From the NCBI RefSeq assembly GCF_000702305.1, contig NZ_JNLC01000010.1, positions 372,001 through 436,000 on the forward strand: DNA of 64,000 nt. Reading direction: 5' to 3'. Below, piece after piece: positions 1 through 64,000 of this stretch. The DNA is from Allobosea sp. 117. GTDB lineage: Bacteria > Pseudomonadota > Alphaproteobacteria > Rhizobiales > Xanthobacteraceae. The translations under genes were made by a program, and so were the position numbers. Under the pieces are notes generated by a model, which saw only the letters and a program-made list of their open reading frames with translations, searched no databases and was not told the origin of the DNA. Position 1 is the stretch's first letter; every line of letters begins with the position of its first letter.

Positions 1-338
1 CGCCAGTCTATATGGCGGGAGACCATGTCCTCGCCGTAGCGGATACGGAAAAGCAGCGTGCGCTGCGGCCCGTTCTCATATTCGTGCAGCTCGCCGGGCG
101 GATGCACCACGAAGGCGCCGGGCACGATATCCACGGTGCGCTCCGGGGTCTTCATCACGCCGCCGCCGGAGAAGCAGAAATAGATCTCGGTCGCCTGCGG
201 GTGGCAATGATAGGGGCTGATCTGTCCGGCTTCCCAGCAGGCGACGGTGTAATCGCCGCCGCCGATATGGCCGAGGATCTTCTCGACATGCTCGGTCGTG
301 CTGAAGCGCTGTTCCTCGACCAGGTTGAAGACGTCCAT
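1..338 (-). CDS. Cupin-domain protein (3' end outside window)
   Basis: A small single-domain cupin, of which the first 112 codons are visible. Reading leftward it begins MDVFNLVEEQRF. It carries the cupin metal-site pattern: PYHCHPQATEIYF gives the two His and a Glu, and the second motif follows near PGAFVVHPPGELHEYENG. Such proteins often bind a divalent metal and act as isomerases, dioxygenases or ring-product processing enzymes. The activity cannot be read here. The ATG at 338 has GGAG eight bases upstream; an in-frame ATG at 359 is possible but lacks a site. It follows the alpha/beta hydrolase by 30 bases and is the last visible gene of the minus-strand TctC-TctB-TctA operon, so it probably handles the same imported compound. 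Confidence 0.8.
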   Translation of the reverse strand, partial: MDVFNLVEEQRFSTTEHVEKILGHIGGGDYTVACWEAGQISPYHCHPQATEIYFCFSGGGVMKTPERTVDIVPGAFVVHPPGELHEYENGPQRTLLFRIRYGEDMVSRHIDW

Positions 339-368
339 CGTCAGTTCTCCGTTGGGCATTGATATGGG

Positions 369-1532
369 TCAGGCGAAGAGCTTGTCCTCGAACCAGCTCC
401 ACATGGTCGCGGCGCCAAAGGCGAGATAGTCGCGCTGGCAGTGCTGGGCGCCGCCCTCCTCGCCGGTGAAGACGCGCAGGGTCTTGTCGGAGGAGCCGCA
501 GGCCTCGTAGAGCGCCACCGCGTCGGCCAGCGGCACCTGCTCGTCGTCTTCGCCATGGGTGACGAGGAACGGGCAGCGCATCTGCTGCACCACGCCGTCG
601 AGTCGGTAGGGCTCGAGGCTGCGCAACGCCTCGTCGAGGCTGTCGACGCCGAGGATCCACATGATGTGATGCCCCGGCACCGACATCGAGGCGTTGAAAT
701 GCGCCTCGATGCGGCGCTTCCACACGGCGTGATAGTCCCAGATCGCACCCCAGGCGACGCAGGCGGCGAAGCGCGGCTCCATCGAGGCGCAGCGCGGCGC
801 GTAATAGCCGCCGAGGCTGATGGCGACCACGCCGATGCGCTTCGGGTCGACGTCGGCGCGGGTCTCCAGATAGTCGATGCAGGCGCTGCCGGCGGCCTCG
901 TAATCGTGGCGCAGATGATAGCCGCGGAAACGGATCGCCTCGCCGGTGCCGGGGCCGTCCATCACCAGCACGGAAATGCCGCGCTTGATCAGGTCCGGCA
1001 CGCCGCAGACGAACTGGATCTCCTTGGTGACGTCGAGCCCGTCGAAGAACACCACGCAGGGCGTGCGCGGTCCGCGCGCGTTCTGGGCGGGCACGAAATA
1101 GCCGGGCAGGCTGCCGCCCTCGAACGGCACCTCGACGATCTCGATGCCGAGATCCCCGAGCTCGGCGAAGCGGTGGAAGCAGTCGACCCCGGCGCGGTAG
1201 GCGTCGAGCGCGGCCTCGTCCTTCGGCGCGCGGAAGCGCTCGCCCATCTGGTAGTACTGGCAGGCCCGGAGATAAAAGGCGGCGGCCGAGACCTTGTGGC
1301 CGGTCGTCTCGAAGCTCTGCCCGCGCGCCCGCACCTCGTCGCCGAGATCGCGAAACGCCTCGAACCACGCCTCGTCGTCGCTGGCCGCCTTACCCTGCAG
1401 CCGGCGGCCGGCCTTGTGCAATTCACTGATGTCGGTGCCGCCATAGGGCGTTCGGCCCAGCATGTTGATGAAGGCGGCCGACCAGCGGTAGTTGCCGGGG
1501 AAATACATGAAATATCGAGGTGCATCGGACAT
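369..1532 (-). CDS. Alpha/beta hydrolase, 2,6-dihydropseudooxynicotine hydrolase/FrsA-like
   Basis: A 387-residue cytoplasmic hydrolase with a helical N-terminal part (about residues 1-130) and a C-terminal alpha/beta-hydrolase domain. The nucleophile is in the elbow VVAISLGGYYA (Ser239). The acid is in THGEDDEQVP (Asp329/330) and the base in GGAQHCQRD (His364). The long N-terminal cap and the DGPGTGEA motif (about 192-199) resemble C-C bond hydrolases related to 2,6-dihydropseudooxynicotine hydrolase and FrsA-like enzymes. That points to cleavage of a C-C or ester bond in a ring-derived intermediate; the substrate is inferred only by family. The start has AGGA seven bases upstream, and the upstream dehydrogenase stops 8 bases before it, so the two are co-transcribed. 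Confidence 0.85.
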   Translation of the reverse strand: MSDAPRYFMYFPGNYRWSAAFINMLGRTPYGGTDISELHKAGRRLQGKAASDDEAWFEAFRDLGDEVRARGQSFETTGHKVSAAAFYLRACQYYQMGERFRAPKDEAALDAYRAGVDCFHRFAELGDLGIEIVEVPFEGGSLPGYFVPAQNARGPRTPCVVFFDGLDVTKEIQFVCGVPDLIKRGISVLVMDGPGTGEAIRFRGYHLRHDYEAAGSACIDYLETRADVDPKRIGVVAISLGGYYAPRCASMEPRFAACVAWGAIWDYHAVWKRRIEAHFNASMSVPGHHIMWILGVDSLDEALRSLEPYRLDGVVQQMRCPFLVTHGEDDEQVPLADAVALYEACGSSDKTLRVFTGEEGGAQHCQRDYLAFGAATMWSWFEDKLFA

Positions 1533-1540
1533 CGCGGTTC

Positions 1541-2641
1541 CTAGTTCTCGTCGCGGTCGAAAGGGCCGAGGGCGGGGACGCCGAGGCGGGCGCCGAGCGC
1601 GTTCAGTCGCTCCAGCAGACCCGGTTCGATCGGCACCCCGTGCGCCAGATGATCGGCGCGCAGCGCCGCGCGCCGCTCGCCCGGCCAGCGGACCCGTGCG
1701 CCGCGCGCAAGCGGCTTCGCGGCGGCGACGTCGGCGAGATGTCGGGCGACGGCGGCCTCGAAGAGGTCACGCGGCATGAAGCGGGCCGGATCGACGGCGA
1801 TGACCGTCTGTCCGGCATTGGCGGGCGCGGTGGCCGCTTCATCGAAGCGGCGCACCTCCCGCCCGAAGGCGGCGCCGTTCATGACGCCTGCGAGCAGCCC
1901 GATCGCCATGGCGAGGCCGCTGCCCTTGTGGTCCCCGATCGGCGCCAGCAGCCCCTCGGCGATACGGGCGGGATCGGTCAGCGGCGCGCCGTCGCGCCGG
2001 TCGATCATCCAGCCGGCCGGAATGGCTTCGCCGCGCAGCGCCCTGGCCTTGATCGCGCCGAACGACCCGACCGAGGTGGCGATGTCGATCAGGAACGGCG
2101 CATCGTCGCCGGCGGGAATGCCGATCGCCAGCGGGTTGGTGCCGAGCAGCGGCTCGGCGGCGCCCCAGGGCGCCATGTGGTTGGCGCCCGAGACGGCCGC
2201 ATAGATTCCGACCATGCCCTGCGCCGGCGGCAGCGCGGCATAGACCGAGCCGGCCCCCGCATGGTTGGAGTGGTGGGTGCCAACCCAGCCGACGCCGGTC
2301 TCGCGGGCGATCGTGATCGCCGCGCGGGCGGCTTCCGCGACGGCGAGATGGCCGAGGCCGTTGTCGCCGTCGACATGGGCGACCGCGCCGTGCCGCTCGA
2401 CCCTGATCGACGGGTTCGGGTTGACCAGCCCCTTTTCGAAGGCGACGACATATTCCGGTAGTCTAAATACGCCGTGTGTCGGCACTCCGGTGAAATCGGC
2501 CTCGACGATCAGCGCGGCGGCGGCGCCGGCGTCGTGCGCCGGCAGCCCGCAGGCCGCCAGCACGCCCGACGCGAAATCGGCGAGGGTGGATGCCGCGACC
2601 CGCGTCGCGGTCCGCCCCCGCATGTCGGCGGCCAGCCCCAT
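1541..2641 (-). CDS. Ldh2 family malate/L-lactate-type dehydrogenase
   Basis: A 366-residue NAD(P)-dependent oxidoreductase of the Ldh2/MDH2 family (also called malate/L-sulfolactate/ureidoglycolate dehydrogenases), which oxidises 2-hydroxyacids to 2-oxoacids. Visible family features are GVPTHGVFRLPEY near the N terminus, the conserved THHSNHAGAGS loop with the presumed catalytic His, APWGAAEPLLGTNPLAIGIP in the middle, and GDHKGSGLAMAIGLLAG in the C-terminal half. The ATG shares one base with the TctA stop (TGATG), indicating translational coupling, and the length fits the family. A longer upstream reading of this frame overlaps TctA antisense-free sequence and is not needed. The operon context suggests it oxidises a hydroxyacid imported by the TTT system. 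Confidence 0.88.
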   Translation of the reverse strand: MGLAADMRGRTATRVAASTLADFASGVLAACGLPAHDAGAAAALIVEADFTGVPTHGVFRLPEYVVAFEKGLVNPNPSIRVERHGAVAHVDGDNGLGHLAVAEAARAAITIARETGVGWVGTHHSNHAGAGSVYAALPPAQGMVGIYAAVSGANHMAPWGAAEPLLGTNPLAIGIPAGDDAPFLIDIATSVGSFGAIKARALRGEAIPAGWMIDRRDGAPLTDPARIAEGLLAPIGDHKGSGLAMAIGLLAGVMNGAAFGREVRRFDEAATAPANAGQTVIAVDPARFMPRDLFEAAVARHLADVAAAKPLARGARVRWPGERRAALRADHLAHGVPIEPGLLERLNALGARLGVPALGPFDRDEN

Positions 2642-4155
2642 CAGGGCTGCTCCTGGAACGCTTCGTTGCGCCCGCGCTTGATCTGCGGGGACAGCACCAC
2701 CGCCAGTATGACCGCGGCGGTGATCAGCATGGCGCAGCTCAGCGGGCGCTCGAAGAACACCAGCGGATCGCCGCGCGAGAGCAGCATGGCGCGGCGCAGC
2801 GTCTCCTCCAGCATCGGGCCGAGCACGAAGCCGAGCGCGAGCGGCGCCGGCTCGCAGCCGATCTTGGCGAAGACATAGCCGAGGACGCCGAAGCCGGCGG
2901 CGAGCACCACGTCGAAGGTGCTGTTGTTGACGCTGTAGACGCCGATGCTGCTGAACAGGAGGATGGCGGGGAAGAGCAGCCGGTAGGGCACCTTGAGCAG
3001 CTTCACCCAGATGCCGATCAGCGGCAGGTTGATGACGATCAGCATCAGGTTGCCGATCCACATCGAGGCGATCATGCCCCAGAACAGGTCAGGGCGCTGC
3101 TCCAGCACCTGCGGGCCGGGGCGCACGCCGTGGATCATCAAAGCCCCGACCATGACGGCCATAACCGGGTTCGGCGGTATGCCCAGCGTCAGCATCGGAA
3201 TGAAGGAGGTCTGCGCGCCGGCGTTGTTGGCCGATTCCGGCGCGGCGACGCCCTCCACCGCGCCCTTGCCGAAGCGGGACGGGTCGCGGGCAAGCTTGCG
3301 CTCGATCGCATAGGCGGTGAACGACGACAGGATCGCCCCGCCGCCCGGCAGCACGCCGAGCACGCAGCCGAGCCCGGTGCCGCGCAGCACGGCCGGCCAG
3401 GCACGGCGGAAATCGTCGCGGCTCGGCCAGAGCCGGGTGATCTTCTGGTTCAGCACCGAGACGGTCTGTGCGTCCTCGCCGGCTTCGAGGCTGGCGATGA
3501 TGCTGCCGAGGCCGAATACCCCGACCGCGATGGTGACGAAGTCGAGCCCCTCATAGAGCTCGGGCGAACCGAAGGTGAAGCGCTGGATGCCGGTCGGCAC
3601 GTCGGTGCCGACGAGGCCGAGCAGCAGGCCGATGATGGTCATCGCCAGCGCCTTGAAGATGGCGCCGCGCGCCATCACCACGGCGGCGATCAGGCCGAGC
3701 ACCATCAGCGAGAAATATTCGGCGGCGCCGAATGTGAGCGCCAGCCGCGTCAGCGGCAGGATCATCGCCGCGATGACCAGCGTCGCCACCGTGCCGGCGA
3801 AGAAGGAGCCGAGCCCGGCAATGGCGAGCGCGGCTCCCGCGCGCCCCTGACGCGCCATCTGGTGACCGTCGAGGCAGGTCACCACGGCCGAGCTTTCGCC
3901 CGGCAGGTTGACGAGGATCGCGGTGGTCGAGCCGCCATACTGTGCGCCGTAATAGATGCCGGCGAGCATGATAAGCGCGGTCACCGGCTCGAGGTGGAAG
4001 GTGATCGGCAGCAGCATGGAGAGGGTGGCGAGCGGCCCGAGGCCGGGCAGCACGCCGATCAGCGTCCCGATCAGGCAGCCGAGCAATGCGAAGGCCAGGT
4101 TTTCGGGCTGAGCCGCGACCGACAGTCCGAAGCCGATGTGGGAAAGCAGCTCCAC
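2641..4155 (-). CDS. Tripartite tricarboxylate transporter large permease (TctA family), copy 1
   Basis: A 504-residue integral membrane protein with about 11-12 hydrophobic segments. It begins with the TctA hallmark GCLIGTLIGVLPGLGP (about residues 26-41) and also has YYGAQYGGSTTAILVNLPGE and GVLPGGGAILSSF. It is the large membrane component of a secondary, ion-driven importer that works with a small TctB subunit and the periplasmic protein TctC. It sits 3 bases after TctB and overlaps the dehydrogenase start by one base. It is clearly paralogous to the plus-strand TctA at 9328-10845, sharing long identical stretches around the glycine-rich motifs. The substrate is unknown; the family carries citrate and other carboxylates. 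Confidence 0.93.
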   Translation of the reverse strand: MELLSHIGFGLSVAAQPENLAFALLGCLIGTLIGVLPGLGPLATLSMLLPITFHLEPVTALIMLAGIYYGAQYGGSTTAILVNLPGESSAVVTCLDGHQMARQGRAGAALAIAGLGSFFAGTVATLVIAAMILPLTRLALTFGAAEYFSLMVLGLIAAVVMARGAIFKALAMTIIGLLLGLVGTDVPTGIQRFTFGSPELYEGLDFVTIAVGVFGLGSIIASLEAGEDAQTVSVLNQKITRLWPSRDDFRRAWPAVLRGTGLGCVLGVLPGGGAILSSFTAYAIERKLARDPSRFGKGAVEGVAAPESANNAGAQTSFIPMLTLGIPPNPVMAVMVGALMIHGVRPGPQVLEQRPDLFWGMIASMWIGNLMLIVINLPLIGIWVKLLKVPYRLLFPAILLFSSIGVYSVNNSTFDVVLAAGFGVLGYVFAKIGCEPAPLALGFVLGPMLEETLRRAMLLSRGDPLVFFERPLSCAMLITAAVILAVVLSPQIKRGRNEAFQEQP

Positions 4156-4158
4156 GGC

Positions 4159-4611
4159 CTAGAACTCCGGCCAGACCGGTATGAGCAGCCCGATGCCCCA
4201 GATGAACAGGGCGACGGTGCCGGCGGCGAGCACCGCGGCGGCGACCAGCGTCTCGCGCCAGCGCATCTGCGGGCTGGCGAGGCTGCCGACCACCACGATC
4301 GCAAAGGCCGCCACGACAAGGCCGAGGCTGCGGATCGAGAGGGCGAAGAGCAGCACCGCGAGTGGGACGAGGAGCACCGGACGCAGTCCGATCCTCTCGA
4401 TCGCCTCGCCCTCGACGGTCAGCGAACGCAGCACCGCATAGACGCCGATGACGCCGAGCAGCAGGCACAGCGTGCGTGGGAAATAGCCCGCGCTCATGCG
4501 CACCGCCGTGCCCATCGGGTAGTCCATCGCGACGATGAAGCCGCCGACGGCGATGGCAAGAAACAGCACACCGCAGGCGAAGTCCTGCTGGTTGCGCAAG
4601 CGAACACGCAT
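4159..4611 (-). CDS. TctB family small permease subunit, copy 1
   Basis: A 150-residue membrane protein with four predicted hydrophobic helices (about residues 12-30, 45-62, 75-110 and 122-145). It has the TctB signature MDYPMGTAVRMSAGYFPR. It ends in IPVWPEF, a C-terminus nearly repeated in the second TctB (DIWPEF at 9327). It is the small membrane component of the TTT importer and is translated just ahead of TctA. A 93-base gap separates it from the upstream TctC; no strong terminator is evident there. Confidence 0.88.
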   Translation of the reverse strand: MRVRLRNQQDFACGVLFLAIAVGGFIVAMDYPMGTAVRMSAGYFPRTLCLLLGVIGVYAVLRSLTVEGEAIERIGLRPVLLVPLAVLLFALSIRSLGLVVAAFAIVVVGSLASPQMRWRETLVAAAVLAAGTVALFIWGIGLLIPVWPEF

Positions 4612-4704
4612 GGCGAGCCTGCCGACAGTTGGAGCAAGGACATGTCCGGCGCGCGTCGATGGCCAAGTGGCGAGACCACGCGCCGGAGTGATTCCCGTGG
4701 CGTG

Positions 4705-5694
4705 TCAGGGCTTGGCGAGCTGCTTGGCCTCGGTGACGACCGGTTCCCACGCTACGCGCTCGCTCTGCAGCCATTTGGCGGCGCCGGCCGGCGAGTCGCT
4801 CAGCGTGATCGTCATCGTGACGTCGGCGAACTTCTTCTTCGCGTCGTCGGAGATCATGATCTCCTTCACGGTCGCGAAGATCTTGTCGACGATGGGTTGT
4901 GGCGTGCCGGCCGGGGCGAACAAGGCCTGCCAGGCATTGGTTCCCCAGCCCTCGAAGCCTGCTTCCTTGGTGGTCGGCACGTCCGGCAGGCCCGCCAGAC
5001 GCTTGTCGCCGGTGACGGCGAGCGCCTTGAGCTTGCCGGACTGCACCAGCGGCAGAACCGTCGCCGCGTTCTGGATCGCGACGTGCACCTCACCGTTGAT
5101 GAGGTCTATCTGGCCGCCGCCTGCGCCCGCCTTCAGCGGGATCAGCGTCATCTCGATGCCGGTGCGCTTCTGCAACTGGATGAAGTCGAGATGGGAATAG
5201 GCGAGGTAGCCCGCGCTGTTGAAGTTCACCGCGCCCGGATTGGCCTTGGCATAGGCGACGACCTCCTGGATTGTACTGGGCGGGAAATTGACCTTGGTCG
5301 CGAGGAAGATCGCCGGCACCTCGATCAGCTTGGTGATCGGCACCAGCTCCTTGAACGGGTCGACCGGCATTTCCTTGCCGACGATGATCGGATTGAGCGT
5401 GTTCGTCGTCACGTTGCCGATCAGCAGCGTATAGCCGTCGGGCTTCGAGCGGACGACGTCCTGAATGGCCACGACGCCGTTGCCGCCGGCTTTGTTCTCG
5501 ACCACGACGGGCTGGCCGAGCAGCGTGGTCATGCGCTCCCCGAGGATGCGGGCGACGATGTCGGTGGCTCCCCCCGGACCGTAGGGGACGACGATGCGGA
5601 TGGGCTGGTTCGGATACGGCTGTGCGGTCTGCGAATAAGCGGCACTCACCCACGCGAAGGCGAGGGCGGCCACCAGGACTCTGGTGAGCCTCAT
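4705..5694 (-). CDS. TctC/Bug-type periplasmic solute-binding protein, copy 1
   Basis: A 329-residue secreted receptor of a tripartite tricarboxylate transporter. It has a Sec signal peptide (MRLTRVLVAALAFAWVSAAYS, cleavage near residue 21-22). The Bug-family N-terminal pattern YPNQPIRIVVPYGPGGATD is followed by GQPVVVENKAGGNG and KPDGYTLLIGN, and LPDVPTTKEAGF lies near the C-terminal third. These motifs form the two-lobed pocket that closes on a carboxylate ligand. It is the first gene of the leftward operon. GGGAGG lies seven bases before the ATG. It is about as long as, and obviously homologous to, the divergent copy at 6116-7102. Confidence 0.92.
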   Translation of the reverse strand: MRLTRVLVAALAFAWVSAAYSQTAQPYPNQPIRIVVPYGPGGATDIVARILGERMTTLLGQPVVVENKAGGNGVVAIQDVVRSKPDGYTLLIGNVTTNTLNPIIVGKEMPVDPFKELVPITKLIEVPAIFLATKVNFPPSTIQEVVAYAKANPGAVNFNSAGYLAYSHLDFIQLQKRTGIEMTLIPLKAGAGGGQIDLINGEVHVAIQNAATVLPLVQSGKLKALAVTGDKRLAGLPDVPTTKEAGFEGWGTNAWQALFAPAGTPQPIVDKIFATVKEIMISDDAKKKFADVTMTITLSDSPAGAAKWLQSERVAWEPVVTEAKQLAKP

Positions 5695-6115
5695 CGGTAT
5701 TTCCTCCCACGCAACGACCTTGTTGGAGGGAGCCGAGGCGCCCTACTCGGTCTTTGGGATCATGGTAGGAGCCGGGGTCATCAACGCAAATTATGAATGA
5801 TGATGAAAAGGATCATCGGACATGATGGAGAGACGTGCGTCGACAGGATGCCCATCAGCATTCCTAATTCGGAGGATTACATCTTATCATTGGAAAACAT
5901 GACCCCCAGTCCGCACGTTTGATCGGCCGGCGACACGCCGGTGATCTGCTGACCTCCGGGGACACGGGGCAGCCAGGGAAACGCCACTGCCATCCGCCGC
6001 CGGAAGCGAGACGATGGCGGCCCTCGGACCCACCTCTTTGCATGGCGCAAGGCAGGCATGAGGGCTGCGCAGGTGGTTTCGTCCGGCTCGCGGTGCTGGC
6101 CTGGGAGGTCGTGCC
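5695..6115. other. Divergent intergenic region between two TctC genes
   Basis: These 421 bases hold no convincing gene. They must contain the promoters for both the leftward and rightward TTT operons. An AT-richer patch lies at 5785-5830, and it includes a perfect 6-bp inverted repeat (GATGAT, 7-base spacer, ATCATC) at 5799-5817, a possible regulator site. No regulator gene is adjacent, so control must come from elsewhere. Confidence 0.6.
5799..5817. promoter_or_regulatory. Candidate operator, GATGAT-N7-ATCATC
   Basis: A perfect 6-bp inverted repeat around GAAAAGG lies about 105 bases upstream of the leftward TctC gene and about 300 bases from the rightward one. It falls in the AT-rich part of the region where the promoters must be. 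It is short enough to occur by chance, so the call is tentative. Confidence 0.25.
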
Positions 6116-7102
6116 GTGAAGCATATCCGAACGCTCCTGTGCGGCCTCGTCGCCGCCACGTTCGCCGTCGGTGCGGCGTTCGCCGACACCTATCCGTCGA
6201 AGCCCGTGAAGATCCTCGTGCCCTACGCGCCGGGCGGGGCCACCGACATCGTCGCCCGCCTGCTGGCCGACCGGCTGCGCGAGGCGCTCGGGCAGTCCTT
6301 CGTGGTCGACAACAAGCAGGGCGCCTTCGGCATCCTCGCCATCGAGGAGATGGCCCGCTCCAAGCCCGACGGCTACACGCTGATGGTCGGCAACGTCTCC
6401 ACCAACGCCATCACGCCCGTCATCTATTCCAAGAAGTTCAAGATCGACTATCAGAAGGACGTGGTGGCCGTGGCGCGGCTCGCCGTGATCCCCGCCGTGG
6501 TCGTCTCCACCACCGCCGGCGGCTTCGATGCCAAGACGCTGGGCGACCTCATCGCCTATGCCAAGGCCAATCCCGGCAAGCTGCGCTACACCAGCGCCGG
6601 CGTCGGCAGCTACCCGCATTTCGACATGGCGGTGTTCGCCAAGAAGGCGGGGTTCGAGGCGGTGCACGTACCGACCAAGGCCGGCGCCGCGGGCATGATC
6701 AACGACCTGATCACCGGCGACGTGCAGACGGCCTTCATCAATGCGGCGAGCTCGCTCGGCGTCGTGAAGTCCGGCGACCTGCGCCCGCTCGCGGTGATCA
6801 CCAAGACCCGGATGAAGGAATATCCGGACGTCCCGACCATGACGGAGCTCGGCTTCGCCGGCGTCGGCACCTTCAACTGGCAGGGCCTGTTCGCCCCGGC
6901 CGGAACTCCGAAGGAGGTGCTCGCCACGCTGCACAAGGCGGTGGCCGAGGCGCTGGCTCACCCGGCGATGGTCGAGGCCTTCCAGAAGCAGATCATCACC
7001 GCCGATCCCAGCAAATCGCCCGAGGATGCGCAGGCCTGGCTCGCCAGCGAGATCGAGCTTTGGCGCAAGACGGTCGCCGAGGCCAACGTCTCGCTCGAAT
7101 GA
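6116..7102 (+). CDS. TctC/Bug-type periplasmic solute-binding protein, copy 2
   Basis: A 328-residue secreted receptor. It starts at GTG with GGGAGG seven bases upstream, and its signal peptide runs to about AFA at residue 22. Family motifs are YPSKPVKILVPYAPGGATD, FVVDNKQGAFG, KPDGYTLMVGN and YPDVPTMTELGF. It aligns with copy 1 along its whole length and shares the distinctive GNV(T/S)TN segment. The two therefore look like divergently arranged paralogues rather than unrelated Bug proteins. It is the first gene of the rightward operon, followed by an esterase, TctB, TctA and a molybdenum hydroxylase. Confidence 0.92.
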   Translation: MKHIRTLLCGLVAATFAVGAAFADTYPSKPVKILVPYAPGGATDIVARLLADRLREALGQSFVVDNKQGAFGILAIEEMARSKPDGYTLMVGNVSTNAITPVIYSKKFKIDYQKDVVAVARLAVIPAVVVSTTAGGFDAKTLGDLIAYAKANPGKLRYTSAGVGSYPHFDMAVFAKKAGFEAVHVPTKAGAAGMINDLITGDVQTAFINAASSLGVVKSGDLRPLAVITKTRMKEYPDVPTMTELGFAGVGTFNWQGLFAPAGTPKEVLATLHKAVAEALAHPAMVEAFQKQIITADPSKSPEDAQAWLASEIELWRKTVAEANVSLE

Positions 7103-7157
7103 GGAAGGGGCCCGCGCCGCCTCGCATGCCCTGCATCCGTTGCTGAAGGTTTCGTCG

Positions 7158-8852
7158 ATGAACGCTCCTACTTCTTCGCTCGTCCCCTCCACCCGCATCG
7201 TCGTCGAGAAGGATGTCGACATCCCCATGCGCGACGGCGTCCGCCTGAAGGCCGACGTCTTTCGGCCGGAGGGCGAGGGTCCATTTCCGGTGATCATGAA
7301 TCTCGGCCCCTACCAGAAGGACAAGGTCTGGGTGCCGCCGGACGATCTGGCCGAGAAGGCCAATCCGCTGATGAACTGGGAGACCGTCAATCCGGAATGG
7401 TGGGTGCCGCGCGGCTATGCGCTGGTGCGGGTGGACGCCCGCGGCACCGGCAAGTCGCCCGGCCAGGGCGAGCCCTGGTCCTATCAGGAGGCGATCGATT
7501 TCTACGACGCCATCGAATGGGCCGGCCACCAGCCGTGGAGCTCCGGCAAGGTAGGCCTGTGCGGCATCTCCTATTTCGCCATCAACCAGTGGTTCGTCGC
7601 CAATCTGCAGCCGCCCTCGCTCAAGGCCATGGTGCCGTGGGAGGGCTTCGCCGACCTCTACCGCGACGCGCTGTTCCACGGCGGGCTCTTGAACCTGTTC
7701 ATGACCAACTGGTTCGTCACCCATCTGATGCACCATCTGCTCGGGCGCGCCTATCGGCACAACCCGGACACGTTCCAGACCAACACGCTGTGGAAATGGG
7801 TGCGCAACAGCCTCGACAGCGGCGCCTTTCGCGGCGAGCAGGCGCAATGGGACAGGATCACCGTGCCGTTCCTCACCGTCGGCAACTGGTCCGGCATGGG
7901 GCTGCACCTGCGCGGCAACACCGAGGCCTATCTGCGCGCCGCCTCCAAGAACAAGAAGCTGCGCATCCATGCCGGCAACCATGTGCACCCCTTCTATACG
8001 GAGGACGGGCGCACCGATCAGCTCCGCTTCCTCGACCATTGGCTGAAGGGCGTCGACAACGGGGTGATGGACGAACCGCCGGTCAAGCTGTGGATCCGCA
8101 AGGGCAACAGCGAGGGCTTCTGGCGCCACGAGCAGGAATGGCCGTTGGCGCGCACGCAGTGGACGAAGTTCTATTTCGACCTGTCGCCGCCGTCCGCCGA
8201 CCAGCCGAAGAACAGTGGCCGCCTCACCCGCGAGGCGCCTGCCGAAGCACATGCGCGGACCTATTTCGCCAGCGGCGCCGGCAAGGCGGGGCAGGCCTCC
8301 GCCTCCTCCACCTTCCTCGCCGCCGGGGCGATGATGGCCGGCATGGGCATCGCGCTGGAGACGCCTCCGCTCGATGAGGACGTCGAGGTGACCGGGCCGG
8401 TGATGGCGCGGTTCTGGGTGTCGAGCTCGACCGAGGACATGGACCTGTTCCTCACCCTGCGCAATCTCGACCCGGACGGCAACGACGTGTTCGAGGTCGG
8501 CCAGCAGGGCCAGCAGGTGCCGGTCGCCAAGGGCTGGCTGCGGGTGTCGCACCGCGAGCTCGATCCGGAGCTGACGCGGCCCTACCGGCCCTATCACGCG
8601 CATAAGCGCCGGCTCTGGCTGGAGCCCGGCGAGCCGGTCGAGGTGCAGGTCGAGGTGTGGCCGACCAGCATGGTGTTCAGGAAGGGTCACCGCATCCGGC
8701 TCGACATCCAGCCGCGCGACGGCCTCGGCAGCATCCACTACACGCATTATCACGCGGATTATAATACCGGACAGAACACCATCCATTCTGGCGGCGGGCA
8801 CGAATCCTACCTCCTGCTGCCGATCATTCCGGCGAGCGGCGCCGATGGCTGA
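7158..8852 (+). CDS. CocE/NonD family (S15-type) hydrolase
   Basis: A 564-residue hydrolase with an N-terminal alpha/beta-hydrolase domain. It has PMRDGVRLKADVFRP at 23-37, DARGTGKSPG at 93-102 and the nucleophile elbow GLCGISYFA with Ser138. A C-terminal jelly-roll domain (about 340-560) ends in a region typical of X-Pro dipeptidyl-peptidase-like/cocaine-esterase proteins (FRKGHRIRLDIQPRD). A likely catalytic His is in HAGNHVHPF (275-277). The usual Asp-bearing GWYD motif is replaced by VGNWSG (about 241-246), as I recall for one subfamily. Such enzymes cleave esters or amides. The ATG at 7158 is preferred over an in-frame extension that runs back into tctC. It overlaps the next gene by 8 bases. 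Confidence 0.87.
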   Translation: MNAPTSSLVPSTRIVVEKDVDIPMRDGVRLKADVFRPEGEGPFPVIMNLGPYQKDKVWVPPDDLAEKANPLMNWETVNPEWWVPRGYALVRVDARGTGKSPGQGEPWSYQEAIDFYDAIEWAGHQPWSSGKVGLCGISYFAINQWFVANLQPPSLKAMVPWEGFADLYRDALFHGGLLNLFMTNWFVTHLMHHLLGRAYRHNPDTFQTNTLWKWVRNSLDSGAFRGEQAQWDRITVPFLTVGNWSGMGLHLRGNTEAYLRAASKNKKLRIHAGNHVHPFYTEDGRTDQLRFLDHWLKGVDNGVMDEPPVKLWIRKGNSEGFWRHEQEWPLARTQWTKFYFDLSPPSADQPKNSGRLTREAPAEAHARTYFASGAGKAGQASASSTFLAAGAMMAGMGIALETPPLDEDVEVTGPVMARFWVSSSTEDMDLFLTLRNLDPDGNDVFEVGQQGQQVPVAKGWLRVSHRELDPELTRPYRPYHAHKRRLWLEPGEPVEVQVEVWPTSMVFRKGHRIRLDIQPRDGLGSIHYTHYHADYNTGQNTIHSGGGHESYLLLPIIPASGADG

Positions 8853-9327
8853 GCGCCCCGCCCCGCAACCGGCCGACGGCGCGCAGCCGACCGGACGGCC
8901 GGACCTGCTGGCAGGCCTGATGTTCGCGGCGATCGCGCTGTTCGGCCTCTATCTGGTGCGCGACTACGACATGGGCACCGCCGCCCGCATGGGCACCGGC
9001 TATGTGCCACGCCTCGTGTGCTGGATCATGCTGGCGCTCGGGGCGGCGATCGCCGTGCGGGGCTTTCAGGCCGAACGCGAGCCGGAAGAGCCGCTGGCGT
9101 GGCGCCCGCTGCTGATGGTGCCGCTCGCCATCGTCGCCTTCGGCCTGCTGGTCGATCGCGCCGGGCTGGTGGCTGCGGCGACCGCGCTGATCGTCATCGG
9201 TGCCTTTGCGAGCCGTGGCGTGCGCCCGCTGGAGACACTGGCGTTGGGGCTGGTGCTCATCGCCGGCTCGGTGCTCGTCTTCGTCTGGGGCCTTGGCCTC
9301 TCCATGGACATCTGGCCGGAATTCTAG
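8845..9327 (+). CDS. TctB family small permease subunit, copy 2
   Basis: A 160-residue membrane protein. A hydrophilic, proline-rich N terminus (about 20 residues) precedes four hydrophobic segments. The TctB signature is RDYDMGTAARMGTGYVPR, and it ends in DIWPEF like the other TctB. Its start overlaps the hydrolase end by 8 bases and its stop directly abuts the TctA ATG, so the three are translated as a unit. It is the small membrane component of the second TTT importer. Confidence 0.88.
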   Translation: MAERPAPQPADGAQPTGRPDLLAGLMFAAIALFGLYLVRDYDMGTAARMGTGYVPRLVCWIMLALGAAIAVRGFQAEREPEEPLAWRPLLMVPLAIVAFGLLVDRAGLVAAATALIVIGAFASRGVRPLETLALGLVLIAGSVLVFVWGLGLSMDIWPEF

Positions 9328-10845
9328 ATGCAGGATCTCATCGCCCATCTTGCGCTTGGCTTCGACGTCGCGATGACGCCGGCCAATGTCGGCTTTGCGC
9401 TGGTGGGCTGCCTGGTCGGTACGCTGATCGGCGTACTGCCGGGTATCGGGCCGGTGGCGACGGTGGCGATGCTGCTGCCGCTGACCTTCTATCTGACGCC
9501 GGTGTCCGGGCTGATCATGCTGTCCGGCATCTTCTACGGCGCGCAATATGGCGGCTCGACCACCGCGATCCTGGTCAATCTGCCGGGCGAGACATCGGCC
9601 GTGGTCACCTGCCTCGACGGCTACCAGATGGCGCGGCGCGGGCGCGCCGGGCCGGCTCTGGCGGCCGCCGCGCTCGGCTCGTTCTTCGCCGGCACGGTGG
9701 CGACGCTGCTGATCGCGCTGGCCGCGCCGCCGCTGGCGAGCATCGCCCGCTCCTTCGGCGCACCGGAATATTTCACGCTGATGATGTTCGGCCTGCTGGC
9801 CGCCGTGGTGCTCGCCAACGGCTCGGTGCCGAAGGCGGTCGCCATGATCTTCCTCGGCATCCTGCTCGGCATGGTCGGCACCGACGTCAACACCGGCAAT
9901 GCGCGGTTCGACTTCGACATTCCGAACCTCGCCGACGGCATCGGCTTCGTGCCGCTGTCGATCGGACTGTTCGGGCTGAGCGAGATCATCGCCACGCTCG
10001 CGCATGGCTCGCAGGACCGCACGGTGCTCAGCGGGCGGGTATCCAATCTCTGGCCGAGCCGGGACGACTTCCGCCGCGGCTTCCCGGCGGTGCTGCGCGG
10101 CACCGGCATCGGCTCGCTGCTCGGCGTGCTGCCGGGCGGCGGTGCCATCCTCTCCTCCTTCGCGGCCTATATGTTCGAGAAGAAGCTGTCGCGCGAGCCG
10201 GGGCGCTTCGGGCAGGGCGCGATCGAAGGGGTCGCCGCTCCGGAGGCGGCCAACAATGCCGGCGCGCAGACCTCGTTCATCCCGATGCTGACGCTCGGCA
10301 TCCCCGGCAATGCGACCATGGCGCTGATCGTCGGCGCGCTGACCATCCACGGCATCCAGCCTGGCCCGATGGTGATGACCGAGCGCCCGGAGCTGTTCTG
10401 GGGGCTGGTGGCGAGCATGTGGATCGGCAACCTCATGCTGGTCGTCATCAACTTGCCGCTGATCAGCGTTTGGGTATGGCTGCTGCGCATCCCCTATCGT
10501 CTGCTCTATCTGGCGATCATGCTGTTCTGCGCGATCGGGGTCTACACGGTGAACAACAGCGCCTTCGACGTCCTGATGACTGCCGGCTTCGGCGTGCTGG
10601 GCTACGTCTTCATCCGGCTGCGCTGCGAGCCGGCGCCGCTGCTGCTCGGCTTCGTGCTCGGCCCGCTGATGGAGGAGAATCTGCGCCGCTCCATGGTGAT
10701 CTCCGGCGGCGACCCGATGATCTTCCTGACGCGCCCGATCTGCCTTGGCCTTGTCATCGCCTCGCTGGTGTTGCTGGCGCTGATCGTGCTGCCCGCGGTG
10801 CGTCAGACCCGGCAGGTCGCCTTCCAGGAGCCGGAAGGGGCATGA
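9328..10845 (+). CDS. Tripartite tricarboxylate transporter large permease (TctA family), copy 2
   Basis: A 505-residue polytopic membrane protein with the TctA motifs GCLVGTLIGVLPGIGP (about 29-44), FYGAQYGGSTTAILVNLPGE and GVLPGGGAILSSFAA. It is strongly similar to copy 1 throughout. It begins on the base after the TctB stop. Its own stop overlaps the ATG of the iron-sulfur subunit (ATGA), so transport and oxidation are coupled in one transcript. That suggests the imported compound is the substrate of the molybdenum hydroxylase or a precursor of it. Confidence 0.93.
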   Translation: MQDLIAHLALGFDVAMTPANVGFALVGCLVGTLIGVLPGIGPVATVAMLLPLTFYLTPVSGLIMLSGIFYGAQYGGSTTAILVNLPGETSAVVTCLDGYQMARRGRAGPALAAAALGSFFAGTVATLLIALAAPPLASIARSFGAPEYFTLMMFGLLAAVVLANGSVPKAVAMIFLGILLGMVGTDVNTGNARFDFDIPNLADGIGFVPLSIGLFGLSEIIATLAHGSQDRTVLSGRVSNLWPSRDDFRRGFPAVLRGTGIGSLLGVLPGGGAILSSFAAYMFEKKLSREPGRFGQGAIEGVAAPEAANNAGAQTSFIPMLTLGIPGNATMALIVGALTIHGIQPGPMVMTERPELFWGLVASMWIGNLMLVVINLPLISVWVWLLRIPYRLLYLAIMLFCAIGVYTVNNSAFDVLMTAGFGVLGYVFIRLRCEPAPLLLGFVLGPLMEENLRRSMVISGGDPMIFLTRPICLGLVIASLVLLALIVLPAVRQTRQVAFQEPEGA

Positions 10846-11336
10846 GCGGGATAGCGCCGGAGCTGGTCCGGTTCACCGTGAACGGGCGGCCGGTCGCGGT
10901 GGACGGCTCCGGCGATGTCCCGCTGCTCGCGGTGCTGCGCGGCGAACTGGGGCTGACCGGCTCGCGCTTCGGCTGCGGGCTGGAGCAATGCGGCGCCTGC
11001 ACCGTGCTGGTCGATGATGAGCCGGTTTATGCGTGCTCCCGCCCGGCCTGGAGTGTGGCCGACCGGTCCGTCACCACCATCGAGCATGCCGCGCACGACC
11101 CCGTGCTGGCGGCGCTGCGCGCGGCCTTCATCACCGAGCAGGCGGGCCAGTGCGGCTATTGCCTTTCGGGCATCGTGATGAGCGCCCGGGTGCTGCTGGT
11201 GCGCGAACCGTGTCCGGATCGCGCCGCCGTGGTGGCGGCGCTCGACCGGCATTTGTGCCGCTGCGGCGCCCATAACCGGATCATCCGCGCGGTGCAGCGC
11301 GCCGCCGCCAACCTCGCCGCCGGCGAGGTGACATGA
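10842..11336 (+). CDS. [2Fe-2S] subunit of a xanthine dehydrogenase-family molybdenum hydroxylase
   Basis: A 164-residue electron-transfer subunit. The N-terminal plant-type ferredoxin domain holds Cys45, Cys50, Cys53 and Cys65 (FGCGLEQCGACTVLV). The C-terminal helical domain holds the second cluster at Cys104, Cys107, Cys139 and Cys141 (GQCGYCLSG and HLCRCG). The size and layout match the small subunits of isoquinoline 1-oxidoreductase, nicotinate and aldehyde dehydrogenases. It starts inside the TctA stop and overlaps the large subunit by 4 bases. No FAD subunit or cytochrome gene is adjacent, as in isoquinoline-oxidoreductase-type enzymes that pass electrons elsewhere. Confidence 0.92.
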   Translation: MSGIAPELVRFTVNGRPVAVDGSGDVPLLAVLRGELGLTGSRFGCGLEQCGACTVLVDDEPVYACSRPAWSVADRSVTTIEHAAHDPVLAALRAAFITEQAGQCGYCLSGIVMSARVLLVREPCPDRAAVVAALDRHLCRCGAHNRIIRAVQRAAANLAAGEVT

Positions 11337-13444
11337 TTGCCGGCCCGCTGCCCCGCGGCCTCGCCGACAACCCGCGGCTCGACACCTGGATCGGCTTCGA
11401 GACGCCGGGACGGGTGCGCATCGCGACCGGCAAGGTCGAACTCGGCCAAGGCGTGCTCACCGCCATAGCCCAGATCGCCGCCGAGGAGCTCGACGTCGAT
11501 CACCAGCGGCTGGACCTCGTCTCCGGCGTGACCGGCGACGGGCCGAACGAGGGCTATACGGCCGGCAGTCTGTCGGTCGAGGGATCGGGCGGCGCCGTCC
11601 GCATCGTCTGCGCCGAGGTGCGGGCGCGGTTCCTCGCCGTCGCCGCCGCACGGTTCGGCTGCGGGGTGGAGGAGCTGAGCGTCGAGGACGGCGCCTTCCG
11701 CCGCGACGGGCAGCCGACGGGTTTCGACTACTGGCGGCTCGCGGGCGACATCGATCTCGCCCGCGACATCACCGGCGGCGCGCGCGCCAAGTCACCGGAG
11801 GCCTACCGCCTCGTCGGCCACTCGGTGCCGCGCCTCGACCTGCCGGAAAAGATCGGCGGCGGCGCCTTCATCCACGACCTGACCGGGCCCGATCTGCTGC
11901 ATGCGCGGGTGCTGCGCCAGCCCTGGCGGGGCGCGGTACTCGGCCCGCTCGACGAGGGGCCGCTCCGCCGCGCGGCACGCCGACCGATCGACATCCTGCG
12001 CGAAGGCGGCTTCCTCGCTCTCATGGGCGAGGACGAGGCCAGCGTCGAGGCGGCCGCCGCGGTCGCGCGCGACAAGGCGACGTGGAGCGGTGGCGAGCAG
12101 GTGCCGGACGAGGTGACCACCGGCGGCTGGCTCCGGCGGCAGCCGACGACCGACCGCGTCATCGCCGAGGGTGGCCCGGCGGCGCAGCGCGAGCATGTCG
12201 AGGCGGCCTATTCGCGCGGCTTCATCTCACATGGCTCGATCGGGCCGAGCTGTGCGCTCGCCCGCTGGGACGGCAGGCAGCTCACCGTCACCACGCACTC
12301 GCAGGGCGTCTACCCGCTGCGGCAGGCGCTGGCGCGCGCATTCCGCCTCGCCCCCGAAGCCATCTCCGTCCAGCACCGGCAGTCGGCCGGCTGCTACGGA
12401 CACAACGGCGCCGATGACGTCGCCTTCGACGCCGCGCTGCTGGCGCTGCGCCGGCCGGGCCAGACGGTGCGCGCGCAATGGACCCGCGCCGACGAATTGA
12501 CGGCTTCCCCCTTCGGCGCGCCGATGGCGGTCGAGCTGCGCGCGGCGCTTAATGCCGACGGATTGCCGGCGGACTGGAGCATCGAGATCTGGTCCGGCCC
12601 GCACGGCCAGCGTCCCGGCATGAGCGGGGCGATCAATCTGATCGGCGCCGAGGCTCTGCCGGGTGCGCCGCCGCGCACCCTGCCGGCCGACGTGCCGGAC
12701 GCTAACGGCTTCGGCTCCGCCCGCAACGCCCTGGCGCTCTACGACCTGCCCGCGCAGCGCATTGTCACCCATTTCGCGGCGGCTCATCCGGTGCGGACGT
12801 CGTCGCTGCGTGGGCTCGGTGCCTTCGCCAACATTTTCGCCATCGAATGCTTCATCGACGAGCTGGCGGAAGCGGCGGGCCGCGATCCGGTCGCCTATCG
12901 GCTCGCGCTGCTCACCGACCCGCGGGCGCGCGCGGTGGTCGAAACGGCGGCGGCGATGGCCGGCTGGTCGTCGGACGAGCCGCGCGGCGAAGGCATCGCC
13001 AGGGGCATGGGCTTCGGCCGCTACAAGAACAAGGCCGCCTATTTCGCTGCCGTCGCCGAGGTGGAGCTCGACGAGGATGTCCGGCTGCGCAAGGTCTGGT
13101 GCGCCGTCGACGCCGGGCTGGTGATCAATCCGGACGGCGCGGCGAACCAGGTCGAGGGCGGGGTGATCCAATCCGCGAGCTGGACGCTGAAGGAGAGCGT
13201 GCGCTTTGAAGACGGCCGCCCGGTGTGCGCGCAATGGGACGACTACCCGATCCTGCGCTTCTCCGAGGTGCCGGAGGTTGAAATCCAATTCTTGGACAGG
13301 CGGAGCGAGGCGCCGCTCGGCCTCGGCGAGGTGGCGCAGGGGCCGACGGCGGCAGCGATCGGCAATGCGGTGGCGCGGGCGCTCGGCGCGCGCATCCGCG
13401 ACCTTCCCTTGAGCCGCGAGCGCATCATGAACGCGCTGCTTTAG
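11333..13444 (+). CDS. Molybdopterin-binding large subunit, isoquinoline 1-oxidoreductase/nicotinate dehydrogenase type
   Basis: A 703-residue catalytic subunit of a molybdenum hydroxylase, the partner of the preceding [2Fe-2S] protein. The N terminus lacks a separate aldehyde-oxidase a/b hammerhead first and begins in the molybdopterin domain (GKVELGQGVLTAIAQIAAEEL; PNEGYTAGSLSVEGSG). This is followed by the hammerhead region (about 160-210) and the second molybdopterin half. The presumed catalytic Glu is in GLGEVAQGPTAAAIGNA near the C terminus. These enzymes insert water-derived oxygen into N-heterocycles or aldehydes. No Tat signal is visible, so it is probably cytoplasmic. A hairpin and repeat follow the stop. 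Confidence 0.9.
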   Translation: MIAGPLPRGLADNPRLDTWIGFETPGRVRIATGKVELGQGVLTAIAQIAAEELDVDHQRLDLVSGVTGDGPNEGYTAGSLSVEGSGGAVRIVCAEVRARFLAVAAARFGCGVEELSVEDGAFRRDGQPTGFDYWRLAGDIDLARDITGGARAKSPEAYRLVGHSVPRLDLPEKIGGGAFIHDLTGPDLLHARVLRQPWRGAVLGPLDEGPLRRAARRPIDILREGGFLALMGEDEASVEAAAAVARDKATWSGGEQVPDEVTTGGWLRRQPTTDRVIAEGGPAAQREHVEAAYSRGFISHGSIGPSCALARWDGRQLTVTTHSQGVYPLRQALARAFRLAPEAISVQHRQSAGCYGHNGADDVAFDAALLALRRPGQTVRAQWTRADELTASPFGAPMAVELRAALNADGLPADWSIEIWSGPHGQRPGMSGAINLIGAEALPGAPPRTLPADVPDANGFGSARNALALYDLPAQRIVTHFAAAHPVRTSSLRGLGAFANIFAIECFIDELAEAAGRDPVAYRLALLTDPRARAVVETAAAMAGWSSDEPRGEGIARGMGFGRYKNKAAYFAAVAEVELDEDVRLRKVWCAVDAGLVINPDGAANQVEGGVIQSASWTLKESVRFEDGRPVCAQWDDYPILRFSEVPEVEIQFLDRRSEAPLGLGEVAQGPTAAAIGNAVARALGARIRDLPLSRERIMNALL

Positions 13445-13510
13445 AGCGCTTTTGAGCGAAGCGGGCGCCGGTTCGCGTGAAGAAAACGCGACAAAACAAG
13501 AACCTAGAGC
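13443..13510. repeat. Alphaproteobacterial intergenic repeat (RIME-like mosaic)
   Basis: Starting at the stop codon of the large subunit, this stretch contains AGCGAAGCGGGCGCCGG and CGCGTGAAGAAAACGCG followed by ACAAAACAAGAACCTAGAGC. I recall this series as a very common intergenic repeat in Hyphomicrobiales genomes, related to RIME-type palindromic elements. The core can fold (CGCGT ... ACGCG). No second copy is present in this window. The identification rests on memory and could be tested by a genome-wide search. Confidence 0.6.
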
Positions 13511-13546
13511 CGTTCAGTGTTTCCATCAAACACTGAACGGCTCTAG
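13504..13546. terminator. Bidirectional terminator-like hairpin, 19-bp perfect stem
   Basis: CTAGAGCCGTTCAGTGTTT, a 5-base loop (CCATC), then its exact reverse complement. It lies between the end of the molybdenum hydroxylase operon and the convergent end of the LacI gene. It is a strong candidate for terminating both, although no clear T-tract follows. It appears joined to the repeat immediately upstream. Confidence 0.65.
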
Positions 13547-13559
13547 AGGGCCCGCCCGC

Positions 13560-14558
13560 TCACCGGATGGCCGCCCATGCCGCGGTGCTGCCGCGCAGCA
13601 CGAGTTCCACAGGCAGGATCGTGTCCTCGGCGCCGTCGTCGCCGCCGATGCGATCCAAAAGGCGCTGCGCCGCCCGGCGGCCGATCGCCTCGCGCGGCTG
13701 GCGGATGGTGGAGAGCGGCGGCGTCATGTGCGCGACGAGCTCGATGTCGTCGAAGCCGATGACGGAGACGTCGCGCGGCACCGCGACACCATGGTGCTGC
13801 ACCTCGCCGATGAAGCCGCAGGCCATCTCGTCGCTGGCGAGGAACACGGCGGTCGGCCGCTCGCGCGCCGGCAGCGCCAGCCAGGCCTCGCCGGCGCGCC
13901 GGCCGGAGGCCAGAGTGAAATCGCCGGGCAGCACCAGCGGCGCCGGCATCCCCCGTTCGGCCAATGCCTGCTCGGTGCCCGCGAGCCGGGCCTGCGTGAG
14001 CACGTTGCCGGGTGGCCCGGCCACATGAGCGATCCGCCGGTGGCCGAGCCCGATGAGATGCTCGACCGCCATCATCGCCGCCGCGCGGTTGTCGATCTTC
14101 ACGCGCGGGGCGGCGAGACCCGGTATCCACTCGCAGGCGAGCACCACCGGCACGCGCCGCGCCAGCGCCTCGGCGGGCAGCGAGCCGTCGAGCACGATCA
14201 GCCCGTCGGCCCGGCTCGGCTCGGCATAGTTCAGGATCGATGCGCCGCCCTCCGCGCGGGTATCGGCCACCAGCAGGTTGAAGCCGGCGGGAGCCAGCAC
14301 CGAGGCGATGCCGGACAGGATCTGCGAGAAGAACGGATTGGCGAGATTGGGCACCAGCGCGACGATGCCGCCGGTCCGCCGGTGCCGGAGGTTGCGCGCC
14401 GCCTGATTGAGTCGGTAGCCGGTCTCGCGGATCGCCTCCTCGACGAGGCGTCGCGTCTCGGCGCTGACGATCTGCGGATTGGAGAGCACACGGCTGACGG
14501 TGGCGGTGGAGACCCCCGCCATCCGTGCGACATCCCCGATCTTCGGCCTTTCCTGCAT
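13560..14558 (-). CDS. LacI family transcriptional regulator of the adjacent sugar operon
   Basis: A 332-residue repressor-type protein. The N-terminal helix-turn-helix has the family pattern IGDVARMAGVSTATVSRVLSN (residues 7-27) and the hinge-helix region RLNQAARNLR. The periplasmic-binding-protein-like sensor domain (about 62-332) includes ALVPNLANPFFSQIL, DGLIVLDG and VIGFDDIELVAHMTPPLSTIRQP. It is divergent from the isomerase/dehydrogenase/ABC operon. The 156-base gap holds two matching operators, so it most likely represses that operon and itself in response to the imported sugar or a derivative. Confidence 0.92.
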   Translation of the reverse strand: MQERPKIGDVARMAGVSTATVSRVLSNPQIVSAETRRLVEEAIRETGYRLNQAARNLRHRRTGGIVALVPNLANPFFSQILSGIASVLAPAGFNLLVADTRAEGGASILNYAEPSRADGLIVLDGSLPAEALARRVPVVLACEWIPGLAAPRVKIDNRAAAMMAVEHLIGLGHRRIAHVAGPPGNVLTQARLAGTEQALAERGMPAPLVLPGDFTLASGRRAGEAWLALPARERPTAVFLASDEMACGFIGEVQHHGVAVPRDVSVIGFDDIELVAHMTPPLSTIRQPREAIGRRAAQRLLDRIGGDDGAEDTILPVELVLRGSTAAWAAIR

Positions 14559-14627
14559 CTGGCATGCTCCGCGCGAGTCGCGCCTGCCTCGCGTCCGCCT
14601 GTCATCTAAATAGCTGATAAAGGTTAT

Positions 14628-14641
14628 TGCAATCGATTACA
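14628..14641. promoter_or_regulatory. LacI-type operator 1 (TGCAATCGATTACA)
   Basis: A near-palindrome centred on CG (12 of 14 positions symmetric), typical of LacI-family sites. It lies 70 bases upstream of the LacI start and is repeated 32 bases away with one base changed. Confidence 0.75.
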
Positions 14642-14659
14642 TACGTCGGTTACGCTGTC

Positions 14660-14673
14660 TGCAACCGATTACA
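14660..14673. promoter_or_regulatory. LacI-type operator 2 (TGCAACCGATTACA)
   Basis: A second copy of the same site, differing only at position 6. It begins 32 bases after the first (about three helical turns) and lies 42 bases before the isomerase ATG. The pair is well placed to block the promoter of the rightward operon. Confidence 0.75.
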
Positions 14674-14714
14674 AAAACAAACGGTTGGTCGGCAAAGCCC
14701 GATCGGGAGGAAAG

Positions 14715-15773
14715 ATGCGCACCATCAAGGGGCCCGGCCTCTTCCTGGCGCAGTTCATCGGCGCCGAGGCTCCGTTCGACGGCTGGGAATCGATCGCGCG
14801 CTGGGCCGCCGGCTGCGGCTATCTCGGCGTGCAGGTGCCGACCGGCGATGCGCGCATCCTCGATCTCGATTCGGCGGCGGCCTCACGCGGCTGGTGCGAG
14901 GACTGGGTAGGGCAGGGCGCTGCCAGCGGCGTCGCCGTGACGGAACTGTCGGCGCATCTGCAGGGGCAGCTCGTCGCCGTGCATCCGGCCTATGACGCGC
15001 TGTTCGATGCCTTCGCCCCTGAGGCCGTGCGCGGCCGGCCGGCGGCGCGGCAGGAATGGGCCGTCGCGCAGGTGAGGAAGGCGCTGACCGCCTCGAAGAA
15101 CCTCGGCCTCACCGCGCTGGCGAGCTTCTCCGGCGCGCTCGCCTGGCCCTATCTCTATCCGTGGCCGCAGCGGCCGGCCGGGCTGGTCGAACAGGCCTTC
15201 GACGAGCTGGCGCGCCGCTGGCGGCCGATCCTGGACCACGCCGAGGCATGCGGCGTCGACATCTGCTTCGAGATCCACCCTGGCGAGGACCTGCACGACG
15301 GCGACAGCTTCGAGATGTTCCTCGACCGCGTGGGCCACCATCCGCGCGCGAAGATGCTCTACGACCCGTCGCACTATGTGCTGCAGCAGCTCGACTATCT
15401 CGACCATCTCGACATCTATGCCGAGCGGATCGGCATGTTCCACGTCAAGGATGCCGAGTTCAATCCGACCGGCCGCAAGGGCGTCTATGGCGGCTACCAG
15501 CCCTGGCTCAACCGGGCCGGGCGCTTCCGCAGCCCCGGCGACGGGCAGGTCGATTTCGGCGCCATCTTCTCGAAGCTCGCCGCGATGGATTTCGACGGAT
15601 GGGCGGTGGTCGAGTGGGAGTGCTGCCTGAAGAACCCGGAGGATGGCGCGCGCGAGGGCGCGGCCTTCGTGAAGAGCCACATCATCCGCGTCACCGAGCG
15701 GGCCTTCGACGATTTCGCCGCCGCCGGTACCGACCATGCCGCCAACCGGCGCCTGCTGGGGCTGGAGCGATGA
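14715..15773 (+). CDS. Sugar phosphate isomerase/epimerase (xylose isomerase-like TIM barrel)
   Basis: A 352-residue AP endonuclease 2/xylose-isomerase-like TIM barrel protein. Metal-ligand motifs are visible: ICFEIHPGEDLHDG (Glu and His), MLYDPSHYV (Asp, His) and GMFHVKDAEF (His, Asp). A late VVEWECCLK carries a further Glu. Family members isomerise or epimerise sugars, inososes or sugar acids. ATG 14715 has GGGAGG four to five bases upstream and is preferred to a start 30 bases earlier inside the control region. It overlaps the following dehydrogenase by ATGA; together they form a typical isomerase plus Gfo/Idh/MocA pair in sugar or inositol catabolism. Confidence 0.88.
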   Translation: MRTIKGPGLFLAQFIGAEAPFDGWESIARWAAGCGYLGVQVPTGDARILDLDSAAASRGWCEDWVGQGAASGVAVTELSAHLQGQLVAVHPAYDALFDAFAPEAVRGRPAARQEWAVAQVRKALTASKNLGLTALASFSGALAWPYLYPWPQRPAGLVEQAFDELARRWRPILDHAEACGVDICFEIHPGEDLHDGDSFEMFLDRVGHHPRAKMLYDPSHYVLQQLDYLDHLDIYAERIGMFHVKDAEFNPTGRKGVYGGYQPWLNRAGRFRSPGDGQVDFGAIFSKLAAMDFDGWAVVEWECCLKNPEDGAREGAAFVKSHIIRVTERAFDDFAAAGTDHAANRRLLGLER

Positions 15774-16921
15774 GCGCCCCGATGTTTCATGCTCCCATCC
15801 GGCTCGGCATGGTGGGGGGTGGCGCGGGCGCCTTCATCGGCGCCGTGCACCGCATCGCCGCGCGGCTCGACGGCGCGTTCGATCTCGTCGCCGGCGCGCT
15901 CTCCTCCACGCCCGAGAAGGCGCGCGCCTCCGCCGAGGCGCTCGGCATTCCCCGCGCCTATGATGACTTCGCCACCATGGCCCGCGCCGAGGCCGAGCGC
16001 GCCGACGGCATCGAGGCCGTGGCAATCGTCACGCCGAACCACATGCATGCGGCGCCCGCTATCGCATTCCTCGAACGCGGCATCCACGTCATCTGCGACA
16101 AGCCGCTGACCGCGACCATGGAGGAGGCTACGGCGCTCGCTGACGTGGCGCGCCGCTCGAACGCGCTGTTCGTCCTCACCCACAATTACACCGGCTACCC
16201 GATGGTGCGGCAGGCGCGCGCCATGGTGGCGTCCGGCGCGCTCGGGCGCATCCGCCTCGTGCAGGTGGAATATGCGCAGGAATGGCTCACCGGGCCGGCG
16301 GAGGCGCAGGGCTCGAAGCAGGCCGAGTGGCGCACCGACCCGGCGCGTTCCGGCGCCGGCGGCGCGCTCGGCGACATCGGCACCCATGCCTACAATCTCG
16401 CATGCTTCGTCTCCGGCCTGACGCCGGAAGCGCTGGCGGCGGACCTCTCCAGCTTCGGGCCGGGCCGGGCGCTCGACGACAACGCCCATGTGCTGCTGCG
16501 CTTTGCCGGCGGCGCGCGCGGAATGCTGTGGGCGAGCCAGGTGGCGCCGGGCAGCGAGAACGGTCTACGCCTGCGCCTCTATGGCGAAACGGGCGGGCTC
16601 GATTGGGCGCAGGAGGACCCGAACCGCCTGTGGTTCACCCGCTTCGGCGAGCCGAAGCAGTTGCTCACCCGCAACGGCGCCGGGGTCGGGTCGGAGGCGA
16701 CGCGCGTCTCGCGCATCCCGCCCGGCCATCCGGAGGGCTATCTGGAGGCCTTCGCCAACATCTATGCGGAGGCGGCCCGAGCGATCCGCGCGCATCAGGC
16801 GGGCGAGGGGCCGCCGCCCGGCACCACCTATCCGACGCTGGAGGACGGCCTCGCCGGCATGCGCTTCATCGCGGCCTGCGTCGAATCCTCCCGGCGCGAC
16901 GCGGCGTGGGTGACGCCGTGA
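15770..16921 (+). CDS. Gfo/Idh/MocA family NAD(P)-dependent oxidoreductase
   Basis: A 383-residue sugar or polyol dehydrogenase. The Rossmann N-terminal domain has RLGMVGGGAGAFIGAVHR (about 11-28) and the family motif VICDKPLTATMEEA (about 106-119), with the catalytic-type Lys in DKP. The C-terminal alpha/beta domain contains GGALGDIGTHAYNLACFVSG with the conserved Asp and His. It starts within the stop of the isomerase gene and ends inside the GTG start of the ABC ATPase, so all are co-translated. It presumably oxidises the sugar brought in by the downstream importer. The exact substrate (inositol, keto-sugar or amino sugar) is open. Confidence 0.9.
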   Translation: MSAPMFHAPIRLGMVGGGAGAFIGAVHRIAARLDGAFDLVAGALSSTPEKARASAEALGIPRAYDDFATMARAEAERADGIEAVAIVTPNHMHAAPAIAFLERGIHVICDKPLTATMEEATALADVARRSNALFVLTHNYTGYPMVRQARAMVASGALGRIRLVQVEYAQEWLTGPAEAQGSKQAEWRTDPARSGAGGALGDIGTHAYNLACFVSGLTPEALAADLSSFGPGRALDDNAHVLLRFAGGARGMLWASQVAPGSENGLRLRLYGETGGLDWAQEDPNRLWFTRFGEPKQLLTRNGAGVGSEATRVSRIPPGHPEGYLEAFANIYAEAARAIRAHQAGEGPPPGTTYPTLEDGLAGMRFIAACVESSRRDAAWVTP

Positions 16922-18441
16922 GCGCCCCCGCCCCGATCCTCGAACTGCGGGAAGTCCGCAAGAGCTTCGGGCCGATCGAGGTGCTGCACGGCATCGACTT
17001 CGCGCTCCGCCCCGGCGAGGTGCACGCGCTGATCGGCGAGAACGGCGCCGGCAAGTCGACCATCATGAAGATTCTCGGCGGGTTCCTGCCGCCGAGCTCG
17101 GGCGAGGTGCTGCTGGACGGCCGCCCCGCGCCCTATGCCTCCGGTGCCGCCGCCGAGGCGGCGGGCGTGGTGGTGATCCATCAGGAATTCAATCTCGCCC
17201 CAGACCTCACCGTCACCGAGAATGTCTTTCTCGGGCGTGAGCTCGGGCGCTTGTTCCTCGACCACCGCGCCATGCGCGCGGGTACGCAGAAGCTGCTCGA
17301 CGAGCTCGGCAGCCGCATCAGCCCGGACGCCCGCATCCGCGACCTGCCGGTCTCCGACCGCCAGATGGTCGAGATCGCCAAGGCGCTGTCGCGCAATGCG
17401 CGCGTGCTGATCATGGACGAGCCCTCGGCGGTGCTGACCAGCCGCGAGGTCGAGGTGCTGTTCCGGCAGATCGACCGGCTGCGGGCGCAGGGCGTGGCCC
17501 TGCTCTACACCTCGCACCGGCTGGAGGAGGTCAGCCGCCTCGCCGACCGCATCACCGTGCTGCGCGACGGAACGGTGGTGCGCCGCGCGTTGCGCGGGGA
17601 GCTGACCGAGGACGGCATGGCGACCGCCATGGTCGGTCGCGACCTTGAGGACATCTATCCGCCGCGCCGGCACGTGGCGGGCAGCGTGGCGCTCGAGGTG
17701 ACCGGATTCTCCGTGCCGCCGCTGGTGCACGACGTCTCCTTCACGCTGAGGCGCGGCGAGGTGCTCGGCATATCGGGGCTGGTCGGCTCCGGCCGCACCG
17801 AGCTCGCCGAGGGACTGGTCGGGCTGCGTCCCGCCAGCGGCGAGATCCGCCGTGCCGGCATGCCCGTGCATATCCGCTCGGTGCGCGAGGCCGCCGCCCA
17901 CGGCATGGCCTATCTGACCGAGGACCGGAAGGAGCGCGGCCTGCTGCTCGACAAGTCGCTGCGCGAGAACCTCACTTTGTCCAACCTGCCGGATTTCGGA
18001 ACACCCTTCCTCTCCGCGGCGCGCGAGGAGGGGGCGCTGAGCCGCGCGATCGCCGATTTCGACATCCGGGCGCCACGCCGCGACATGGCGGTCGGCAACC
18101 TCTCCGGCGGCAACCAGCAGAAGCTGCTGCTCGCCAAGACCCTGCTGTCCGATCCCGAGATCGTCATCATCGACGAGCCGACGCGCGGCATCGACGTCGG
18201 TACGCGCAGCCAGATCTACGCCTTCATCGACCGGCTGGCCTGTGAAGGGCGCAGCGTCATCGTCATCTCATCCGACATGCCGGAGATCCTCGGCCTGTCC
18301 GACCGCGTGCTGGTGATGCGCCACGGTCGGCTCGCCGGCGAGCTTGCAGGCGAGCGCATCTCCGAGACCGCTGTGGTGCGGCTGGTGATGGGAACGGCCG
18401 AGGAAGCGCCCGGAGAAACCGAGGAGACCTCCCATGTCTGA
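16918..18441 (+). CDS. Sugar ABC transporter ATP-binding protein (RbsA/MglA type, two ATPase domains)
   Basis: A 507-residue fused double ATPase that powers a CUT2-class sugar importer. Domain 1 (about 8-240) has Walker A GENGAGKST at 40-48, Q-loop HQEFN and Walker B VLIMDEPS. Domain 2 (about 255-495) has the degenerate P-loop GLVGSGRTE near 286-294, signature LSGGNQQK near 396 and Walker B IVIIDEPTRGIDVG. The signature of domain 1 is replaced by LPVSDRQMVEIAKAL, as is normal for this class. The GTG start overlaps the preceding TGA. A long in-frame extension upstream is an artefact. It overlaps the permease by 8 bases. Confidence 0.93.
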   Translation: MSAPAPILELREVRKSFGPIEVLHGIDFALRPGEVHALIGENGAGKSTIMKILGGFLPPSSGEVLLDGRPAPYASGAAAEAAGVVVIHQEFNLAPDLTVTENVFLGRELGRLFLDHRAMRAGTQKLLDELGSRISPDARIRDLPVSDRQMVEIAKALSRNARVLIMDEPSAVLTSREVEVLFRQIDRLRAQGVALLYTSHRLEEVSRLADRITVLRDGTVVRRALRGELTEDGMATAMVGRDLEDIYPPRRHVAGSVALEVTGFSVPPLVHDVSFTLRRGEVLGISGLVGSGRTELAEGLVGLRPASGEIRRAGMPVHIRSVREAAAHGMAYLTEDRKERGLLLDKSLRENLTLSNLPDFGTPFLSAAREEGALSRAIADFDIRAPRRDMAVGNLSGGNQQKLLLAKTLLSDPEIVIIDEPTRGIDVGTRSQIYAFIDRLACEGRSVIVISSDMPEILGLSDRVLVMRHGRLAGELAGERISETAVVRLVMGTAEEAPGETEETSHV

Positions 18442-19426
18442 CGCGGCGCTGCGCACCGCCTCGTTCCGGCTGCCCGGCCTCTCGGCGCTCGGGCCGCTGC
18501 TGGCGCTGATCCTGCTCGTCGTGCTCGGCGCCTTCCTTAACGACAATTTCCTCTCGGCCGGCAACGTCACCAACGTGCTGGCCCGCTCCGCCTTCATCGG
18601 CATGATCGCGGTGGGGATGACCTTCGTCATCACCTCCGGCGGCCTCGACCTGTCGGTCGGCTCGATGGCCGCCTTCATCGCCGGGGTGATGATCCTCGCC
18701 ATGAACGCCCTGCTGCCCGCTATGGGCGTCGGGGTGCCGCTGATCCTAGCAGGCATGGCCATCGCGCTGGCCATCGGCCTCTTGGCGGGGCTGACCAACG
18801 GCCTCCTGGTCACCCAAGCTCGGATCGAACCCTTCATCGTCACGCTCGGCACGATGGGGATCTTCCGCTCGCTCGTCACCTGGCTGGCCGACGGCGGCAC
18901 CATCAGCCTCGACTTCGCGGTGCGCCAATTCTATCGGCCGGTCTACTATTCCGGCCTGTTCGGCGTCGCCTGGCCGATCCTCGTCTTCGCGCTGGTCGCC
19001 GTCGCCGGCCAGATCGCCATGCGCCACACCCGCTTCGGGCGTTACTGCGAGGCGATCGGCTCCAATGACCGGGTGGCGCGCTACTCGGCGGTGAGCGTCG
19101 ACCGCGTGCGGCTGATGACCTATGTGCTGCTCGGGCTGCTCGTGGGCCTCGCCACCATCATGTACGTGCCGCGCCTCGGCTCGGCCTCCGGTTCCACTGG
19201 CATGCTGTGGGAGCTCGAGGCGATCGCCGCCGTCATCATCGGTGGCACCGCGCTCAAGGGCGGCTATGGCCGTGTCTGGGGCACGGTGGTCGGCGTTCTG
19301 ATCCTCAGCCTGATCGACAACATCCTGAACCTGGCCGACCTGGTCTCGCCTTATCTCAACGGGGCGATCCAGGGGGTCATCATCGTGCTCGCGGTGGTTC
19401 TCCAGCGCGGGAAATCATCCGCCTGA
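18434..19426 (+). CDS. Sugar ABC transporter permease (RbsC type)
   Basis: A 330-residue inner-membrane permease with about 8-10 hydrophobic helices and the CUT2 permease motifs GMTFVITSGGLDLSVGSMAA, EAIGSNDRVARYSAV and AAVIIGGTALKGGYG. It forms the channel for the RbsA-type ATPase just upstream, and its start overlaps that gene. A 27-base gap with GGGAGGAA leads to the binding-protein gene. Only one permease gene is present, as expected for a homodimeric CUT2 channel. Confidence 0.93.
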   Translation: MSDAALRTASFRLPGLSALGPLLALILLVVLGAFLNDNFLSAGNVTNVLARSAFIGMIAVGMTFVITSGGLDLSVGSMAAFIAGVMILAMNALLPAMGVGVPLILAGMAIALAIGLLAGLTNGLLVTQARIEPFIVTLGTMGIFRSLVTWLADGGTISLDFAVRQFYRPVYYSGLFGVAWPILVFALVAVAGQIAMRHTRFGRYCEAIGSNDRVARYSAVSVDRVRLMTYVLLGLLVGLATIMYVPRLGSASGSTGMLWELEAIAAVIIGGTALKGGYGRVWGTVVGVLILSLIDNILNLADLVSPYLNGAIQGVIIVLAVVLQRGKSSA

Positions 19427-19453
19427 GAGCGGAACAACGGGAGGAAACACGAA

Positions 19454-20419
19454 ATGGAACGCAGGACATTCCTCGCCACCACGGCGCTTGCAGCCGCCGC
19501 GGCCGCCGCCGGCCTCTCCGTGCCCGCGGCGGCGCAGGGCAAGAAGGTGACGATCGGCGTCTCGATCCCCTCGGCGACGCACGGCTTCATGGGCGGCCTC
19601 AACTGGCACGCGCAGGAGACCATCAAGCGGCTGAAGGCGACCTACCCGAACCTCGATTTCGTGCTGGCCACCGCCGGCGCGGTGGGCAAGCAGGTGAACG
19701 ACATCGAGGACATGATGGCGACGCGCAACATCGATGCGCTGGTCGTGCTGCCCTTCGAATCCGAGCCGCTCACCAGCCCGGTCAAGGCGGTGAAGGATGC
19801 CGGAAAATGGGTCACGGTGGTCGACCGCGGTCTGTCGCAGGCCGGTATCGAGGATCTCTATGTCGCCGGCGACAACACCGCCTTCGGTCGCGTCGCGGGC
19901 GAGTATTTCCGCGCCAATCTCAAGTCGGGCGCCAAGATCGTGGTGCTGCGCGGGATCCCGACCACGCTCGACAATGAGCGTGTCGATGCCTTCAGAAAGG
20001 CCATCGACGGCTCGGGCATCGAAATTCTGGACGCGCAGCACGGCAACTGGAACCGCGACAAGGCCTTCTCGGTGATGCAGGACTATCTGTCCAAGCACAA
20101 GAAGATCGACGCGGTGTGGGCGGCGGACGACGACATGGCGATCGGCGTGCTCGAAGCCATCGCCCAGTCGGGCCGCCAGAAGGAGATGTGGGTGGTCGGC
20201 GGCGCCGGCATGAAGGAGATCGTGAAGCGGATCATGGACAAGGACCCGCAGCTTCCGGTCGACGTCACCTATCCGCCCGCGCTCATCTCCACCGCGCTGG
20301 AGATCACCGCGCTGCGCTTCGTCTCCGACACGCCGGTCTATGGCCGCTTCATCATCGGCTCGACGCTGATCACGCCGGACAACGCCAAGCAGTTCTACTT
20401 CCCCGACAGCCCGTTCTGA
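19454..20419 (+). CDS. Sugar ABC transporter periplasmic substrate-binding protein (RbsB type)
   Basis: A 321-residue secreted receptor of the peripla_BP_4 family. The N terminus MERRTFLATTALAAAAAAAG followed by AAAQ has a twin-arginine-like RRTFL and a hydrophobic core, so export could be by Tat or Sec. The mature part has the family motif VGVSIPS-like TIGVSIPSATHGFMGG, IDALVVLPFES, VVDRGL and AVWAADDDMAIGVLEAI. It is the last gene of the operon; this order (ATPase, permease, binding protein) is common in CUT2 systems. A short GC hairpin lies 45 bases after the stop. Confidence 0.92.
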   Translation: MERRTFLATTALAAAAAAAGLSVPAAAQGKKVTIGVSIPSATHGFMGGLNWHAQETIKRLKATYPNLDFVLATAGAVGKQVNDIEDMMATRNIDALVVLPFESEPLTSPVKAVKDAGKWVTVVDRGLSQAGIEDLYVAGDNTAFGRVAGEYFRANLKSGAKIVVLRGIPTTLDNERVDAFRKAIDGSGIEILDAQHGNWNRDKAFSVMQDYLSKHKKIDAVWAADDDMAIGVLEAIAQSGRQKEMWVVGGAGMKEIVKRIMDKDPQLPVDVTYPPALISTALEITALRFVSDTPVYGRFIIGSTLITPDNAKQFYFPDSPF

Positions 20420-20463
20420 GCCCGCGCGGCACAGTTCGCCGGATCGCGTGGCAGATATTCCAT

Positions 20464-20487
20464 GGTGCCGGGCAGGCTCCCGGCACC
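20464..20487. terminator. Hairpin terminator between convergent operons
   Basis: GGTGCCGGG, a 6-base loop, then CCCGGCACC: a perfect 9-bp GC-rich stem between the binding-protein stop and the convergent GntR stop. There is no T-tract on either side, so termination strength is uncertain. Confidence 0.45.
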
Positions 20488-20524
20488 TCAGCCGGGCGAC
20501 CCGGCACGCGGCTCCCGCGGGCGT

Positions 20525-21268
20525 TCAGATTTCGCCGAGGATGGTGTCGGCGAGGCCGGCGACCGTCTCGACATGCGCGAGGCTCGCATCATAGGCGGCG
20601 GCGCCGTCGCGCCGCCGGATCGCGTCGTGGAGCCGGCGCATCTCGCCGATCGCAGTCTCATGGCGTCCGGAGGTCGCGATGGTCATGCCGCGCAGATGGT
20701 TGATGCGGGCGTGCAGCGAGCGCACCACGTCCCACGCGACCACCTTGCCGGCGGACAGGAAGAGCTTCTCGTAGAATTCGGTGGTCGCCTTCAGCACGTC
20801 GCGCGGGCTGCCCTCGCGAAACGCCGCGTCGATGCGGTCGATCGCCTCGCCGAGGGCGTCGATGTCGCGCTCGCTGGCATGAAGCGCGCAGGCACGGGCT
20901 GCCTCGCTCTCCAGAAGACCCCGGATTTCATAGATCTGCGCCGCCTGGGCGGGGTCGGGCTTGGTCACGGCTGGGCCCTGATGCGGGATGGTCTCGACCA
21001 GCCCCTCCGCCTCCAGATGGCGCAACACCTCGCGCACCACGCTGCGGCTCACGCCGAGTCGCTCGCATAGAGTCCGCTCGACCAGCCGCTCGCCGGGCCG
21101 GAAGCGGAAATCGAGGATGGCGTCCCGCATCTTCTCGAGCGTCAGGCTGCGCAGCGTGGCGACGCTGCGCTCCACCTTCATGCCTTCGGAATCCTCCACG
21201 GCCGCTCCTGCCGCCTGCACGTCCATGCGTTCGCCCGCTCGCATCGTCCCCGAAACCGCCGCGCCCAT
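20525..21268 (-). CDS. GntR family regulator with FCD (FadR-type) sensor domain
   Basis: About 247 residues. The winged-helix N-terminal domain (ERTLCERLGVSRSVVREVLRHLEAEGLV) is followed by an all-helical FCD ligand domain with the metal-binding-type Asp/His residues (EIRGLLESEAA, TEFYEKLF, RRLHDAIRRRDGAAA, SLAHVETV). It is divergent from the AA_synth/flavin-oxygenase operon and most likely represses it until a small carboxylate-like effector binds. The start is uncertain: ATG 21268 is chosen because the longer reading to 21370 would run through the palindromic operator; ATGs at about 21238, 21220 and 21181 are alternatives. Confidence 0.85.
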   Translation of the reverse strand: MGAAVSGTMRAGERMDVQAAGAAVEDSEGMKVERSVATLRSLTLEKMRDAILDFRFRPGERLVERTLCERLGVSRSVVREVLRHLEAEGLVETIPHQGPAVTKPDPAQAAQIYEIRGLLESEAARACALHASERDIDALGEAIDRIDAAFREGSPRDVLKATTEFYEKLFLSAGKVVAWDVVRSLHARINHLRGMTIATSGRHETAIGEMRRLHDAIRRRDGAAAYDASLAHVETVAGLADTILGEI

Positions 21269-21335
21269 CGTGGTCCATTCTCCGCGTCTTGTCGCCCGGC
21301 TTCGTCGCAGAACGGCAATTGACGCGATCATATTA

Positions 21336-21347
21336 TGGTATACCATC
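21336..21347. promoter_or_regulatory. GntR/FCD operator (ATGGTATACCAT)
   Basis: A perfect 12-bp palindrome containing TGGTATACCA, the kind of core seen for many FadR-subfamily regulators. It lies 38 bases before the AA_synth ATG and about 68 bases from the preferred GntR start. A TTGACG hexamer is at 21320-21325. The position suits shared repression of both divergent genes. Confidence 0.75.
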
Positions 21348-21384
21348 ATATGGAATAGCTCATCCAGCAACAGAGCGATCTGCC

Positions 21385-22005
21385 ATGCCGCTGCACCTTC
21401 GGAAGCTCGTCACCTATTCGGAAACTACGCTGATCGAAGGTGGCCGCGCCGCTCCCAAGCCGTTGCATCTGTTCGCTGTCGCGGCCGTTCTGCGCAATCC
21501 GTGGGCGGGGCGGGGCTTTGTCGAGGACCTGAAGCCGGAGATCCACGCCATAGCGCCGGGTCTCGGCGAGACGCTGACCGCCGAGATCATCCGCATGGCG
21601 GGCTCGGGCGAGGCCGTGGAGGGCTATGGCAAGGCCGCCGTGGTCGGCACCTCCGGTGAGGTGGAGCACGCCTCGGCCCTCATCCACACGCTGCGGTTCG
21701 GCAACCATTTCCGCAAGGCGGTTGGGGCCAAGAGCTATCTGTCCTTCACCAATACGCGCGGCGGTCCGAACGCCCCGGTCGTCATCCCGCTGATGCACAA
21801 GCTCGACGAGGGCATGCGGTCCCACTACCTCACCATCCAGTTCTCGATCCTCGACGCGCCGGCGCCGGACGAGATCGTGGTGGCGCTCGGCGCCTCGATC
21901 GGTGGGCGGCCCCATCACCGCATCGGCGACCGCTATCAGGACCTGAAGGACCTCGGCAGCACGCAGGAACTCGGCGCCGGCCAGGACGCCGCGACCCATG
22001 CCTGA
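21385..22005 (+). CDS. AA_synth (DUF1185) family protein
   Basis: A 206-residue protein of the 'amino acid synthesis' Pfam family, named by homology rather than by a known reaction. Visible motifs are LRNPWAGRGFVEDL (about 37-50), GKAAVVGTSGEVEHASALIHTLRFGNHFR and KSYLSFTNTRGGPNAPVVIPLMHK. The protein has no signal peptide or membrane segment and is probably a cytoplasmic oligomer. It is the first gene of the flavin-oxygenase operon and overlaps the fusion enzyme by 8 bases. In my recollection members often sit next to flavin-dependent oxygenases and amidases, which fits. A role in binding or converting a small metabolite of that pathway is inference. Confidence 0.8.
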   Translation: MPLHLRKLVTYSETTLIEGGRAAPKPLHLFAVAAVLRNPWAGRGFVEDLKPEIHAIAPGLGETLTAEIIRMAGSGEAVEGYGKAAVVGTSGEVEHASALIHTLRFGNHFRKAVGAKSYLSFTNTRGGPNAPVVIPLMHKLDEGMRSHYLTIQFSILDAPAPDEIVVALGASIGGRPHHRIGDRYQDLKDLGSTQELGAGQDAATHA

Positions 22006-23767
22006 GCCGCGCATCGCCGCCTATATCGGCCGCGACGGCCGGCCGGGCCGCATCCGCTACCGGCGCGAGGGCGTCGCCGGCGGCGTGCCGGTGGTGCTGA
22101 TCCATGGCGTCGGCATGGCGATCGAGGCCTGGGAGCCGCAGATCGCGGCGCTGGCGGCGCGCTACGACGTGATCGCGCTGGACATGCTGGGCCATGGCGG
22201 CTCCAGCCTGCCACCGGAGGATGCGCGGCTGTCCGACTACAGCGACGCGGTGATCGCCCTGCTCGACACGCTGGGCCTTCCCGCCGCGGCGGTGGTCGGC
22301 CATTCGATGGGCGCGCTGGTGGCGCTCGAGGTCGCGCTCTCTCATCCCGCGCGTGTCATCGGCGTCGCCGCGCTGAACGCCGTGTTCTGCCGCACGCCGG
22401 AGCAGCGCGCCGCCGTGCTTGCCCGCGCCGCCTCGCTCGCCGAGGAGGGCAGCGTCGCCTCGCATGAGGCCGCCGTCGCCCGCTGGTTCGGCGAGCCGGT
22501 GCCGCCGGAGCTGGACGCCGCCGCGCGCGGCGTCGCCGAGCTGCTCGGAAACTGCGATCCGGTCGGCTATGCCCGCACCTATGCGCTCTTTGCCGCCTCC
22601 GACGAGGCGCATCGCGACCGTCTGCGCGATCTTGCCGTGCCGGCGCTGTTCATGACCGCCGACGGCGACGCGAACTCCACGCCCGCCATGTCGGAGGCGA
22701 TGGGCCGCCTCGCCCCGCGCGGGCGCGCCGAGGTGATCGCCGGCGAGCGGCACATGATGAACCTCACCGCCCCGGAGACGGTGAACGAGAGGCTCCTCGC
22801 CTTCCTGGCCGAGATCGCGCCGGTGCCGTTCGACCCGAAGGCGTTCCGGCAGGCGCTCGGCGCCTTCCTCACCGGCGTCACCGTGGTGACGACCCGCACG
22901 CCCGCCGGCGAATTGCGCGGCTTCACCGCCAACTCCTTCACCTCGGTCTCGCTCGATCCGCCGCTGATCCTCGTCTGCATCGCCAGGACGGCGTCCAGCT
23001 TCCCGGTGTTCGGTGCGGCGGAACATTTCGCCGTCTCCATCCTCGCGGCGGCGCAGAAGGATGTTTCGGCGCTGTTCGCCTCGAAGACCGCCGACAAGTT
23101 TGCCGGCATCGGCTGGCACACGGGCCCGACCGGCAGCCCGGTGATCGCCGGCGCCAGCGCCTGGTTCGACTGCACCCGCCACGAGGTGGTGGAGGCTGGT
23201 GACCACATCATCCTGATCGGTAGGGTGGCCGGCTTCGGCGCGTCGGCGGCCGCGCCGCTCGGCTATTGCCGCGGCGCCTATGTCGACTTCGCGCTCGGCC
23301 AGGAGGCGCTGGCGCGGCGCGATGAGCCGGCCCGCGTCGGCGCCATTCTGGAGCAGGGCGGCGCGGTGCTGCTGGTCGAGGACGGCAAGGGCGGCCTCGA
23401 CCTGCCCGCCGGCACCTGCCTCGAACCGGCGGGCAATCCGCGCAGCCTCAAGGGCGTGCTGGGCAAGCTCGGTGTCGAGGGACGGCTCGGCTTCCTGTTC
23501 GCGGTGTTCGAGACGCCCGCCAACGGGGCGGGGGGCGGCGAGGCCACCGTGTCGATCTATTACCGCGGCAGCTTTGAGGGTGCGCCGCGCCCCGGCAGCG
23601 GCGCCCGGCTCGTGGCGTTCGACGACATTCCCTGGGCGCGCCTGCCGGACGAGGCGATCCGCACCATGCTCCGTCGCTTCGTGCGCGAGCGCACCGAGGA
23701 CGCATTCGGCATCTATGTGGGCGACCACGAGCGCGGCACCGTCCATCCGCTCGCGGCGCACGCCTGA
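21998..23767 (+). CDS. Fusion of alpha/beta hydrolase, flavin reductase and NUDIX-like domain
   Basis: A 589-residue three-part protein. Residues 1-275 are an alpha/beta hydrolase with oxyanion motif LIHGVGM (34-40), nucleophile elbow GHSMG (Ser103), acid Asp222/224 and His252 in ERHMMN. Residues 280-435 are a RutF/DIM6-type FMN reductase domain (FRQALGAFLTGVTVVTTR, GFTANSFTSVSLDPPLILVC, FAGIGW, GDHIILIGRV), expected to supply reduced flavin to the adjacent monooxygenase. Residues 440-570 look like a NUDIX fold with a degenerate NUDIX box (LPAGTCLEPAGNPRSLKGVLGKLGVEG), so catalysis there is doubtful. The reading frame is continuous. It resembles RutD and RutF joined together. Confidence 0.85.
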   Translation: MPEPRIAAYIGRDGRPGRIRYRREGVAGGVPVVLIHGVGMAIEAWEPQIAALAARYDVIALDMLGHGGSSLPPEDARLSDYSDAVIALLDTLGLPAAAVVGHSMGALVALEVALSHPARVIGVAALNAVFCRTPEQRAAVLARAASLAEEGSVASHEAAVARWFGEPVPPELDAAARGVAELLGNCDPVGYARTYALFAASDEAHRDRLRDLAVPALFMTADGDANSTPAMSEAMGRLAPRGRAEVIAGERHMMNLTAPETVNERLLAFLAEIAPVPFDPKAFRQALGAFLTGVTVVTTRTPAGELRGFTANSFTSVSLDPPLILVCIARTASSFPVFGAAEHFAVSILAAAQKDVSALFASKTADKFAGIGWHTGPTGSPVIAGASAWFDCTRHEVVEAGDHIILIGRVAGFGASAAAPLGYCRGAYVDFALGQEALARRDEPARVGAILEQGGAVLLVEDGKGGLDLPAGTCLEPAGNPRSLKGVLGKLGVEGRLGFLFAVFETPANGAGGGEATVSIYYRGSFEGAPRPGSGARLVAFDDIPWARLPDEAIRTMLRRFVRERTEDAFGIYVGDHERGTVHPLAAHA

Positions 23768-23788
23768 GGCACATCGGGGATCACGGAC

Positions 23789-24838
23789 ATGAAATTCTCC
23801 CTCTTCCTTCATATGGAGCGTTCCGACCCGTCGATCCCGCACCGCCGGCTGTTCGACGAGCTGGAGGAGCTCGCGTTGACCGCCGAGGCCGCCGGCTTCG
23901 AGACGGCGTGGATCGGCGAGCATCACGCGATGGAGTTCACCATCGCGCCCAACCCCTTCATCCAGCTCGCCCATCTCGCCGCGCGCACCTCGACCATCCG
24001 GCTCGGCACCGGCAATGTCGTCGCCCCGTTCTGGAATCCGATCCGCCTCGCCGGAGAGGCGGCGATGATGGACGTCGCCTGCAATGGCCGGCTCGATCTC
24101 GGCATCGCCCGCGGCGCCTACAGCTTCGAATATGAGCGGATGCTGCCGGGCCTCGATGCCATGGGCGCCGGCCTCAGGATGCGCGAGCTGGTGCCGGCGG
24201 TGAAGAAGCTGTGGGAGGGCGACTACGCCCATGAGGGCCAGTTCTGGTCCTTCCCCACCTCCACCGCCTCGCCGAAGCCCGTCCAGAGTGGCGGCCCGCC
24301 GATCTGGATCGCCGCGCGCGACCCGAATAGCCACGACTTCGCCGTCGCCAATGGCTGCAACGTGCAGGTGACGCCGCTCGCCTCGGGCGACGGCGAGGTG
24401 GTGAGCCTGATGGAGCGCTTCCAGGCCGCGCTCGCCAACCATCCGGAGGTGCCGCGCCCGCAGATCATGCTGCTGCAGCACACCTTCGTCACCGACTCGG
24501 AGGCGGAGACGCAGGCGCTCGCCGACGACCTCTCCGCCTTCTACTGCCTGTTCGGTGCCTGGTTCGCCAACAAGCGGCCGATCCGCCAGGCCATCATGGC
24601 GCCGCTCTCGCCCGAGGAGCGGGCGGCCTATCCGCAATACGCCCCGGACATCGTGCGCAGGAACCTCGTGCTCGGCCAGCCCGACGAGGTGATCGCGCGG
24701 ATCAAATCCTACGAGGCGCTCGGCTTCGATCAGTTCTCGCTCTGGATCGACGGCGACCTCAGCCATGCCCGCAAGAAGAAGTCGCTCGACCTCTTCATCC
24801 GTCACGTCATGCCGGCCTTCGCGCCGGTCTACGCGTGA
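23789..24838 (+). CDS. LLM class flavin-dependent monooxygenase (luciferase-like)
   Basis: A 349-residue luciferase-like TIM-barrel oxygenase with family motifs AAGFETAWIGEHH, IRLGTGNVVAPFWNPIRLAGEAAMMD, GRLDLGIARGAY and PPIWIAARDPNSHDFA. These enzymes use reduced FMN and O2; RutA-type members open ring amides through a flavin peroxide or N-oxide. The upstream fusion protein contains the flavin reductase domain that would supply FMNH2, so the two form a two-component oxygenase. It follows the fusion gene by 21 bases. The substrate is unknown. Confidence 0.9.
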   Translation: MKFSLFLHMERSDPSIPHRRLFDELEELALTAEAAGFETAWIGEHHAMEFTIAPNPFIQLAHLAARTSTIRLGTGNVVAPFWNPIRLAGEAAMMDVACNGRLDLGIARGAYSFEYERMLPGLDAMGAGLRMRELVPAVKKLWEGDYAHEGQFWSFPTSTASPKPVQSGGPPIWIAARDPNSHDFAVANGCNVQVTPLASGDGEVVSLMERFQAALANHPEVPRPQIMLLQHTFVTDSEAETQALADDLSAFYCLFGAWFANKRPIRQAIMAPLSPEERAAYPQYAPDIVRRNLVLGQPDEVIARIKSYEALGFDQFSLWIDGDLSHARKKKSLDLFIRHVMPAFAPVYA

Positions 24839-24849
24839 GGGAGGCGGCG

Positions 24850-26325
24850 ATGGCGGCATCGGATTTCCGGCTCTATATCGACGGCGCCTTCGTGGCGGGC
24901 GGCGCCAGCTTCGAAAGCCTCGATCCGGCGACCGGGCAGGCCTGGGCGAGAATGCCCGCCGCCACCGCCGCTGACGTCGAACGCGCTGTCGAGGCCGCCC
25001 ATCGGGCGCTTCACGATCCCGCCTGGGCCGATCTCACCGCCACCCAGCGCGGCAGGCTGCTGATGAAGCTCGGCGATCTCGTTGCCGCCCATGCGCCCGA
25101 ACTTGCCGAGCTGGAGACCCGCGACACCGGCAAGATTGTCCGCGAGACGCGCGCGCAGATCGGCTATGTCGCCGACTATTATCGCTATTTCGGTGGCCTC
25201 GCCGACAAGCTCGAAGGCGTGCACCTGCCGGTCGACAAGCCCGACATGGAGGCCTATCTGCGCCGCGAGCCGATCGGCGTGGTGGCCGCGGTGGTGCCGT
25301 GGAATTCCCAGCTCCTGCTCGCGGCAGTGAAGCTCGGCCCGGCGCTCGCCGCCGGCTGCACGGTGGTGCTGAAGGCCTCCGAGGAGGGGCCGGCGCCGCT
25401 GCTCGCCTTCGCGAAGCTGGTGCACGAGGCCGGTTTCCCGAAGGGAGTCGTCAACGTCCTCACCGGCTTCGGCGAGGAGTGCGGCAGGACGCTGACCGCC
25501 CATCCGCTGGTGGCGCGCGTCGCCTTCACCGGCGGCCCGTCGACGGCCCGCCATGTGGTGCGCAACACCGCCGAGAACCTCGCCTATACGACGCTCGAAC
25601 TGGGCGGCAAGTCGCCGGTTCTGGTGTTCGCGGACGCAGACCTCGAAAGCGCCGCCAACGCCGTCGTCGCCGGCATCTTCGCCGCGAGCGGCCAGAGCTG
25701 CGTCGCCGGCTCGCGCCTGTTCGTCGAGGCGTCGGTCCGCGACCGGCTCGTCGACATGCTGGTCGAGAAGGCGAGGCGCATCCGCATCGGCGATCCGCAG
25801 GACCCGGCGACCGAGATGGGGCCGCTCGCCACCGCCCGCCAGTTCGCCCATATCGAGGCGACCGTCGCCGCGAGCCTCGATGCCGGCGCCGTCCTCGTCA
25901 CCGGCGGCAAGCGGCCGGCGGCCTTCCCGGCCGGCAACTATTACGAGCCGACCATCCTTGCCTGTTCGGGCAATGCGGTTCCCTGCGCCGCCGAGGAGCT
26001 GTTCGGTCCGGTGCTCAGCGTCATCGCCTTCAATGACGAGGCCGAGGCGCTCGCGCTCGCCAACGACACGCCCTTCGGCCTCGCCTCCGGTGTCTTCACC
26101 GGCAGCCTCACCCGCGCCCACCGGCTGATCCGCAGGCTGCACGCCGGCATCGTCTGGGTGAACACCTATCGCGCGGTCTCGCCCATCGTCCCCTTCGGCG
26201 GCTACGGCCAGTCTGGCCTCGGGCGCGAGGGCGGCGCCGAGTCCATCCGCGACTACACCCGCACCAAATCGGTCTGGATCCGCACCTCGGACGAGCCGAT
26301 CGCCGATCCGTTCGTGATGCGCTGA
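24850..26325 (+). CDS. Aldehyde dehydrogenase of the flavin-oxygenase operon
   Basis: A 491-residue NAD(P)-dependent aldehyde dehydrogenase with complete active-site residues: Asn152 (VVPWNSQ), Lys175, Glu250 (LELGGKSP) and Cys284 (SGQSCVAGSR). The FTGGPSTARH coenzyme loop is also present. ATG 24850 has GGGAGG five bases upstream; an in-frame GTG at 24835 is less likely. It would oxidise the aldehyde released after oxygenation and hydrolysis to an acid. The 17-base stretch around its start is repeated exactly at the next gene junction. Confidence 0.92.
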   Translation: MAASDFRLYIDGAFVAGGASFESLDPATGQAWARMPAATAADVERAVEAAHRALHDPAWADLTATQRGRLLMKLGDLVAAHAPELAELETRDTGKIVRETRAQIGYVADYYRYFGGLADKLEGVHLPVDKPDMEAYLRREPIGVVAAVVPWNSQLLLAAVKLGPALAAGCTVVLKASEEGPAPLLAFAKLVHEAGFPKGVVNVLTGFGEECGRTLTAHPLVARVAFTGGPSTARHVVRNTAENLAYTTLELGGKSPVLVFADADLESAANAVVAGIFAASGQSCVAGSRLFVEASVRDRLVDMLVEKARRIRIGDPQDPATEMGPLATARQFAHIEATVAASLDAGAVLVTGGKRPAAFPAGNYYEPTILACSGNAVPCAAEELFGPVLSVIAFNDEAEALALANDTPFGLASGVFTGSLTRAHRLIRRLHAGIVWVNTYRAVSPIVPFGGYGQSGLGREGGAESIRDYTRTKSVWIRTSDEPIADPFVMR

Positions 26326-26336
26326 GGGAGGCGGCG

Positions 26337-26651
26337 ATGCTCTACGAGTTGCGCACCTATCGGCTGAAGACCGGATCCGTGCCGGCCTATGTGAAGCTGG
26401 TCGCTGACGAGGGGATCGCCATCCAGCAGGGCCATCTCGGCCGGCTTGTCGGCTATTTCAGCAGCGACATCGGCCCGCTGAACGAGATCGTCCACATCTG
26501 GGCCTATGAGAGCCTCGACGACCGCACCGCGCGCCGCGCGCGGCTCGCCGCCGATCCGGCATGGCAGGCCTTCATTCCGAAGATCCAGGCGCTGATCGAG
26601 GTGATGGAGAACAAGATTCTCCTGCCGACCTCCTTCTCGCCGCTGGGCTGA
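26337..26651 (+). CDS. NIPSNAP family protein
   Basis: A 104-residue small protein of the NIPSNAP/dimeric alpha-beta barrel superfamily, beginning MLYELRTYRLKTGSVPAYVKL. Further family features are GRLVGYFSSDIGPLNEIVHIWAYESLDDR and the C-terminal KIQALIEVMENKILLPTSFSPL. Bacterial members are common in catabolic operons with flavin or aldehyde enzymes, but their reaction is generally unknown. It is preceded by GGGAGG. A 124-base gap to the importer operon contains a short GGCGC-AAAAA-GCGCC hairpin (26723-26737). Confidence 0.85.
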   Translation: MLYELRTYRLKTGSVPAYVKLVADEGIAIQQGHLGRLVGYFSSDIGPLNEIVHIWAYESLDDRTARRARLAADPAWQAFIPKIQALIEVMENKILLPTSFSPLG

Positions 26652-26775
26652 AACAGGCCATGCCCGAACGGGGCTGGAACCCGGTGTCGTCCGAGGAAGA
26701 TAAGACAGAACAATAACTTAAAGGCGCAAAAAGCGCCGCGTGCCGAAACCAACCAGAGAACCACAGGGGAATGAC

Positions 26776-27819
26776 ATGTCTCGCACTGCCAAGGGAATGA
26801 GCTGGATCAAGGGTCTCGCGCTCGGCGCGCTGGTGGTCGGCGCCGGCCTCGGCGTCGCCGCCGCGCAGTCGAACTCCATCGTCTTCACGAGCTGGGGCGG
26901 CACCACGCAGGACGCCCAGAAAAAGGACTGGGCGGCGCCCTTCACCAAGAAGACCGGCATCGCCGTGAAGCAGGACGGGCCGACCGACTACGGCAAGCTG
27001 AAGGCCATGGTGGAAAGCGGCAACGTCTCGTGGGACGTGGTGGACGTCGACGGCGACTTCGCCGCCGCGGCCGCCAAGGACGGCCTGCTGGAGCCGATCG
27101 ACTTCAACATCGTCAAGCGCGCCGACCTCGACCCGCGCTTCGTGACCGATCACGCCGTCGGCAGCTTCTATTATTCCTTCGTGCTCGGCTTCAACCCGGC
27201 GAGCTTCGGCGAGAAGGCCCCGAAGAGCTGGGCGGACGTGTTCGACACCAAGACCTTCCCCGGCAAGCGCACCTTCTACAAATGGTCGACCCCGGGCGTC
27301 CTCGAGATCGCTCTGCTCGCCGACGGCGTGCCGGCCGACAAGCTCTATCCGCTCGATCTCGACCGCGCCTTCAAGAAGCTCGACACCATCAAGAAGGACA
27401 TCGTGTGGTGGGGCACCGGAGCGCAGTCGCAGCAACTGCTCGCCTCCGGCGAGGCGCCGATCGGCCAGTTCTGGAACGGGCGCCTGTTCGCGCTGGAGCA
27501 GGGCGGCACCAAGGTCGGCATCTCCTGGGAGCAGAACCTCACCGCCGCCGACATGCTCGTCGTGCCGAAGGGCTCGAAGAACAAGGAAGCGGCCATGAAG
27601 TTCCTGGCCGAGGCGACCAGCGCCGAGGGTCAGGCCAGCTTCGCCACGGACAGCGGCTACGCGCCGATCAACGTCAAGTCGGCGGCGCTGATGCCGAAGG
27701 ACCTCGCCGCCAGCCTGCCCGACCGACACACCGCCTCGCAGATCAATCTCGACATGGCCTACTGGGCCGCGCATCGCGACGAGATCGGCAAGCGCTGGTA
27801 CGCTTGGCAGGCGCAGTGA
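26776..27819 (+). CDS. ABC transporter substrate-binding protein (spermidine/putrescine PotD-like)
   Basis: A 347-residue secreted receptor of the extracellular solute-binding family used by PotD/PotF-type importers. The signal peptide runs to about AAAQ (residue 31). Mature motifs are IVFTSWGGTTQDAQKKDW, WDVVDVDGD, YSFVLGFNP, SWADVFDTKTFPGKR and ADMLVVPKGSKNKEAAMKFLAEA. The ATG at 26776 with AGGGGA five bases upstream is preferred over an in-frame ATG 36 bases earlier. It is the first gene of a four-gene importer. Ligands in this family range from polyamines to other amines and organic acids. Confidence 0.9.
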   Translation: MSRTAKGMSWIKGLALGALVVGAGLGVAAAQSNSIVFTSWGGTTQDAQKKDWAAPFTKKTGIAVKQDGPTDYGKLKAMVESGNVSWDVVDVDGDFAAAAAKDGLLEPIDFNIVKRADLDPRFVTDHAVGSFYYSFVLGFNPASFGEKAPKSWADVFDTKTFPGKRTFYKWSTPGVLEIALLADGVPADKLYPLDLDRAFKKLDTIKKDIVWWGTGAQSQQLLASGEAPIGQFWNGRLFALEQGGTKVGISWEQNLTAADMLVVPKGSKNKEAAMKFLAEATSAEGQASFATDSGYAPINVKSAALMPKDLAASLPDRHTASQINLDMAYWAAHRDEIGKRWYAWQAQ

Positions 27820-27826
27820 CGGGATC

Positions 27827-27866
27827 GACGCCCGCGCCCGGCCGGTGCGGGCGTCGCCCTCCTTTT
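27827..27866 (+). terminator. Intercistronic terminator-like hairpin after the binding protein
   Basis: GACGCCCGC, an 11-base loop, then GCGGGCGTC, followed by GCCCTCCTTTT. It lies 8 bases after the binding-protein stop and before the permease genes. Such a structure would let the receptor be made in excess of the membrane parts by partial termination or mRNA end protection. Confidence 0.55.
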
Positions 27867-27940
27867 CGACGGCCTGATCGGTCCGATCGGCCCGACCATG
27901 CATCCGACCGCACTCATCGACCATTCTCCGACGAGCGCTC

Positions 27941-28819
27941 ATGACCGTGATCGACGCCGCGACCAGCACACCTCCGCATGCGCCTTCCGCGTCCTCGCGC
28001 AGGGCTGCCCGTGGCTTGGCCGCGGTGATGCCGGCCTTCGCGCTGGTGAGCGTGGTGTTCGTCCTGCCGGTGCTGGCACTGCTGCTGCGCAGCGTGCTGG
28101 AGCCACAGCCGGGGCTGCAGAACTACGAGGCGTTCTTCGCCTCCACCACCTATCTGAAGGTGCTCGCCAACACCTTCCTGGTCGCCGGCACGGTGACGGT
28201 GGTGACCGTGCTGCTCGGCTTCCCGGTCGCCTGGTTCCTCGCCATCGCGCCCGCCTTCTGGTCGCGGCTGCTCTTCGCGATCGTCATTTTGTCCATGTGG
28301 ACCAACCTCCTGGCCCGGACCTATGCGTGGATGGTGCTGCTGCAGCGCACTGGCGTGGTCAACCGGACGCTGATGGGGCTCGGCCTGATCTCCGAGCCGC
28401 TGCCGCTGATCAACAATCTGGTCGGCGTCACCATCGGCATGACCTACATCATGCTGCCCTTCATGATCCTGCCGCTGCACGCCACCATTCGCGCGATCGA
28501 TCCGTCGGTGTTCCAGGCGGCCGCTTTGTGCGGGGCGAGCCGCTGGCATGCGCTGACCCGGGTCTTCCTGCCGCTCACCGCCTCGGGCATCGCCGCTGGC
28601 GCGCTGATGGTGTTCGTCATGTCGCTCGGCTACTTCATCACGCCGGCGCTGCTGGGCGGTACCTCCAACATGATGCTGGCCGAGCTTATCGCGCAGCTCG
28701 TGCAGTCGCTCCTCGACTGGGGCCTCGCCGGCGCCGCGGCCGTGGTGCTGCTGACGGTGACGCTGGCCATCTACGCGGTGCAACTGCGCTTTTTCGGCTT
28801 CGGCCGGGCGGCGGGGTGA
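27941..28819 (+). CDS. ABC transporter permease 1 (PotB-like)
   Basis: A 292-residue inner-membrane permease with six hydrophobic segments. The cytoplasmic EAA loop reads AAALCGASRWHALTRVFLPLTASGI. The arrangement LANTFLVAGTVTVVTVLLGFPVAWFLA is typical of the PotB family. It pairs with the second permease, whose gene starts 7 bases after its stop, to form a heterodimeric channel. It lies downstream of the hairpin that separates it from the receptor gene. Confidence 0.9.
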   Translation: MTVIDAATSTPPHAPSASSRRAARGLAAVMPAFALVSVVFVLPVLALLLRSVLEPQPGLQNYEAFFASTTYLKVLANTFLVAGTVTVVTVLLGFPVAWFLAIAPAFWSRLLFAIVILSMWTNLLARTYAWMVLLQRTGVVNRTLMGLGLISEPLPLINNLVGVTIGMTYIMLPFMILPLHATIRAIDPSVFQAAALCGASRWHALTRVFLPLTASGIAAGALMVFVMSLGYFITPALLGGTSNMMLAELIAQLVQSLLDWGLAGAAAVVLLTVTLAIYAVQLRFFGFGRAAG

Positions 28820-28826
28820 GGCGGCC

Positions 28827-29627
28827 ATGCTGCTCGACTTCGCCCGCCTCGGTTCCTGGCGCCTTCTCCTCGGCCTGATCGCGGCGCTGGTCGGCGCCTT
28901 CCTGCTGCTGCCCATCGCGCTGATCGTCGCCCTGTCCTTCGGTTCCTCGCAATGGCTCCAGTTCCCGCCACCGGGCTGGACGTTGCGCTGGTATGAGGAG
29001 CTGTTCGCCGATCCGGAATGGCTCGGCTCCTTCCTCACCAGCTTCCAGATCGCCGTCGTCGTCACGGTCCTGTCCGTCGGCATCGGCGCGATGGCGTCGT
29101 TCGGCCTGACGCGCGGCGAATTCCGCGGGCGCGAGCTGCTGCGGGCGCTGTTCCTCACCCCGATGATACTGCCGGTGGTGGTGCTCGCGGTGGCGCTCTA
29201 CGCCTTCTTCCTGCGCCTGCATCTCAACGGCACCTTCATCGGCTTCGTTCTTGCGCATCTCGTCATCGCGCTGCCCTTCTCGATCATCGCGATCTCCAAC
29301 GCGCTGGAGCGTTTCGACCGCGACATCGAGACCGCCGCCATCGTGTGCGGCGCCAGCCCGCTCGAGGCCAAGATCCGCATCACCTTGCCCGGCATCCGCC
29401 TTGGGCTGATGAGCGCGGCGATCTTCTCCTTCCTCGCCTCCTGGGACGAGGTAGTCATCGCCATCTTCATGGCGAGCCCGGACCTCCAGACCCTGCCGGT
29501 GCGCATCTTCGGTACCCTGCGGCAGGATCTCTCGCCCGTCATCGCCGCCATATCGACGGTGCTCATCGCCCTCACCGCCGGCCTCATGGCGCTCGCCGCG
29601 CTCCTCCGCAAGGACGCCCGCTCATGA
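28827..29627 (+). CDS. ABC transporter permease 2 (PotC-like)
   Basis: A 266-residue inner-membrane permease with six hydrophobic segments and the EAA loop AAIVCGASPLEAKIRITLPGIRLG. SFGLTRGEFRGRELLRALFLTPMILP is typical of PotC. GAGGCGG lies just before the ATG, and its stop overlaps the ATPase ATG (ATGA). Together with PotB-like and PotA-like proteins it completes the importer linked to the flavin-oxygenase operon. Confidence 0.9.
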   Translation: MLLDFARLGSWRLLLGLIAALVGAFLLLPIALIVALSFGSSQWLQFPPPGWTLRWYEELFADPEWLGSFLTSFQIAVVVTVLSVGIGAMASFGLTRGEFRGRELLRALFLTPMILPVVVLAVALYAFFLRLHLNGTFIGFVLAHLVIALPFSIIAISNALERFDRDIETAAIVCGASPLEAKIRITLPGIRLGLMSAAIFSFLASWDEVVIAIFMASPDLQTLPVRIFGTLRQDLSPVIAAISTVLIALTAGLMALAALLRKDARS

Positions 29628-30706
29628 CCTTTCTCGATATCCGTAACGTTTCCAAGCATTTCGGCTCCGTTGCCGCGGTGAGCAACGTCTCGCTCGAGAT
29701 CGCCAGGGGCGAGTTCGTGACCTTTCTCGGACCCTCGGGCTCGGGAAAGAGCACGACGCTCTACATGATCGCCGGCTTCTTCGAGCCGAGCGCGGGGGAT
29801 ATCCGCATCGACGGCGCCGGCATTCTCGGCCTGCCGTCGAACAAGCGGAACATCGGCATGGTGTTCCAGCGCTACACGCTGTTCCCGCATCTCACCGTCG
29901 CCGAGAACGTCGCCTTTCCGTTGCGCGTGCGGCGCCGCCCGCAGGCGGAGGTAGCGCGCAAGGTGGAGGAAATGCTGGCGCTGGTCCGCCTCGACCGCTT
30001 CGCCGACCGCATGCCGGCGCAGCTCTCCGGCGGACAGCAGCAGCGCGTCGCGCTCGCCCGCGCGCTCGCCTATGATCCGCCTCTGCTGCTGATGGACGAG
30101 CCGCTCTCGGCGCTCGACAAGAAATTGCGCGAGGAGATCCAGGCGGAGATACGCCGCATCCATCGCGAGACCGGCGTGACCATTCTCTATGTCACGCACG
30201 ATCAGGAGGAGGCGCTGAGCCTTTCCGACCGGGTGGCGCTGTTCAATCACGGCCGCATCGAGCAGGTCGGCAAGGGGCGCGAGCTCTATGAGCAGCCGAG
30301 CACGCGTTTCGTCGCCGGCTTCGTCGGCCACTCCAACTTCCTCGACTGCACGGTTGCCGCCCGCAACGACCATCGAGCCGACGTCGTCTTCCCTGATGGC
30401 AGCCGCCTCCCTGGCACGCCGGTCCATCGCGGCGCCCATGCCGGCGCGGCGGCGGGGCTGATGATACGGCCGGACCGGGTGCGCATCGGAGCGCGGGGCG
30501 CGGCGGCGACGTCAGCCGGCGTCGACGCGGTGCTGTCCGACGCCACCTTCATCGGCGACACCTTCCATTTCGTCGCCACGACTGCCTGGGGGGCGCCGGT
30601 GAGCATCCGTGTGCCCGCCAGCGCGCCCATGCCTCACCAGCACGCCGTGGGCGACCGCGTGCGGTTGAGCTGGGACCCCGGACAGGCACGCCTTTTCGAC
30701 AACTGA
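29624..30706 (+). CDS. ABC transporter ATP-binding protein (PotA-like)
   Basis: A 360-residue ATPase: Walker A GPSGSGKST (about 37-45), Q-loop MVFQRYTLFPHLTVAENV, signature LSGGQQQRVALARAL, Walker B LLLMDEPLSALDKKLR and H-loop YVTHDQEEAL. A C-terminal TOBE/MOP-like domain (about 270-355) contains MIRPDRVRIG and FIGDTFHF. This is the energy-coupling subunit for the two permeases. It starts in the stop of permease 2 and is the last gene of the long operon that begins at the AA_synth gene or at the receptor gene. Confidence 0.93.
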   Translation: MTFLDIRNVSKHFGSVAAVSNVSLEIARGEFVTFLGPSGSGKSTTLYMIAGFFEPSAGDIRIDGAGILGLPSNKRNIGMVFQRYTLFPHLTVAENVAFPLRVRRRPQAEVARKVEEMLALVRLDRFADRMPAQLSGGQQQRVALARALAYDPPLLLMDEPLSALDKKLREEIQAEIRRIHRETGVTILYVTHDQEEALSLSDRVALFNHGRIEQVGKGRELYEQPSTRFVAGFVGHSNFLDCTVAARNDHRADVVFPDGSRLPGTPVHRGAHAGAAAGLMIRPDRVRIGARGAAATSAGVDAVLSDATFIGDTFHFVATTAWGAPVSIRVPASAPMPHQHAVGDRVRLSWDPGQARLFDN

Positions 30707-31068
30707 TCGCGGCATTCTGCCGGCCCGAACCCGTTGGGCGGGGTGGCTCTCGCGCCGCACTGCACGATCGCCTCGCCATGCGCTCGGGCCGGCGCCATTT
30801 GATGCCTGGCTGTTCCGGCAATCGGTGACCTTGGAACAGGTTGGGGTGGCGTCCGGCCTTCCGGTCCGGTCTGAACCGGAATTCTCCGATCCCTGCCGGC
30901 CGGCATTCGGGACACCCACGACGGCTATAAGCTCACGCTCTGGCTTGGGTCCGAATCATTATTGGACCGGTTGCAGGCGCCATGAAATCCTTTCGGCAGT
31001 TATCATTGGTGCGGTGAAGTACATCATCGTCACCGGATGATATCCAAAACAAACCAGAGGGACTTCAG
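30707..31068. other. Intergenic region between two importer operons
   Basis: These 362 bases show no gene I can support. The left part is GC-rich with a weak hairpin (30859-30881). The right part (about 30950-31060) is AT-richer and should hold the promoter for the amino acid importer. I see no confident regulator site. Confidence 0.5.
30859..30881 (+). terminator. Possible terminator of the PotABCD-like operon
   Basis: TTCCGGT, 9-base spacer, ACCGGAA, followed by TTCTCC. The stem is modest and lies 150 bases after the ATPase stop. It is offered only as a candidate. Confidence 0.3.
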
Positions 31069-31956
31069 ATGAAATTGTCGGTACGACGGTGCTGTACCGT
31101 TGGGATTTCGCTGGCAGTGTTGCTTGCTGCCGTGCAGTTGTCTGCCGTTCGGGCCGACGAAATCAGCCTCACCAAGAGCGAGGCGATCTATAATGCACTG
31201 CCCGAGAAGGTTCGCAAGGCGGGCGTGATCAATGCCGCGACGGCGGCCGACTATCCTCCCTTCGAATTTCTCGACGAGAACAACAAGCTCGTCGGCGCGG
31301 ATATCGATCTTGCCGCGGCTCTGAGCAAGGTGCTCGGCGTTACCGTGAAGAACAATCAGACCGAATTCTCGAACATCATGCCCGGCATTCAGGCCGGCCG
31401 GTTCGATATCGGCATGTCCTCCATGGGCGACTATTTCAGCCGGCAGAAGACCGTCGACTTCGTCGACTACTTCCGCGGCGGCACGTCCTTCCTCGTGCGC
31501 GCCGGCGCGAAGGAGCCGGCGGCCATCGCGGATGTCTGCGGCACCGCCGTCGGGGCGCTGAAGGGCACGTCCTCGGAGACGCAGGCCGAGGATACCAGCA
31601 AGAAATGCGTGGAGGCCGGCAAGCCGGCGGTGAAGGTCAATGCCTTCCCGACGCAGAACGCGGCGGTGCTGGCGCTCACCTCGGGGCGCATTGATTCGGT
31701 GTCAGGTGATTCCGCGACCAACGGCTATTCGGCGAACCAGATCGGCGGCGCGATCAAGAATGTAGGCCTGACCGTCTATAATGATCGCCCCTATTACGGC
31801 ATCGCCGTTCCCAAGGATTCCCCGCTCTATCAGCCGCTCTTCGATGCCATGGGCGTGGTGATGAAGTCGGGCGCCTATGCCGCCATCCTCAAGAAGTGGG
31901 GTCTGGAATCCGGCGCCATCGCCGAGCCCATGAAGAATCAGGGATCCGACGGCTGA
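31069..31956 (+). CDS. Polar amino acid ABC transporter substrate-binding protein
   Basis: A 295-residue secreted receptor of solute-binding family 3. The signal peptide ends near SAVRADE (residue about 29). Core motifs are KAGVINAATAADYPPFEFLDENNKLVGADIDLAAALSKVLG, FSNIMPGIQAGRFDIGMSSMGDYFSRQKTVDFVDYF, the hinge segment VGALKGTSSE and YYGIAVPKDSPL. The Arg that usually grips the amino acid carboxylate lies in the RFD/RQK region. It is followed by a strong hairpin and then, unusually, an aminotransferase gene before the permease and ATPase. Confidence 0.92.
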   Translation: MKLSVRRCCTVGISLAVLLAAVQLSAVRADEISLTKSEAIYNALPEKVRKAGVINAATAADYPPFEFLDENNKLVGADIDLAAALSKVLGVTVKNNQTEFSNIMPGIQAGRFDIGMSSMGDYFSRQKTVDFVDYFRGGTSFLVRAGAKEPAAIADVCGTAVGALKGTSSETQAEDTSKKCVEAGKPAVKVNAFPTQNAAVLALTSGRIDSVSGDSATNGYSANQIGGAIKNVGLTVYNDRPYYGIAVPKDSPLYQPLFDAMGVVMKSGAYAAILKKWGLESGAIAEPMKNQGSDG

Positions 31957-31990
31957 GCCCGGGCCAGTGTATTCCTTGCAAGTGAACCGT

Positions 31991-32027
31991 CCGGCCTGGA
32001 GACAGCCATTGGCCGTCTCCAGGCCGG
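31991..32027 (+). terminator. Strong intercistronic hairpin, 13-bp perfect stem
   Basis: CCGGCCTGGAGAC, an 11-base loop, then GTCTCCAGGCCGG, 35 bases after the receptor stop. A short TTTA follows at 32037. It probably attenuates readthrough so that the receptor is produced in excess of the downstream enzyme and membrane genes. Confidence 0.6.
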
Positions 32028-32099
32028 TGCTCGACCTTTAGGAGGCCGGCGCTGTTCCGCTTTTCCGGCGGTGACCGTCCGTCTCCGGCTACGAAAGCG

Positions 32100-33422
32100 A
32101 TGTTTGCAATGTCTCTCCTGGCGCAGTCCTCGACCATGCAGGCCCCGACCAACGCCTATCGTCCGCACCTCTCTCCGGCTTTGGTTCAGGCGACACCCCT
32201 CGTCGTCGACTGGGCGCAGGGATGCCGGCTGTTCGACAAGGACGGCAAGGCCTATCTCGATTTCACCTCGGGCATCGGCGTCACCTCGACGGGGCATTGC
32301 CATCCGCGCGTGGTCGAGGCGGCGCAGCGGCAGGTCGGCAGGCTGATCCACGGCCAGTACGGCGTGGTGATGCATCAGCCGATGCGCGATCTCATCGAGC
32401 GGCTGGGCGGCCTGACCCCGGACGGGCTGAACGCCTTCTTCTTCGCCAATTCCGGCGCCGAGGCGGTGGAATCGGCGATACGGCTCGCCCGCAACTACAC
32501 CCGCCGCCAGAACATCATCGTGTTCCAGGGGTCCTTCCACGGCCGCACCTACGGCGCCTCGTCGCTGACCACGTCCGGCGCCCGCTTCCGGTCGGCGCAG
32601 TCCGGTGCGCTGCCGCCGGGCGTCGTGGTGGCGCCTTTTCCGACACCGTTCCGCTATGGCTGGGATCAGGAGAGCGCCGAGCGGTTCTGCATCCGCGAGC
32701 TCGACCACATCTTCGCCACCCTGACCGCGCCGGCCGACACCGCCGCGATCATCGTCGAGCCGGTCCAGGGCGAGGCCGGCTACCAGCCGGGCTCCCGCGC
32801 CTTCTTCGCGGCGCTGCGCGAGCGGGCCGACCAGCACGGCATCGTGCTGATCACCGACGAGGTCCAGTCCGGCGTCGGGCGGACCGGCCGTTTCTGGGCG
32901 GGCGAGCATTTCGGACTGGAGCCCGATATCCTGGTCTTCGCCAAGGGCATCGCCAGTGGCTTTCCGCTCTCCGGCATCGCCGCGCGCGAGGAGATCATGG
33001 CCGCCGCGCTGCCCGGCTCGCAGGGTGGAACCTTCAGCGGCAACGTCGTCGCCTGCGCCGCTGCACTGGCGACGCTGGACGTCATCGAGGAGGAAGGGCT
33101 GGTCGGGAACGCGGAGCGGCGCGGCGCGCAGTTGCGTGCCGGCCTCGAAGCGACAGCCGCACGGCACACGGCGATCGGCGACGTGCGCGGGATCGGCCTC
33201 ATGCAGGCCAGCGAATTCGTAATGCCGGACGGCGATCCCGCCCCGCATCTCGCCAAGGCCGTGCTGAAGGCGGCCTTTGAGCGCGACCTCATCGTTCTCA
33301 CCTGCGGCCCCTATGGGCATATCGTGCGCATGATTCCGCCGCTGGTCATTTCCGCCGAGGAAGTGACCGAAGCTCTCGACATATGGAATGCTGCGGTCGA
33401 TGAAGCGCTGGGAGCGAGGTGA
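32100..33422 (+). CDS. Class III aminotransferase (GabT/ArgD-like)
   Basis: A PLP enzyme of 440 residues from ATG 32100. Family motifs are DFTSGIGVTSTGHCHPRV, FFFANSGAEAVESAIRLAR, FQGSFHGRT, IVEPVQGEAGY, ITDEVQSGVGRTG (Asp253 holds the pyridine nitrogen) and FAKGIASGFPL (Lys282 is the Schiff-base lysine). It resembles 4-aminobutyrate or ornithine-type aminotransferases that transfer a terminal amino group to 2-oxoglutarate or pyruvate. The start is uncertain: ATG 32100 and 32109 lack a good site, whereas AGGAGG at 32040-32045 sits 6 bases before an in-frame CTG at 32052. It is embedded in the importer operon, so the imported amino compound is its likely substrate. Confidence 0.9.
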   Translation: MFAMSLLAQSSTMQAPTNAYRPHLSPALVQATPLVVDWAQGCRLFDKDGKAYLDFTSGIGVTSTGHCHPRVVEAAQRQVGRLIHGQYGVVMHQPMRDLIERLGGLTPDGLNAFFFANSGAEAVESAIRLARNYTRRQNIIVFQGSFHGRTYGASSLTTSGARFRSAQSGALPPGVVVAPFPTPFRYGWDQESAERFCIRELDHIFATLTAPADTAAIIVEPVQGEAGYQPGSRAFFAALRERADQHGIVLITDEVQSGVGRTGRFWAGEHFGLEPDILVFAKGIASGFPLSGIAAREEIMAAALPGSQGGTFSGNVVACAAALATLDVIEEEGLVGNAERRGAQLRAGLEATAARHTAIGDVRGIGLMQASEFVMPDGDPAPHLAKAVLKAAFERDLIVLTCGPYGHIVRMIPPLVISAEEVTEALDIWNAAVDEALGAR

Positions 33423-33435
33423 GGTGACGGATGTG

Positions 33436-34374
33436 ATGGAGCGGACAGGGGCGCGAGCGGAACGGGACCCCGGGACGACCACCGACATCATTGTCCCGGC
33501 CCGGCATCCGGGCCGCTGGCTCGCCGCGGCGGTCATCATCGTCCTGTGCGCCAGCTTCGCCCATTCGGTCGCCTCCAATCCCGGCTATCAATGGAATGTC
33601 GTCTGGCAGTATCTGACCTATCACACCGTGCTCATGGGCCTCGGCTGGACGCTGGCGCTGACCGCGTCCTCGATGTTCATCGGCATCGGTCTCGGCATCG
33701 TCGCCGCGCTGATGCGGCAATCGAGCAACCCGATCCTCTCGGTGGTGGCGGCCGCCTATATCTGGCTGTTCCGCGGCGCTCCGCTGATGGTCCAGCTCAT
33801 CTTCTGGTACAACCTCGCCGCGCTCTATCCGACCATCGACATCGGCCTGCCTTTCCTGCCGCCATTGGTCTCGCTGTCGACCAATGAGGTGATCACGCCT
33901 CTCGTCGCGGCCCTCCTCGGGCTCGGGCTGAACGAGGGAGCCTATATGGCCGAGATCGTCCGCAGCGGCCTTCTGTCGGTCGATTCCGGCCAGCGCGAGG
34001 CGGCCCAGTCGCTCGGCATGTCGCCGGCCTACACGCTGCGGCGGATCATCCTGCCGCAAGCGCTGCGGGTGATCGTGCCGCCGACCGGCAACGAGGTCAT
34101 CGGCATGCTGAAGGCGACCTCGCTGGTCAGCATCCTGGCCTTTTCCGACCTGCTCTACTCGGTGCAGGGCATCTATGGACGGACCTTCCAGACCATCCCG
34201 CTGCTGATCGTGGCGACGATCTGGTATCTCGTCGCCTCCACCCTGCTTTCCCTCGTGCAGCAATATCTCGAACGGCGCTATGGCCGCGGCCATGTCCGCA
34301 GTCCGAATGACGGGCTGAGCCTGCTGCTCGCTCCGCTGCGTTCCGCCCTGTTCCGCGGAGGCTTGGGCAAATGA
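33436..34374 (+). CDS. Amino acid ABC transporter permease (HisM/GlnP type)
   Basis: About 312 residues. A cytoplasmic N-terminal stretch and one early hydrophobic segment ([20 protein letters not shown]) precede the conserved permease core. The core has [38 protein letters not shown] and the EAA loop [33 protein letters not shown]. It forms the homodimeric channel for the receptor at 31069. ATG 33436 is chosen; an in-frame GTG at 33424 nearer the preceding stop is possible. It overlaps the ATPase gene by 4 bases. Confidence 0.9.
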
Positions 34375-35189
34375 CCTTCCTCGCCCCGCCCATGGTCGAG
34401 ATTCACAACCTGTCCAAGCGCTTCGGCGACATCGAGGTGCTGAGCGACATCAATCTCAAGGTCGGGACCGGCGAGGTCTGCTGCCTCATCGGCCCCTCGG
34501 GCGCGGGCAAAAGCACGCTGATCCGCTGCATCAACTATCTCGAGAAGGTCAATGCCGGCACGATCCACGTCAACGGACATCTCGTCGGCTACAGGCGCAA
34601 GAACGGGCGGCTGCACGAACTGACCGGCCGCGAGGCGGCGCGCTCGCGCGAGGACACCGCGATGGTGTTCCAGCATTTCAACCTGTTCCCGCACATGACG
34701 GTGCTGGAGAACATCACCGACGCACCGATCCATGTGAAGCGCGAGCGCCGGGCGAGCGCCGAAGCCCACGCCCAAGCATTGCTGGAGCGCGTGGGCCTGA
34801 CGAGCAAGGCTTCGGCCTATCCCCGCGAGCTCTCGGGAGGGCAGAAGCAGCGCGTCGCCATCGCCCGGGCGCTGGCCGTGCGCCCCAAGCTGCTACTGTT
34901 CGACGAGCCCACCTCCGCGCTCGATCCCGAGCTGGTCAGCGAGGTGCTGGAGGTGATGCGCGACCTTGCGCGCGAAGGGCAGACCATGATCGTGGTGACG
35001 CACGAAATGGGCTTCGCGCGGGAAGTCGCCGACAAGGTCGCCTTCATGGATCAGGGCCGCATCGTCGAATATGGTTCGGCCGCCGAGGTCCTCACCCGCC
35101 CGCGTTTCGACCGCACGCGCGACTTCCTGGCGCGTGTGCTCCGCTCGCACGTGCCCGAGGCGGTCGGAATCGGGCATCATCCCGCCTGA
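34371..35189 (+). CDS. Amino acid ABC transporter ATP-binding protein (GlnQ/HisP type)
   Basis: A 272-residue ATPase with Walker [10 protein letters not shown] (about 42-50), Q-loop [17 protein letters not shown], signature [15 protein letters not shown], Walker [17 protein letters not shown] and H-loop [15 protein letters not shown] short insertion ([22 protein letters not shown]) lies between Walker A and the Q-loop, as in some HisP-like proteins. It begins inside the permease stop codon. It energises the importer whose receptor and permease are upstream. Confidence 0.93.
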
Positions 35190-35231
35190 AGCGTTGTCGC
35201 CGGCGGCATCGCCGCACGCGAAAGATTATCC

Positions 35232-36341
35232 ATGTCTCCTGAATTCCTGCTCGCCCGCCTCGTCTCGTTCCCTTCGGTGGTCGGGCGGCCCAACGACGCG
35301 ATCGTCGGCTTCGTGCGGGACCATCTGGCGGAACACGGCCTTCGTGCGCATGTGATCGCCGGCCCCGAGGGCGATCGCAGCAATCTCTTCGCCACCATCG
35401 GGCCGGCCGACATGCCGGGCTTCATCCTCTCGGGCCATCTCGACGTGGTTCCTGCCGACGAGCCGCAATGGCTGGGCGACCCGTTCGAGATGCGCGAGCA
35501 GGACGGCAAGCTGATCGGGCGCGGCACCTGCGACATGAAGGGCTTCGTCGCGGCGGTCCTGTCGGCCGTTCCCGATCTGGTGGCGATGGATCTGCCGGTG
35601 CCGATCCATCTGGCGCTGTCCTATGACGAGGAGGCCGGCTGCAGGGGCGTGCCGCATTTGCTCCGGCAACTGCCCACATTGTGCGCGCCTGCGCTGGGAT
35701 GCATCGTGGGCGAGCCCAGCAATCTCACGCCGGTCCTGCGCCACAAGGGCAAGGCCGCCATCCGGCTGTCGGCCAAGGGCCTGTCGGGCCACAGCTCGCG
35801 CCCCGACCTCGGAAGCAATGCGATCCACAAGCTCGCGGCGCCCCTGAGTGCCGCCGTCGCTGCGGCGGCGGAACTCCAGGATGGCGCGCAGGATGCGCGT
35901 TTCGCGCCGCCCTATTCGACGCTGCAGGTGGGCATCATGCGGGGCGGACAAGCCGTCAACATCATTCCCGAAAGCGCCGAGATCGAGATCGAGGCCCGCG
36001 CGATTCCGGGCGTCGAGCCGGAGCGGCTGCTCGACCCCATACGGATGGCAGCCGGCGCGGATGTCGAGATCGAGCTGCTGTCGTCCTACCCGCCGCTATC
36101 GTTGCCCGACGACCATCTGCTCGTGCCGCTCCTCGCCGAGCTGACCGGCCGGCAACCGCTCGGCGCCGTGAGCTATGGCACCGAAGCGGGGCTTTTCCAG
36201 CAGGCGGGCGTGCCGTCCATCATCTGCGGGCCGGGCGACATCGCGCGCGCCCACAAGCCGGAGGAGTTCCTGACCCGGGAAGAACTGCACGCAGCCCGTG
36301 ACTTCGTCCTCGCGCTGGGTCGGAAACTCGTCCGTGCCTGA
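35232..36341 (+). CDS. ArgE/DapE-type M20 amidohydrolase (acetylornithine deacetylase-like)
   Basis: A 369-residue zinc-dependent M20 amidase. Metal and catalytic residues are visible: FILSGHLDVVP (His69, Asp71), GRGTCDMKG (Asp101), YDEEAGCRG (Glu133 as base, Glu134), IVGEPSN (Glu161) and a late ARAHKPEEF with the last His. A dimerisation domain lies between (about 170-280: GLSGHSSRPDLGSNAIHKL). The family removes acyl groups from N-acylated amino acids. In this importer operon it probably frees the amino acid from an N-acyl or similar conjugate rather than serving arginine biosynthesis. It is followed immediately by a GNAT acetyltransferase. Confidence 0.9.
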   Translation: MSPEFLLARLVSFPSVVGRPNDAIVGFVRDHLAEHGLRAHVIAGPEGDRSNLFATIGPADMPGFILSGHLDVVPADEPQWLGDPFEMREQDGKLIGRGTCDMKGFVAAVLSAVPDLVAMDLPVPIHLALSYDEEAGCRGVPHLLRQLPTLCAPALGCIVGEPSNLTPVLRHKGKAAIRLSAKGLSGHSSRPDLGSNAIHKLAAPLSAAVAAAAELQDGAQDARFAPPYSTLQVGIMRGGQAVNIIPESAEIEIEARAIPGVEPERLLDPIRMAAGADVEIELLSSYPPLSLPDDHLLVPLLAELTGRQPLGAVSYGTEAGLFQQAGVPSIICGPGDIARAHKPEEFLTREELHAARDFVLALGRKLVRA

Positions 36342-37167
36342 CGTGGAGCCGCACCCGGCGGCGCACTTCGTGCCGTTCACTGGACGGCATCTGGAGGATG
36401 CGCTCCGTCTGTCGCGGGAGGCCGGTTGGCCCCATCGGCTGGAGGACTGGGCGCTGGTGGCGGCAGTCTCAAAAGGTGTGGTGGCGGAGGCGGAGGGGAA
36501 GGTCGTCGCGACGGGCTTCTGCACGCCTTATGGCGATCACATGCGGTTCAACATGGTGATCGTCGACGCGAGGCTGCGCGGACAGGGCATCGGCCGCCGC
36601 CTCATGACGGAGCTCATGATCCTGGCGGATGGGCACCCCATATCCCTGGTCGCGACGGCGGACGGACAGCCGCTCTATGAAAAGCTGGGCTTCGCGCCAG
36701 CCGGCCGGATCGTCCAGTTTCAGGGTGGCGTCCGAGCCTCGTCGGAGCCGGAGGCCCGGCTGGTCCGTGCCGGCACGGCCGGCGACATCGACATGGTGGC
36801 CGCGATGGACCGCGCGGCGACCGGTGTGGACCGTTCCGTGCTGCTGGACAGGCTCGTCGCCACCGGCACGCTGCTGATGGCCGGAGATGGCTTCGCCGTG
36901 CTGCGCGACTTCGGTCGCGGCCGGGTTCTGGGGCCGGTCGTGGCGCGGGACGAGGAGACGGCCGGCGCGCTGATCCTCGCGGCGGCACGGCGATCCGACG
37001 GACAGTTCCTGCGCATCGACACGCCGCTCGGCGCGGAGCTCGGGGCCTTGCTGGAATCCCTCGGGCTGATGCCCGCCGGCGGCGGAACCATCATGCAGAA
37101 GGGAGCAGCCGCGTCCGCGTCCGACGCCTTCACGCTCTACGCCCTGACCTCTCAGGCTCTGGGCTGA
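36334..37167 (+). CDS. Tandem GNAT acetyltransferase
   Basis: About 277 residues with two GNAT-like halves. The first (1-130) contains the acetyl-CoA binding motif VIVDARLRGQGIGRRLMTELM and a YEKLGF strand. The second (130-277) resembles the acetyltransferase-18 type C-terminal domain (FAVLRDFGRGRVLGPVVARDEETAGALI). The start is taken as GTG 36334, which overlaps the ArgE-like stop; GTG 36343 is an alternative. A deacylase and an acetyltransferase side by side suggest handling of N-acyl amino compounds or detoxification. Which amine is acetylated is unknown. Confidence 0.83.
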   Translation: MPDVEPHPAAHFVPFTGRHLEDALRLSREAGWPHRLEDWALVAAVSKGVVAEAEGKVVATGFCTPYGDHMRFNMVIVDARLRGQGIGRRLMTELMILADGHPISLVATADGQPLYEKLGFAPAGRIVQFQGGVRASSEPEARLVRAGTAGDIDMVAAMDRAATGVDRSVLLDRLVATGTLLMAGDGFAVLRDFGRGRVLGPVVARDEETAGALILAAARRSDGQFLRIDTPLGAELGALLESLGLMPAGGGTIMQKGAAASASDAFTLYALTSQALG

Positions 37168-37174
37168 GCCTCGA

Positions 37175-38293
37175 TCAGGCGGCGCGGCGGAAGCGGTCGA
37201 TTCCGAAATCGTCGAGCGGCGTCTCACAGCGGCCGGTGGTGATGAGCTCGGCCATGGCGTCGCCGACACCCGGCCCGAGCTGGAAACCGTGTCCGCTGAA
37301 GCCGAAGGCGTGGAACAGGCCGGGCGTGGTGGCCGAAGGCCCCATCACCGGCAGCATGTCCCGCACATAGCCCTCGCAGCCCGACCATGTGCGGATGACG
37401 GCGACTTTGGCGATGGCCGGCAGCAGCCGGGCGATTGCCCGAAGCTGTCCGGGCAGCCGGGCGGGATCGGCGGCGGCATGACCGGGTTCCAGTTCCACCG
37501 CGACCCTCTCGGTCGCGCCTCCGAAGACGATGTTCCCGCGCTCGACCTGACGCAGATAGGCGCCGTATTCCTTGGTGCGCGTCCAGATGCCGACCACCGG
37601 CAGGATCCGGTGCGGGAGCGGCTCGGTCACGCCCATCTGAGGGCCGCGTGCCTCGATCGGAACCTCCTCGCCGAACCGCGCGGCGATGCGCGCGCCCCAG
37701 GCGCCGGCGACGTTGAGCAGCCGTTCGGCGGCAAATGCGCCCTTCGAGGTCACGACCCTGAAACCGGCGCGGGTGTGCTCGATCTCCTCGACCGCGGCCT
37801 CCTCGACGATTTCCGCACCGAGCCTGCGGGCGGCATCGGCGAAGGCCGGTGCGATCAGCCGGGGATTGCCGCTGCCATCGTGCGGCGAGAGGGACGCGGC
37901 GATCGCGCCGGGACCGAGACCGGGAAAGCGGGCGCGGATGTCTTCCGGGCCGAGCTCCTCCAGATCGAGGCCCCACGGCTTCGCCGCCTCGGCATAGGCC
38001 CGCATGTCGGCGAGGCTGTCCGGGTCGAAGATGAGGCGGATATGGCCGGTGGCGCGGAATTCCACGTCACGGCCGAGCATCTTCTCGGCCTCGCCCCAGA
38101 GCGCGCGGGAGCGGTGCGCCAGAGGCAGTTGGGACAGATGGCGCCCGGTGCGGCGAATATTGCCGAAGGAAGCGACGGTGGCGCCGGTTCCCACCCGGTT
38201 GCGCTCGATCAGCGTCACGCGCACGCCGCGCCGGGCGAGGAAATAGGCCGACGCCGTTCCCATCAGCCCGCCGCCGACGACGATCACATCCAT
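37175..38293 (-). CDS. FAD-dependent amine/amino acid oxidoreductase (DadA/HcnC-like)
   Basis: A 372-residue flavoprotein of the DAO/DadA family. It has the N-terminal dinucleotide motif VIVVGGGLMGTASAYFLARRG, the ATVASFGNIRR segment, GNPRLIAPAFADAARRLGAEI, and a C-terminal SGCEGYVRDMLPVMGPS followed by HAFGFSGHGFQLGPGVG. It likely oxidises an N-substituted or D-amino acid. The second ATG (38293) is the start because GGAGG lies seven bases before it; the ATG at 38299 is too close. It is divergent from the LysR gene. The trimeric HcnABC/opine-oxidase scheme includes a subunit like this, and its partners appear to be at 43476-45139. Confidence 0.88.
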   Translation of the reverse strand: MDVIVVGGGLMGTASAYFLARRGVRVTLIERNRVGTGATVASFGNIRRTGRHLSQLPLAHRSRALWGEAEKMLGRDVEFRATGHIRLIFDPDSLADMRAYAEAAKPWGLDLEELGPEDIRARFPGLGPGAIAASLSPHDGSGNPRLIAPAFADAARRLGAEIVEEAAVEEIEHTRAGFRVVTSKGAFAAERLLNVAGAWGARIAARFGEEVPIEARGPQMGVTEPLPHRILPVVGIWTRTKEYGAYLRQVERGNIVFGGATERVAVELEPGHAAADPARLPGQLRAIARLLPAIAKVAVIRTWSGCEGYVRDMLPVMGPSATTPGLFHAFGFSGHGFQLGPGVGDAMAELITTGRCETPLDDFGIDRFRRAA

Positions 38294-38384
38294 GGCCATC
38301 CCTCCGGGACGAGCGCCCCATCATCGAGGCCAGCGATCTTGTTGGCGGCGCAGCATTGCGTCAAAGATAGCTTTGGATCGGAGC

Positions 38385-38401
38385 TATAAGCTGTACCTAT
38401 G
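38385..38401. promoter_or_regulatory. LysR-type operator, copy A (TATAAG-N5-CCTATG)
   Basis: A near-palindrome matching the perfect site at 39311-39327 in 12 of 17 positions. It lies directly before the LysR ribosome-binding site and within the divergent control region of the flavoenzyme gene. A second short inverted repeat, ATAGCT-N9-AGCTAT (38367-38387), overlaps it. It probably mediates autoregulation and control of the divergent gene. Confidence 0.55.
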
Positions 38402-38409
38402 GAGGCGTG

Positions 38410-39315
38410 ATGCGGGCCCGGCAGCTCGAAGTGTTCATCGCGGTCATGCGCGCGGGAACCGTGACCGCCGCGGCGCGGATGCTGAACATTTCCCAGCCCG
38501 CCCTGAGCCAGATCGTGCTCCACACCGAGGACGAGCTGGGCTTCACGCTGTTCGAGCGGGTCAAGGGACGCCTGCGGCCGACCCCCGAGGCGCTGGAAAT
38601 CTTCCCCGATGCCGAAAGGCTGTCGGTCGGGCTCGAAGGATTGCGCCGGAAGACCGCCGATCTGCGCCTGGGACGGGCGGGGCTGGTGCGGGTTGCCGCC
38701 TCGCCGCCGCCGGCCATGGCGATACTCCCGCGCGCCTTCACCGAATTCCGGGCCCACCATCCCAATATCCTGCTGCGCTCGCACATCGCCCCGATCGCCG
38801 CGATCATCGACATGCTGCGCGCGGGCGACGCGAGCCTCGGCGTGGCGATGGACGACCGCCTGCCGCCCGACATCGAGGCCGAGGTGATCGGCAGCGTCGG
38901 CTTCGTCTGCCTGCTGCCGGCCGGGCATGCATTGAGCGAGAAGGCCGAGCTGGCGCTGACGGATCTCGTCGGCGAGGAGCTGATCTCCTATCGCGGAAAC
39001 ACCCGCCCGGCCGACGAACTGGCCCACGCCGCCCGCGCGCAGGGAGTGACGCTCTCGCCCTCGCTGGAGATCGATGTATCGATCTCGGCGGTCGGCTTTG
39101 TTCAGGCGGGCCTGGGGGTTGCTCTCGTCGATGCGCTTCTGCCCTGGAAGCAGTTCGCCGGGCTCGCCATCCGGCCGCTGGTGGCCAGCCCGCAATTTCC
39201 GCTCTCGCTCCTGACCTCTCGCACGCGGGCGCTTTCCCGCGCCGACGAGATCATGCGCGACCAGATCCGGACGGTCTGTTCCGCCGTTCTCGGCGAGTGT
39301 GACGCCGCCGCATAA
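38410..39315 (+). CDS. LysR family transcriptional regulator
   Basis: A 301-residue regulator. The N-terminal winged helix-turn-helix is MRARQLEVFIAVMRAGTVTAAARMLNISQPALSQIV, with a linker helix and a LysR substrate-binding domain from about 90 (RVAASPPPAMAILPRAFTEFRAHHPNI). ATG 38410 follows GGAGG by four bases; the GTG at 38407 is too close. It is divergent from the DadA-like gene and upstream of hyuA. Related inverted repeats lie before it and before hyuA, so it probably activates both the flavoenzyme gene and the hydantoinase operon in response to a pathway compound. Confidence 0.92.
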   Translation: MRARQLEVFIAVMRAGTVTAAARMLNISQPALSQIVLHTEDELGFTLFERVKGRLRPTPEALEIFPDAERLSVGLEGLRRKTADLRLGRAGLVRVAASPPPAMAILPRAFTEFRAHHPNILLRSHIAPIAAIIDMLRAGDASLGVAMDDRLPPDIEAEVIGSVGFVCLLPAGHALSEKAELALTDLVGEELISYRGNTRPADELAHAARAQGVTLSPSLEIDVSISAVGFVQAGLGVALVDALLPWKQFAGLAIRPLVASPQFPLSLLTSRTRALSRADEIMRDQIRTVCSAVLGECDAAA

Positions 39316-39342
39316 GCATGACTTATGTTCTTGCTCCTTATG
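39311..39342. promoter_or_regulatory. LysR-type operator, copy B plus extra half-site, upstream of hyuA
   Basis: CATAAGCATGACTTATG (39311-39327) is a perfect inverted repeat containing the T-N11-A LysR pattern. A further CTTATG half-site follows at 39337-39342. It overlaps the LysR stop codon and lies 64-95 bases upstream of the hyuA start, a standard place for an activator site. Confidence 0.65.
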
Positions 39343-39405
39343 CATCTTGGACCGGTCTGACCCCGCCATGGCAGCTTCCCGTCGACAGACAGGAAGGGAC
39401 GCATC

Positions 39406-41490
39406 ATGGACGGTGCCATCGCTCGCGAGGCGGTTGAGCGGCAGGAGGCCGACTGGAAGATCGGCGTCGACATCGGTGGGACATTCATCGATTTCTGTGC
39501 GCTCGAGGCCCGTTCCGGACGGGTCGCCTCGCTGAAGGTGCTGACCACGCCGGACGACCCGGGCGCCGAGCTCATGACTGGCATCACCCTTCTGGCGGAA
39601 CGCGAAGGCGTCGACCCGGCGCATGTGACGCGCTTCGTGCATGGCACCACCGTCGGCATCAACACGATCATCCAGCGCAAGGGTGCGCCGCTGGCGCTGT
39701 TCACCAATGCCGGCTTCGAGGACGTGATCGAGCTCGCCCGCCTGCGCATGCCCGAGATGTACTCGCTGTTCTGCTCGCGCCCCGATCCGCTCGTCTCGCG
39801 CGACATGGTCTTCGGCATCCCGGCCCGCCTGCGCGCCGACGGCCGCGAGACCAGGGCGCCGGACATGGCTGCCGTGGCGCAGGCGGTGGCGACGGCGAAG
39901 TCGATGGGCGCGGAGGGGATCATCGTGTCCTTCCTCCATTCCTGGCGCAATTCCGACCAGGAGGCATCCGTCAGGGCCGAGATCGCGCGTCTGGCCCCCG
40001 AGCTGTTCCTCTTCACCTCGGCTGAGGTCTGGCCAGTCATCCGCGAATATGAGCGGACATCCACCGCCATTCTCAACGGCTATGTTCACCCGCGCGTCTC
40101 GGGTTATCTGACGGCGCTGGAAGACAGGCTGAAGAGCCGCGGCGTGCCGGCGCGTCCCATGCTCACCAAGTCGAACGGTGGGCTGATGAACGCCGCCGAG
40201 GGCAAGCGCTCCTGCGTGAACATGCTTCTGTCGGGAACCGCTTCGGGGGTCATCGGGGCCTCCTGGCTGGCCCGCCAGTCAGGGGAGGACAGGATCCTCA
40301 CGCTCGACATCGGCGGGACCTCGGCCGATTTCGCCCTCATCATCGATGGCGAGGCCCAGTTCGGCACCGGCGAGCTGATCGGCGAATTCCCGCTCTATAT
40401 TCCCTCCGTTTCGGTCAGCTCGATCGGCGTCGGTGGCGGCTCGATCGCCAGCGTCGACGCGCAGGGTGTGCTGCGGGTCGGCCCGGAATCGGCCGGCTCC
40501 TCGCCGGGGCCGGCCTGCTACGGCCGGGGCGGGGAGCGGGCGACGGTGACCGACGCCATGGTGGTCTGCGGATGGCTCGGCCACAGCCAGATGGCCTATG
40601 GCCAGCTCCGGATCGATACCGCGCTCGCCCATCGCGCTGTCGGCGATCTCGCCGCCGGCCTCGGCCGCCCGGTCGAGGAAACCGCGCAGGCGATCCTCGA
40701 CATCGCGGTCTCCGAAATGTTCGTCGAGGTCGAGAAGCTGGCCTCGCGCTCGGGCGTCGACCTGCGCGATTTCACGCTCATGCCGTTCGGCGGCGGAGGA
40801 CCGATGCTCGGCGCCTTCCTCGCGCGCGAGCTTGGAATGAAGCGGGTCCTGGCGCCGCGCCGGCCCGGCGTGGTGTCGGCGCTGGGCGGATTGGTGGCGG
40901 ATCTGCGGGGCGATTTCATCCGCACCGTCTTCACCGTGCTGTCGGAGGCCTCGCTTTCCAGGATTCGCGAAACCTTCGAGGTCCTTGCGCGTGAGGGACG
41001 CGACTGGCTGGCGGCACAGGGCCATGTGGGCGCGGCTGATCTGCGGCTGTCATGCGACATGCGCTATGCCGGCCAGAGCTACGAGATCGAGGTGGCGTTG
41101 ATGCCGGACTGGGTGGCGGCGGCCGATGCCGGGGCCATCGAACGCGCCTTCCACGAGACGCACGAGCGCATCTACGACTTCCACGATCCCGACGGCGATA
41201 TCGAGGTGGTGAATGTCCGGCTCTCGGCCGTCGGTGCGGGTCCGGCGTTGTCCCTGCCGGAGATCGAGGAGACGACCGATGCGCCGGCCACCCCGGCGCG
41301 CCGGCTGTCCGTCTATACGGGCAGAAGCGTCGAGACCATCGATCTCCACGACCGGCAGGATCTGAACCCCGGCTGCACCTTCCAGGGACCGGCCGTGGTC
41401 GTCCAGGAGGACACCACCTTCGCTATTCCCGCAGGAACGCAGGCCCGGGTCGACCGGCACCTCAACCTTCTGCTGACCTTTCCGGAGTGA
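39406..41490 (+). CDS. hyuA: Hydantoinase/oxoprolinase subunit A (HyuA)
   Basis: A 694-residue ATP-binding subunit of a hydantoinase/5-oxoprolinase-type enzyme. The actin-like ATPase fold shows in WKIGVDIGGTFIDFCALE (about 17-34), HGTTVGINTIIQRKG, and a second phosphate motif LTLDIGGTSADFALI (about 298-312) followed by SIGVGGGSIA. A C-terminal Hydantoinase_A domain ends near LDHRDRQDLNPGC-like sequence. The family hydrolyses cyclic amides such as N-methylhydantoin or 5-oxoproline with ATP, and a related group carboxylates acetone or acetophenone. The subunit split and neighbours favour a hydantoinase role. GGAAGGGA precedes the ATG. The next gene starts 3 bases later. Confidence 0.9.
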   Translation: MDGAIAREAVERQEADWKIGVDIGGTFIDFCALEARSGRVASLKVLTTPDDPGAELMTGITLLAEREGVDPAHVTRFVHGTTVGINTIIQRKGAPLALFTNAGFEDVIELARLRMPEMYSLFCSRPDPLVSRDMVFGIPARLRADGRETRAPDMAAVAQAVATAKSMGAEGIIVSFLHSWRNSDQEASVRAEIARLAPELFLFTSAEVWPVIREYERTSTAILNGYVHPRVSGYLTALEDRLKSRGVPARPMLTKSNGGLMNAAEGKRSCVNMLLSGTASGVIGASWLARQSGEDRILTLDIGGTSADFALIIDGEAQFGTGELIGEFPLYIPSVSVSSIGVGGGSIASVDAQGVLRVGPESAGSSPGPACYGRGGERATVTDAMVVCGWLGHSQMAYGQLRIDTALAHRAVGDLAAGLGRPVEETAQAILDIAVSEMFVEVEKLASRSGVDLRDFTLMPFGGGGPMLGAFLARELGMKRVLAPRRPGVVSALGGLVADLRGDFIRTVFTVLSEASLSRIRETFEVLAREGRDWLAAQGHVGAADLRLSCDMRYAGQSYEIEVALMPDWVAAADAGAIERAFHETHERIYDFHDPDGDIEVVNVRLSAVGAGPALSLPEIEETTDAPATPARRLSVYTGRSVETIDLHDRQDLNPGCTFQGPAVVVQEDTTFAIPAGTQARVDRHLNLLLTFPE

Positions 41491-41493
41491 CCT

Positions 41494-43479
41494 GTGTTTG
41501 ACCGGACGAATCTCCAGGTTCTGGCGAACCACGCCCGCGCGGCGGCCGAGAACATGGCCCATACCCTGCACCGCACCGCGCACTCGGCCTTCGTCAAGGA
41601 GACGCAGGATTTCACCGTGATGCTGATGGACCGTTCGGGGGCGACCTTCGCCGTACCGATGGAGCTCGGCGCCACCTGGTATCCGGGGCTTTCCTATGCG
41701 CGCGCCATCGCGATGGTCGACGACTACCGGCCGGGCGACGTCGCCTTCACCAACGATCCCTATTCCGGCCACGTCGCCACCCACGCGCCGGACACGCATC
41801 TGTGGAAGCCGGTCTTCGTCGACGGCGAGATCGTCGCCTGGACCGGCGGGCACATCCACAACACCGACATGGGCGGCGCGGTGCCGGCCTCGCTGAGCCG
41901 CGCGCTGACCGAGATCCACCAGGAAGGCATCCGCTTTCCGCCGATGAAGCTCGTGAACGAAGGTGTGTTCGACGAGCAGATCCTGCGGATCATGAGCACC
42001 AATGTCCGCAAGCCCGACCTCAACATCGGCGACATCAAGGCGCTGGTCGGCGCGCTGAACACGGGCGAGCGGAAGATACAGGCCATGGTGAGGAAGTTCG
42101 GCAAGGCCGCCTTCCTGGAAGGCGTCGCCGCCCTCATCGACCATGCGGAGGCGCAGGCGCGCGATGTGCTGCGTTCCATGCCCGACGGCACGTGGGAATT
42201 CGCCGACTATGCCGACGAGGATTCGGTCGAGGCCAATCCCTGCCGCCTCAAGCTGGTGCTGACGATCAGGGGCGACGAGGCGGTGCTGGACTTCACCGGC
42301 TCCGACCCGCAGCTCGGCTCCTCGCTCAACGTGCCCTCGGGCGGCGACCCGCGCCACACCATGCTGCTCGTCGGCGTCTACTACGTGCTTTACACGCTCA
42401 ATCCCAAGATCCTGCTCAATACCGGGCTCACCCGCCCCTTCACCTGCATCACCCCGCAGGGTTCCGTGCTGAACCCGGTCCACCCGGCGGCGGTGGGCAT
42501 GCGTTCCCTCACCTGTGCCCGGCTGCGGTCGGTCATCTTCGGCGCCTTCTCGCAGGCGGTGCCCGAGCGCCTGCCCGCGGCGCCGGCCGGCAACAACTGC
42601 ATCGTCAACGTCATGACCACCGATGAGCGTACCAGCCGCACCGTGATCGCGGCGGTGAATCCGGTGGTGGGCGGCGGCGGGGGGATGCCGCATCGCGACG
42701 GCACCAACGGATCGGGCGCCGACGCCGCCTATCTCAAGAACACGCCCATCGAGATCACCGAGACCGAGACCCCCGTCGAGTTCCTGAAATACGGTCTCGC
42801 GCAGGACAGCGGTGGTGCCGGCCGCTGGCGCGGAGGCCTCGCGACCGAGATGGCGTTCCGCGTCTTCGCGCCGGATTCGAAGATCACCGCCCGCAATCGC
42901 GACCGCAGCTTCTTCCGCCCCTGGGGCGTGCTGGGTGGCAAGGCGGCCGGCCTGTCGGACATGGTCGTCAATCCGGGAACGGACCGCGAGCGGCGGCTTG
43001 GAAACATCGATACGGCGGTCCTGCAGCCGGGCGACGTTCTCGAAATCCGCTCCGCCGGCGGCGGCGGGCGTGGCGATCCCTATCAGCGCGAGCCCTGGCG
43101 CGTCGCGCTGGACGTGCAGCGCGGCTATGTCTCCCCCGCCGCGGCTGAGCGCGACTACGGCGTCGTCATCCGTGACGGAGAGCTCGACGGGCAGGCGACC
43201 GCGTGGCTGCGCGCGCGGCATGAGCACCCCGCCGGCCATTTCGATTTCGGCCCCGAGCGCGAGGGCTACGAGGCCCAGTGGACCGCAGCGGCCTATGACC
43301 GGCTGAACGCCATTCTGGACGCCCTGCCGATCCACTGGCGGTTCTTCACCAAGACGGAGGTCTTCCGCCGGATGAAGGGACGCGCGGGCGCGAAGGGGGT
43401 GGAGGCCGCCTTTGACGCGGTATGCGAGCGCTTTCCGGAGCTGCCGCGACCCGGCTTCGTGCGCGAGGCGGCGGAATGA
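41494..43479 (+). CDS. hyuB: Hydantoinase/oxoprolinase subunit B (HyuB)
   Basis: A 661-residue partner of HyuA. It has the Hydantoinase_B pattern AFVKETQDFTVMLMDRSG, the conserved TNDPYSGHVATHAPDT, WTGGHIHNTDMGGAVPASLS and the late GGAGRWRGGLATEMAFRVFAP. It starts at GTG with GGAG six bases upstream. A C-terminal extension of about 100 residues (from about 560) follows the usual domain. Its stop overlaps the ATG of the ferredoxin-like gene, so hydrolysis of the ring and oxidation of the product are encoded on one transcript. Confidence 0.9.
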   Translation: MFDRTNLQVLANHARAAAENMAHTLHRTAHSAFVKETQDFTVMLMDRSGATFAVPMELGATWYPGLSYARAIAMVDDYRPGDVAFTNDPYSGHVATHAPDTHLWKPVFVDGEIVAWTGGHIHNTDMGGAVPASLSRALTEIHQEGIRFPPMKLVNEGVFDEQILRIMSTNVRKPDLNIGDIKALVGALNTGERKIQAMVRKFGKAAFLEGVAALIDHAEAQARDVLRSMPDGTWEFADYADEDSVEANPCRLKLVLTIRGDEAVLDFTGSDPQLGSSLNVPSGGDPRHTMLLVGVYYVLYTLNPKILLNTGLTRPFTCITPQGSVLNPVHPAAVGMRSLTCARLRSVIFGAFSQAVPERLPAAPAGNNCIVNVMTTDERTSRTVIAAVNPVVGGGGGMPHRDGTNGSGADAAYLKNTPIEITETETPVEFLKYGLAQDSGGAGRWRGGLATEMAFRVFAPDSKITARNRDRSFFRPWGVLGGKAAGLSDMVVNPGTDRERRLGNIDTAVLQPGDVLEIRSAGGGGRGDPYQREPWRVALDVQRGYVSPAAAERDYGVVIRDGELDGQATAWLRARHEHPAGHFDFGPEREGYEAQWTAAAYDRLNAILDALPIHWRFFTKTEVFRRMKGRAGAKGVEAAFDAVCERFPELPRPGFVREAAE

Positions 43480-43778
43480 ACGCGGCCGGTCGTCTCGTGC
43501 GGCTGGCCGAGCATGACCGGGCGCCGGTGCGCTTCTCGCTCGACGGCCATGCATCGGATGCACTGGAAGGCGACACGGTGCTGACCGCGATCCTCCTGTC
43601 GGCGGGTGCCGTGCGCGCTCCGGAGTTCGGAACCGAGCCGCGGGCCGGCTTCTGCCTGATGGGCGCGTGCCAGGATTGCTGGGTCTGGCAGGAGGATGGC
43701 CCGCGCCTGCGCGCCTGTTCGACGCCGATCGCCGAGGGCCTGCGCCTTCTGACCGCCCCGCCGGAGAACTGGCCGTGA
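43476..43778 (+). CDS. Small [2Fe-2S] subunit of a heteromeric oxidoreductase (HcnA-like)
   Basis: A 100-residue ferredoxin-like protein with four cysteines in the plant-type pattern C-x4-C-x2-C-x12-C (Cys60, 65, 68 and 81 in GFCLMGACQDCWV and RACS). The short length matches HcnA-like subunits of hydrogen cyanide synthase, opine oxidase or D-hydroxyproline dehydrogenase. It overlaps HyuB upstream and the flavoprotein downstream by 4 bases each. It would carry electrons between the two flavin subunits. Confidence 0.88.
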   Translation: MNAAGRLVRLAEHDRAPVRFSLDGHASDALEGDTVLTAILLSAGAVRAPEFGTEPRAGFCLMGACQDCWVWQEDGPRLRACSTPIAEGLRLLTAPPENWP

Positions 43779-45139
43779 GCGAGACGCCGCCGCGCGTGGT
43801 GATCGTGGGCGCCGGCCCCGCCGGTATCCGCGCCGCCGAGGTATTGGTGGCCGCCGGTCTGCGCCCGACCGTAATCGACGAGGGAGCACGTGCCGGCGGC
43901 CAGATCTATCGCCGCCCTCCCGTCGGATTCACGCGCACCCCGAAGCAGCTCTACGGCTCGGAGGCCGCCAAGGCTAAGGCGCTTCATGACATCTTCGACC
44001 GGGTGAGCGCCGAGGGGCGCCTGATCCATCGCCCGCGCAGCTCCGTCATCGCCGTGCGCGACGGCGTCCTGCATGTGCTTGAGGACGCGGCGCTGCGCCA
44101 GCTTCCCTATGATCGCCTGATCCTCGCCACCGGCGCCTCGGACCGCGTCGCCCCGATACCGGGCTGGCAGAATCCCGGCGTCTACAGCCTCGGGGCGGCG
44201 CAGATCGCGCTCAAGGCCCAGGGCGTCGCGCTCGGGCGCCGTGTTCTCCTCGCCGGATCGGGGCCGTTGCTGACGCTCGTCGGCACGCAGCTCCTCAAGG
44301 CGGGAGCCGATGTGGCGGCCGTGCTGGACACGTCCGCCTGGCGCCGGCAGATGAGTGGGATTTCGGGACTGGCCGCCCGGCCGGTCTTCGCGCTGCGCGG
44401 ATTGGCGATGCGGGCAAGGCTGGGCGGGCGCTACCGCGCGGGAGTGGTGCTGGAGGGGATCGAGGCCGATGCATCCGGCCCCGTCGCGGTCCACTGGCGG
44501 GATGCCGGCGGCCGGAACCGCCGCACCGAATGCGACACGGTCGCGCTGGGCTGGCATCTCCGGGCGGAGACGCATCTCGCCGATCTGGCCGGATGCAGCT
44601 TCGCCTACGATCCCGACTGGAGCCAGTGGCTGCCACGAACCGACCCGATGGGCCGCGCCGGCAACGGCGTCTATCTTGCCGGTGATGGCCTGCGCCTGCT
44701 CGGCTCGGACGGCGCCGAACGCGCCGGACGTCTCGCCGCCGCCGCATGCCTCACCGATCTCGGTCTGCCGACCGTGTCCGTCGCGGCCGATCTGCGCAGG
44801 CTCGCACGGCTCGATCGCTTCGCCCGCGGCCTGGCGCGGGCCTTCCCCTGGCCGGCGGCGATGGTGCGGGCCCTGCCCGACGAAACTGTCCTGTGCCGAT
44901 GCGAAGGCGTGTCGGTCGGCGAATTGCGCCAGAGCGTCGCCTTCGGCGGCGCCGAGGCCAACCGGGCGAAATCATTGTCGCGCGTCGGCATGGGGCGATG
45001 CCAGGGGCGCTATTGCCAACTGGCCGGTGCCGAGCTCATCGCGGCGCAGGCCGGATGCGCGCCGGGCGAGGTCGGTCGGCTGCGCGGCCAGGCGCCCGTC
45101 CGGCCGCTGCCGGTCGGTGCCTGCCTGCATGAGGGCTGA
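43775..45139 (+). CDS. FAD/NAD(P)-binding oxidoreductase with BFD-type iron-sulfur domain (HcnB/OoxA-like)
   Basis: A 454-residue flavoprotein starting at a GTG inside the previous stop. The first dinucleotide fold is VIVGAGPAGIRAAEVL (9-24), and GGQIYRR follows. A second nucleotide fold is RRVLLAGSGPLLTLVG (155-170). The C-terminal BFD-like cluster site has Cys374, 376, 409 and 414 (VLCRCEG and MGRCQGRYC). This architecture matches the alpha subunit of HcnABC, opine oxidase and related heterotrimeric dehydrogenases. The missing DadA-type subunit is probably the divergent gene at 37175-38293. Confidence 0.88.
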   Translation: MSETPPRVVIVGAGPAGIRAAEVLVAAGLRPTVIDEGARAGGQIYRRPPVGFTRTPKQLYGSEAAKAKALHDIFDRVSAEGRLIHRPRSSVIAVRDGVLHVLEDAALRQLPYDRLILATGASDRVAPIPGWQNPGVYSLGAAQIALKAQGVALGRRVLLAGSGPLLTLVGTQLLKAGADVAAVLDTSAWRRQMSGISGLAARPVFALRGLAMRARLGGRYRAGVVLEGIEADASGPVAVHWRDAGGRNRRTECDTVALGWHLRAETHLADLAGCSFAYDPDWSQWLPRTDPMGRAGNGVYLAGDGLRLLGSDGAERAGRLAAAACLTDLGLPTVSVAADLRRLARLDRFARGLARAFPWPAAMVRALPDETVLCRCEGVSVGELRQSVAFGGAEANRAKSLSRVGMGRCQGRYCQLAGAELIAAQAGCAPGEVGRLRGQAPVRPLPVGACLHEG

Positions 45140-45143
45140 CGCC

Positions 45144-45233
45144 ATGTCGCGAACCGCGCTTGTCGGCTCGGGCCGCGGCGCCGCACTTGTCACACGAAGC
45201 ATGGATGCCGGCGCACTGCGCGCCGCATCGTGA
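45144..45233 (+). pseudogene. 29-codon ORF, possible remnant of a short-chain dehydrogenase
   Basis: The peptide begins MSRTALVGSGRG and continues AALVTRSMDAGALRAAS before a stop. It resembles the first 30 residues of short-chain dehydrogenases (MSRTALVTGxxRGIG...) with two residues of the TGxxxGxG loop lost and the rest of the gene gone. GAGGG lies eight bases before the ATG, so it could still be translated. It may equally be a chance ORF. It sits between the HcnB-like gene and the aldehyde dehydrogenase. Confidence 0.3.
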
Positions 45234-45244
45234 AAGGGTCTGCC

Positions 45245-46708
45245 ATGTCGCTGTCGTTCGATCCGAAATCCGTCGCCCTGCCGACCGGCCACTTCATCGG
45301 CGGCACCTATGTCTCCGGGCCGGCCGAGATCGACGTCGTCGCGCCCTCGGATGGCCGCGGGCTTGCAGCCATACCGACGGCAGATGTCGGTGTGGTCGAT
45401 CAGGCGGTCCAGGCCGCCAAGGCTGCGCTCGTCACCTCGGGCTGGGCTTCGGTGCGCCCGCGCGAGCGGGTGCGCGCCCTGCACGCCTGGGCCGACCTCA
45501 TCGAGGCCGAGGCGCAGACCCTTGCCCGCATTGAGGCGGTCGCCTCGTCCCGTCCCATTGCCGAGGCTTTGCCCGGCGATGTCATGATCGCGGCCGAGCA
45601 GATCCGCTTCTTCGCCGAATTCGCCGACAAGGAATGCGGCGATCTGGTGCCCACCTCCGACGGCCAGATGGGCTTCATCGCCTCCGAGCCCTATGGCGTC
45701 GTCGGCGCCATCACAGCCTGGAACGTTCCCCTCGCGCTGGCCGGCTGGAAGCTCGGGCCGGCGCTCGCCGCCGGCAACGCCGTGGTGCTGAAGCCGTCGG
45801 AGATGACGCCGTTCTCGACGCTGTATCTGGCCGAGCTCTCGGTGCGCGCCGGCCTGCCGGCCGGGCTGATCAACATCGTCCTCGGCGACGGCCCGACCAC
45901 CGGCGCGGCCCTCGTCGCGCATCCCGAGATCGGCAAGATCTCGTTTACCGGCTCGACCCGTGCCGGAGCGGCGATCATGGAGAACATCGCCCGCACGGGA
46001 ATCAAGCCGATGACGCTGGAACTCGGGGGCAAGTCACCGCAGCTCGTCTTCGCCGATGCGGATCTCGATCTCGCCGCCCAGTGCATCGCCCGCGGCATCC
46101 TCGGCAATGCCGGGCAGGGATGCGTGGCCGGGTCCCGCGTAATCGCGGCTCGCGAGATCGCCGACGAGCTGTCGGATCGCATAGCGGCGCGGATGCAGGC
46201 CATCGCGCCGGGACCGACCTGGGAGGAAACCTCCACCTATTCGCCGATCATTTCGGAAAGGCAGCTTCAGCGGATCGACGGCATCGTCGATGCCGCCCGC
46301 GCTGGCGGAGCTGACGTGCTGTGCGGCGGTGCCCGCATCGAGCGCGAAGGCACCTTCTATCAGCCGACGATCCTTGCGCGGGTCGCCGGGGGATCGGTTG
46401 CGCTGGCCGAGGAGATATTCGGCCCGGTGCTGACGCTTCAGCCGTTCGACACGGAAGAGGAAGCCCTCGAGCTGTCCCGCCACCCGACCTATGGCCTGTG
46501 CTCGGGCCTTTTCACCCGCGACTTGTCACGGACGATGCGTATGGTGAGGAAGCTCGAGGCCGGGGCGGTCTGGGTCAATCGCTATGGTCGCTCGCGGGAC
46601 CACATCCTGCCGACGGGCGGCTGGAAGGCCTCGGGCCTCGGCAAGGACCTCGGGCGCGAAGCCTACCTCGCCAACCGGCGTACCAAATCCGTGCTGATCG
46701 ATCTCTAG
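45245..46708 (+). CDS. Aldehyde dehydrogenase of the hydantoinase cluster
   Basis: A 487-residue NAD(P)-dependent dehydrogenase with the full catalytic set: Asn160 (ITAWNVP), Lys183 (VLKPSE), Glu259 (LELGGKSP) and Cys293 (GQGCVAGSR). FTGSTRAG is the coenzyme loop. ATG 45245 follows GAAAGGG by six bases. Within this cluster it would oxidise the aldehyde produced when the flavoenzyme cleaves a C-N bond. It is separated by 14 bases from an aldo/keto reductase. Confidence 0.92.
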   Translation: MSLSFDPKSVALPTGHFIGGTYVSGPAEIDVVAPSDGRGLAAIPTADVGVVDQAVQAAKAALVTSGWASVRPRERVRALHAWADLIEAEAQTLARIEAVASSRPIAEALPGDVMIAAEQIRFFAEFADKECGDLVPTSDGQMGFIASEPYGVVGAITAWNVPLALAGWKLGPALAAGNAVVLKPSEMTPFSTLYLAELSVRAGLPAGLINIVLGDGPTTGAALVAHPEIGKISFTGSTRAGAAIMENIARTGIKPMTLELGGKSPQLVFADADLDLAAQCIARGILGNAGQGCVAGSRVIAAREIADELSDRIAARMQAIAPGPTWEETSTYSPIISERQLQRIDGIVDAARAGGADVLCGGARIEREGTFYQPTILARVAGGSVALAEEIFGPVLTLQPFDTEEEALELSRHPTYGLCSGLFTRDLSRTMRMVRKLEAGAVWVNRYGRSRDHILPTGGWKASGLGKDLGREAYLANRRTKSVLIDL

Positions 46709-46722
46709 CAGGACGCCTGCGA

Positions 46723-47550
46723 ATGATGCCGGCCACGTGTCTTTCGGTGAAGGGCGTCAGCATTCCACAGATCGGTCTGGGCACCTGGCAGCTCGACGGA
46801 GATTTGCTCGCGCGCGCCGTGCATGCGGCGGCTGAGGCGGGGTATCGTCATTTCGATACGGCGCCGCGTTACGAGAACGAAGCCGTCCTGGGAGCGGCGC
46901 TGCGGGACACCGGGCTGGATCGCGGCAGCTACTTCGTGACCACGAAGGTCTGGTACACGGAGTTGTCCGCGTCCGCGCTGCTGCGATCGGCGCGCGCCAG
47001 CGTCGAGCGGCTGGGCATCGGTCCGGTCGATCTCCTGCTGATCCACTGGCCCAGCGCGGATGTGTGCCTCGAAGAAACCATTGAAGCGCTCTGCGAGGCG
47101 CGACGGAGGGGGCTGGCGCGGAATATCGGCGTCTCCAACTTCCCGCTGCCGCTGCTCGAAAAGGCGATCGCTCTTTCCGGCCGGTCCTTGCTGGCGAACC
47201 AGTGCGAATACCATCCTCGCCTCGACCAGTCGGCGCTGATCCAGCGATGCCGGCGGGAGGGCATGGCCTTCATCGCCTATGCGCCGATCGGCAGCGGCCG
47301 GTTGCTCGAAGACCCGATGGTGAACGCGATCGCGCGCTCCCATGGCCGCAGCCCGGCTCAGATCATTCTGCGCTGGCATGTGCAGCAGGGGATCGTGGCT
47401 ATTCCCCGCTCGAGCCGTCCGCAACGCATCGCCGAGAACATCGCCGTCACCGACTTCGCGCTGAGCGATGCCGAGATGGCCCGTCTGCATGCCCTGGCTT
47501 CGCCCGACGGCCGGATATTCGATCCGGAGTGGGCGCCGGCATGGGACTAG
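46723..47550 (+). CDS. Aldo/keto reductase
   Basis: A 275-residue NADPH-dependent TIM-barrel reductase of the 2,5-diketo-D-gluconate reductase-like group. Motifs are IPQIGLGTWQL, GYRHFDTAPRYENEAVLG (catalytic Asp and Tyr), FVTTKVW (Lys), VDLLLIHWP (His), NIGVSNFPLPLLE and IPRSSRPQRIAENI for the cofactor phosphate. It is the last gene of the hydantoinase cluster and converges on the sensor kinase gene. It may reduce the same aldehyde the neighbouring dehydrogenase oxidises, or a different carbonyl. Confidence 0.9.
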   Translation: MMPATCLSVKGVSIPQIGLGTWQLDGDLLARAVHAAAEAGYRHFDTAPRYENEAVLGAALRDTGLDRGSYFVTTKVWYTELSASALLRSARASVERLGIGPVDLLLIHWPSADVCLEETIEALCEARRRGLARNIGVSNFPLPLLEKAIALSGRSLLANQCEYHPRLDQSALIQRCRREGMAFIAYAPIGSGRLLEDPMVNAIARSHGRSPAQIILRWHVQQGIVAIPRSSRPQRIAENIAVTDFALSDAEMARLHALASPDGRIFDPEWAPAWD

Positions 47551-47589
47551 CCGATAGGGGATAGTTGCGTCGTCGCTGCGCTGCGCGAC

Positions 47590-48891
47590 TTACGCCGAAG
47601 AAAGCTGCGTTTGCGAGACGTCCCCTCCACCCTCGCAGCCGGTCAGGGGGAATTCGAGGCGCTGCTCGAGGCCTCCTCCGGGCAGGTTCCGCAAGGCCAG
47701 AGAGCCGCCGTGATTCACGATGATCTCCCGCGCGATGGCAAGGCCGAGGCCGGCGCCCGGAATGGGCGCGCCGCGTGCCGGATCGATGCGGAAGAACGGC
47801 TCGAAGACCCGGGCCAGCATGTGCTCCGGTATGCCGGGCCCGCGATCCTCGATCCGGATCACCGCGCGTCCGTTTTCCATGTCCAGGCGAAGGCGCCCCT
47901 CGCGGCCATGCGTGGCGGCGTTGATGGTCAGGTTGCGTATCGCCCGTTTCAGGGCGAGCGGACGGCCGAGAACGGTGAGCGGCCGGGCGGCGCCGAGCGC
48001 GACGTTCATGCCGATTTCCTTGAGCTCGGCGACGACCTCCCGGACCAGCTCATCGATGCGCACGGGCGAGCGGGAACTGGCATCGACCTCCTCGCGAACC
48101 AGGCGGATGGCGCTGTCGGCGATACGGTCGAGCTCGTCGAGATCGGCGATCCAGGTCTCCCGCTCGCCATCCTCCAGGAACTCGGCGCGCAGGCGCATGC
48201 GCGTCATCGGCGTTCGCAGATCGTGCCCGGCCGCCGCGACGATGCGGATGCGGCTCTCCATGGCGCTTTTCAGCCGCGACGAGAGCAGGTTGATCGCCCG
48301 CGCCGCGGCGCGCACCTCGGTGGGACCCTGCTCGGGGAGCGGGGGCAACTCGCCGTCCGGCCCGATGGCGGCGACCGTGCGTTCCAGCAGGGCAAGCGGT
48401 GCCGTGAGGCGCCGGACCGCGAATATCATCACCCCCGTGGTGCCCAGCGCGATCAGCACCGCCCATCCCGCGAGGGCGCGGCTGTTGTCCGGGGGCGGCA
48501 TCAGCGCAAAGGGCAGGATGATCCAGCGCCCGTCGGATAGCTGGACGGAGATCACCGGCTGGCTCGCCCCGCTGGGGTGGGTCACCCGCACGCTCTCGGT
48601 TCGTCCCTTCCGCGCCAGCGCCGCCGTCAGCCCGCGCGTCGCTTCTTCCGCGACCGGTCCGCCCACCGGCGCGCGCGCGATGCCGGCGAAGCCGTCGACC
48701 GCAATCTCGGTCGAGCTCGGCGCGCGGTCGAGGAGATCCGCAATCAGGACGATCTGCGCCGCGGCGGCATCCTCCGCCGTCTGGAAGCGGGGCGGCGACA
48801 GGAGCAGGAAGGACAGTCCCGTCGCCAGCAGGACGACCAGCAGGACTGCGGCGACCAGCAGGACGGTCAGCTTGGCGCGCAGCGTGCTCAT
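47590..48891 (-). CDS. Two-component sensor histidine kinase
   Basis: A 433-residue membrane kinase. Helix 1 is at about 8-31 and helix 2 at about 138-158, enclosing a short periplasmic sensor (about 33-137) with basic/proline-rich patches. A HAMP region follows (RRLTAPLALLERTV). The H-box AAAGHDLRTPMTRMR carries the phosphorylated His223. The N-box is LTINAATHG, and the G-boxes IEDRGPGIP and GAGLGLAI are intact. It overlaps the response regulator by ATGA. A longer reading upstream merges into the regulator's reading space and is spurious. The signal is unknown, but the divergent secreted protein suggests an envelope cue. Confidence 0.92.
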   Translation of the reverse strand: MSTLRAKLTVLLVAAVLLVVLLATGLSFLLLSPPRFQTAEDAAAAQIVLIADLLDRAPSSTEIAVDGFAGIARAPVGGPVAEEATRGLTAALARKGRTESVRVTHPSGASQPVISVQLSDGRWIILPFALMPPPDNSRALAGWAVLIALGTTGVMIFAVRRLTAPLALLERTVAAIGPDGELPPLPEQGPTEVRAAARAINLLSSRLKSAMESRIRIVAAAGHDLRTPMTRMRLRAEFLEDGERETWIADLDELDRIADSAIRLVREEVDASSRSPVRIDELVREVVAELKEIGMNVALGAARPLTVLGRPLALKRAIRNLTINAATHGREGRLRLDMENGRAVIRIEDRGPGIPEHMLARVFEPFFRIDPARGAPIPGAGLGLAIAREIIVNHGGSLALRNLPGGGLEQRLEFPLTGCEGGGDVSQTQLSSA

Positions 48892-49634
48892 GGCGCGCCG
48901 CCCTGCCGGCCGGCGGCGATGTCCGCGCTTTCGACCTCCACGGAAAGCTGATAGCCGCCATTGCGCTGGGTCTTGAACATCTGGAAGCTGCCCGCATCGC
49001 CGAGCTTGCGCCGCAGGCGGCTCATCAGCACGTCGATGGAGCGGTCGAACGCTCCCGCATTCCGCCCCTGCGTAATGTCGAGCAACTGGTCGCGCGAGAG
49101 CACGCGGCCGGGCCGTTCGAGAAAGGCCATCAGGAGGTCGAACTCGGCGGCCGTCAACGGCACTTCCCGTCCCTTGGCGTCGACGACGGCCCGCAGGGCG
49201 GGCCGGGCTACGAAGCCGCTGAAGCGAAAGCTCTGCTGGGGCCCTGCGCCCGTCGTTTCCGGCCCGGACATGCGGCGCATCACGGCGCGGATCCGCGCGA
49301 CCAGCTCGCGCGGGTTGAACGGCTTTCCGAGATAGTCGTCCGCGCCGATCTCGAGGCCGATGATGCGGTCGACGTCCTCCTTCAGCGCGGTGAGCAGGAT
49401 GATCGGCACTCGCGAGCGCGCCCGGAGCGAACGGCACAGATCGAGCCCCGAGACGTCCGGCAGCATCAGGTCGAGCACGACGAAGTCTATGCGTGCGTCG
49501 GCGAGGCAGCGCTCGGCGCTGCGCCCGTCCTCCGCCAGCGATACCCGGAAGCCCTGTGCCTGCAGGTAGCGTCCGAGCAGCTTGCGGATTTCCTGATCGT
49601 CGTCGACGACGAGAATGTGCGGATTGGAATCCAA
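48888..49634 (-). CDS. OmpR-family response regulator
   Basis: A 248-residue regulator from a TTG start at 49634, which has AGGA about eight bases upstream. The receiver domain (ILVVDDDQ; phosphoacceptor Asp55 in FVVLDLMLPD; Lys in LGKPFNPREL) is followed by a winged-helix DNA-binding domain (about 145-240: VPLTAAEFDLLMAFLERPGRVLSRDQLL and FDRSIDVLMSRLRRKLGD). An in-frame ATG at 49745 would add 37 poorly conserved residues and cross the repeat-rich promoter. It probably binds the GGGAAA repeats at 49727-49795 and controls the divergent gene and itself. Confidence 0.9.
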   Translation of the reverse strand: MDSNPHILVVDDDQEIRKLLGRYLQAQGFRVSLAEDGRSAERCLADARIDFVVLDLMLPDVSGLDLCRSLRARSRVPIILLTALKEDVDRIIGLEIGADDYLGKPFNPRELVARIRAVMRRMSGPETTGAGPQQSFRFSGFVARPALRAVVDAKGREVPLTAAEFDLLMAFLERPGRVLSRDQLLDITQGRNAGAFDRSIDVLMSRLRRKLGDAGSFQMFKTQRNGGYQLSVEVESADIAAGRQGGAP

Positions 49635-49726
49635 CGGCGTTTTCCTGGCGGCTGATCGAAAATCCCTAGCTGACGTCCCGCGCTGTCGTCGAAAAGAATG
49701 GCAATCGAGTGTTGCTGCAAGCCTCA

Positions 49727-49795
49727 GGGAAATATTGGGAAACAAAAGGACGGCCGCCGGGAAACGCCGGGAAATATGCAGACCTCGGCGGGAAA
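49727..49795. promoter_or_regulatory. Phased GGGAAA direct repeats, likely response-regulator binding array
   Basis: Five identical hexamers start at 49727, 49737, 49759, 49769 and 49790. The spacings of 10, 22, 10 and 21 keep all sites on one helix face. OmpR-type regulators bind as dimers to direct repeats spaced 10-11 bases, which fits two tandem pairs plus a single site. The array lies between the response regulator and the divergent secreted protein. Confidence 0.75.
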
Positions 49796-49846
49796 CTAAG
49801 CTCCATCAGGCTGCGCTGCGTTCGACAACGGACACAGGAGTTGGAG

Positions 49847-50521
49847 TTGAAACCCATCCTTATTGCTCTGGCGGCATCGCTGCTGGGAGCCGCGCTCGTC
49901 TCCGCGAGCAATGCTTCCGACCGGCAGGATCCCTCCGGGATGCAGAGCCGTCCTGGGCTTTCCGACCCGGCGGCGCCGATCCGCCTCGCCGAGGCCGCGC
50001 CATGCCCGCCCGGTCCCGCCTGCGGTCCTTCGCCGGCGCATCAGCCGGATGATCGCCGCGGGCCGCCGCCCGGGCCGCATCAGGCCGGGCGCCTGCCGCC
50101 CCCGCCGCGGCCGGACCCGCTCATGCTGGCCGCGCGTCTGAGCGCCGTCGAGACCTTCATCGGCATATCGGCCGATCAGCTCGACGCCTGGCGGGGCTAT
50201 ACCAATGCCCTGCAGTCCATGCTTCAGCCTCCGGTTCCGCCGAAGGAGACTGCCGGGGCACCTTCCGATGCCCTCGAATTCTCCGCGGGGCTCGCACGCG
50301 AGGCGATCGATCGCGGCGACCGGGCCCGGAAGCTGGTCGTGGCGATCGAGGCGCTGCGCGGCAAGCTTGCTCCCGACCAGATCGAGCGGCTGAAGCAGGC
50401 CGGTCCCATCCTGCCGCCGCCTCCGGGCCCCGGCTTCGCGCCGCCGCCCGCACCTTTCCCGGGTTCCTTCGGTCCGAAGGGGCCGGAGGGACCGGGAGCC
50501 GGTCTCATTCCGCCCCCCTGA
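49847..50521 (+). CDS. Proline-rich periplasmic protein with LTXXQ/Spy-like segments
   Basis: A 224-residue protein with a Sec signal peptide (MKPILIALAASLLGAALVSA). A proline- and glycine-rich linker (about 40-92) leads into a helical region (92-186) with two Spy/CpxP LTXXQ-like turns, ISADQLDAW (107-115) and LAPDQIERL (174-182). A second proline/glycine-rich tail (187-224) ends in IPPP. The start is taken as TTG 49847, six bases after AGGAG; an in-frame ATG far upstream would destroy the signal peptide. It is divergent from the two-component system and is its probable target. A chaperone-like envelope stress role is inferred from Spy. Confidence 0.75.
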   Translation: MKPILIALAASLLGAALVSASNASDRQDPSGMQSRPGLSDPAAPIRLAEAAPCPPGPACGPSPAHQPDDRRGPPPGPHQAGRLPPPPRPDPLMLAARLSAVETFIGISADQLDAWRGYTNALQSMLQPPVPPKETAGAPSDALEFSAGLAREAIDRGDRARKLVVAIEALRGKLAPDQIERLKQAGPILPPPPGPGFAPPPAPFPGSFGPKGPEGPGAGLIPPP

Positions 50522-50533
50522 CCGCTCCCGGGA

Positions 50534-50566
50534 GCGGGCGCGTCTGTGCCGCGGCGGCGCGCCCGC
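50534..50566. terminator. Bidirectional terminator between convergent genes
   Basis: GCGGGCGCG, a 15-base spacer, then CGCGCCCGC, followed by TTAGCCTTT. It lies in the 62-base gap between the secreted protein and the TetR gene, next to a 16-base self-complementary CCGCTCCCGGGAGCGG (50522-50537). Confidence 0.5.
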
Positions 50567-50583
50567 TTAGCCTTTCATCTTCA

Positions 50584-51237
50584 TCAACGGCGCGCGACGC
50601 CATTGATGAAGATGTGGATGCATCGCTTCACGTGGTTTCGGCGCGGCTCGCCGATAGCCCAGACGACGTCGTCGCCACGATGCAGCACCATCGGCCCGAA
50701 GACCATGTCCATCAATATCCTGGCATCGTCCTGAGGGTGTTGGACATCGATGCGGCCCAGCCGGTGCTGGTGCGCGAGCCAGTCGCCGAGCAGGGCGACG
50801 GAGGCGTCGCGACCATGTGCGATGGCGATCTCGTCGAGCTCGGGATGGCGCACCGCTTCCAGCATGATCAGCCGCAGAAAGGTCAGGCGCTCGAGATCCT
50901 CCGCCTCGTCGATGTCGTTCCTGAAGATGCGATCGAGGGCGGCGGCAAGGGGCAGATCGTCATAGTCGCCGGGAAGATCCAGCATCCGCTGGCGGTGGGC
51001 GCTGATGACAGCGGCGAAGAGCGCGGATTTGCCCGGGAACAGCCGATAGAGCGTCCGCTTCGAGATCCGGCAGCGCGCGGCAACGGCCTCGGTGGTCGCG
51101 CCTCCATATCCGGCTTCGCGGAAGAGCGCATAGGCCTGCGCCACGATCTCCTCGCGCTGCAACTCGTCGGGCCTCTGCTTGGGACGGCCTCTCGGACGAG
51201 GCGGGCGCGTCGCTGGGTCCGTCTGGGCGTGTGGCAT
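50584..51237 (-). CDS. TetR family repressor of the RND pump
   Basis: A 217-residue regulator. The N-terminal basic stretch RPRGRPKQRPDEL is followed by a TetR helix-turn-helix (AYALFREAGYGGATTEAVAARCRISKRTLYRLFPGKSALF, about 35-75) and a helical ligand domain. The ATG at 51237 has GGGAG eight bases upstream; the ATG at 51252 lacks one. It is divergent from the efflux operon and almost certainly represses it; a palindromic operator lies at the pump promoter. Inducers are probably pump substrates. Confidence 0.9.
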   Translation of the reverse strand: MPHAQTDPATRPPRPRGRPKQRPDELQREEIVAQAYALFREAGYGGATTEAVAARCRISKRTLYRLFPGKSALFAAVISAHRQRMLDLPGDYDDLPLAAALDRIFRNDIDEAEDLERLTFLRLIMLEAVRHPELDEIAIAHGRDASVALLGDWLAHQHRLGRIDVQHPQDDARILMDMVFGPMVLHRGDDVVWAIGEPRRNHVKRCIHIFINGVARR

Positions 51238-51283
51238 GAGGGAGACTCCCATGGGCAGAGGTCGTTGCCGAAGCGCAGGACAA

Positions 51284-51310
51284 TTGACAGATCGGCACCG
51301 CCGATAATAT
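51284..51310 (+). promoter_or_regulatory. Promoter of the RND efflux operon
   Basis: TTGACA (51284-51289), a 15-base spacer and TAATAT (51305-51310). The spacing is short, so the -10 may shift by a base or two. The TetR operator follows immediately, at the expected transcription start. Confidence 0.5.
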
Positions 51311-51311
51311 G

Positions 51312-51327
51312 GGTACGTTATAGTACC
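51312..51327. promoter_or_regulatory. TetR-type operator (GGTAC-N6-GTACC)
   Basis: A perfect 5-bp inverted repeat around GTTATA, directly downstream of the -10 element and 18 bases before the adaptor GTG. A bound repressor here would block initiation. Confidence 0.65.
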
Positions 51328-51344
51328 GTAAATAGAGGAATGCC

Positions 51345-52604
51345 GTGACCATCATCCAGACACGAGGGCGGGGCCTGTTGCCGGCGCTGTGCGCTCTCGT
51401 CCTGCTGGCCGGCTGCGACGAGCGCGACGCAGGCGGTCCTCCCGGCGGCACGCAGCCGCGGCCGCAGGTGGGGGTGGTCACGGTGCATCCGCAGTCCGTC
51501 GCCATCACCGCGGAGATGCCCGGCCGGACGACCGCCTCCCTGATCGCGGAAGTGCGCCCGCAGGTCGGGGGGCTCATCAAGGAGCGGCTTTTCCAGGAGG
51601 GCGGCGAGGTCAAGGCCGGCGACTCGCTCTACCAGATCGATCCGGCGAGCTATCAGGCGTCCTACGACAATGCCGTCGCCACGCAGCAGAAGGCGGAGGC
51701 CGCCGTGCCGAGCGCGGCGGCGAAGGTCGAGCGCTATCAGGGCCTCATCAAGCAGAACGCGGTCAGCAAGCAGGACTATGACGACGCCGTCGCCTCGCTT
51801 GCGCAGGCGCGGGCGGAAGTCGCGGTCGCCAGGGCCAGCGTCGAGACGGCGCGGATCAACCTCGACCGCACGCACATCACCGCCCCCATCGGCGGGCGCA
51901 TCGACAAGTCGTCGCTGACCCCCGGCGCGCTGGTGACCGCGAGCCAGGACACCGCCCTGACCACCATCCGCACCCTCGATCCGATCAATGTCGACGTCAC
52001 CCAGTCGAGCACGAACCTCCTGAACCTGCGTCAGGCGATCCGCGAAGGCCGCATCAGGATCAGCGGCGACAACGTGCAGGTGAAGCTGAAGCTCGACAAC
52101 GGGACGATGTATCCCCATGCCGGCACGCTGGAATTCTCGTCGGCCTATGTCGACGAGGCGACCGGCACCTATGCGGTGCGGGCGCAGTTCCCCAATCCGG
52201 ATCGGCTGCTGCTGCCGGGCATGTATGTCCGCGCCATCGTCGAGGAAGGCGTCGCGCCGAACAGCTTCCTCGCGCCCCAGCGGGCGGTCACGCGCAACAC
52301 CAAGGGCGAGCCGGTCGCGCTCATCGTCAATGGCGACGGCAAGATCGAGCAGCGTGTGCTCGCCATCGGCCGCAGCGTCGGCAATAGCTGGCTGGTCGAA
52401 AGCGGGCTGAAGGACGGCGACCGGGTCGTCGTCGAAGGCAGCCAGTTCGCCAGGCCGGCTCAGGACGTGACGGCGGTGGACGTCGTCGTCGACGAAACGA
52501 CCGGCGAGGTGCGCGAGCGGGGCCAGCAGAGTGCGGCGCCGCCCTCGGGCGGCAGCGTCGCTGCGGCGGACGCGCCCGGCGTGTCGGCGTCGGCGCGGAA
52601 CTGA
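51345..52604 (+). CDS. RND efflux periplasmic adaptor lipoprotein (AcrA/MexA type)
   Basis: A 419-residue membrane-fusion protein. The lipobox LLAGC places the lipidated Cys at residue 24. The biotinyl-lipoyl half-motifs ([33 protein letters not shown] and [19 protein letters not shown]) flank an alpha-helical hairpin (about 95-170). Beta-barrel and membrane-proximal domains follow. Starts at GTG with AGAGGA six bases upstream. It links the inner-membrane pump to the outer-membrane channel. A hydrophilic tail of about 40 residues ends the protein. Confidence 0.92.
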
Positions 52605-52612
52605 GGTCGGCC

Positions 52613-55600
52613 ATGTCGCGCTTTTTCATCGACCGCCCGGTCTTCGCCTGGGTTATCGCGATCCTCGTCATGCTGGGCGGTCTGCTCGCCCTGCGCAGCC
52701 TGCCGATCGCGCAATATCCGCAGATCGCGCCGACCACCGTGCGCATCACCGCAAACTATCCCGGCGCGGATGCCCAGACGGTCGAGAACTCGGTGACCAA
52801 GATCATCGAGCAGGGCATGACAGGCATCGACAATCTCGACTACATGTCGGCCACCTCGACCTCGACCGGGCAGGCGAGCATCACGCTCACCTTCACCAGC
52901 GCCGCCGATCCCGACGTCGCGCAGATGCAGGTGCAGAACAAGCTGCAGCTTGTCACCTCGCAGCTTCCGACCATCGTGCAGACCAACGGCATCGAGGTCG
53001 ACAAGGCGTCCGACGGCTTCCTGATGGTGATCGGCTTCGTCTCCGGCGACGGCAAGATGGCGTCGGTGGACCTCGCCGATTACGTGGACTCGACGCTCAA
53101 CGACACGCTGAGGCGCGTCGAGGGCGTCGGCTCGACCCAGCTCTTCGGCTCCGGCTATGCGATGCGGATCTGGCTCGATCCCGACAGACTGGCCAAGTAC
53201 CAGCTCATGCCGAGCGACGTCGCTTCCGCGCTCGAGGCGCAGAACACGCAGGTCTCGGCCGGCCAGCTCGGCGGCCTGCCACAGAGAGAGGGCCAGCAGC
53301 TCAATGCCACGGTGACGGCGCGCGGCCGTCTGCAAACCCCCGAGCAGTTCCGCAACATCATCCTCAAGAGCGAGACGGACGGGTCGCTGGTGCGGCTGAA
53401 CGACGTCGCCACCGTCGAGCTCGGGGCTGAGAGCTACACGACCGCCTCGCGCTACAACGGCAAGCCCGCCGCCGGCCTCGCGATCAACCTCGCCACCGGT
53501 GCCAACGCCATCGCGACGGCGGAAGCGGTGAAGGCGACCATCGAGCGTCTCTCCGGCACCTTCCCGGAGGGCGTGGAGGTCGTCTACCCCTACGACACCA
53601 CGCCCTTTGTGGTTTTGTCGATCGAGGAGGTGGTGCGCACGCTGATCGAGGCCATCGTGCTCGTGTTCATCGTGATGCTGGTCTTCCTGCAGAACATCCG
53701 CGCCACCATCATCCCGACGCTGGCTGTACCGGTCGTGCTGCTCGGCACGTTCGGCGTGCTCGCCGTGCTCGGCTATTCGATCAACACGCTCACCATGTTC
53801 GCCATGGTGCTGGCGATCGGCCTGCTCGTCGACGATGCCATCGTGGTGGTCGAGAATGCCGAGCGCGTCATGGAGGAGGAGGGGCTTCCGCCTCTCGAGG
53901 CGACCCGCAAGTCGATGGGCGAGATCACCGGCGCCCTCGTCGGCATCGCCACTGTGCTGTCGGCCGTCTTCGTGCCGATGGCCTTCTTCGGCGGCTCGGT
54001 CGGCATCATCTACCGCCAGTTCTCCGTCACCATCGTCACGGCGATGGCGCTGTCGGTGGCGGTGGCGCTGATCCTCACGCCGGCGCTGTGCGCCACCATC
54101 CTGCGCGCGCCGAAGGAGCACGGCCGGCAGCGCGGTTTCGCCGGCTGGTTCAACCGCAATTTCGATCGCGGCGCCAATGCCTATCGGCGCGGCACGGCCG
54201 GTATCGTCGCCCGCTCCGCGCGCTTCCTCGCCGTGTTTCTGGCGATCTCCGTCGCGATGGGCTGGATGTTCGTGCGGCTGCCGTCCTCGTTCCTGCCGGA
54301 GGAGGATCAGGGCATCCTCATCACCAGCGTCCAGCTTCCTGTCGGCGCCACCTCCGACCGCACCCAGAGGGTGCTCGACGAGGTGACCCGCCATTACCTC
54401 GAAAACGAGAAGGAGGCGGTCGAGGGCGTCATGACCGTGAGCGGCTTCGGCTTTGGCGGCCAGGGTCAGAATGTCGGCATCGCCTTCCTGCGCATGCGCC
54501 CGTTCGACGAGCGCAAATCGTCGGAGCTTTCGGCCCGCGCCGTCGCCGGGCGGGCCATGATGGCATTCTCGAAGTTCCGCGACGCCATGGTGTTCGCGCT
54601 GGCGCCCCCGGCCATCCAGGGCATGGGCAACACGAACGGCTTCAGCTTCTATCTGCAGGACGTCAACGGCGCCGGTCACGAGAAGCTCATCGCCACACGC
54701 GACGAATTGCTGGCCAAGGCCGGCGCCGATGCCCGTCTCGCCAATACCCGTCCCAACGGCCAGGAGGACGAGCCGCAATTCGTCGTCGACATCGATCAGG
54801 AAAAGGCGAGCGCCCTCGGCGTGTCGCTCGGCGACATCAACGACACGCTCTCCACCGCCTGGGGCAGCGACTATGTCAACGACTTCCTCGATCGCGGCCG
54901 GGTGAAGAAGGTCTATCTGCAGTCCGCCGCCGATTTCCGCATGCAGCCGGAGGACCTCGCCAAGTGGCATGTGCGCAATTCGGCGGGGAACATGGTGCCC
55001 TTCTCGTCCTTCGCCTCGTCGCGCTGGGTCTACGGCTCGCCGCGCCTCGAACGCTTCAACGGCTCGTCGGCGGTGGAGATCCAGGGGCAGGCGGCGCAGG
55101 GGGTGAGCTCGGGCGACGCGATGGCGGCGATCGACGAGATCGTCGCCGCCCTGCCGACCGGTTACGGCCACGAATGGACCGGCCTTTCCAATCAGGAGCG
55201 GCTCTCCGCCAATCAGGCGACGGCGCTCTATGCGATCTCCGGGCTGGTCGTCTTCCTGTGCCTCGCAGCGCTCTATGAAAGCTGGTCGATCCCCTTCGCC
55301 GTGATGCTCTCGGTGCCGATCGGCATCTTCGGTGCGCTGCTCGGCGCGCATCTCTTCGGGCAAAGCAACGACGTCTATTTCAAGGTGGGGCTGCTGACCA
55401 CGATCGGGCTCGCCGCGAAGAACGCGATCCTGATCGTCGAGTTCGCCATCGAGCGGCAGGCACACGGGCTGGGTCTGGTGGAGGCGACGCTGGACGCCGC
55501 GCGCCAGCGGCTGCGCCCCATCCTGATGACCTCCTTCGCCTTCATCCTCGGCGTGACCCCGCTCGCCGTCGCCAGCGGGGCGGGTTCGGGCGCGCAGAAC

Positions 55601-55771
55601 GCCATCGGCATCGGCGTGATGGGCGGAATGATCGCCGCGACGGTGCTCGGCATCTTCTTCGTACCGCTGCTGTTCGTCGTCGTGCGGCGTGTCTTTCCGG
55701 CCAAGGCCGGGGAGCCGTCCCCGGCCGATCCGAAGCAACCTCCCGCGGTGGAGAGCGCCCATGCCCCCTAG
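52613..55771 (+). CDS. RND multidrug efflux permease (AcrB/MexB, HAE1 type)
   Basis: A 1052-residue inner-membrane pump with the HAE1 layout: [23 protein letters not shown] at the N terminus, twelve membrane helices in two repeats, and two large periplasmic porter/docking loops. The proton-relay aspartates are in helix 4, [22 protein letters not shown], and the helix-10 lysine is in [14 protein letters not shown]. It exports drugs, detergents or aromatic compounds using the proton gradient. The gene follows the adaptor by 8 bases. A long opposite-strand ORF here is an artefact of high GC. Confidence 0.95.
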
Positions 55772-55790
55772 CCGTGGGAGATACCTTTCC

Positions 55791-57368
55791 ATGCCTGTCC
55801 GATTGAGCCCGATGACGACCTCCCCCGCTTCCGCTTCGTCTGTCGGCCGTGTCCGGCGGCTTGCGGGCGTGGCGCTGATCGCCAGCCTGCTCGGCGGCTG
55901 CGCCGTCGGCCCCGACTATCAGGCGCCGAAGCTGCAGCTTCCCGCCAAATGGGGTTCGGCGCATGCGTCGGTCGCGGTCGACGGCACCGAGACGAATAAC
56001 CGCCCGCCGGATCTCGCCCGGTGGTGGGAACGTCTCAACGACAGGACGTTGAACCAGCTTGTCGAGGAGGCCGTCGCGGGCAACCTCGATGTCGCCAGCG
56101 CGAAGGCCCGCGTGCGGCAGGCCCGCGCGACCCGCAAGCAGGCGCTGGCGGCGCTCGCGCCGGTGCTCACCGGCAACGGCAGCTACACCCGCGCCGACAA
56201 CGGGGGCAACGTCTCGGCGAGTTCAGGCGACGTGACCGTGGCCGGCCCGTTCGATTCCTACCAGGCGGGTCTGGACGCGAGCTGGGAACTCGATCTGTTC
56301 GGCGAGAACCGGCGGACCGCCGAGGCCGCGAAATACGGGCTCGACGCTGCGGAAGAGGATCTTCGCAACACGCTGCTCACGCTCATCGGCGACGTCGCCA
56401 CGAACTATATCGAGGCGCGCGGCTATCAGGCACGGATCGCGCTCGCGCAGCGCACCGCCCGTTCGCAGCGCGAGACGGCGGCGCTGACCCGCACGAAGCT
56501 TCAGGCCGGCTCCACATCGGCCGTCGACGTCGCCAATGCCGAAGGCCAGGCCGCCAGCACGGAAGCCAACATCCCCGAGCTGAAGGCGTCCTATCAGCAG
56601 ACATTGCATCAGCTCAGCATCCTGCTCGGACAGCCGCCGGCGACGCTCGACGGGCGCATGGCGCGCGGCGGTGGCGTTCCTGCCCCGGTCCGCTCCATTC
56701 CAGCCGGCGTGCCCGCCAACGTGCTGCTCTCGCGGCCCGACGTCAGGCTCGCCGAACGTCAGCTTGCGCAATACACGGCCAGGATCGGCGCCGCGGAGGC
56801 GGCCCGCTATCCGGATGTCAGCCTCACCGGCGACATCTCGACCTCGGCGGCCAAGGTGGGCGATCTCGGCAAGAGCTCCAGCATTAGCTGGAGCTTCGGG
56901 CCTTCCGTCACGGTGCCGATCTTCAACGCCGGTTCGTTGCGGGCGGCCGTGGAATACGCCCAGGCCCAGCGCGACGAATATTTCATCGCCTATCGCGTGG
57001 CGGTGCTCACGGCGCTGCAGGACGTGGAGAACGCGTCCGTCGCGCTGCGGCAGGAGCGCGTCAAGAGTGGCAGCCTCGCCGCATCGGCGAATTCCTACAG
57101 CCAGGCCGCCTCGCTCGCGCGAACGCTCTATCAGTCCGGCTCCTCCAGCTTCCTCGATGTTCTCGACGCCGAGCGCTCGCTCTATTCGGCCGAGGATTCC
57201 CACATCGTCAGCCGGGTGGCGATCGCGACGGACTATGTGGCCCTCAACAAGGCTTTGGGAGGCGGCTGGACGGGGACGGTCGACACCCGCAGGCAGGAGC
57301 AGGCGGACGAGATGGGTCCGCGCTTCGTCCGGGCCAACTGGGTGCGCGATTTCGCGGCGGACGAGTAG
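55791..57368 (+). CDS. RND outer-membrane channel lipoprotein (NodT/OprM family)
   Basis: A 525-residue outer-membrane efflux channel. The lipobox LLGGC puts the lipidated Cys at residue 37 from ATG 55791. The family start CAVGPDYQAPKLQLPAKW is followed by two outer-membrane efflux protein repeats (about 95-280 and 300-490), with PDVRLAERQLAQYTARIGAAEAARYPDVSLTGDIS in the second. An alternative ATG at 55761 overlaps the pump stop and has GTGGAG seven bases upstream, so either may be used. It completes the tripartite pump. Confidence 0.92.
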   Translation: MPVRLSPMTTSPASASSVGRVRRLAGVALIASLLGGCAVGPDYQAPKLQLPAKWGSAHASVAVDGTETNNRPPDLARWWERLNDRTLNQLVEEAVAGNLDVASAKARVRQARATRKQALAALAPVLTGNGSYTRADNGGNVSASSGDVTVAGPFDSYQAGLDASWELDLFGENRRTAEAAKYGLDAAEEDLRNTLLTLIGDVATNYIEARGYQARIALAQRTARSQRETAALTRTKLQAGSTSAVDVANAEGQAASTEANIPELKASYQQTLHQLSILLGQPPATLDGRMARGGGVPAPVRSIPAGVPANVLLSRPDVRLAERQLAQYTARIGAAEAARYPDVSLTGDISTSAAKVGDLGKSSSISWSFGPSVTVPIFNAGSLRAAVEYAQAQRDEYFIAYRVAVLTALQDVENASVALRQERVKSGSLAASANSYSQAASLARTLYQSGSSSFLDVLDAERSLYSAEDSHIVSRVAIATDYVALNKALGGGWTGTVDTRRQEQADEMGPRFVRANWVRDFAADE

Positions 57369-57534
57369 AGCCTTCGACACGGATATGCGCGCGGGCCAGG
57401 GATAGGGCCGGATCTGTCTGGATGACAGCACCGAGCCCTTGGCGGTCCTCACTATGAAAGCCTCCACCCGCACGTGGCGGCTTGCTCCATCGTTCTTAGA
57501 GGCGGAGAACAAATCCGCCTATCCAACAGCCTGC

Positions 57535-57550
57535 ATGTCAGCGCTATCAT
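57535..57550. promoter_or_regulatory. Gluconate-regulator operator, copy 1 (ATGTCAGCGCTATCAT)
   Basis: A near-palindrome centred on AGCGCT (6 of 8 arm positions pair). It lies 29 bases before the LacI-type gene start, consistent with autoregulation. Related sites occur at 58647 and 58735. Confidence 0.6.
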
Positions 57551-57578
57551 GGGCGCCGGCAGGGTGAAGGATTCGAGC

Positions 57579-58604
57579 ATGCGCAAGAGACGAAACGGCG
57601 GGCGTCCGACCATAGCGGATGTCGCGGCGCGCGCCGGCGTGAGCTCGATCACGGTGTCCCGGGCGCTGCGCGATCCGGCGCGGGTCTCGGAAGAGCTGCG
57701 GCGGCAGATCGACGAGGCGGTGAGGGCGCTCGACTATGTGCCGGACCAGCATGCCCGGGCGCTCGCCTCGGCCCGCACCAACATCATCGGCGTCATCATT
57801 CCCTCGCTCACCAACAACGTCTTCGCCGACGTGCTGCGCGGCATCTACGACAATGTGGCGGAGAGCCCCTTCCAGGTGCAGCTCGGCAACAGCCGCTATT
57901 CGCCGATCGAGGAGGAGCGCCTGCTCGGAACCTTTCTGAGCCAGCGTCCGGCGGCCCTCATCGTCGCCGGCATCGACCAGACCGAGCGGGGCAGGGCGCT
58001 GCTCAACGCCGCCGGCTGCCCGGTGGTCCAAATCATGGACCTGAGCGACGAACCGGTCGACATGATGGTCGGCTTCTCCCACAAGGCGGGCGGGCATCTC
58101 GTCACCAGCCATCTGGTGGCGGCCGGCTATCGGCGGATCGGCTTCCTCGGCGCCCGCATGGACCCGCGCACGCAGCGCCGCCTGGAAGGCTATCGCGCGG
58201 CGCTGGTGGAGGCCGATCTCTATGATCCGCGCCGCATCACCACGACGCCGGCGTCCTCCAGCGTCTCGCTCGGGCGCGATCTGCTGCGCGACCTGCTGGC
58301 GCGCATGCCGGATACCGACGCCATCTTCTGCAACAATGACGACCTCGCGGTCGGCGCATTGTTCGAATGCCAGCGGGCGGCGCTCGCGGTCCCGGCCGAC
58401 ATGGGCATCGCCGGGTTCAACGACCTCGAGATGATGGAGGCGGCCTATCCGCCGCTGACCAGCGTCCGCACCCCGCGCTACGAGATCGGCCGGCGCGCCA
58501 TCGAGATGGTGCGCGCCTCGCTCGCCGGGCAGCGGCCGGCGCAGACGCGGATCGACGTTGGCTTCGAACTGAAGGTCCGCGCCAGCACCATGCGCGGCGA
58601 TTGA
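57579..58604 (+). CDS. gntR: LacI family regulator, gluconate type (GntR-like)
   Basis: A 341-residue regulator. The helix-turn-helix is PTIADVAARAGVSSITVSRALRDPARVSEELRRQI, and the hinge helix is in the YVPDQHARALASAR region. The sensor domain has IGVIIPSLTNNVFADVLRGIYD, VVQIMDLSDEPVDMMVGFSHKAGGHLV, GRRIGFLGARMDPRTQRRL and CNNDDLAVGALFECQR, which resemble the gluconate-responsive GntR of E. coli. ATG 57579 has AAGGA seven bases upstream, and an in-frame ATG at 57549 overlaps the operator. It is followed by gluconokinase and a TRAP importer, which it presumably represses until gluconate is present. Confidence 0.85.
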   Translation: MRKRRNGGRPTIADVAARAGVSSITVSRALRDPARVSEELRRQIDEAVRALDYVPDQHARALASARTNIIGVIIPSLTNNVFADVLRGIYDNVAESPFQVQLGNSRYSPIEEERLLGTFLSQRPAALIVAGIDQTERGRALLNAAGCPVVQIMDLSDEPVDMMVGFSHKAGGHLVTSHLVAAGYRRIGFLGARMDPRTQRRLEGYRAALVEADLYDPRRITTTPASSSVSLGRDLLRDLLARMPDTDAIFCNNDDLAVGALFECQRAALAVPADMGIAGFNDLEMMEAAYPPLTSVRTPRYEIGRRAIEMVRASLAGQRPAQTRIDVGFELKVRASTMRGD

Positions 58605-58646
58605 GCCGGGGCATCCTTCGGGATGCGAGCCGCTTTACAGCTTGCG

Positions 58647-58662
58647 ATGACAGCGCTACCAT
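58647..58662. promoter_or_regulatory. Gluconate-regulator operator, copy 2 (ATGACAGCGCTACCAT)
   Basis: It matches copy 1 at 14 of 16 positions and shares the AGCGCTA core. It lies 106 bases before the gluconokinase start, in the 163-base gap that should carry the promoter. Confidence 0.65.
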
Positions 58663-58734
58663 TAGTCATCACAAGATCATGAGCAGAGTGAATCTGCCGG
58701 TTTTGGCCATTGGCCGTGGGAGGATCGATATGCC

Positions 58735-58748
58735 GGATAGCGCTAACC
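58735..58748. promoter_or_regulatory. Gluconate-regulator operator, copy 3 (GGATAGCGCTAACC)
   Basis: A 14-base near-palindrome with the same TAGCGCTA core, 19 bases before the gluconokinase GTG. Its outer bases differ from the other two copies, so it may be a weaker site. Confidence 0.5.
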
Positions 58749-58767
58749 ATCGCGTGGATGGAAATCC

Positions 58768-59319
58768 GTGACGTCCGCCTCGTCAGCGGCGCCGCCGTCG
58801 TCGGTCGTCGTCGTCATGGGCGTTGCCGGCAGCGGCAAGTCCAGCATCGGCGCGGCCCTCGCCGCCCGGCTCGGCTGGGCGTTCCTCGAAGGCGATAGCC
58901 TGCACCCGCCCGCCAATGTCGCGCGCATGGCGAGCGGCCTGCCGCTCACCGACGAGGACCGGCGCGGCTGGCTCGCCACCATCGGCGGGCACATCGCCGA
59001 GGCGGACCGCGTGGGGAAGGGACTCGTCGTCGCCTGCTCGGCGCTCAAGCGCGCCTATCGCGACCAGCTCGCCGCGTCCGGGCCGCGCGTCGTGTTCCTG
59101 CATCTGTCGGGCGAGCGCGCGCTCATCGAGCAGCGCATGGCCGCCCGCGCCGGGCATTTCATGCCGCTCAGCCTCATCGACAGCCAGTTCGCGACGCTGG
59201 AGCCCCCCGGCGCCGATGAGCGGGCCATCACCCTTCCCATAGACATGCCGCCCGAGGCGCTGGTCGACGAAGCCGCCCGGCGCCTCGCCGAGCTCGAGGC
59301 GTGGGAGCCGGTGCAATGA
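58768..59319 (+). CDS. gntK: Gluconokinase
   Basis: A 183-residue P-loop kinase that phosphorylates gluconate to 6-phosphogluconate. Walker A is GVAGSGKSS (about 18-26), and LEGDSLHPPANVARMASGLPLTDEDRRGW is the gluconate-binding signature of the GntK family. CSALKRAYRDQL and FLHLSGERALIEQRMAARAGHFMP are also conserved. The GTG start at 58768 lacks a strong ribosome-binding site. It overlaps the TRAP small permease by ATGA, linking phosphorylation to uptake. No edd or eda gene is in the window. Confidence 0.92.
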   Translation: MTSASSAAPPSSVVVVMGVAGSGKSSIGAALAARLGWAFLEGDSLHPPANVARMASGLPLTDEDRRGWLATIGGHIAEADRVGKGLVVACSALKRAYRDQLAASGPRVVFLHLSGERALIEQRMAARAGHFMPLSLIDSQFATLEPPGADERAITLPIDMPPEALVDEAARRLAELEAWEPVQ

Positions 59320-59894
59320 CCACGCTGCTCAACCGCATCCAGACCCTCATCGAATGGTTGATAGGCCTGCTGCTGGCGCTCATGGTGGTGCTGGTGTTCG
59401 CCAATGCCGCCGGCCGCTATCTGCTCGGCGCCGGCGTCGCCGCATCCGAGGAGATCGCCCGCCTCGCCTTCGTCTGGATCATCTTCCTCGGCGGCATCCT
59501 CGCTGTGCGCGAGCGCTCGCATGTCGGTGTCGACATGCTGGTCAAGCGGCTTCCCGTCGCCGGGCGCAAGCTCTGCTTCGCCGTCACCAACCTGCTCATC
59601 CTCTATGCCCTCTGGCTCTTCGCCGAGGGGAGCTGGCAGCAGGTCATCGTCGGCTTCAACAGCCGCCTGCCCGTCACCGACATTTCGCTCGCCGCCTTCG
59701 CGGCCGCCGGGCTGGTCTCGTCCGTCGCCATGGGCGCGCTGGTTGTCATCGACCTCATCCGTCTGTTCACCGGCCGGGTCGGCGAGGGCGAGCTCGTGCA
59801 GGTGCGGGAGGAGACCGATGGCGCCGAGCTTGAGGAATATGAGCGCGAATTCGCCGGTGCCCCGCACGCGGCCCGTCCGGGGAAGACGCCATGA
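59316..59894 (+). CDS. TRAP transporter small permease (DctQ type)
   Basis: A 192-residue membrane protein with four hydrophobic helices. It begins with LIEWLIGLLLALMVVLVFANAAGRYLLG and includes the DctQ motif SEEIARLAFVWIIFLGGILAVRERSHVGVDML. The start lies inside the gntK stop, and its end overlaps DctM by 4 bases. A charged tail of about 35 residues (EETDGAELEEYEREF) follows the last helix. It is the small membrane subunit of an importer that, from its neighbours, should carry gluconate or a similar sugar acid. Confidence 0.9.
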   Translation: MTTLLNRIQTLIEWLIGLLLALMVVLVFANAAGRYLLGAGVAASEEIARLAFVWIIFLGGILAVRERSHVGVDMLVKRLPVAGRKLCFAVTNLLILYALWLFAEGSWQQVIVGFNSRLPVTDISLAAFAAAGLVSSVAMGALVVIDLIRLFTGRVGEGELVQVREETDGAELEEYEREFAGAPHAARPGKTP

Positions 59895-61168
59895 CCATCG
59901 CCATCTTCCTCGGTTCGCTCCTCGGTCTCATGGCCATCGGCATGCCGATCGCCTTCGCGCTGATGCTCACCGGCATCGTGCTGATGTACCATCTCGACTT
60001 CTTCGACGCCCAGCTCCTTGCCCAGAACATGCTGGGCGGAGCGGACAGCTTCCCGCTGATGGCGGTGCCGTTCTTCCTGCTCGCCGGCGAATTGATGAAT
60101 GCCGGCGGCCTGTCGAAGCGTATCGTCGACCTCGCCGTCACTCTGTTCGGCCACATACGCGGCGGGCTCGGCTATGTCGCGATCGGCACCTCTGTCGTGC
60201 TGGCGAGCCTGTCGGGATCGGCCATCGCCGATACGGCGGCGATCGCCGCCCTGCTCATCCCGATGATGCGCAACAATGGTTACAATCTGGAGCGCTCCTC
60301 CGGCCTCATCGCTGCCGGCGGCATCATCGCCCCGATCATCCCGCCGAGCATGTCCTTCATCATCTACGGCGTGGCGACCAACCTCTCCATCACCAAGCTT
60401 TTCATGGCCGGCATCGTGCCGGGCCTGCTGATGGGCGTCACGCTGGTTCTCGTCTGGTCGCTGGTCGCGCGCAAGGAAAACGTGCCCGTCCAGCCTCGCC
60501 AGCCCCTGTCGGTGCGCCTGCGGGCGCTGGCACGCAGCATCTGGGCGCTGTTCCTGCCGGTCATCATCATCGGCGGTCTGCGCTTCGGCGTGTTCACACC
60601 GACTGAGGCGGCAGTGGTGGCGGCGGTCTACGCGCTGTTCGTCGGTCTGTTCATCTATCGCGAGATTGGCCTTTCGGACCTGCCGCGTCTTTTCATTGCC
60701 GCGGCCAAGACGACCGCGGTGGTGATGTTCCTCGTCGCTGCGGCGATGGTCACCGCCTACATGATCACGCTCGCCGAGCTGCCGGGCCAGGTCATCTCCG
60801 TGCTCGAGCCGATGCTCGATCACCCCAAATGGCTGATGGCGGCCATCGTGATCCTGCTCACCCTCGTCGGCACGGCGATGGACCTTACCCCGACCATCCT
60901 GATCCTCGGCCCGGTGCTGGTGCCGCTGATCACCAAGGCGGGCATCGACCCGGTCTATTTCGGGGTGATGTTCGTGATGGTCGGCGCCGTCGGCCTGCTC
61001 ACCCCGCCGGTCGGCACGGTGCTCAACGTCGTTTGCGGCGTCGGGCGGGTGAGCATGGAAGGCATCATCCGCGGCGTCTGGCCCTACGTGGTCGCCTACA
61101 CCGCGCTGATCGGCCTGTTCGTCATCTTCCCGGAAATCATCACCGTGCCGGCGAGCCTGCTGCATTGA
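59891..61168 (+). CDS. TRAP transporter large permease (DctM type)
   Basis: A 425-residue membrane protein with about 12 hydrophobic segments. DctM motifs are GMPIAFALMLTGIVLMY near the N terminus, MAVPFFLLAGELMNAGGLSKRIVD, SGSAIADTAAIAALLIPMM, GIIAPIIPPSMSFIIYGV and TPPVGTVLNVVCGVG. It is the sodium-coupled translocation subunit. The ATG overlaps DctQ. The receptor gene follows after 40 bases. Confidence 0.93.
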   Translation: MTIAIFLGSLLGLMAIGMPIAFALMLTGIVLMYHLDFFDAQLLAQNMLGGADSFPLMAVPFFLLAGELMNAGGLSKRIVDLAVTLFGHIRGGLGYVAIGTSVVLASLSGSAIADTAAIAALLIPMMRNNGYNLERSSGLIAAGGIIAPIIPPSMSFIIYGVATNLSITKLFMAGIVPGLLMGVTLVLVWSLVARKENVPVQPRQPLSVRLRALARSIWALFLPVIIIGGLRFGVFTPTEAAVVAAVYALFVGLFIYREIGLSDLPRLFIAAAKTTAVVMFLVAAAMVTAYMITLAELPGQVISVLEPMLDHPKWLMAAIVILLTLVGTAMDLTPTILILGPVLVPLITKAGIDPVYFGVMFVMVGAVGLLTPPVGTVLNVVCGVGRVSMEGIIRGVWPYVVAYTALIGLFVIFPEIITVPASLLH

Positions 61169-61208
61169 GGCCTGCCGGCCTGAACGAGACTCAAAGGAGG
61201 AAATGCGC

Positions 61209-62225
61209 ATGAAGAAACTGATGCTCACCGCCGCCGCCGCGGCACTGACTCTCTCGTTCGGCGTCGCCCAGTCCTGGGCCCAGAACATCCAGCCGCGGCT
61301 CATCCGCTTCGGCTACGGACTCAACGAGGACAGCAACCAGGGCCGCGCCGTACGCTTCTTCGCCGAGGAGGTCGGCAAGCGCTCGGGCGGCAAGCTGAAG
61401 GTGCGCACCTTCGGTGCCGCCACCCTCGGCCCCGACCCGCAGATGCAGAACGCCCTCATCGGCGGCGCGCAGGAGATGATGGTCGGTTCCACCGCCACCC
61501 TCGTCGGCACGGTGAAGGAATTCGCCATCTGGGACGTGCCCTTCATGTTCGCCAACGAGAAGCAGGCGGACGCGGTGCTCGACGGGCCGGTCGGGCAGAA
61601 GCTGCTCGACAAGCTGCAGGAGAAGGGGCTGGTCGGCCTCGTCTACTGGGAGAACGGCTTCCGCAACCTCACCAACAGCCGCCACAAGATCGAGAAGGCA
61701 GAGGATCTGCAGGGCGTGAAGCTTCGCGTCATGCAGAACCCGGTCTTCATCGACACCTTCAAGGCCGCCGGCGCCAACGCCGTGCCGCTCGCCTTCGCCG
61801 AGCTGTTCACCGCGCTGGAGACCAAGGCGGTCGACGGCCAGGAGAACCCCTACACCACCATCGTGTCCTCCAAGTTCTACGAGGTGCAGAAGTACCTCAC
61901 CGTCACCAACCACGTGTACAGCCCGTGGATCGTGACCGCCTCCAAGGTGTGGTGGGACAAGCTCTCCCCCGACGAGCAGAAGATCCTGCTCGAGTCCGCT
62001 GCCGCCGCCCGCGATTTCGAGCGCGCCGACACCCGCGCCCAGGCGCAGAAGGCGCTCGACCAACTGAAGGCCGCCGGCATGGAAGTGACGGTGATGCCGG
62101 AGGAGGAGGTCGCCAAGCTGCGCGAGAAGGCCGCGCCGGTGACCAAGACCGTGATCGAGAGCGTCGGCCAGCCGCTCTGGGATGAGGTTCAGGCCGGAAT
62201 CAAGAAGGCCGGCGGCACCAACTGA
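61209..62225 (+). CDS. TRAP transporter substrate-binding protein (DctP type)
   Basis: A 338-residue secreted receptor with signal peptide MKKLMLTAAAAALTLSFGVAQSWA. Family motifs are RFFAEEVGKRSGGKLKVRTFG, IWDVPFMFANEKQADAVLDG, LVYWENGFRNLTNSRHKIEKAEDLQGVKLRVMQNPVF (with the Arg that normally binds the ligand carboxylate) and VDGQENPYTTI. ATG 61209 is chosen: AAGGAGG lies eight bases before it but only two before ATG 61203. It is the last gene of the gluconate cluster and is followed by two hairpins. Confidence 0.92.
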   Translation: MKKLMLTAAAAALTLSFGVAQSWAQNIQPRLIRFGYGLNEDSNQGRAVRFFAEEVGKRSGGKLKVRTFGAATLGPDPQMQNALIGGAQEMMVGSTATLVGTVKEFAIWDVPFMFANEKQADAVLDGPVGQKLLDKLQEKGLVGLVYWENGFRNLTNSRHKIEKAEDLQGVKLRVMQNPVFIDTFKAAGANAVPLAFAELFTALETKAVDGQENPYTTIVSSKFYEVQKYLTVTNHVYSPWIVTASKVWWDKLSPDEQKILLESAAAARDFERADTRAQAQKALDQLKAAGMEVTVMPEEEVAKLREKAAPVTKTVIESVGQPLWDEVQAGIKKAGGTN

Positions 62226-62234
62226 CTGCCTTCA

Positions 62235-62258
62235 GGAGGCGGCCGCGAGGCCGCTTCC
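62235..62258 (+). terminator. Hairpin 1 after the TRAP operon
   Basis: GGAGGCGGCC, loop GCGA, GGCCGCTTCC: 10-bp stem with one G-U pair, 10 bases after the DctP stop. A tetraloop of the stable GNRA type closes it. No long T-run follows. Confidence 0.5.
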
Positions 62259-62286
62259 CACCAGGGGCCTCCCATAAAGTACCAGC

Positions 62287-62323
62287 CCGCCACGGGAACC
62301 CTTCCCGTGGCGGTGCGCGTTTT
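62287..62323 (+). terminator. Hairpin 2 after the TRAP operon with T-tract
   Basis: CCGCCACGGG, a 7-base loop and CCCGTGGCGG form a perfect 10-bp stem. TTTT follows at 62320-62323 after TGCGCG. It is the best intrinsic terminator candidate in the window. Confidence 0.7.
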
Positions 62324-62662
62324 GGGGCCTGGCCTCTCACGAACTGCGACCTGCGTGGCCGACGGTCCTTCCGCCGTTCTGGGTCCGGGCGGCTATGCGC
62401 ACGCGGAAGCGGCGGATCGGGCACGTCGAGGTCCCCCCACCTGGCGTTCCGCGTCGGGCACGCGATGCGCCACCCCCGTTTTCCAACATATCGTTCAATC
62501 CAGTAGGATGAGCCTGGCTCTGGGCGCCGGGCGGGGCCCATGGCGCCGTTGGCGCTGGCCCGCTGGCGCGCAGGGAGCCCGCTCGCGGCCCTTCGGCGCC
62601 GTCTGCGCCGGCGTGTGGAAGGCAGCGCAGAGCCTTGGCGGCATCCCTACGAATTGTCTACT

Positions 62663-62755
62663 ATCCCGCAATGTGGGCAAATTGTTTCTCTGTACGCCGA
62701 TATTGATGTGCGCCACGTAAAAAGGAATTCTACCTCGAAGCCCACATTGCGGGAT
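62663..62755. repeat. Pair of 16-bp perfect inverted repeats, 61-base spacer
   Basis: ATCCCGCAATGTGGGC at 62663-62678 and its exact reverse complement at 62740-62755. Each arm is itself roughly palindromic (CCCGCAATGTGGG). The spacer is AT-rich. The sites may be paired operators for the third TctC operon or the ends of a very small mobile-like element; no target duplication is visible. Confidence 0.7.
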
Positions 62756-62818
62756 TGACCCTCCCGATTTTCTCGGCTACCGCTTTGTCCAACGAGACAA
62801 ATAATGTGGGAGGTCAGA

Positions 62819-63787
62819 ATGCGCTTTCTCCGGATCTTCGCGGCCGGCTTGGCCACGGTGCTCGCTCCGCTAACCGCCATGGCGGGCTTTCCGGAGCGTC
62901 CGCTCACCATCATCGTGCCGGCTGGCGCGGGCGGCGGTGGCGACACGACCACCCGATTCCTCGCGCGTGAGCTCGAGACCATCTTCAAGCAGCCGATCAC
63001 GATCATCAATCAGGGTCAGGGCGGCGGCGTCGTCGGGCTCACCTCGATCAAGAACGCCAAGCCCGACGGCTACACGGTCGGCCTGCTGTTTCCCTATGCC
63101 GGATACAAGTCGAGCGGCGCGGCGAGCTTCACGGTTGCCGATTTCACGCCGATCGCGAACTTCAACGGCGATTCCTCGGCCCTGCTGGTCGGGCAGAACT
63201 CGACGTTCAAGGACCTGAAGACGGCGCTCGACGCCATCAAGGCCGATCCTTCGAAGTTCAAGGTCCATTGCAGCGGCGGTTGCGGCAGCGTGTGGGACAT
63301 TCCGGTCGCCGGCATGATGCTCGACTATGGCATCGACGTCGCCAAGGTGAACTGGATCCCCGGCCAGGGCGCCGCCACCGGCCTCACCGAGCTCGCCGCG
63401 GGCGGCGTCGATTTCCAGACCGCCTCGCTGCCCGAGGCGGCGGCGCTGATGGGGGCGGGGCGCGTGCGTGCGCTCGGCGTCCTCAGCCCCGAGCCGGTGG
63501 CCGGCTTCGAGAGCGTTCCGACGACCAAGCAGGCGATCGGCGTCAGCATCGACGGCGGCACCTGGCGCGCGCTCGGCGGACCGGCCAACATGCCGGCCGA
63601 GGCGACCAAGGCCTGGGAGGCCGCCATGAGCCAGGCGGTGCAGAGCGCGGCCTTCCGCGAGGCGATGGCGAAGGCGAAGTTCGGCGTGAAGTGGCTCGAT
63701 ACGGCCGAGCTCACCGCGCTGATGAAGAAGCACGAGGTCGACACCGATCGCGTGATGAAGGCGCTCGGCCGCGCGGGCTCGAACTGA
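62819..63787 (+). CDS. TctC/Bug-type solute-binding protein, copy 3
   Basis: A 322-residue secreted receptor. The signal peptide ends at AMA (about residue 23) and the mature protein begins GFPERPLTIIVPAGAGGGGDTTTRFLARELE. That replaces the usual PGGxxD loop with GAGGGGD. KPDGYTVGLLFPYAGY and a Cys pair in VHCSGGCGSVWD (about 149-160) are present. It is less similar to copies 1 and 2 than they are to each other. GGGAGG lies five bases before the ATG. It is followed by a TctB-like gene, so a third TTT operon continues beyond the window. Confidence 0.88.
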   Translation: MRFLRIFAAGLATVLAPLTAMAGFPERPLTIIVPAGAGGGGDTTTRFLARELETIFKQPITIINQGQGGGVVGLTSIKNAKPDGYTVGLLFPYAGYKSSGAASFTVADFTPIANFNGDSSALLVGQNSTFKDLKTALDAIKADPSKFKVHCSGGCGSVWDIPVAGMMLDYGIDVAKVNWIPGQGAATGLTELAAGGVDFQTASLPEAAALMGAGRVRALGVLSPEPVAGFESVPTTKQAIGVSIDGGTWRALGGPANMPAEATKAWEAAMSQAVQSAAFREAMAKAKFGVKWLDTAELTALMKKHEVDTDRVMKALGRAGSN

Positions 63788-63845
63788 CCCCTCGCGCATC
63801 AAGAAGGGCGGCGGGCTCATGCTGTCCGCCGCCGGTGGAGGAACC

Positions 63846-64000
63846 ATGAAGGTCCAGGACACCATCACCGGCGGCGTCTTCGCGCTGCTCGGCGTGTTCA
63901 TGCTCGTCTATGCGGCGAGCCTGCAGGCTCCGCGTCATCTCGCTTACGGCGCCGGCTTCTTTCCTTCGCTTATCGGCGGCGGGCTCGTGCTGGTCGGTGC
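63846..64000 (+). CDS. TctB-like small permease subunit, partial
   Basis: The first 51 codons: MKVQDTITGGVFALLGVFMLVYA then PRHLAYGAGFFPSLIGGGLVLVG. The first hydrophobic helix and the YGAGFFP signature of TctB proteins are visible. GGAGGAA precedes the ATG. The rest lies outside the window. A TctA gene should follow. Confidence 0.8.
   Translation, partial: MKVQDTITGGVFALLGVFMLVYAASLQAPRHLAYGAGFFPSLIGGGLVLVG

Follow-up and report, generated by a model that had tools for sequence, protein, structure and literature searches.

Positions 21385 to 30706 of the window, i.e., of the 64,000-nucleotide stretch of Allobosea sp. 117 DNA that was analyzed, are occupied by a plus-strand operon whose genes are tightly packed, neighbors either overlapping or lying at most 124 bases apart. 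The first gene (21385..22005) encodes a TgnF-like AA_synth protein (PF06684; Pfam E value, 1.5e-68), which is the sole match to this family in the genome. It is followed by genes for a 589-residue fusion of an α/β hydrolase (Abhydrolase_1, 3e-24), a flavin reductase (Flavin_Reduct, 2.2e-41), and a degenerate Nudix domain (21998..23767), a TgnB-like luciferase-like flavin monooxygenase (23789..24838; Bac_luciferase, 1.8e-57), a TgnC-like aldehyde dehydrogenase (ALDH; 24850..26325; Aldedh, 1.9e-164), and an accessory NIPSNAP protein (26337..26651; Pfam NIPSNAP, 1.3e-35). The distal part encodes an ABC importer, composed of a solute-binding protein (26776..27819) placed in the Atu4243/GtsA (GABA receptor) branch by structure-chain matches and alignment, a GtsB-like and a GtsC-like permease (27941..28819 and 28827..29627; both BPD_transp_1), and a GtsD-like ATPase with TOBE_2 (29624..30706). 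The gene families and coordinates given in an earlier sequence-only reading agree with these open reading frames and Pfam matches. A gene for a GtsR-like GntR/FCD regulator (20525..21370, minus strand; ORF and Pfam) is divergent from the operon, and the palindrome ATGGTATACCAT (21335..21346) lies in the operon promoter, where its uniqueness and its conservation upstream of AA_synth genes mark it as a probable operator. The listed TTG start of the regulator is probably too far upstream, since the open reading frame would then cross the palindrome. Regulator and palindrome both belong to the operon unit.

Conservation of the gene set was assessed in the best 80 of 572 oxygenase relatives, mostly from Mesorhizobium, Paraburkholderia, and Ancylobacter, with flanks of up to 10 kb (some contigs being shorter), the stretch to which any absence of succinate-semialdehyde dehydrogenase (SSADH) refers. 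A gene was counted as present at identities of at least 40% (hydrolase), 55% (ALDH), 50% (AA_synth and flavin reductase), or 60% (receptor). The hydrolase and ALDH were each present in 79 of these 80 loci, AA_synth and the flavin reductase each in 78, the receptor in 77, and NIPSNAP in 28; the co-occurrence of families that the sequence-only reading had suggested searching for is indeed conserved for the core and the receptor. NIPSNAP had no match in the Mesorhizobium or Acinetobacter loci, and a literature search for co-mentions of it returned nothing relevant. Two clusters suspected in Paraburkholderia turned out on closer look to be one permuted cluster. In a wider draw, 398 genomes were sampled, 23 of which, including the genome under study, had a match; 20 of the 23, all from the phylum, were taken with 20 kb each, G000, G091, and G319 being left out. 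At the same identity thresholds, AA_synth was present in 17 of these 20 loci, the hydrolase and ALDH in 15 each (17 each at an E value of 1e-4), the reductase in 11, and the receptor in 7. The core genes hold together in this draw, whereas the importer does not, and the association of the operon genes is not due to chance. In Acinetobacter and Leisingera, the genes for AA_synth, hydrolase, reductase, oxygenase, and ALDH occur together but lack this importer; these five are hence the core, to which the importer is an exchangeable addition.

Even with one mismatch allowed, the palindrome ATGGTATACCAT has a single site in the window (0 in 100 shuffles), and the only exact site in the 4.64-Mb genome is the one in the operon promoter. 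Upstream of AA_synth, 76 of the best 80 loci of the 572 relatives carry it unchanged or with a single mismatch, as do Rhizobium leguminosarum, S. meliloti, Acinetobacter, and Leisingera, so that the promoter site recurs in alpha-, beta-, and gammaproteobacteria. Loci L137, L138, L139, and L141, from the tree group of Leisingera, have no palindrome. The regulator is 36 to 83% identical to the regulators of related loci and may repress the operon from the palindrome as long as no inducer is bound.

All genes of the window operon recur in the same order, together with the GntR regulator gene and the exact palindrome, in the gts operon on pRL10 of R. leguminosarum (now R. johnstonii) 3841, reportedly described by White et al. 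in 2009, a paper cited in PMC7449393; counterparts of the GntR regulator gene, of gtsABCD, and of the catabolic genes are thus found in order in the window. The pRL10 operon ends with an SSADH gene, which the window operon lacks; its hydrolase and reductase are separate proteins, whereas those of the window are fused; and its regulator gene lies on the operon strand, whereas that of the window lies on the opposite one. The S. meliloti pSymA operon containing SMa0793 also has the genes and order of the window, but includes SSADH, an unfused hydrolase, and a palindrome with one mismatch. Trigonelline catabolism in S. meliloti maps to pSym. According to a passage in PMC4207669, a strain lacking pSymA fails on 10 mM trigonelline, on which the wild type grows; this loss concerns the whole of pSymA and not the SMa0793 operon alone.

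The third system that resembles the locus is the trigonelline (tgn) pathway of Acinetobacter baylyi ADP1, reportedly described by Perchat et al. in 2018, which has in common with the window a two-component flavin oxygenase, an ALDH, a hydrolase, and an AA_synth-type protein. The presumed orthology of the window proteins to TgnA-F of ADP1 is based on stand-ins from S. meliloti and from a putative trigonelline locus of Acinetobacter baumannii (for TgnB, oxygenase identity to the latter, 60%; tree support, 99/98). The A. baumannii locus (L109) carries AA_synth, hydrolase, reductase, oxygenase, and ALDH genes in the order of the window (identities of 66, 60, and 65% for AA_synth, the oxygenase, and ALDH), but has a cytosine/purine-type permease in place of the ABC importer, to which no match was found there. 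Unlike in the window operon, SSADH (over the TIGR01780 cutoff) follows about 4 kb on, with a transposase gene between, and a second, weaker palindrome (two mismatches) is located 43 bases before it. In a tree of 39 chosen oxygenase rows, the clade of the window (modest support, 91/85) and the S. meliloti/R. leguminosarum/Acinetobacter clade, to which the window oxygenase is 60 to 62% identical, are united with support of 99/98, and the paralogous type B oxygenases fall outside.

Type B clusters, as in A. fabrum pAt and Shinella, combine such a paralogous oxygenase with other importers, betaine-type ones among them. AA_synth is not their first gene, and four type B loci, scanned in full, have no palindrome at up to two mismatches. 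The idea, suggested by the betaine-type importer, that type B might be the trigonelline cluster was rejected for the window by two oxygenase comparisons: among the 40 matches listed of 324, five S. meliloti plasmid records had one place each, which is 42 to 43% identical to type B, and the oxygenase of Acinetobacter shares 60% identity with the window enzyme but 40% with type B.

The fusion protein comprises a TgnD-like hydrolase (residues 1 to 272), a TgnA-like flavin reductase (residues 273 to 432), and a degenerate domain of Nudix fold (approximately residues 433 to 589). Its reductase and C-terminal domain are homologous to PDB entry 3rh7, the S. meliloti reductase titled SMa0793, over nearly the entire length of 3rh7. 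The predicted model of these two domains has a pLDDT of 81.9 and a pTM of 0.54 and deviates from 3rh7 with an rmsd of 14, the placement of the domains relative to one another not being fixed by the model. The fusion count was based on 115 loci, some of them redundant: the window was included two times, several genomes were represented by both a short and a long locus, and three S. meliloti plasmids were counted. Residue counts were confined to rows of at least 40% identity and at least 75% coverage from loci other than type B; hydrolase residues S103 and H252 are kept in 109 of 109 such rows, duplicates included. These conserved residues are candidate catalytic residues.

Compared with chains of known structure, the receptor gave E values of 1.7e-148 against 4eq7, an Agrobacterium chain that bears a polyamine name, 1.4e-134 against the GABA-sensor chain 6dgv, and 2.1e-15 against 1pot, the E. 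coli-type spermidine/putrescine receptor, and the score with the PotD model (59.3 bits) was below its cutoff of 582. The polyamine (Pot) importer postulated by the sequence-only reading was consequently dropped in favor of the GABA-receptor branch. The receptor aligns with the 4eq7/6dgv scaffold over nearly the entire mature chain; residues R236 and D259, conserved in 93 and 92 of 93 rows, respectively, line up with R203 and D226 of the Agrobacterium receptor, which we take to be its GABA-binding residues. In contrast to the Atu4243/Gts GABA receptor and the GABA-sensor scaffold, the receptor of the window is encoded inside a ring-opening operon, and its role toward a ligand of that operon is a prediction. 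In another genome, a near twin of the GABA-sensor scaffold (by visual count, about 264 of 276 residues alike in the principal stretch of the alignment) is encoded at a distance of about 6 kb from an oxygenase of this kind, and palindrome sites with one or two mismatches precede the receptor gene, a permease gene, and a riboflavin-synthesis-like gene at that locus.

Taken as sequence evidence, these likenesses make it probable that the operon serves this soil bacterium in the uptake and breakdown of the plant compound trigonelline (N-methylnicotinate) in the manner of Tgn and Gts. The Tgn pathway gene set matches the core five genes plus SSADH. The window operon contains the luciferase-like oxygenase with its flavin reductase, the ALDH and α/β hydrolase, and the TgnF-type AA_synth protein, but no SSADH gene. 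Elsewhere in the genome there is one unlinked SSADH gene (60% identity to that of S. meliloti; over the TIGR01780 cutoff), whose surrounding stretch has no palindrome at up to two mismatches, and there are genes resembling mgsABC-gmaS, presumably for methylamine assimilation. In two Aquitalea loci that belong to the clade of the window, SSADH (61 to 62%) directly follows the ATPase gene. AA_synth is retained even in the absence of a linked SSADH gene, which makes a function dependent on such a gene unlikely. Passages in PMC7913881 have trigonelline breakdown use TgnF alongside TgnE, describe TgnF as a homologue of a DUF1185-like protein, and state that the stimulation ascribed to TgnF was absent for the homologue HcdD. 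The sequence-only reading knew of no characterized pathway with this gene set and had named a described operon with the same genes as an outcome that would count against it. For the gene set, such an operon exists: it is that of the R. leguminosarum Gts importer, and it also comprises the core trigonelline-pathway genes, the link to trigonelline being one that we infer. Already known in other bacteria, the gene set is largely ordinary apart from the fused enzyme and the GABA-type importer.

In the proposed pathway, the ABC importer would bring in the trigonelline zwitterion, and the reductase domain would use NADH to form FMNH2, a step that the Nudix-like domain may gate. The oxygenase would then open the pyridinium ring with reduced flavin and oxygen; cleavage in the published pathway is at C5-C6. 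ALDH would oxidize the ring-opened lactol/aldehyde, and the hydrolase domain would convert N-methylformamido-methylene-succinate to methylamine, formate, CO2, and succinate semialdehyde, products that the unlinked SSADH and the methylamine-assimilation-like genes could consume. The chemistry envisaged by the sequence-only reading, in which an amine-like compound is taken up, opened by a flavin enzyme, and hydrolyzed and an aldehyde is oxidized, fits this scheme, but its order does not, as aldehyde oxidation precedes hydrolysis in the Tgn pathway. A passage in PMC8269262 has trigonelline degradation begin with ring opening by TgnA/TgnB.

Judging from the oxygenase identity of 60 to 62% and the separate clade, the substrate in the window may differ. 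The same mechanism would then open another N-substituted pyridine carboxylate or betaine, e.g., homarine, and the paralogous type B cluster with its other importers makes substrate shifts plausible in this oxygenase family. We nevertheless regard a related substrate as unlikely, because the window clade has its regulator, palindrome, importer, and gene order in common with the S. meliloti and R. leguminosarum operons. For homarine itself, parts of PMC8269262 report better growth of R. pomeroyi on trigonelline and hold an action of TgnA/TgnB on homarine to be unlikely, although, according to a later correction, the homarine standard used in that study was contaminated.

Other points against trigonelline are the missing SSADH gene of the operon, the lack of a palindrome at the unlinked SSADH gene and in the four loci grouped with Leisingera, and the HcdD result. 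Further ones concern the importer: among solved receptors, those closest to that of the window bind GABA, the Acinetobacter permease differs, and only 7 of the 20 wider loci have the receptor. With its matches to 4eq7 and 6dgv and its two conserved residues, the receptor would suit an operon for GABA uptake whose oxygenase genes are bystanders or act on a precursor of GABA, and Gts is termed a GABA transport system in a passage of PMC7449393. Such an operon seems highly improbable, given that GABA requires no oxygenase and that Acinetobacter and Leisingera have the core genes but not this importer. Still further from acceptance, to the point of being nearly negligible, is the Rut-like pathway for pyrimidines or other N-heterocycles favored by the sequence-only reading. 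The luciferase-like oxygenase and the RutF- and RutD-like folds of reductase and hydrolase are indeed alike, but the oxygenase is absent from the six matches of the genome to the RutA model (TIGR03612), all of which are below the cutoff, and the RutF and RutD models score far below theirs (100.9 versus 254.75 bits and 82.8 versus 238.5 bits). The Pfam matches of the ten scanned proteins also lack the isochorismatase, RidA, and nitroreductase families, which we take to be those of RutB, RutC, and RutE.

With trigonelline as the preferred reading, the operon gains a likely substrate, and the common gene order and palindrome tie together the rhizobial Gts GABA-importer operon, trigonelline growth dependent on pSymA, and the Acinetobacter-type trigonelline genes. 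We tentatively suggest, with less than even confidence, that the "GABA" importers of the Gts/Atu4243 type originally served trigonelline uptake and that GABA is a fortuitous ligand, its amine and carboxylate being spaced much as in N-methylnicotinate. In that case, S. meliloti "potABCD2" (SMa0799-803), described as serving putrescine uptake (PMC7268258), would be mis-assigned and would import trigonelline instead, and trigonelline may be a cross-ligand to which GABA fluorescent sensors built on the 6dgv/4eq7-type scaffold should respond.

The operon at 21385-30706 encodes on the plus strand, in this order, an AA_synth protein (21385-22005, which in many relatives ranks with the best conserved members of the set), a hydrolase-flavin reductase fusion of 589 residues forming one protein, a luciferase-like oxygenase, an aldehyde dehydrogenase (ALDH), a NIPSNAP protein, a receptor, two permeases, and an ATPase; a GntR/FCD regulator is located divergently upstream. 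ORFs and Pfam matches bear out the gene content described in the sequence-only reading. Upstream of the regulator lies a sugar-type ABC importer (16498-20419; ATPase, BPD_transp_2 permease, Peripla_BP_4 receptor), and the next operon (31069-35189) comprises an SBP_bac_3 receptor, a class III aminotransferase, for which 4-aminobutyrate transaminase models scored below cut-off, a permease, and an ATPase.

This kind of operon is already known. The sequence-only reading knew of no characterised pathway with this gene set, a statement that does not hold, as the same operon is present on pRL10 of Rhizobium 3841 and on pSymA of S. meliloti. The pRL10 order is GntR, AA_synth, hydrolase, flavin reductase, oxygenase, ALDH, NIPSNAP, receptor, permease, permease, ATPase, and succinate-semialdehyde dehydrogenase (SSADH). 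We take pRL100248-251, inside operon pRL100242-252, to be Gts; White et al. 2009 reportedly suggested that this operon breaks down a more complex GABA precursor and are said to have found GABA uptake inhibited by aromatic compounds of similar spacing. Passages of PMC7449393, which cites White et al. 2009, describe Gts as the GABA transport system of R. leguminosarum, and pRL100248 is named a polyamine/opine/phosphonate-type transporter in a passage of PMC3333776. On pSymA of S. meliloti strain ml47 the same gene set lies between noeB and nifT, and it is also present in strain 1021; the ml47 reductase differs from PDB 3rh7, titled SMa0793, at 1 of 311 positions. The wild type grows on trigonelline as sole carbon source and a strain without pSymA cannot (PMC4207669), and PMC7268258 counts SMa0799-803, under the name potABCD2 and as a putrescine importer, with the transport genes that symbiosis requires. 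Since their gene numbers fall just after SMa0793, SMa0799-803 would belong to the same operon. In a literature search of limited depth, with two key papers outside it, we met no paper tying the Gts operon to trigonelline; prior publication is possible.

Trigonelline breakdown as described by Perchat et al. 2018 reportedly proceeds by C5-C6 cleavage through a lactone and N-methylformamido-methylene-succinate and then yields methylamine, formate, and CO2. Excerpts of the literature give ring opening by TgnA/TgnB as the first step in bacteria (PMC8269262), name TgnB a flavin-dependent trigonelline monooxygenase (PMC11354265, legend), and describe TgnF as homologous to the DUF1185-like HcdD and as stimulating TgnE-dependent succinate semialdehyde oxidation, an effect not seen for HcdD (PMC7913881). 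The comparison was made with an A. baumannii record, standing in for ADP1. Its locus encodes GntR, AA_synth, hydrolase, reductase, oxygenase, ALDH, and a cytosine/purine-type permease, followed by a 389-residue protein without Pfam match, a transposase, and an SSADH exceeding the TIGR01780 cut-off. Identities to the window proteins are 60% (oxygenase), 65% (ALDH), 66% (AA_synth), 42% (hydrolase), and 55% (reductase). The receptor type differs from Acinetobacter.

Conservation was assessed in the best 80 of 572 oxygenase relatives from the genome collection, the nearest named one being that of Ancylobacter moscoviensis (91%), so the host probably belongs to Ancylobacter or a closely related group. 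Hydrolase (at least 40% identity) and ALDH (at least 55%) were each present in 79 of the 80 loci, AA_synth and reductase (both at least 50%) in 78 each, the receptor (at least 60%) in 77, and NIPSNAP in 28; the two loci without a reductase match were L008 and L032. Unlike the known operons, that of the window has hydrolase and reductase fused, an arrangement shared by 62 of the 80 loci (16 have them separate), and it lacks a linked SSADH; a linked SSADH (at least 50% identity to that of S. meliloti) occurred only in L052 and L055. A wider search covered 398 phylum genomes, of which 23, own genome included, have the oxygenase with an E value of at most 1e-40. Of these, 20 were fetched with 20 kb each; by the same thresholds, 17 of them contain AA_synth, 15 the hydrolase, 15 ALDH, 11 the reductase, 7 the receptor, 2 NIPSNAP, and 1 SSADH. 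Because of these counts, the core is AA_synth, hydrolase, ALDH, and oxygenase, with importer and NIPSNAP variable. In Paraburkholderia loci AA_synth reaches 80-85% where the oxygenase is at 66-69%, and AA_synth is retained where SSADH is unlinked. The Ancylobacter lacus locus (L008:9100-11035) has hydrolase and oxygenase with no flavin reductase match in between, and nothing in this locus exceeds 26% identity to the receptor.

In a tree of 39 hand-chosen oxygenases, the window clade (Ancylobacter, Azospirillum, Acidisphaera, Mesorhizobium, Paraburkholderia, Trinickia, Aquitalea; support 91/85) is joined at 99/98 to a sister clade of S. meliloti, R. leguminosarum, Acinetobacter, Caballeronia, and Leisingera (100/99), and the paralogous type B (A. 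fabrum, Shinella) stands apart from both type A clades. Type B clusters (L084:7466-13255, L113:9778-17274) contain reductase, ALDH, an oxygenase 42-43% identical to that of the window, hydrolase, a carboxymuconolactone-decarboxylase-like protein, and AA_synth, with a ProX-type importer nearby in L084 and a polar-amino-acid-type one in L113; their substrate is perhaps another betaine. In Shinella (L085:16747-21032), AA_synth, reductase, and ALDH of the type B kind follow type A.

Hydrolase residues S103 and H252 are kept in 109 of 109 aligned rows and position 224 is D in 102 and E in 7, a candidate Ser-Asp/Glu-His triad. The best structural match is the enol-lactonase 2xua (4.6e-20); the hydrolase also matches 3kxp (E 1.6e-14), a solved alpha-(N-acetylaminomethylene)succinate hydrolase that acts on a compound similar to the substrate of the Tgn hydrolase. 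For the reductase part, the nearest solved chain is 3rh7, over fusion residues 273-586. The C-terminal domain of the fusion, in which a Pfam scan recognised no family, matches Nudix hydrolases when modelled alone (mean pLDDT 83.9; 3cng at 3.1e-7). Because, judged by eye against the Nudix box motif, the glutamates are not kept in its alignment and Pfam gives no match, it probably serves as a sensor or structural domain.

Receptor residues R236 (93/93 rows) and D259 (92/93) align with R203 and D226 of 4eq7, which we take to be GABA-binding. In L134 (9508-19257), the locus of an oxygenase relative, about 6 kb separate a type A-like oxygenase (56%) from a receptor nearly identical with the GABA-sensor scaffold 6dgv. 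Genes for a flavin reductase and a cytosine/purine-type permease and a riboflavin-synthesis-like gene are also present; the 20 kb of this locus hold five palindrome-like sites with one or two mismatches and no AA_synth, hydrolase, or ALDH matches. Elsewhere in the own genome, an unlinked SSADH scores over the TIGR01780 cut-off (60% to that of S. meliloti), and C9 carries at about 886-890 kb (L166:9590-13936) genes for a type III glutamine synthetase and glutamate-synthase-like, GXGXG, and amidotransferase proteins. This mgsABC-gmaS-like set, which presumably resembles the N-methylglutamate pathway, is a possible outlet for methylamine; its stretch has no palindrome site.

The palindrome ATGGTATACCAT (21335-21346) occurs once in the window, in none of 100 shuffles, and once in the 4.64-Mb own genome, at the operon promoter. 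In the 300 bases preceding AA_synth, 62 of the best 80 loci have the exact palindrome, 14 have it with a single mismatch, and 1 has it with two (of the other 3, two lack AA_synth and one was too short). Among 4,624 control stretches, 3 had it with one mismatch and none exactly, and 15 sites with at most two mismatches lay away from AA_synth in 1.48 Mb of the 78 loci with AA_synth. The eight type A loci of the plasmid collection have it exactly in four (Kim5, R. leguminosarum, both Leisingera), with one mismatch in Shinella A, Acinetobacter, and S. meliloti, and with two in Caballeronia; A. baumannii has one mismatch before AA_synth and a second site, with two, 43 bases before SSADH. The 20 wider-draw loci gave 7 exact sites, 2 with one mismatch, 2 with two, and 6 (two of them type B) with four to six at best; 3 lack AA_synth. 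Sites with at most two mismatches are absent from four type B loci scanned whole, L084 and L113 included, from the 20 kb of four loci grouping with Leisingera (L137, L138, L139, L141), and from the own-genome SSADH stretch, the latter two absences counting against a single regulon. Because the palindrome is shared upstream of AA_synth, rare in controls, and missing from the four type B loci, we read these loci as one putative regulon across alpha-, beta-, and gammaproteobacteria, in which the regulator would bind the palindrome.
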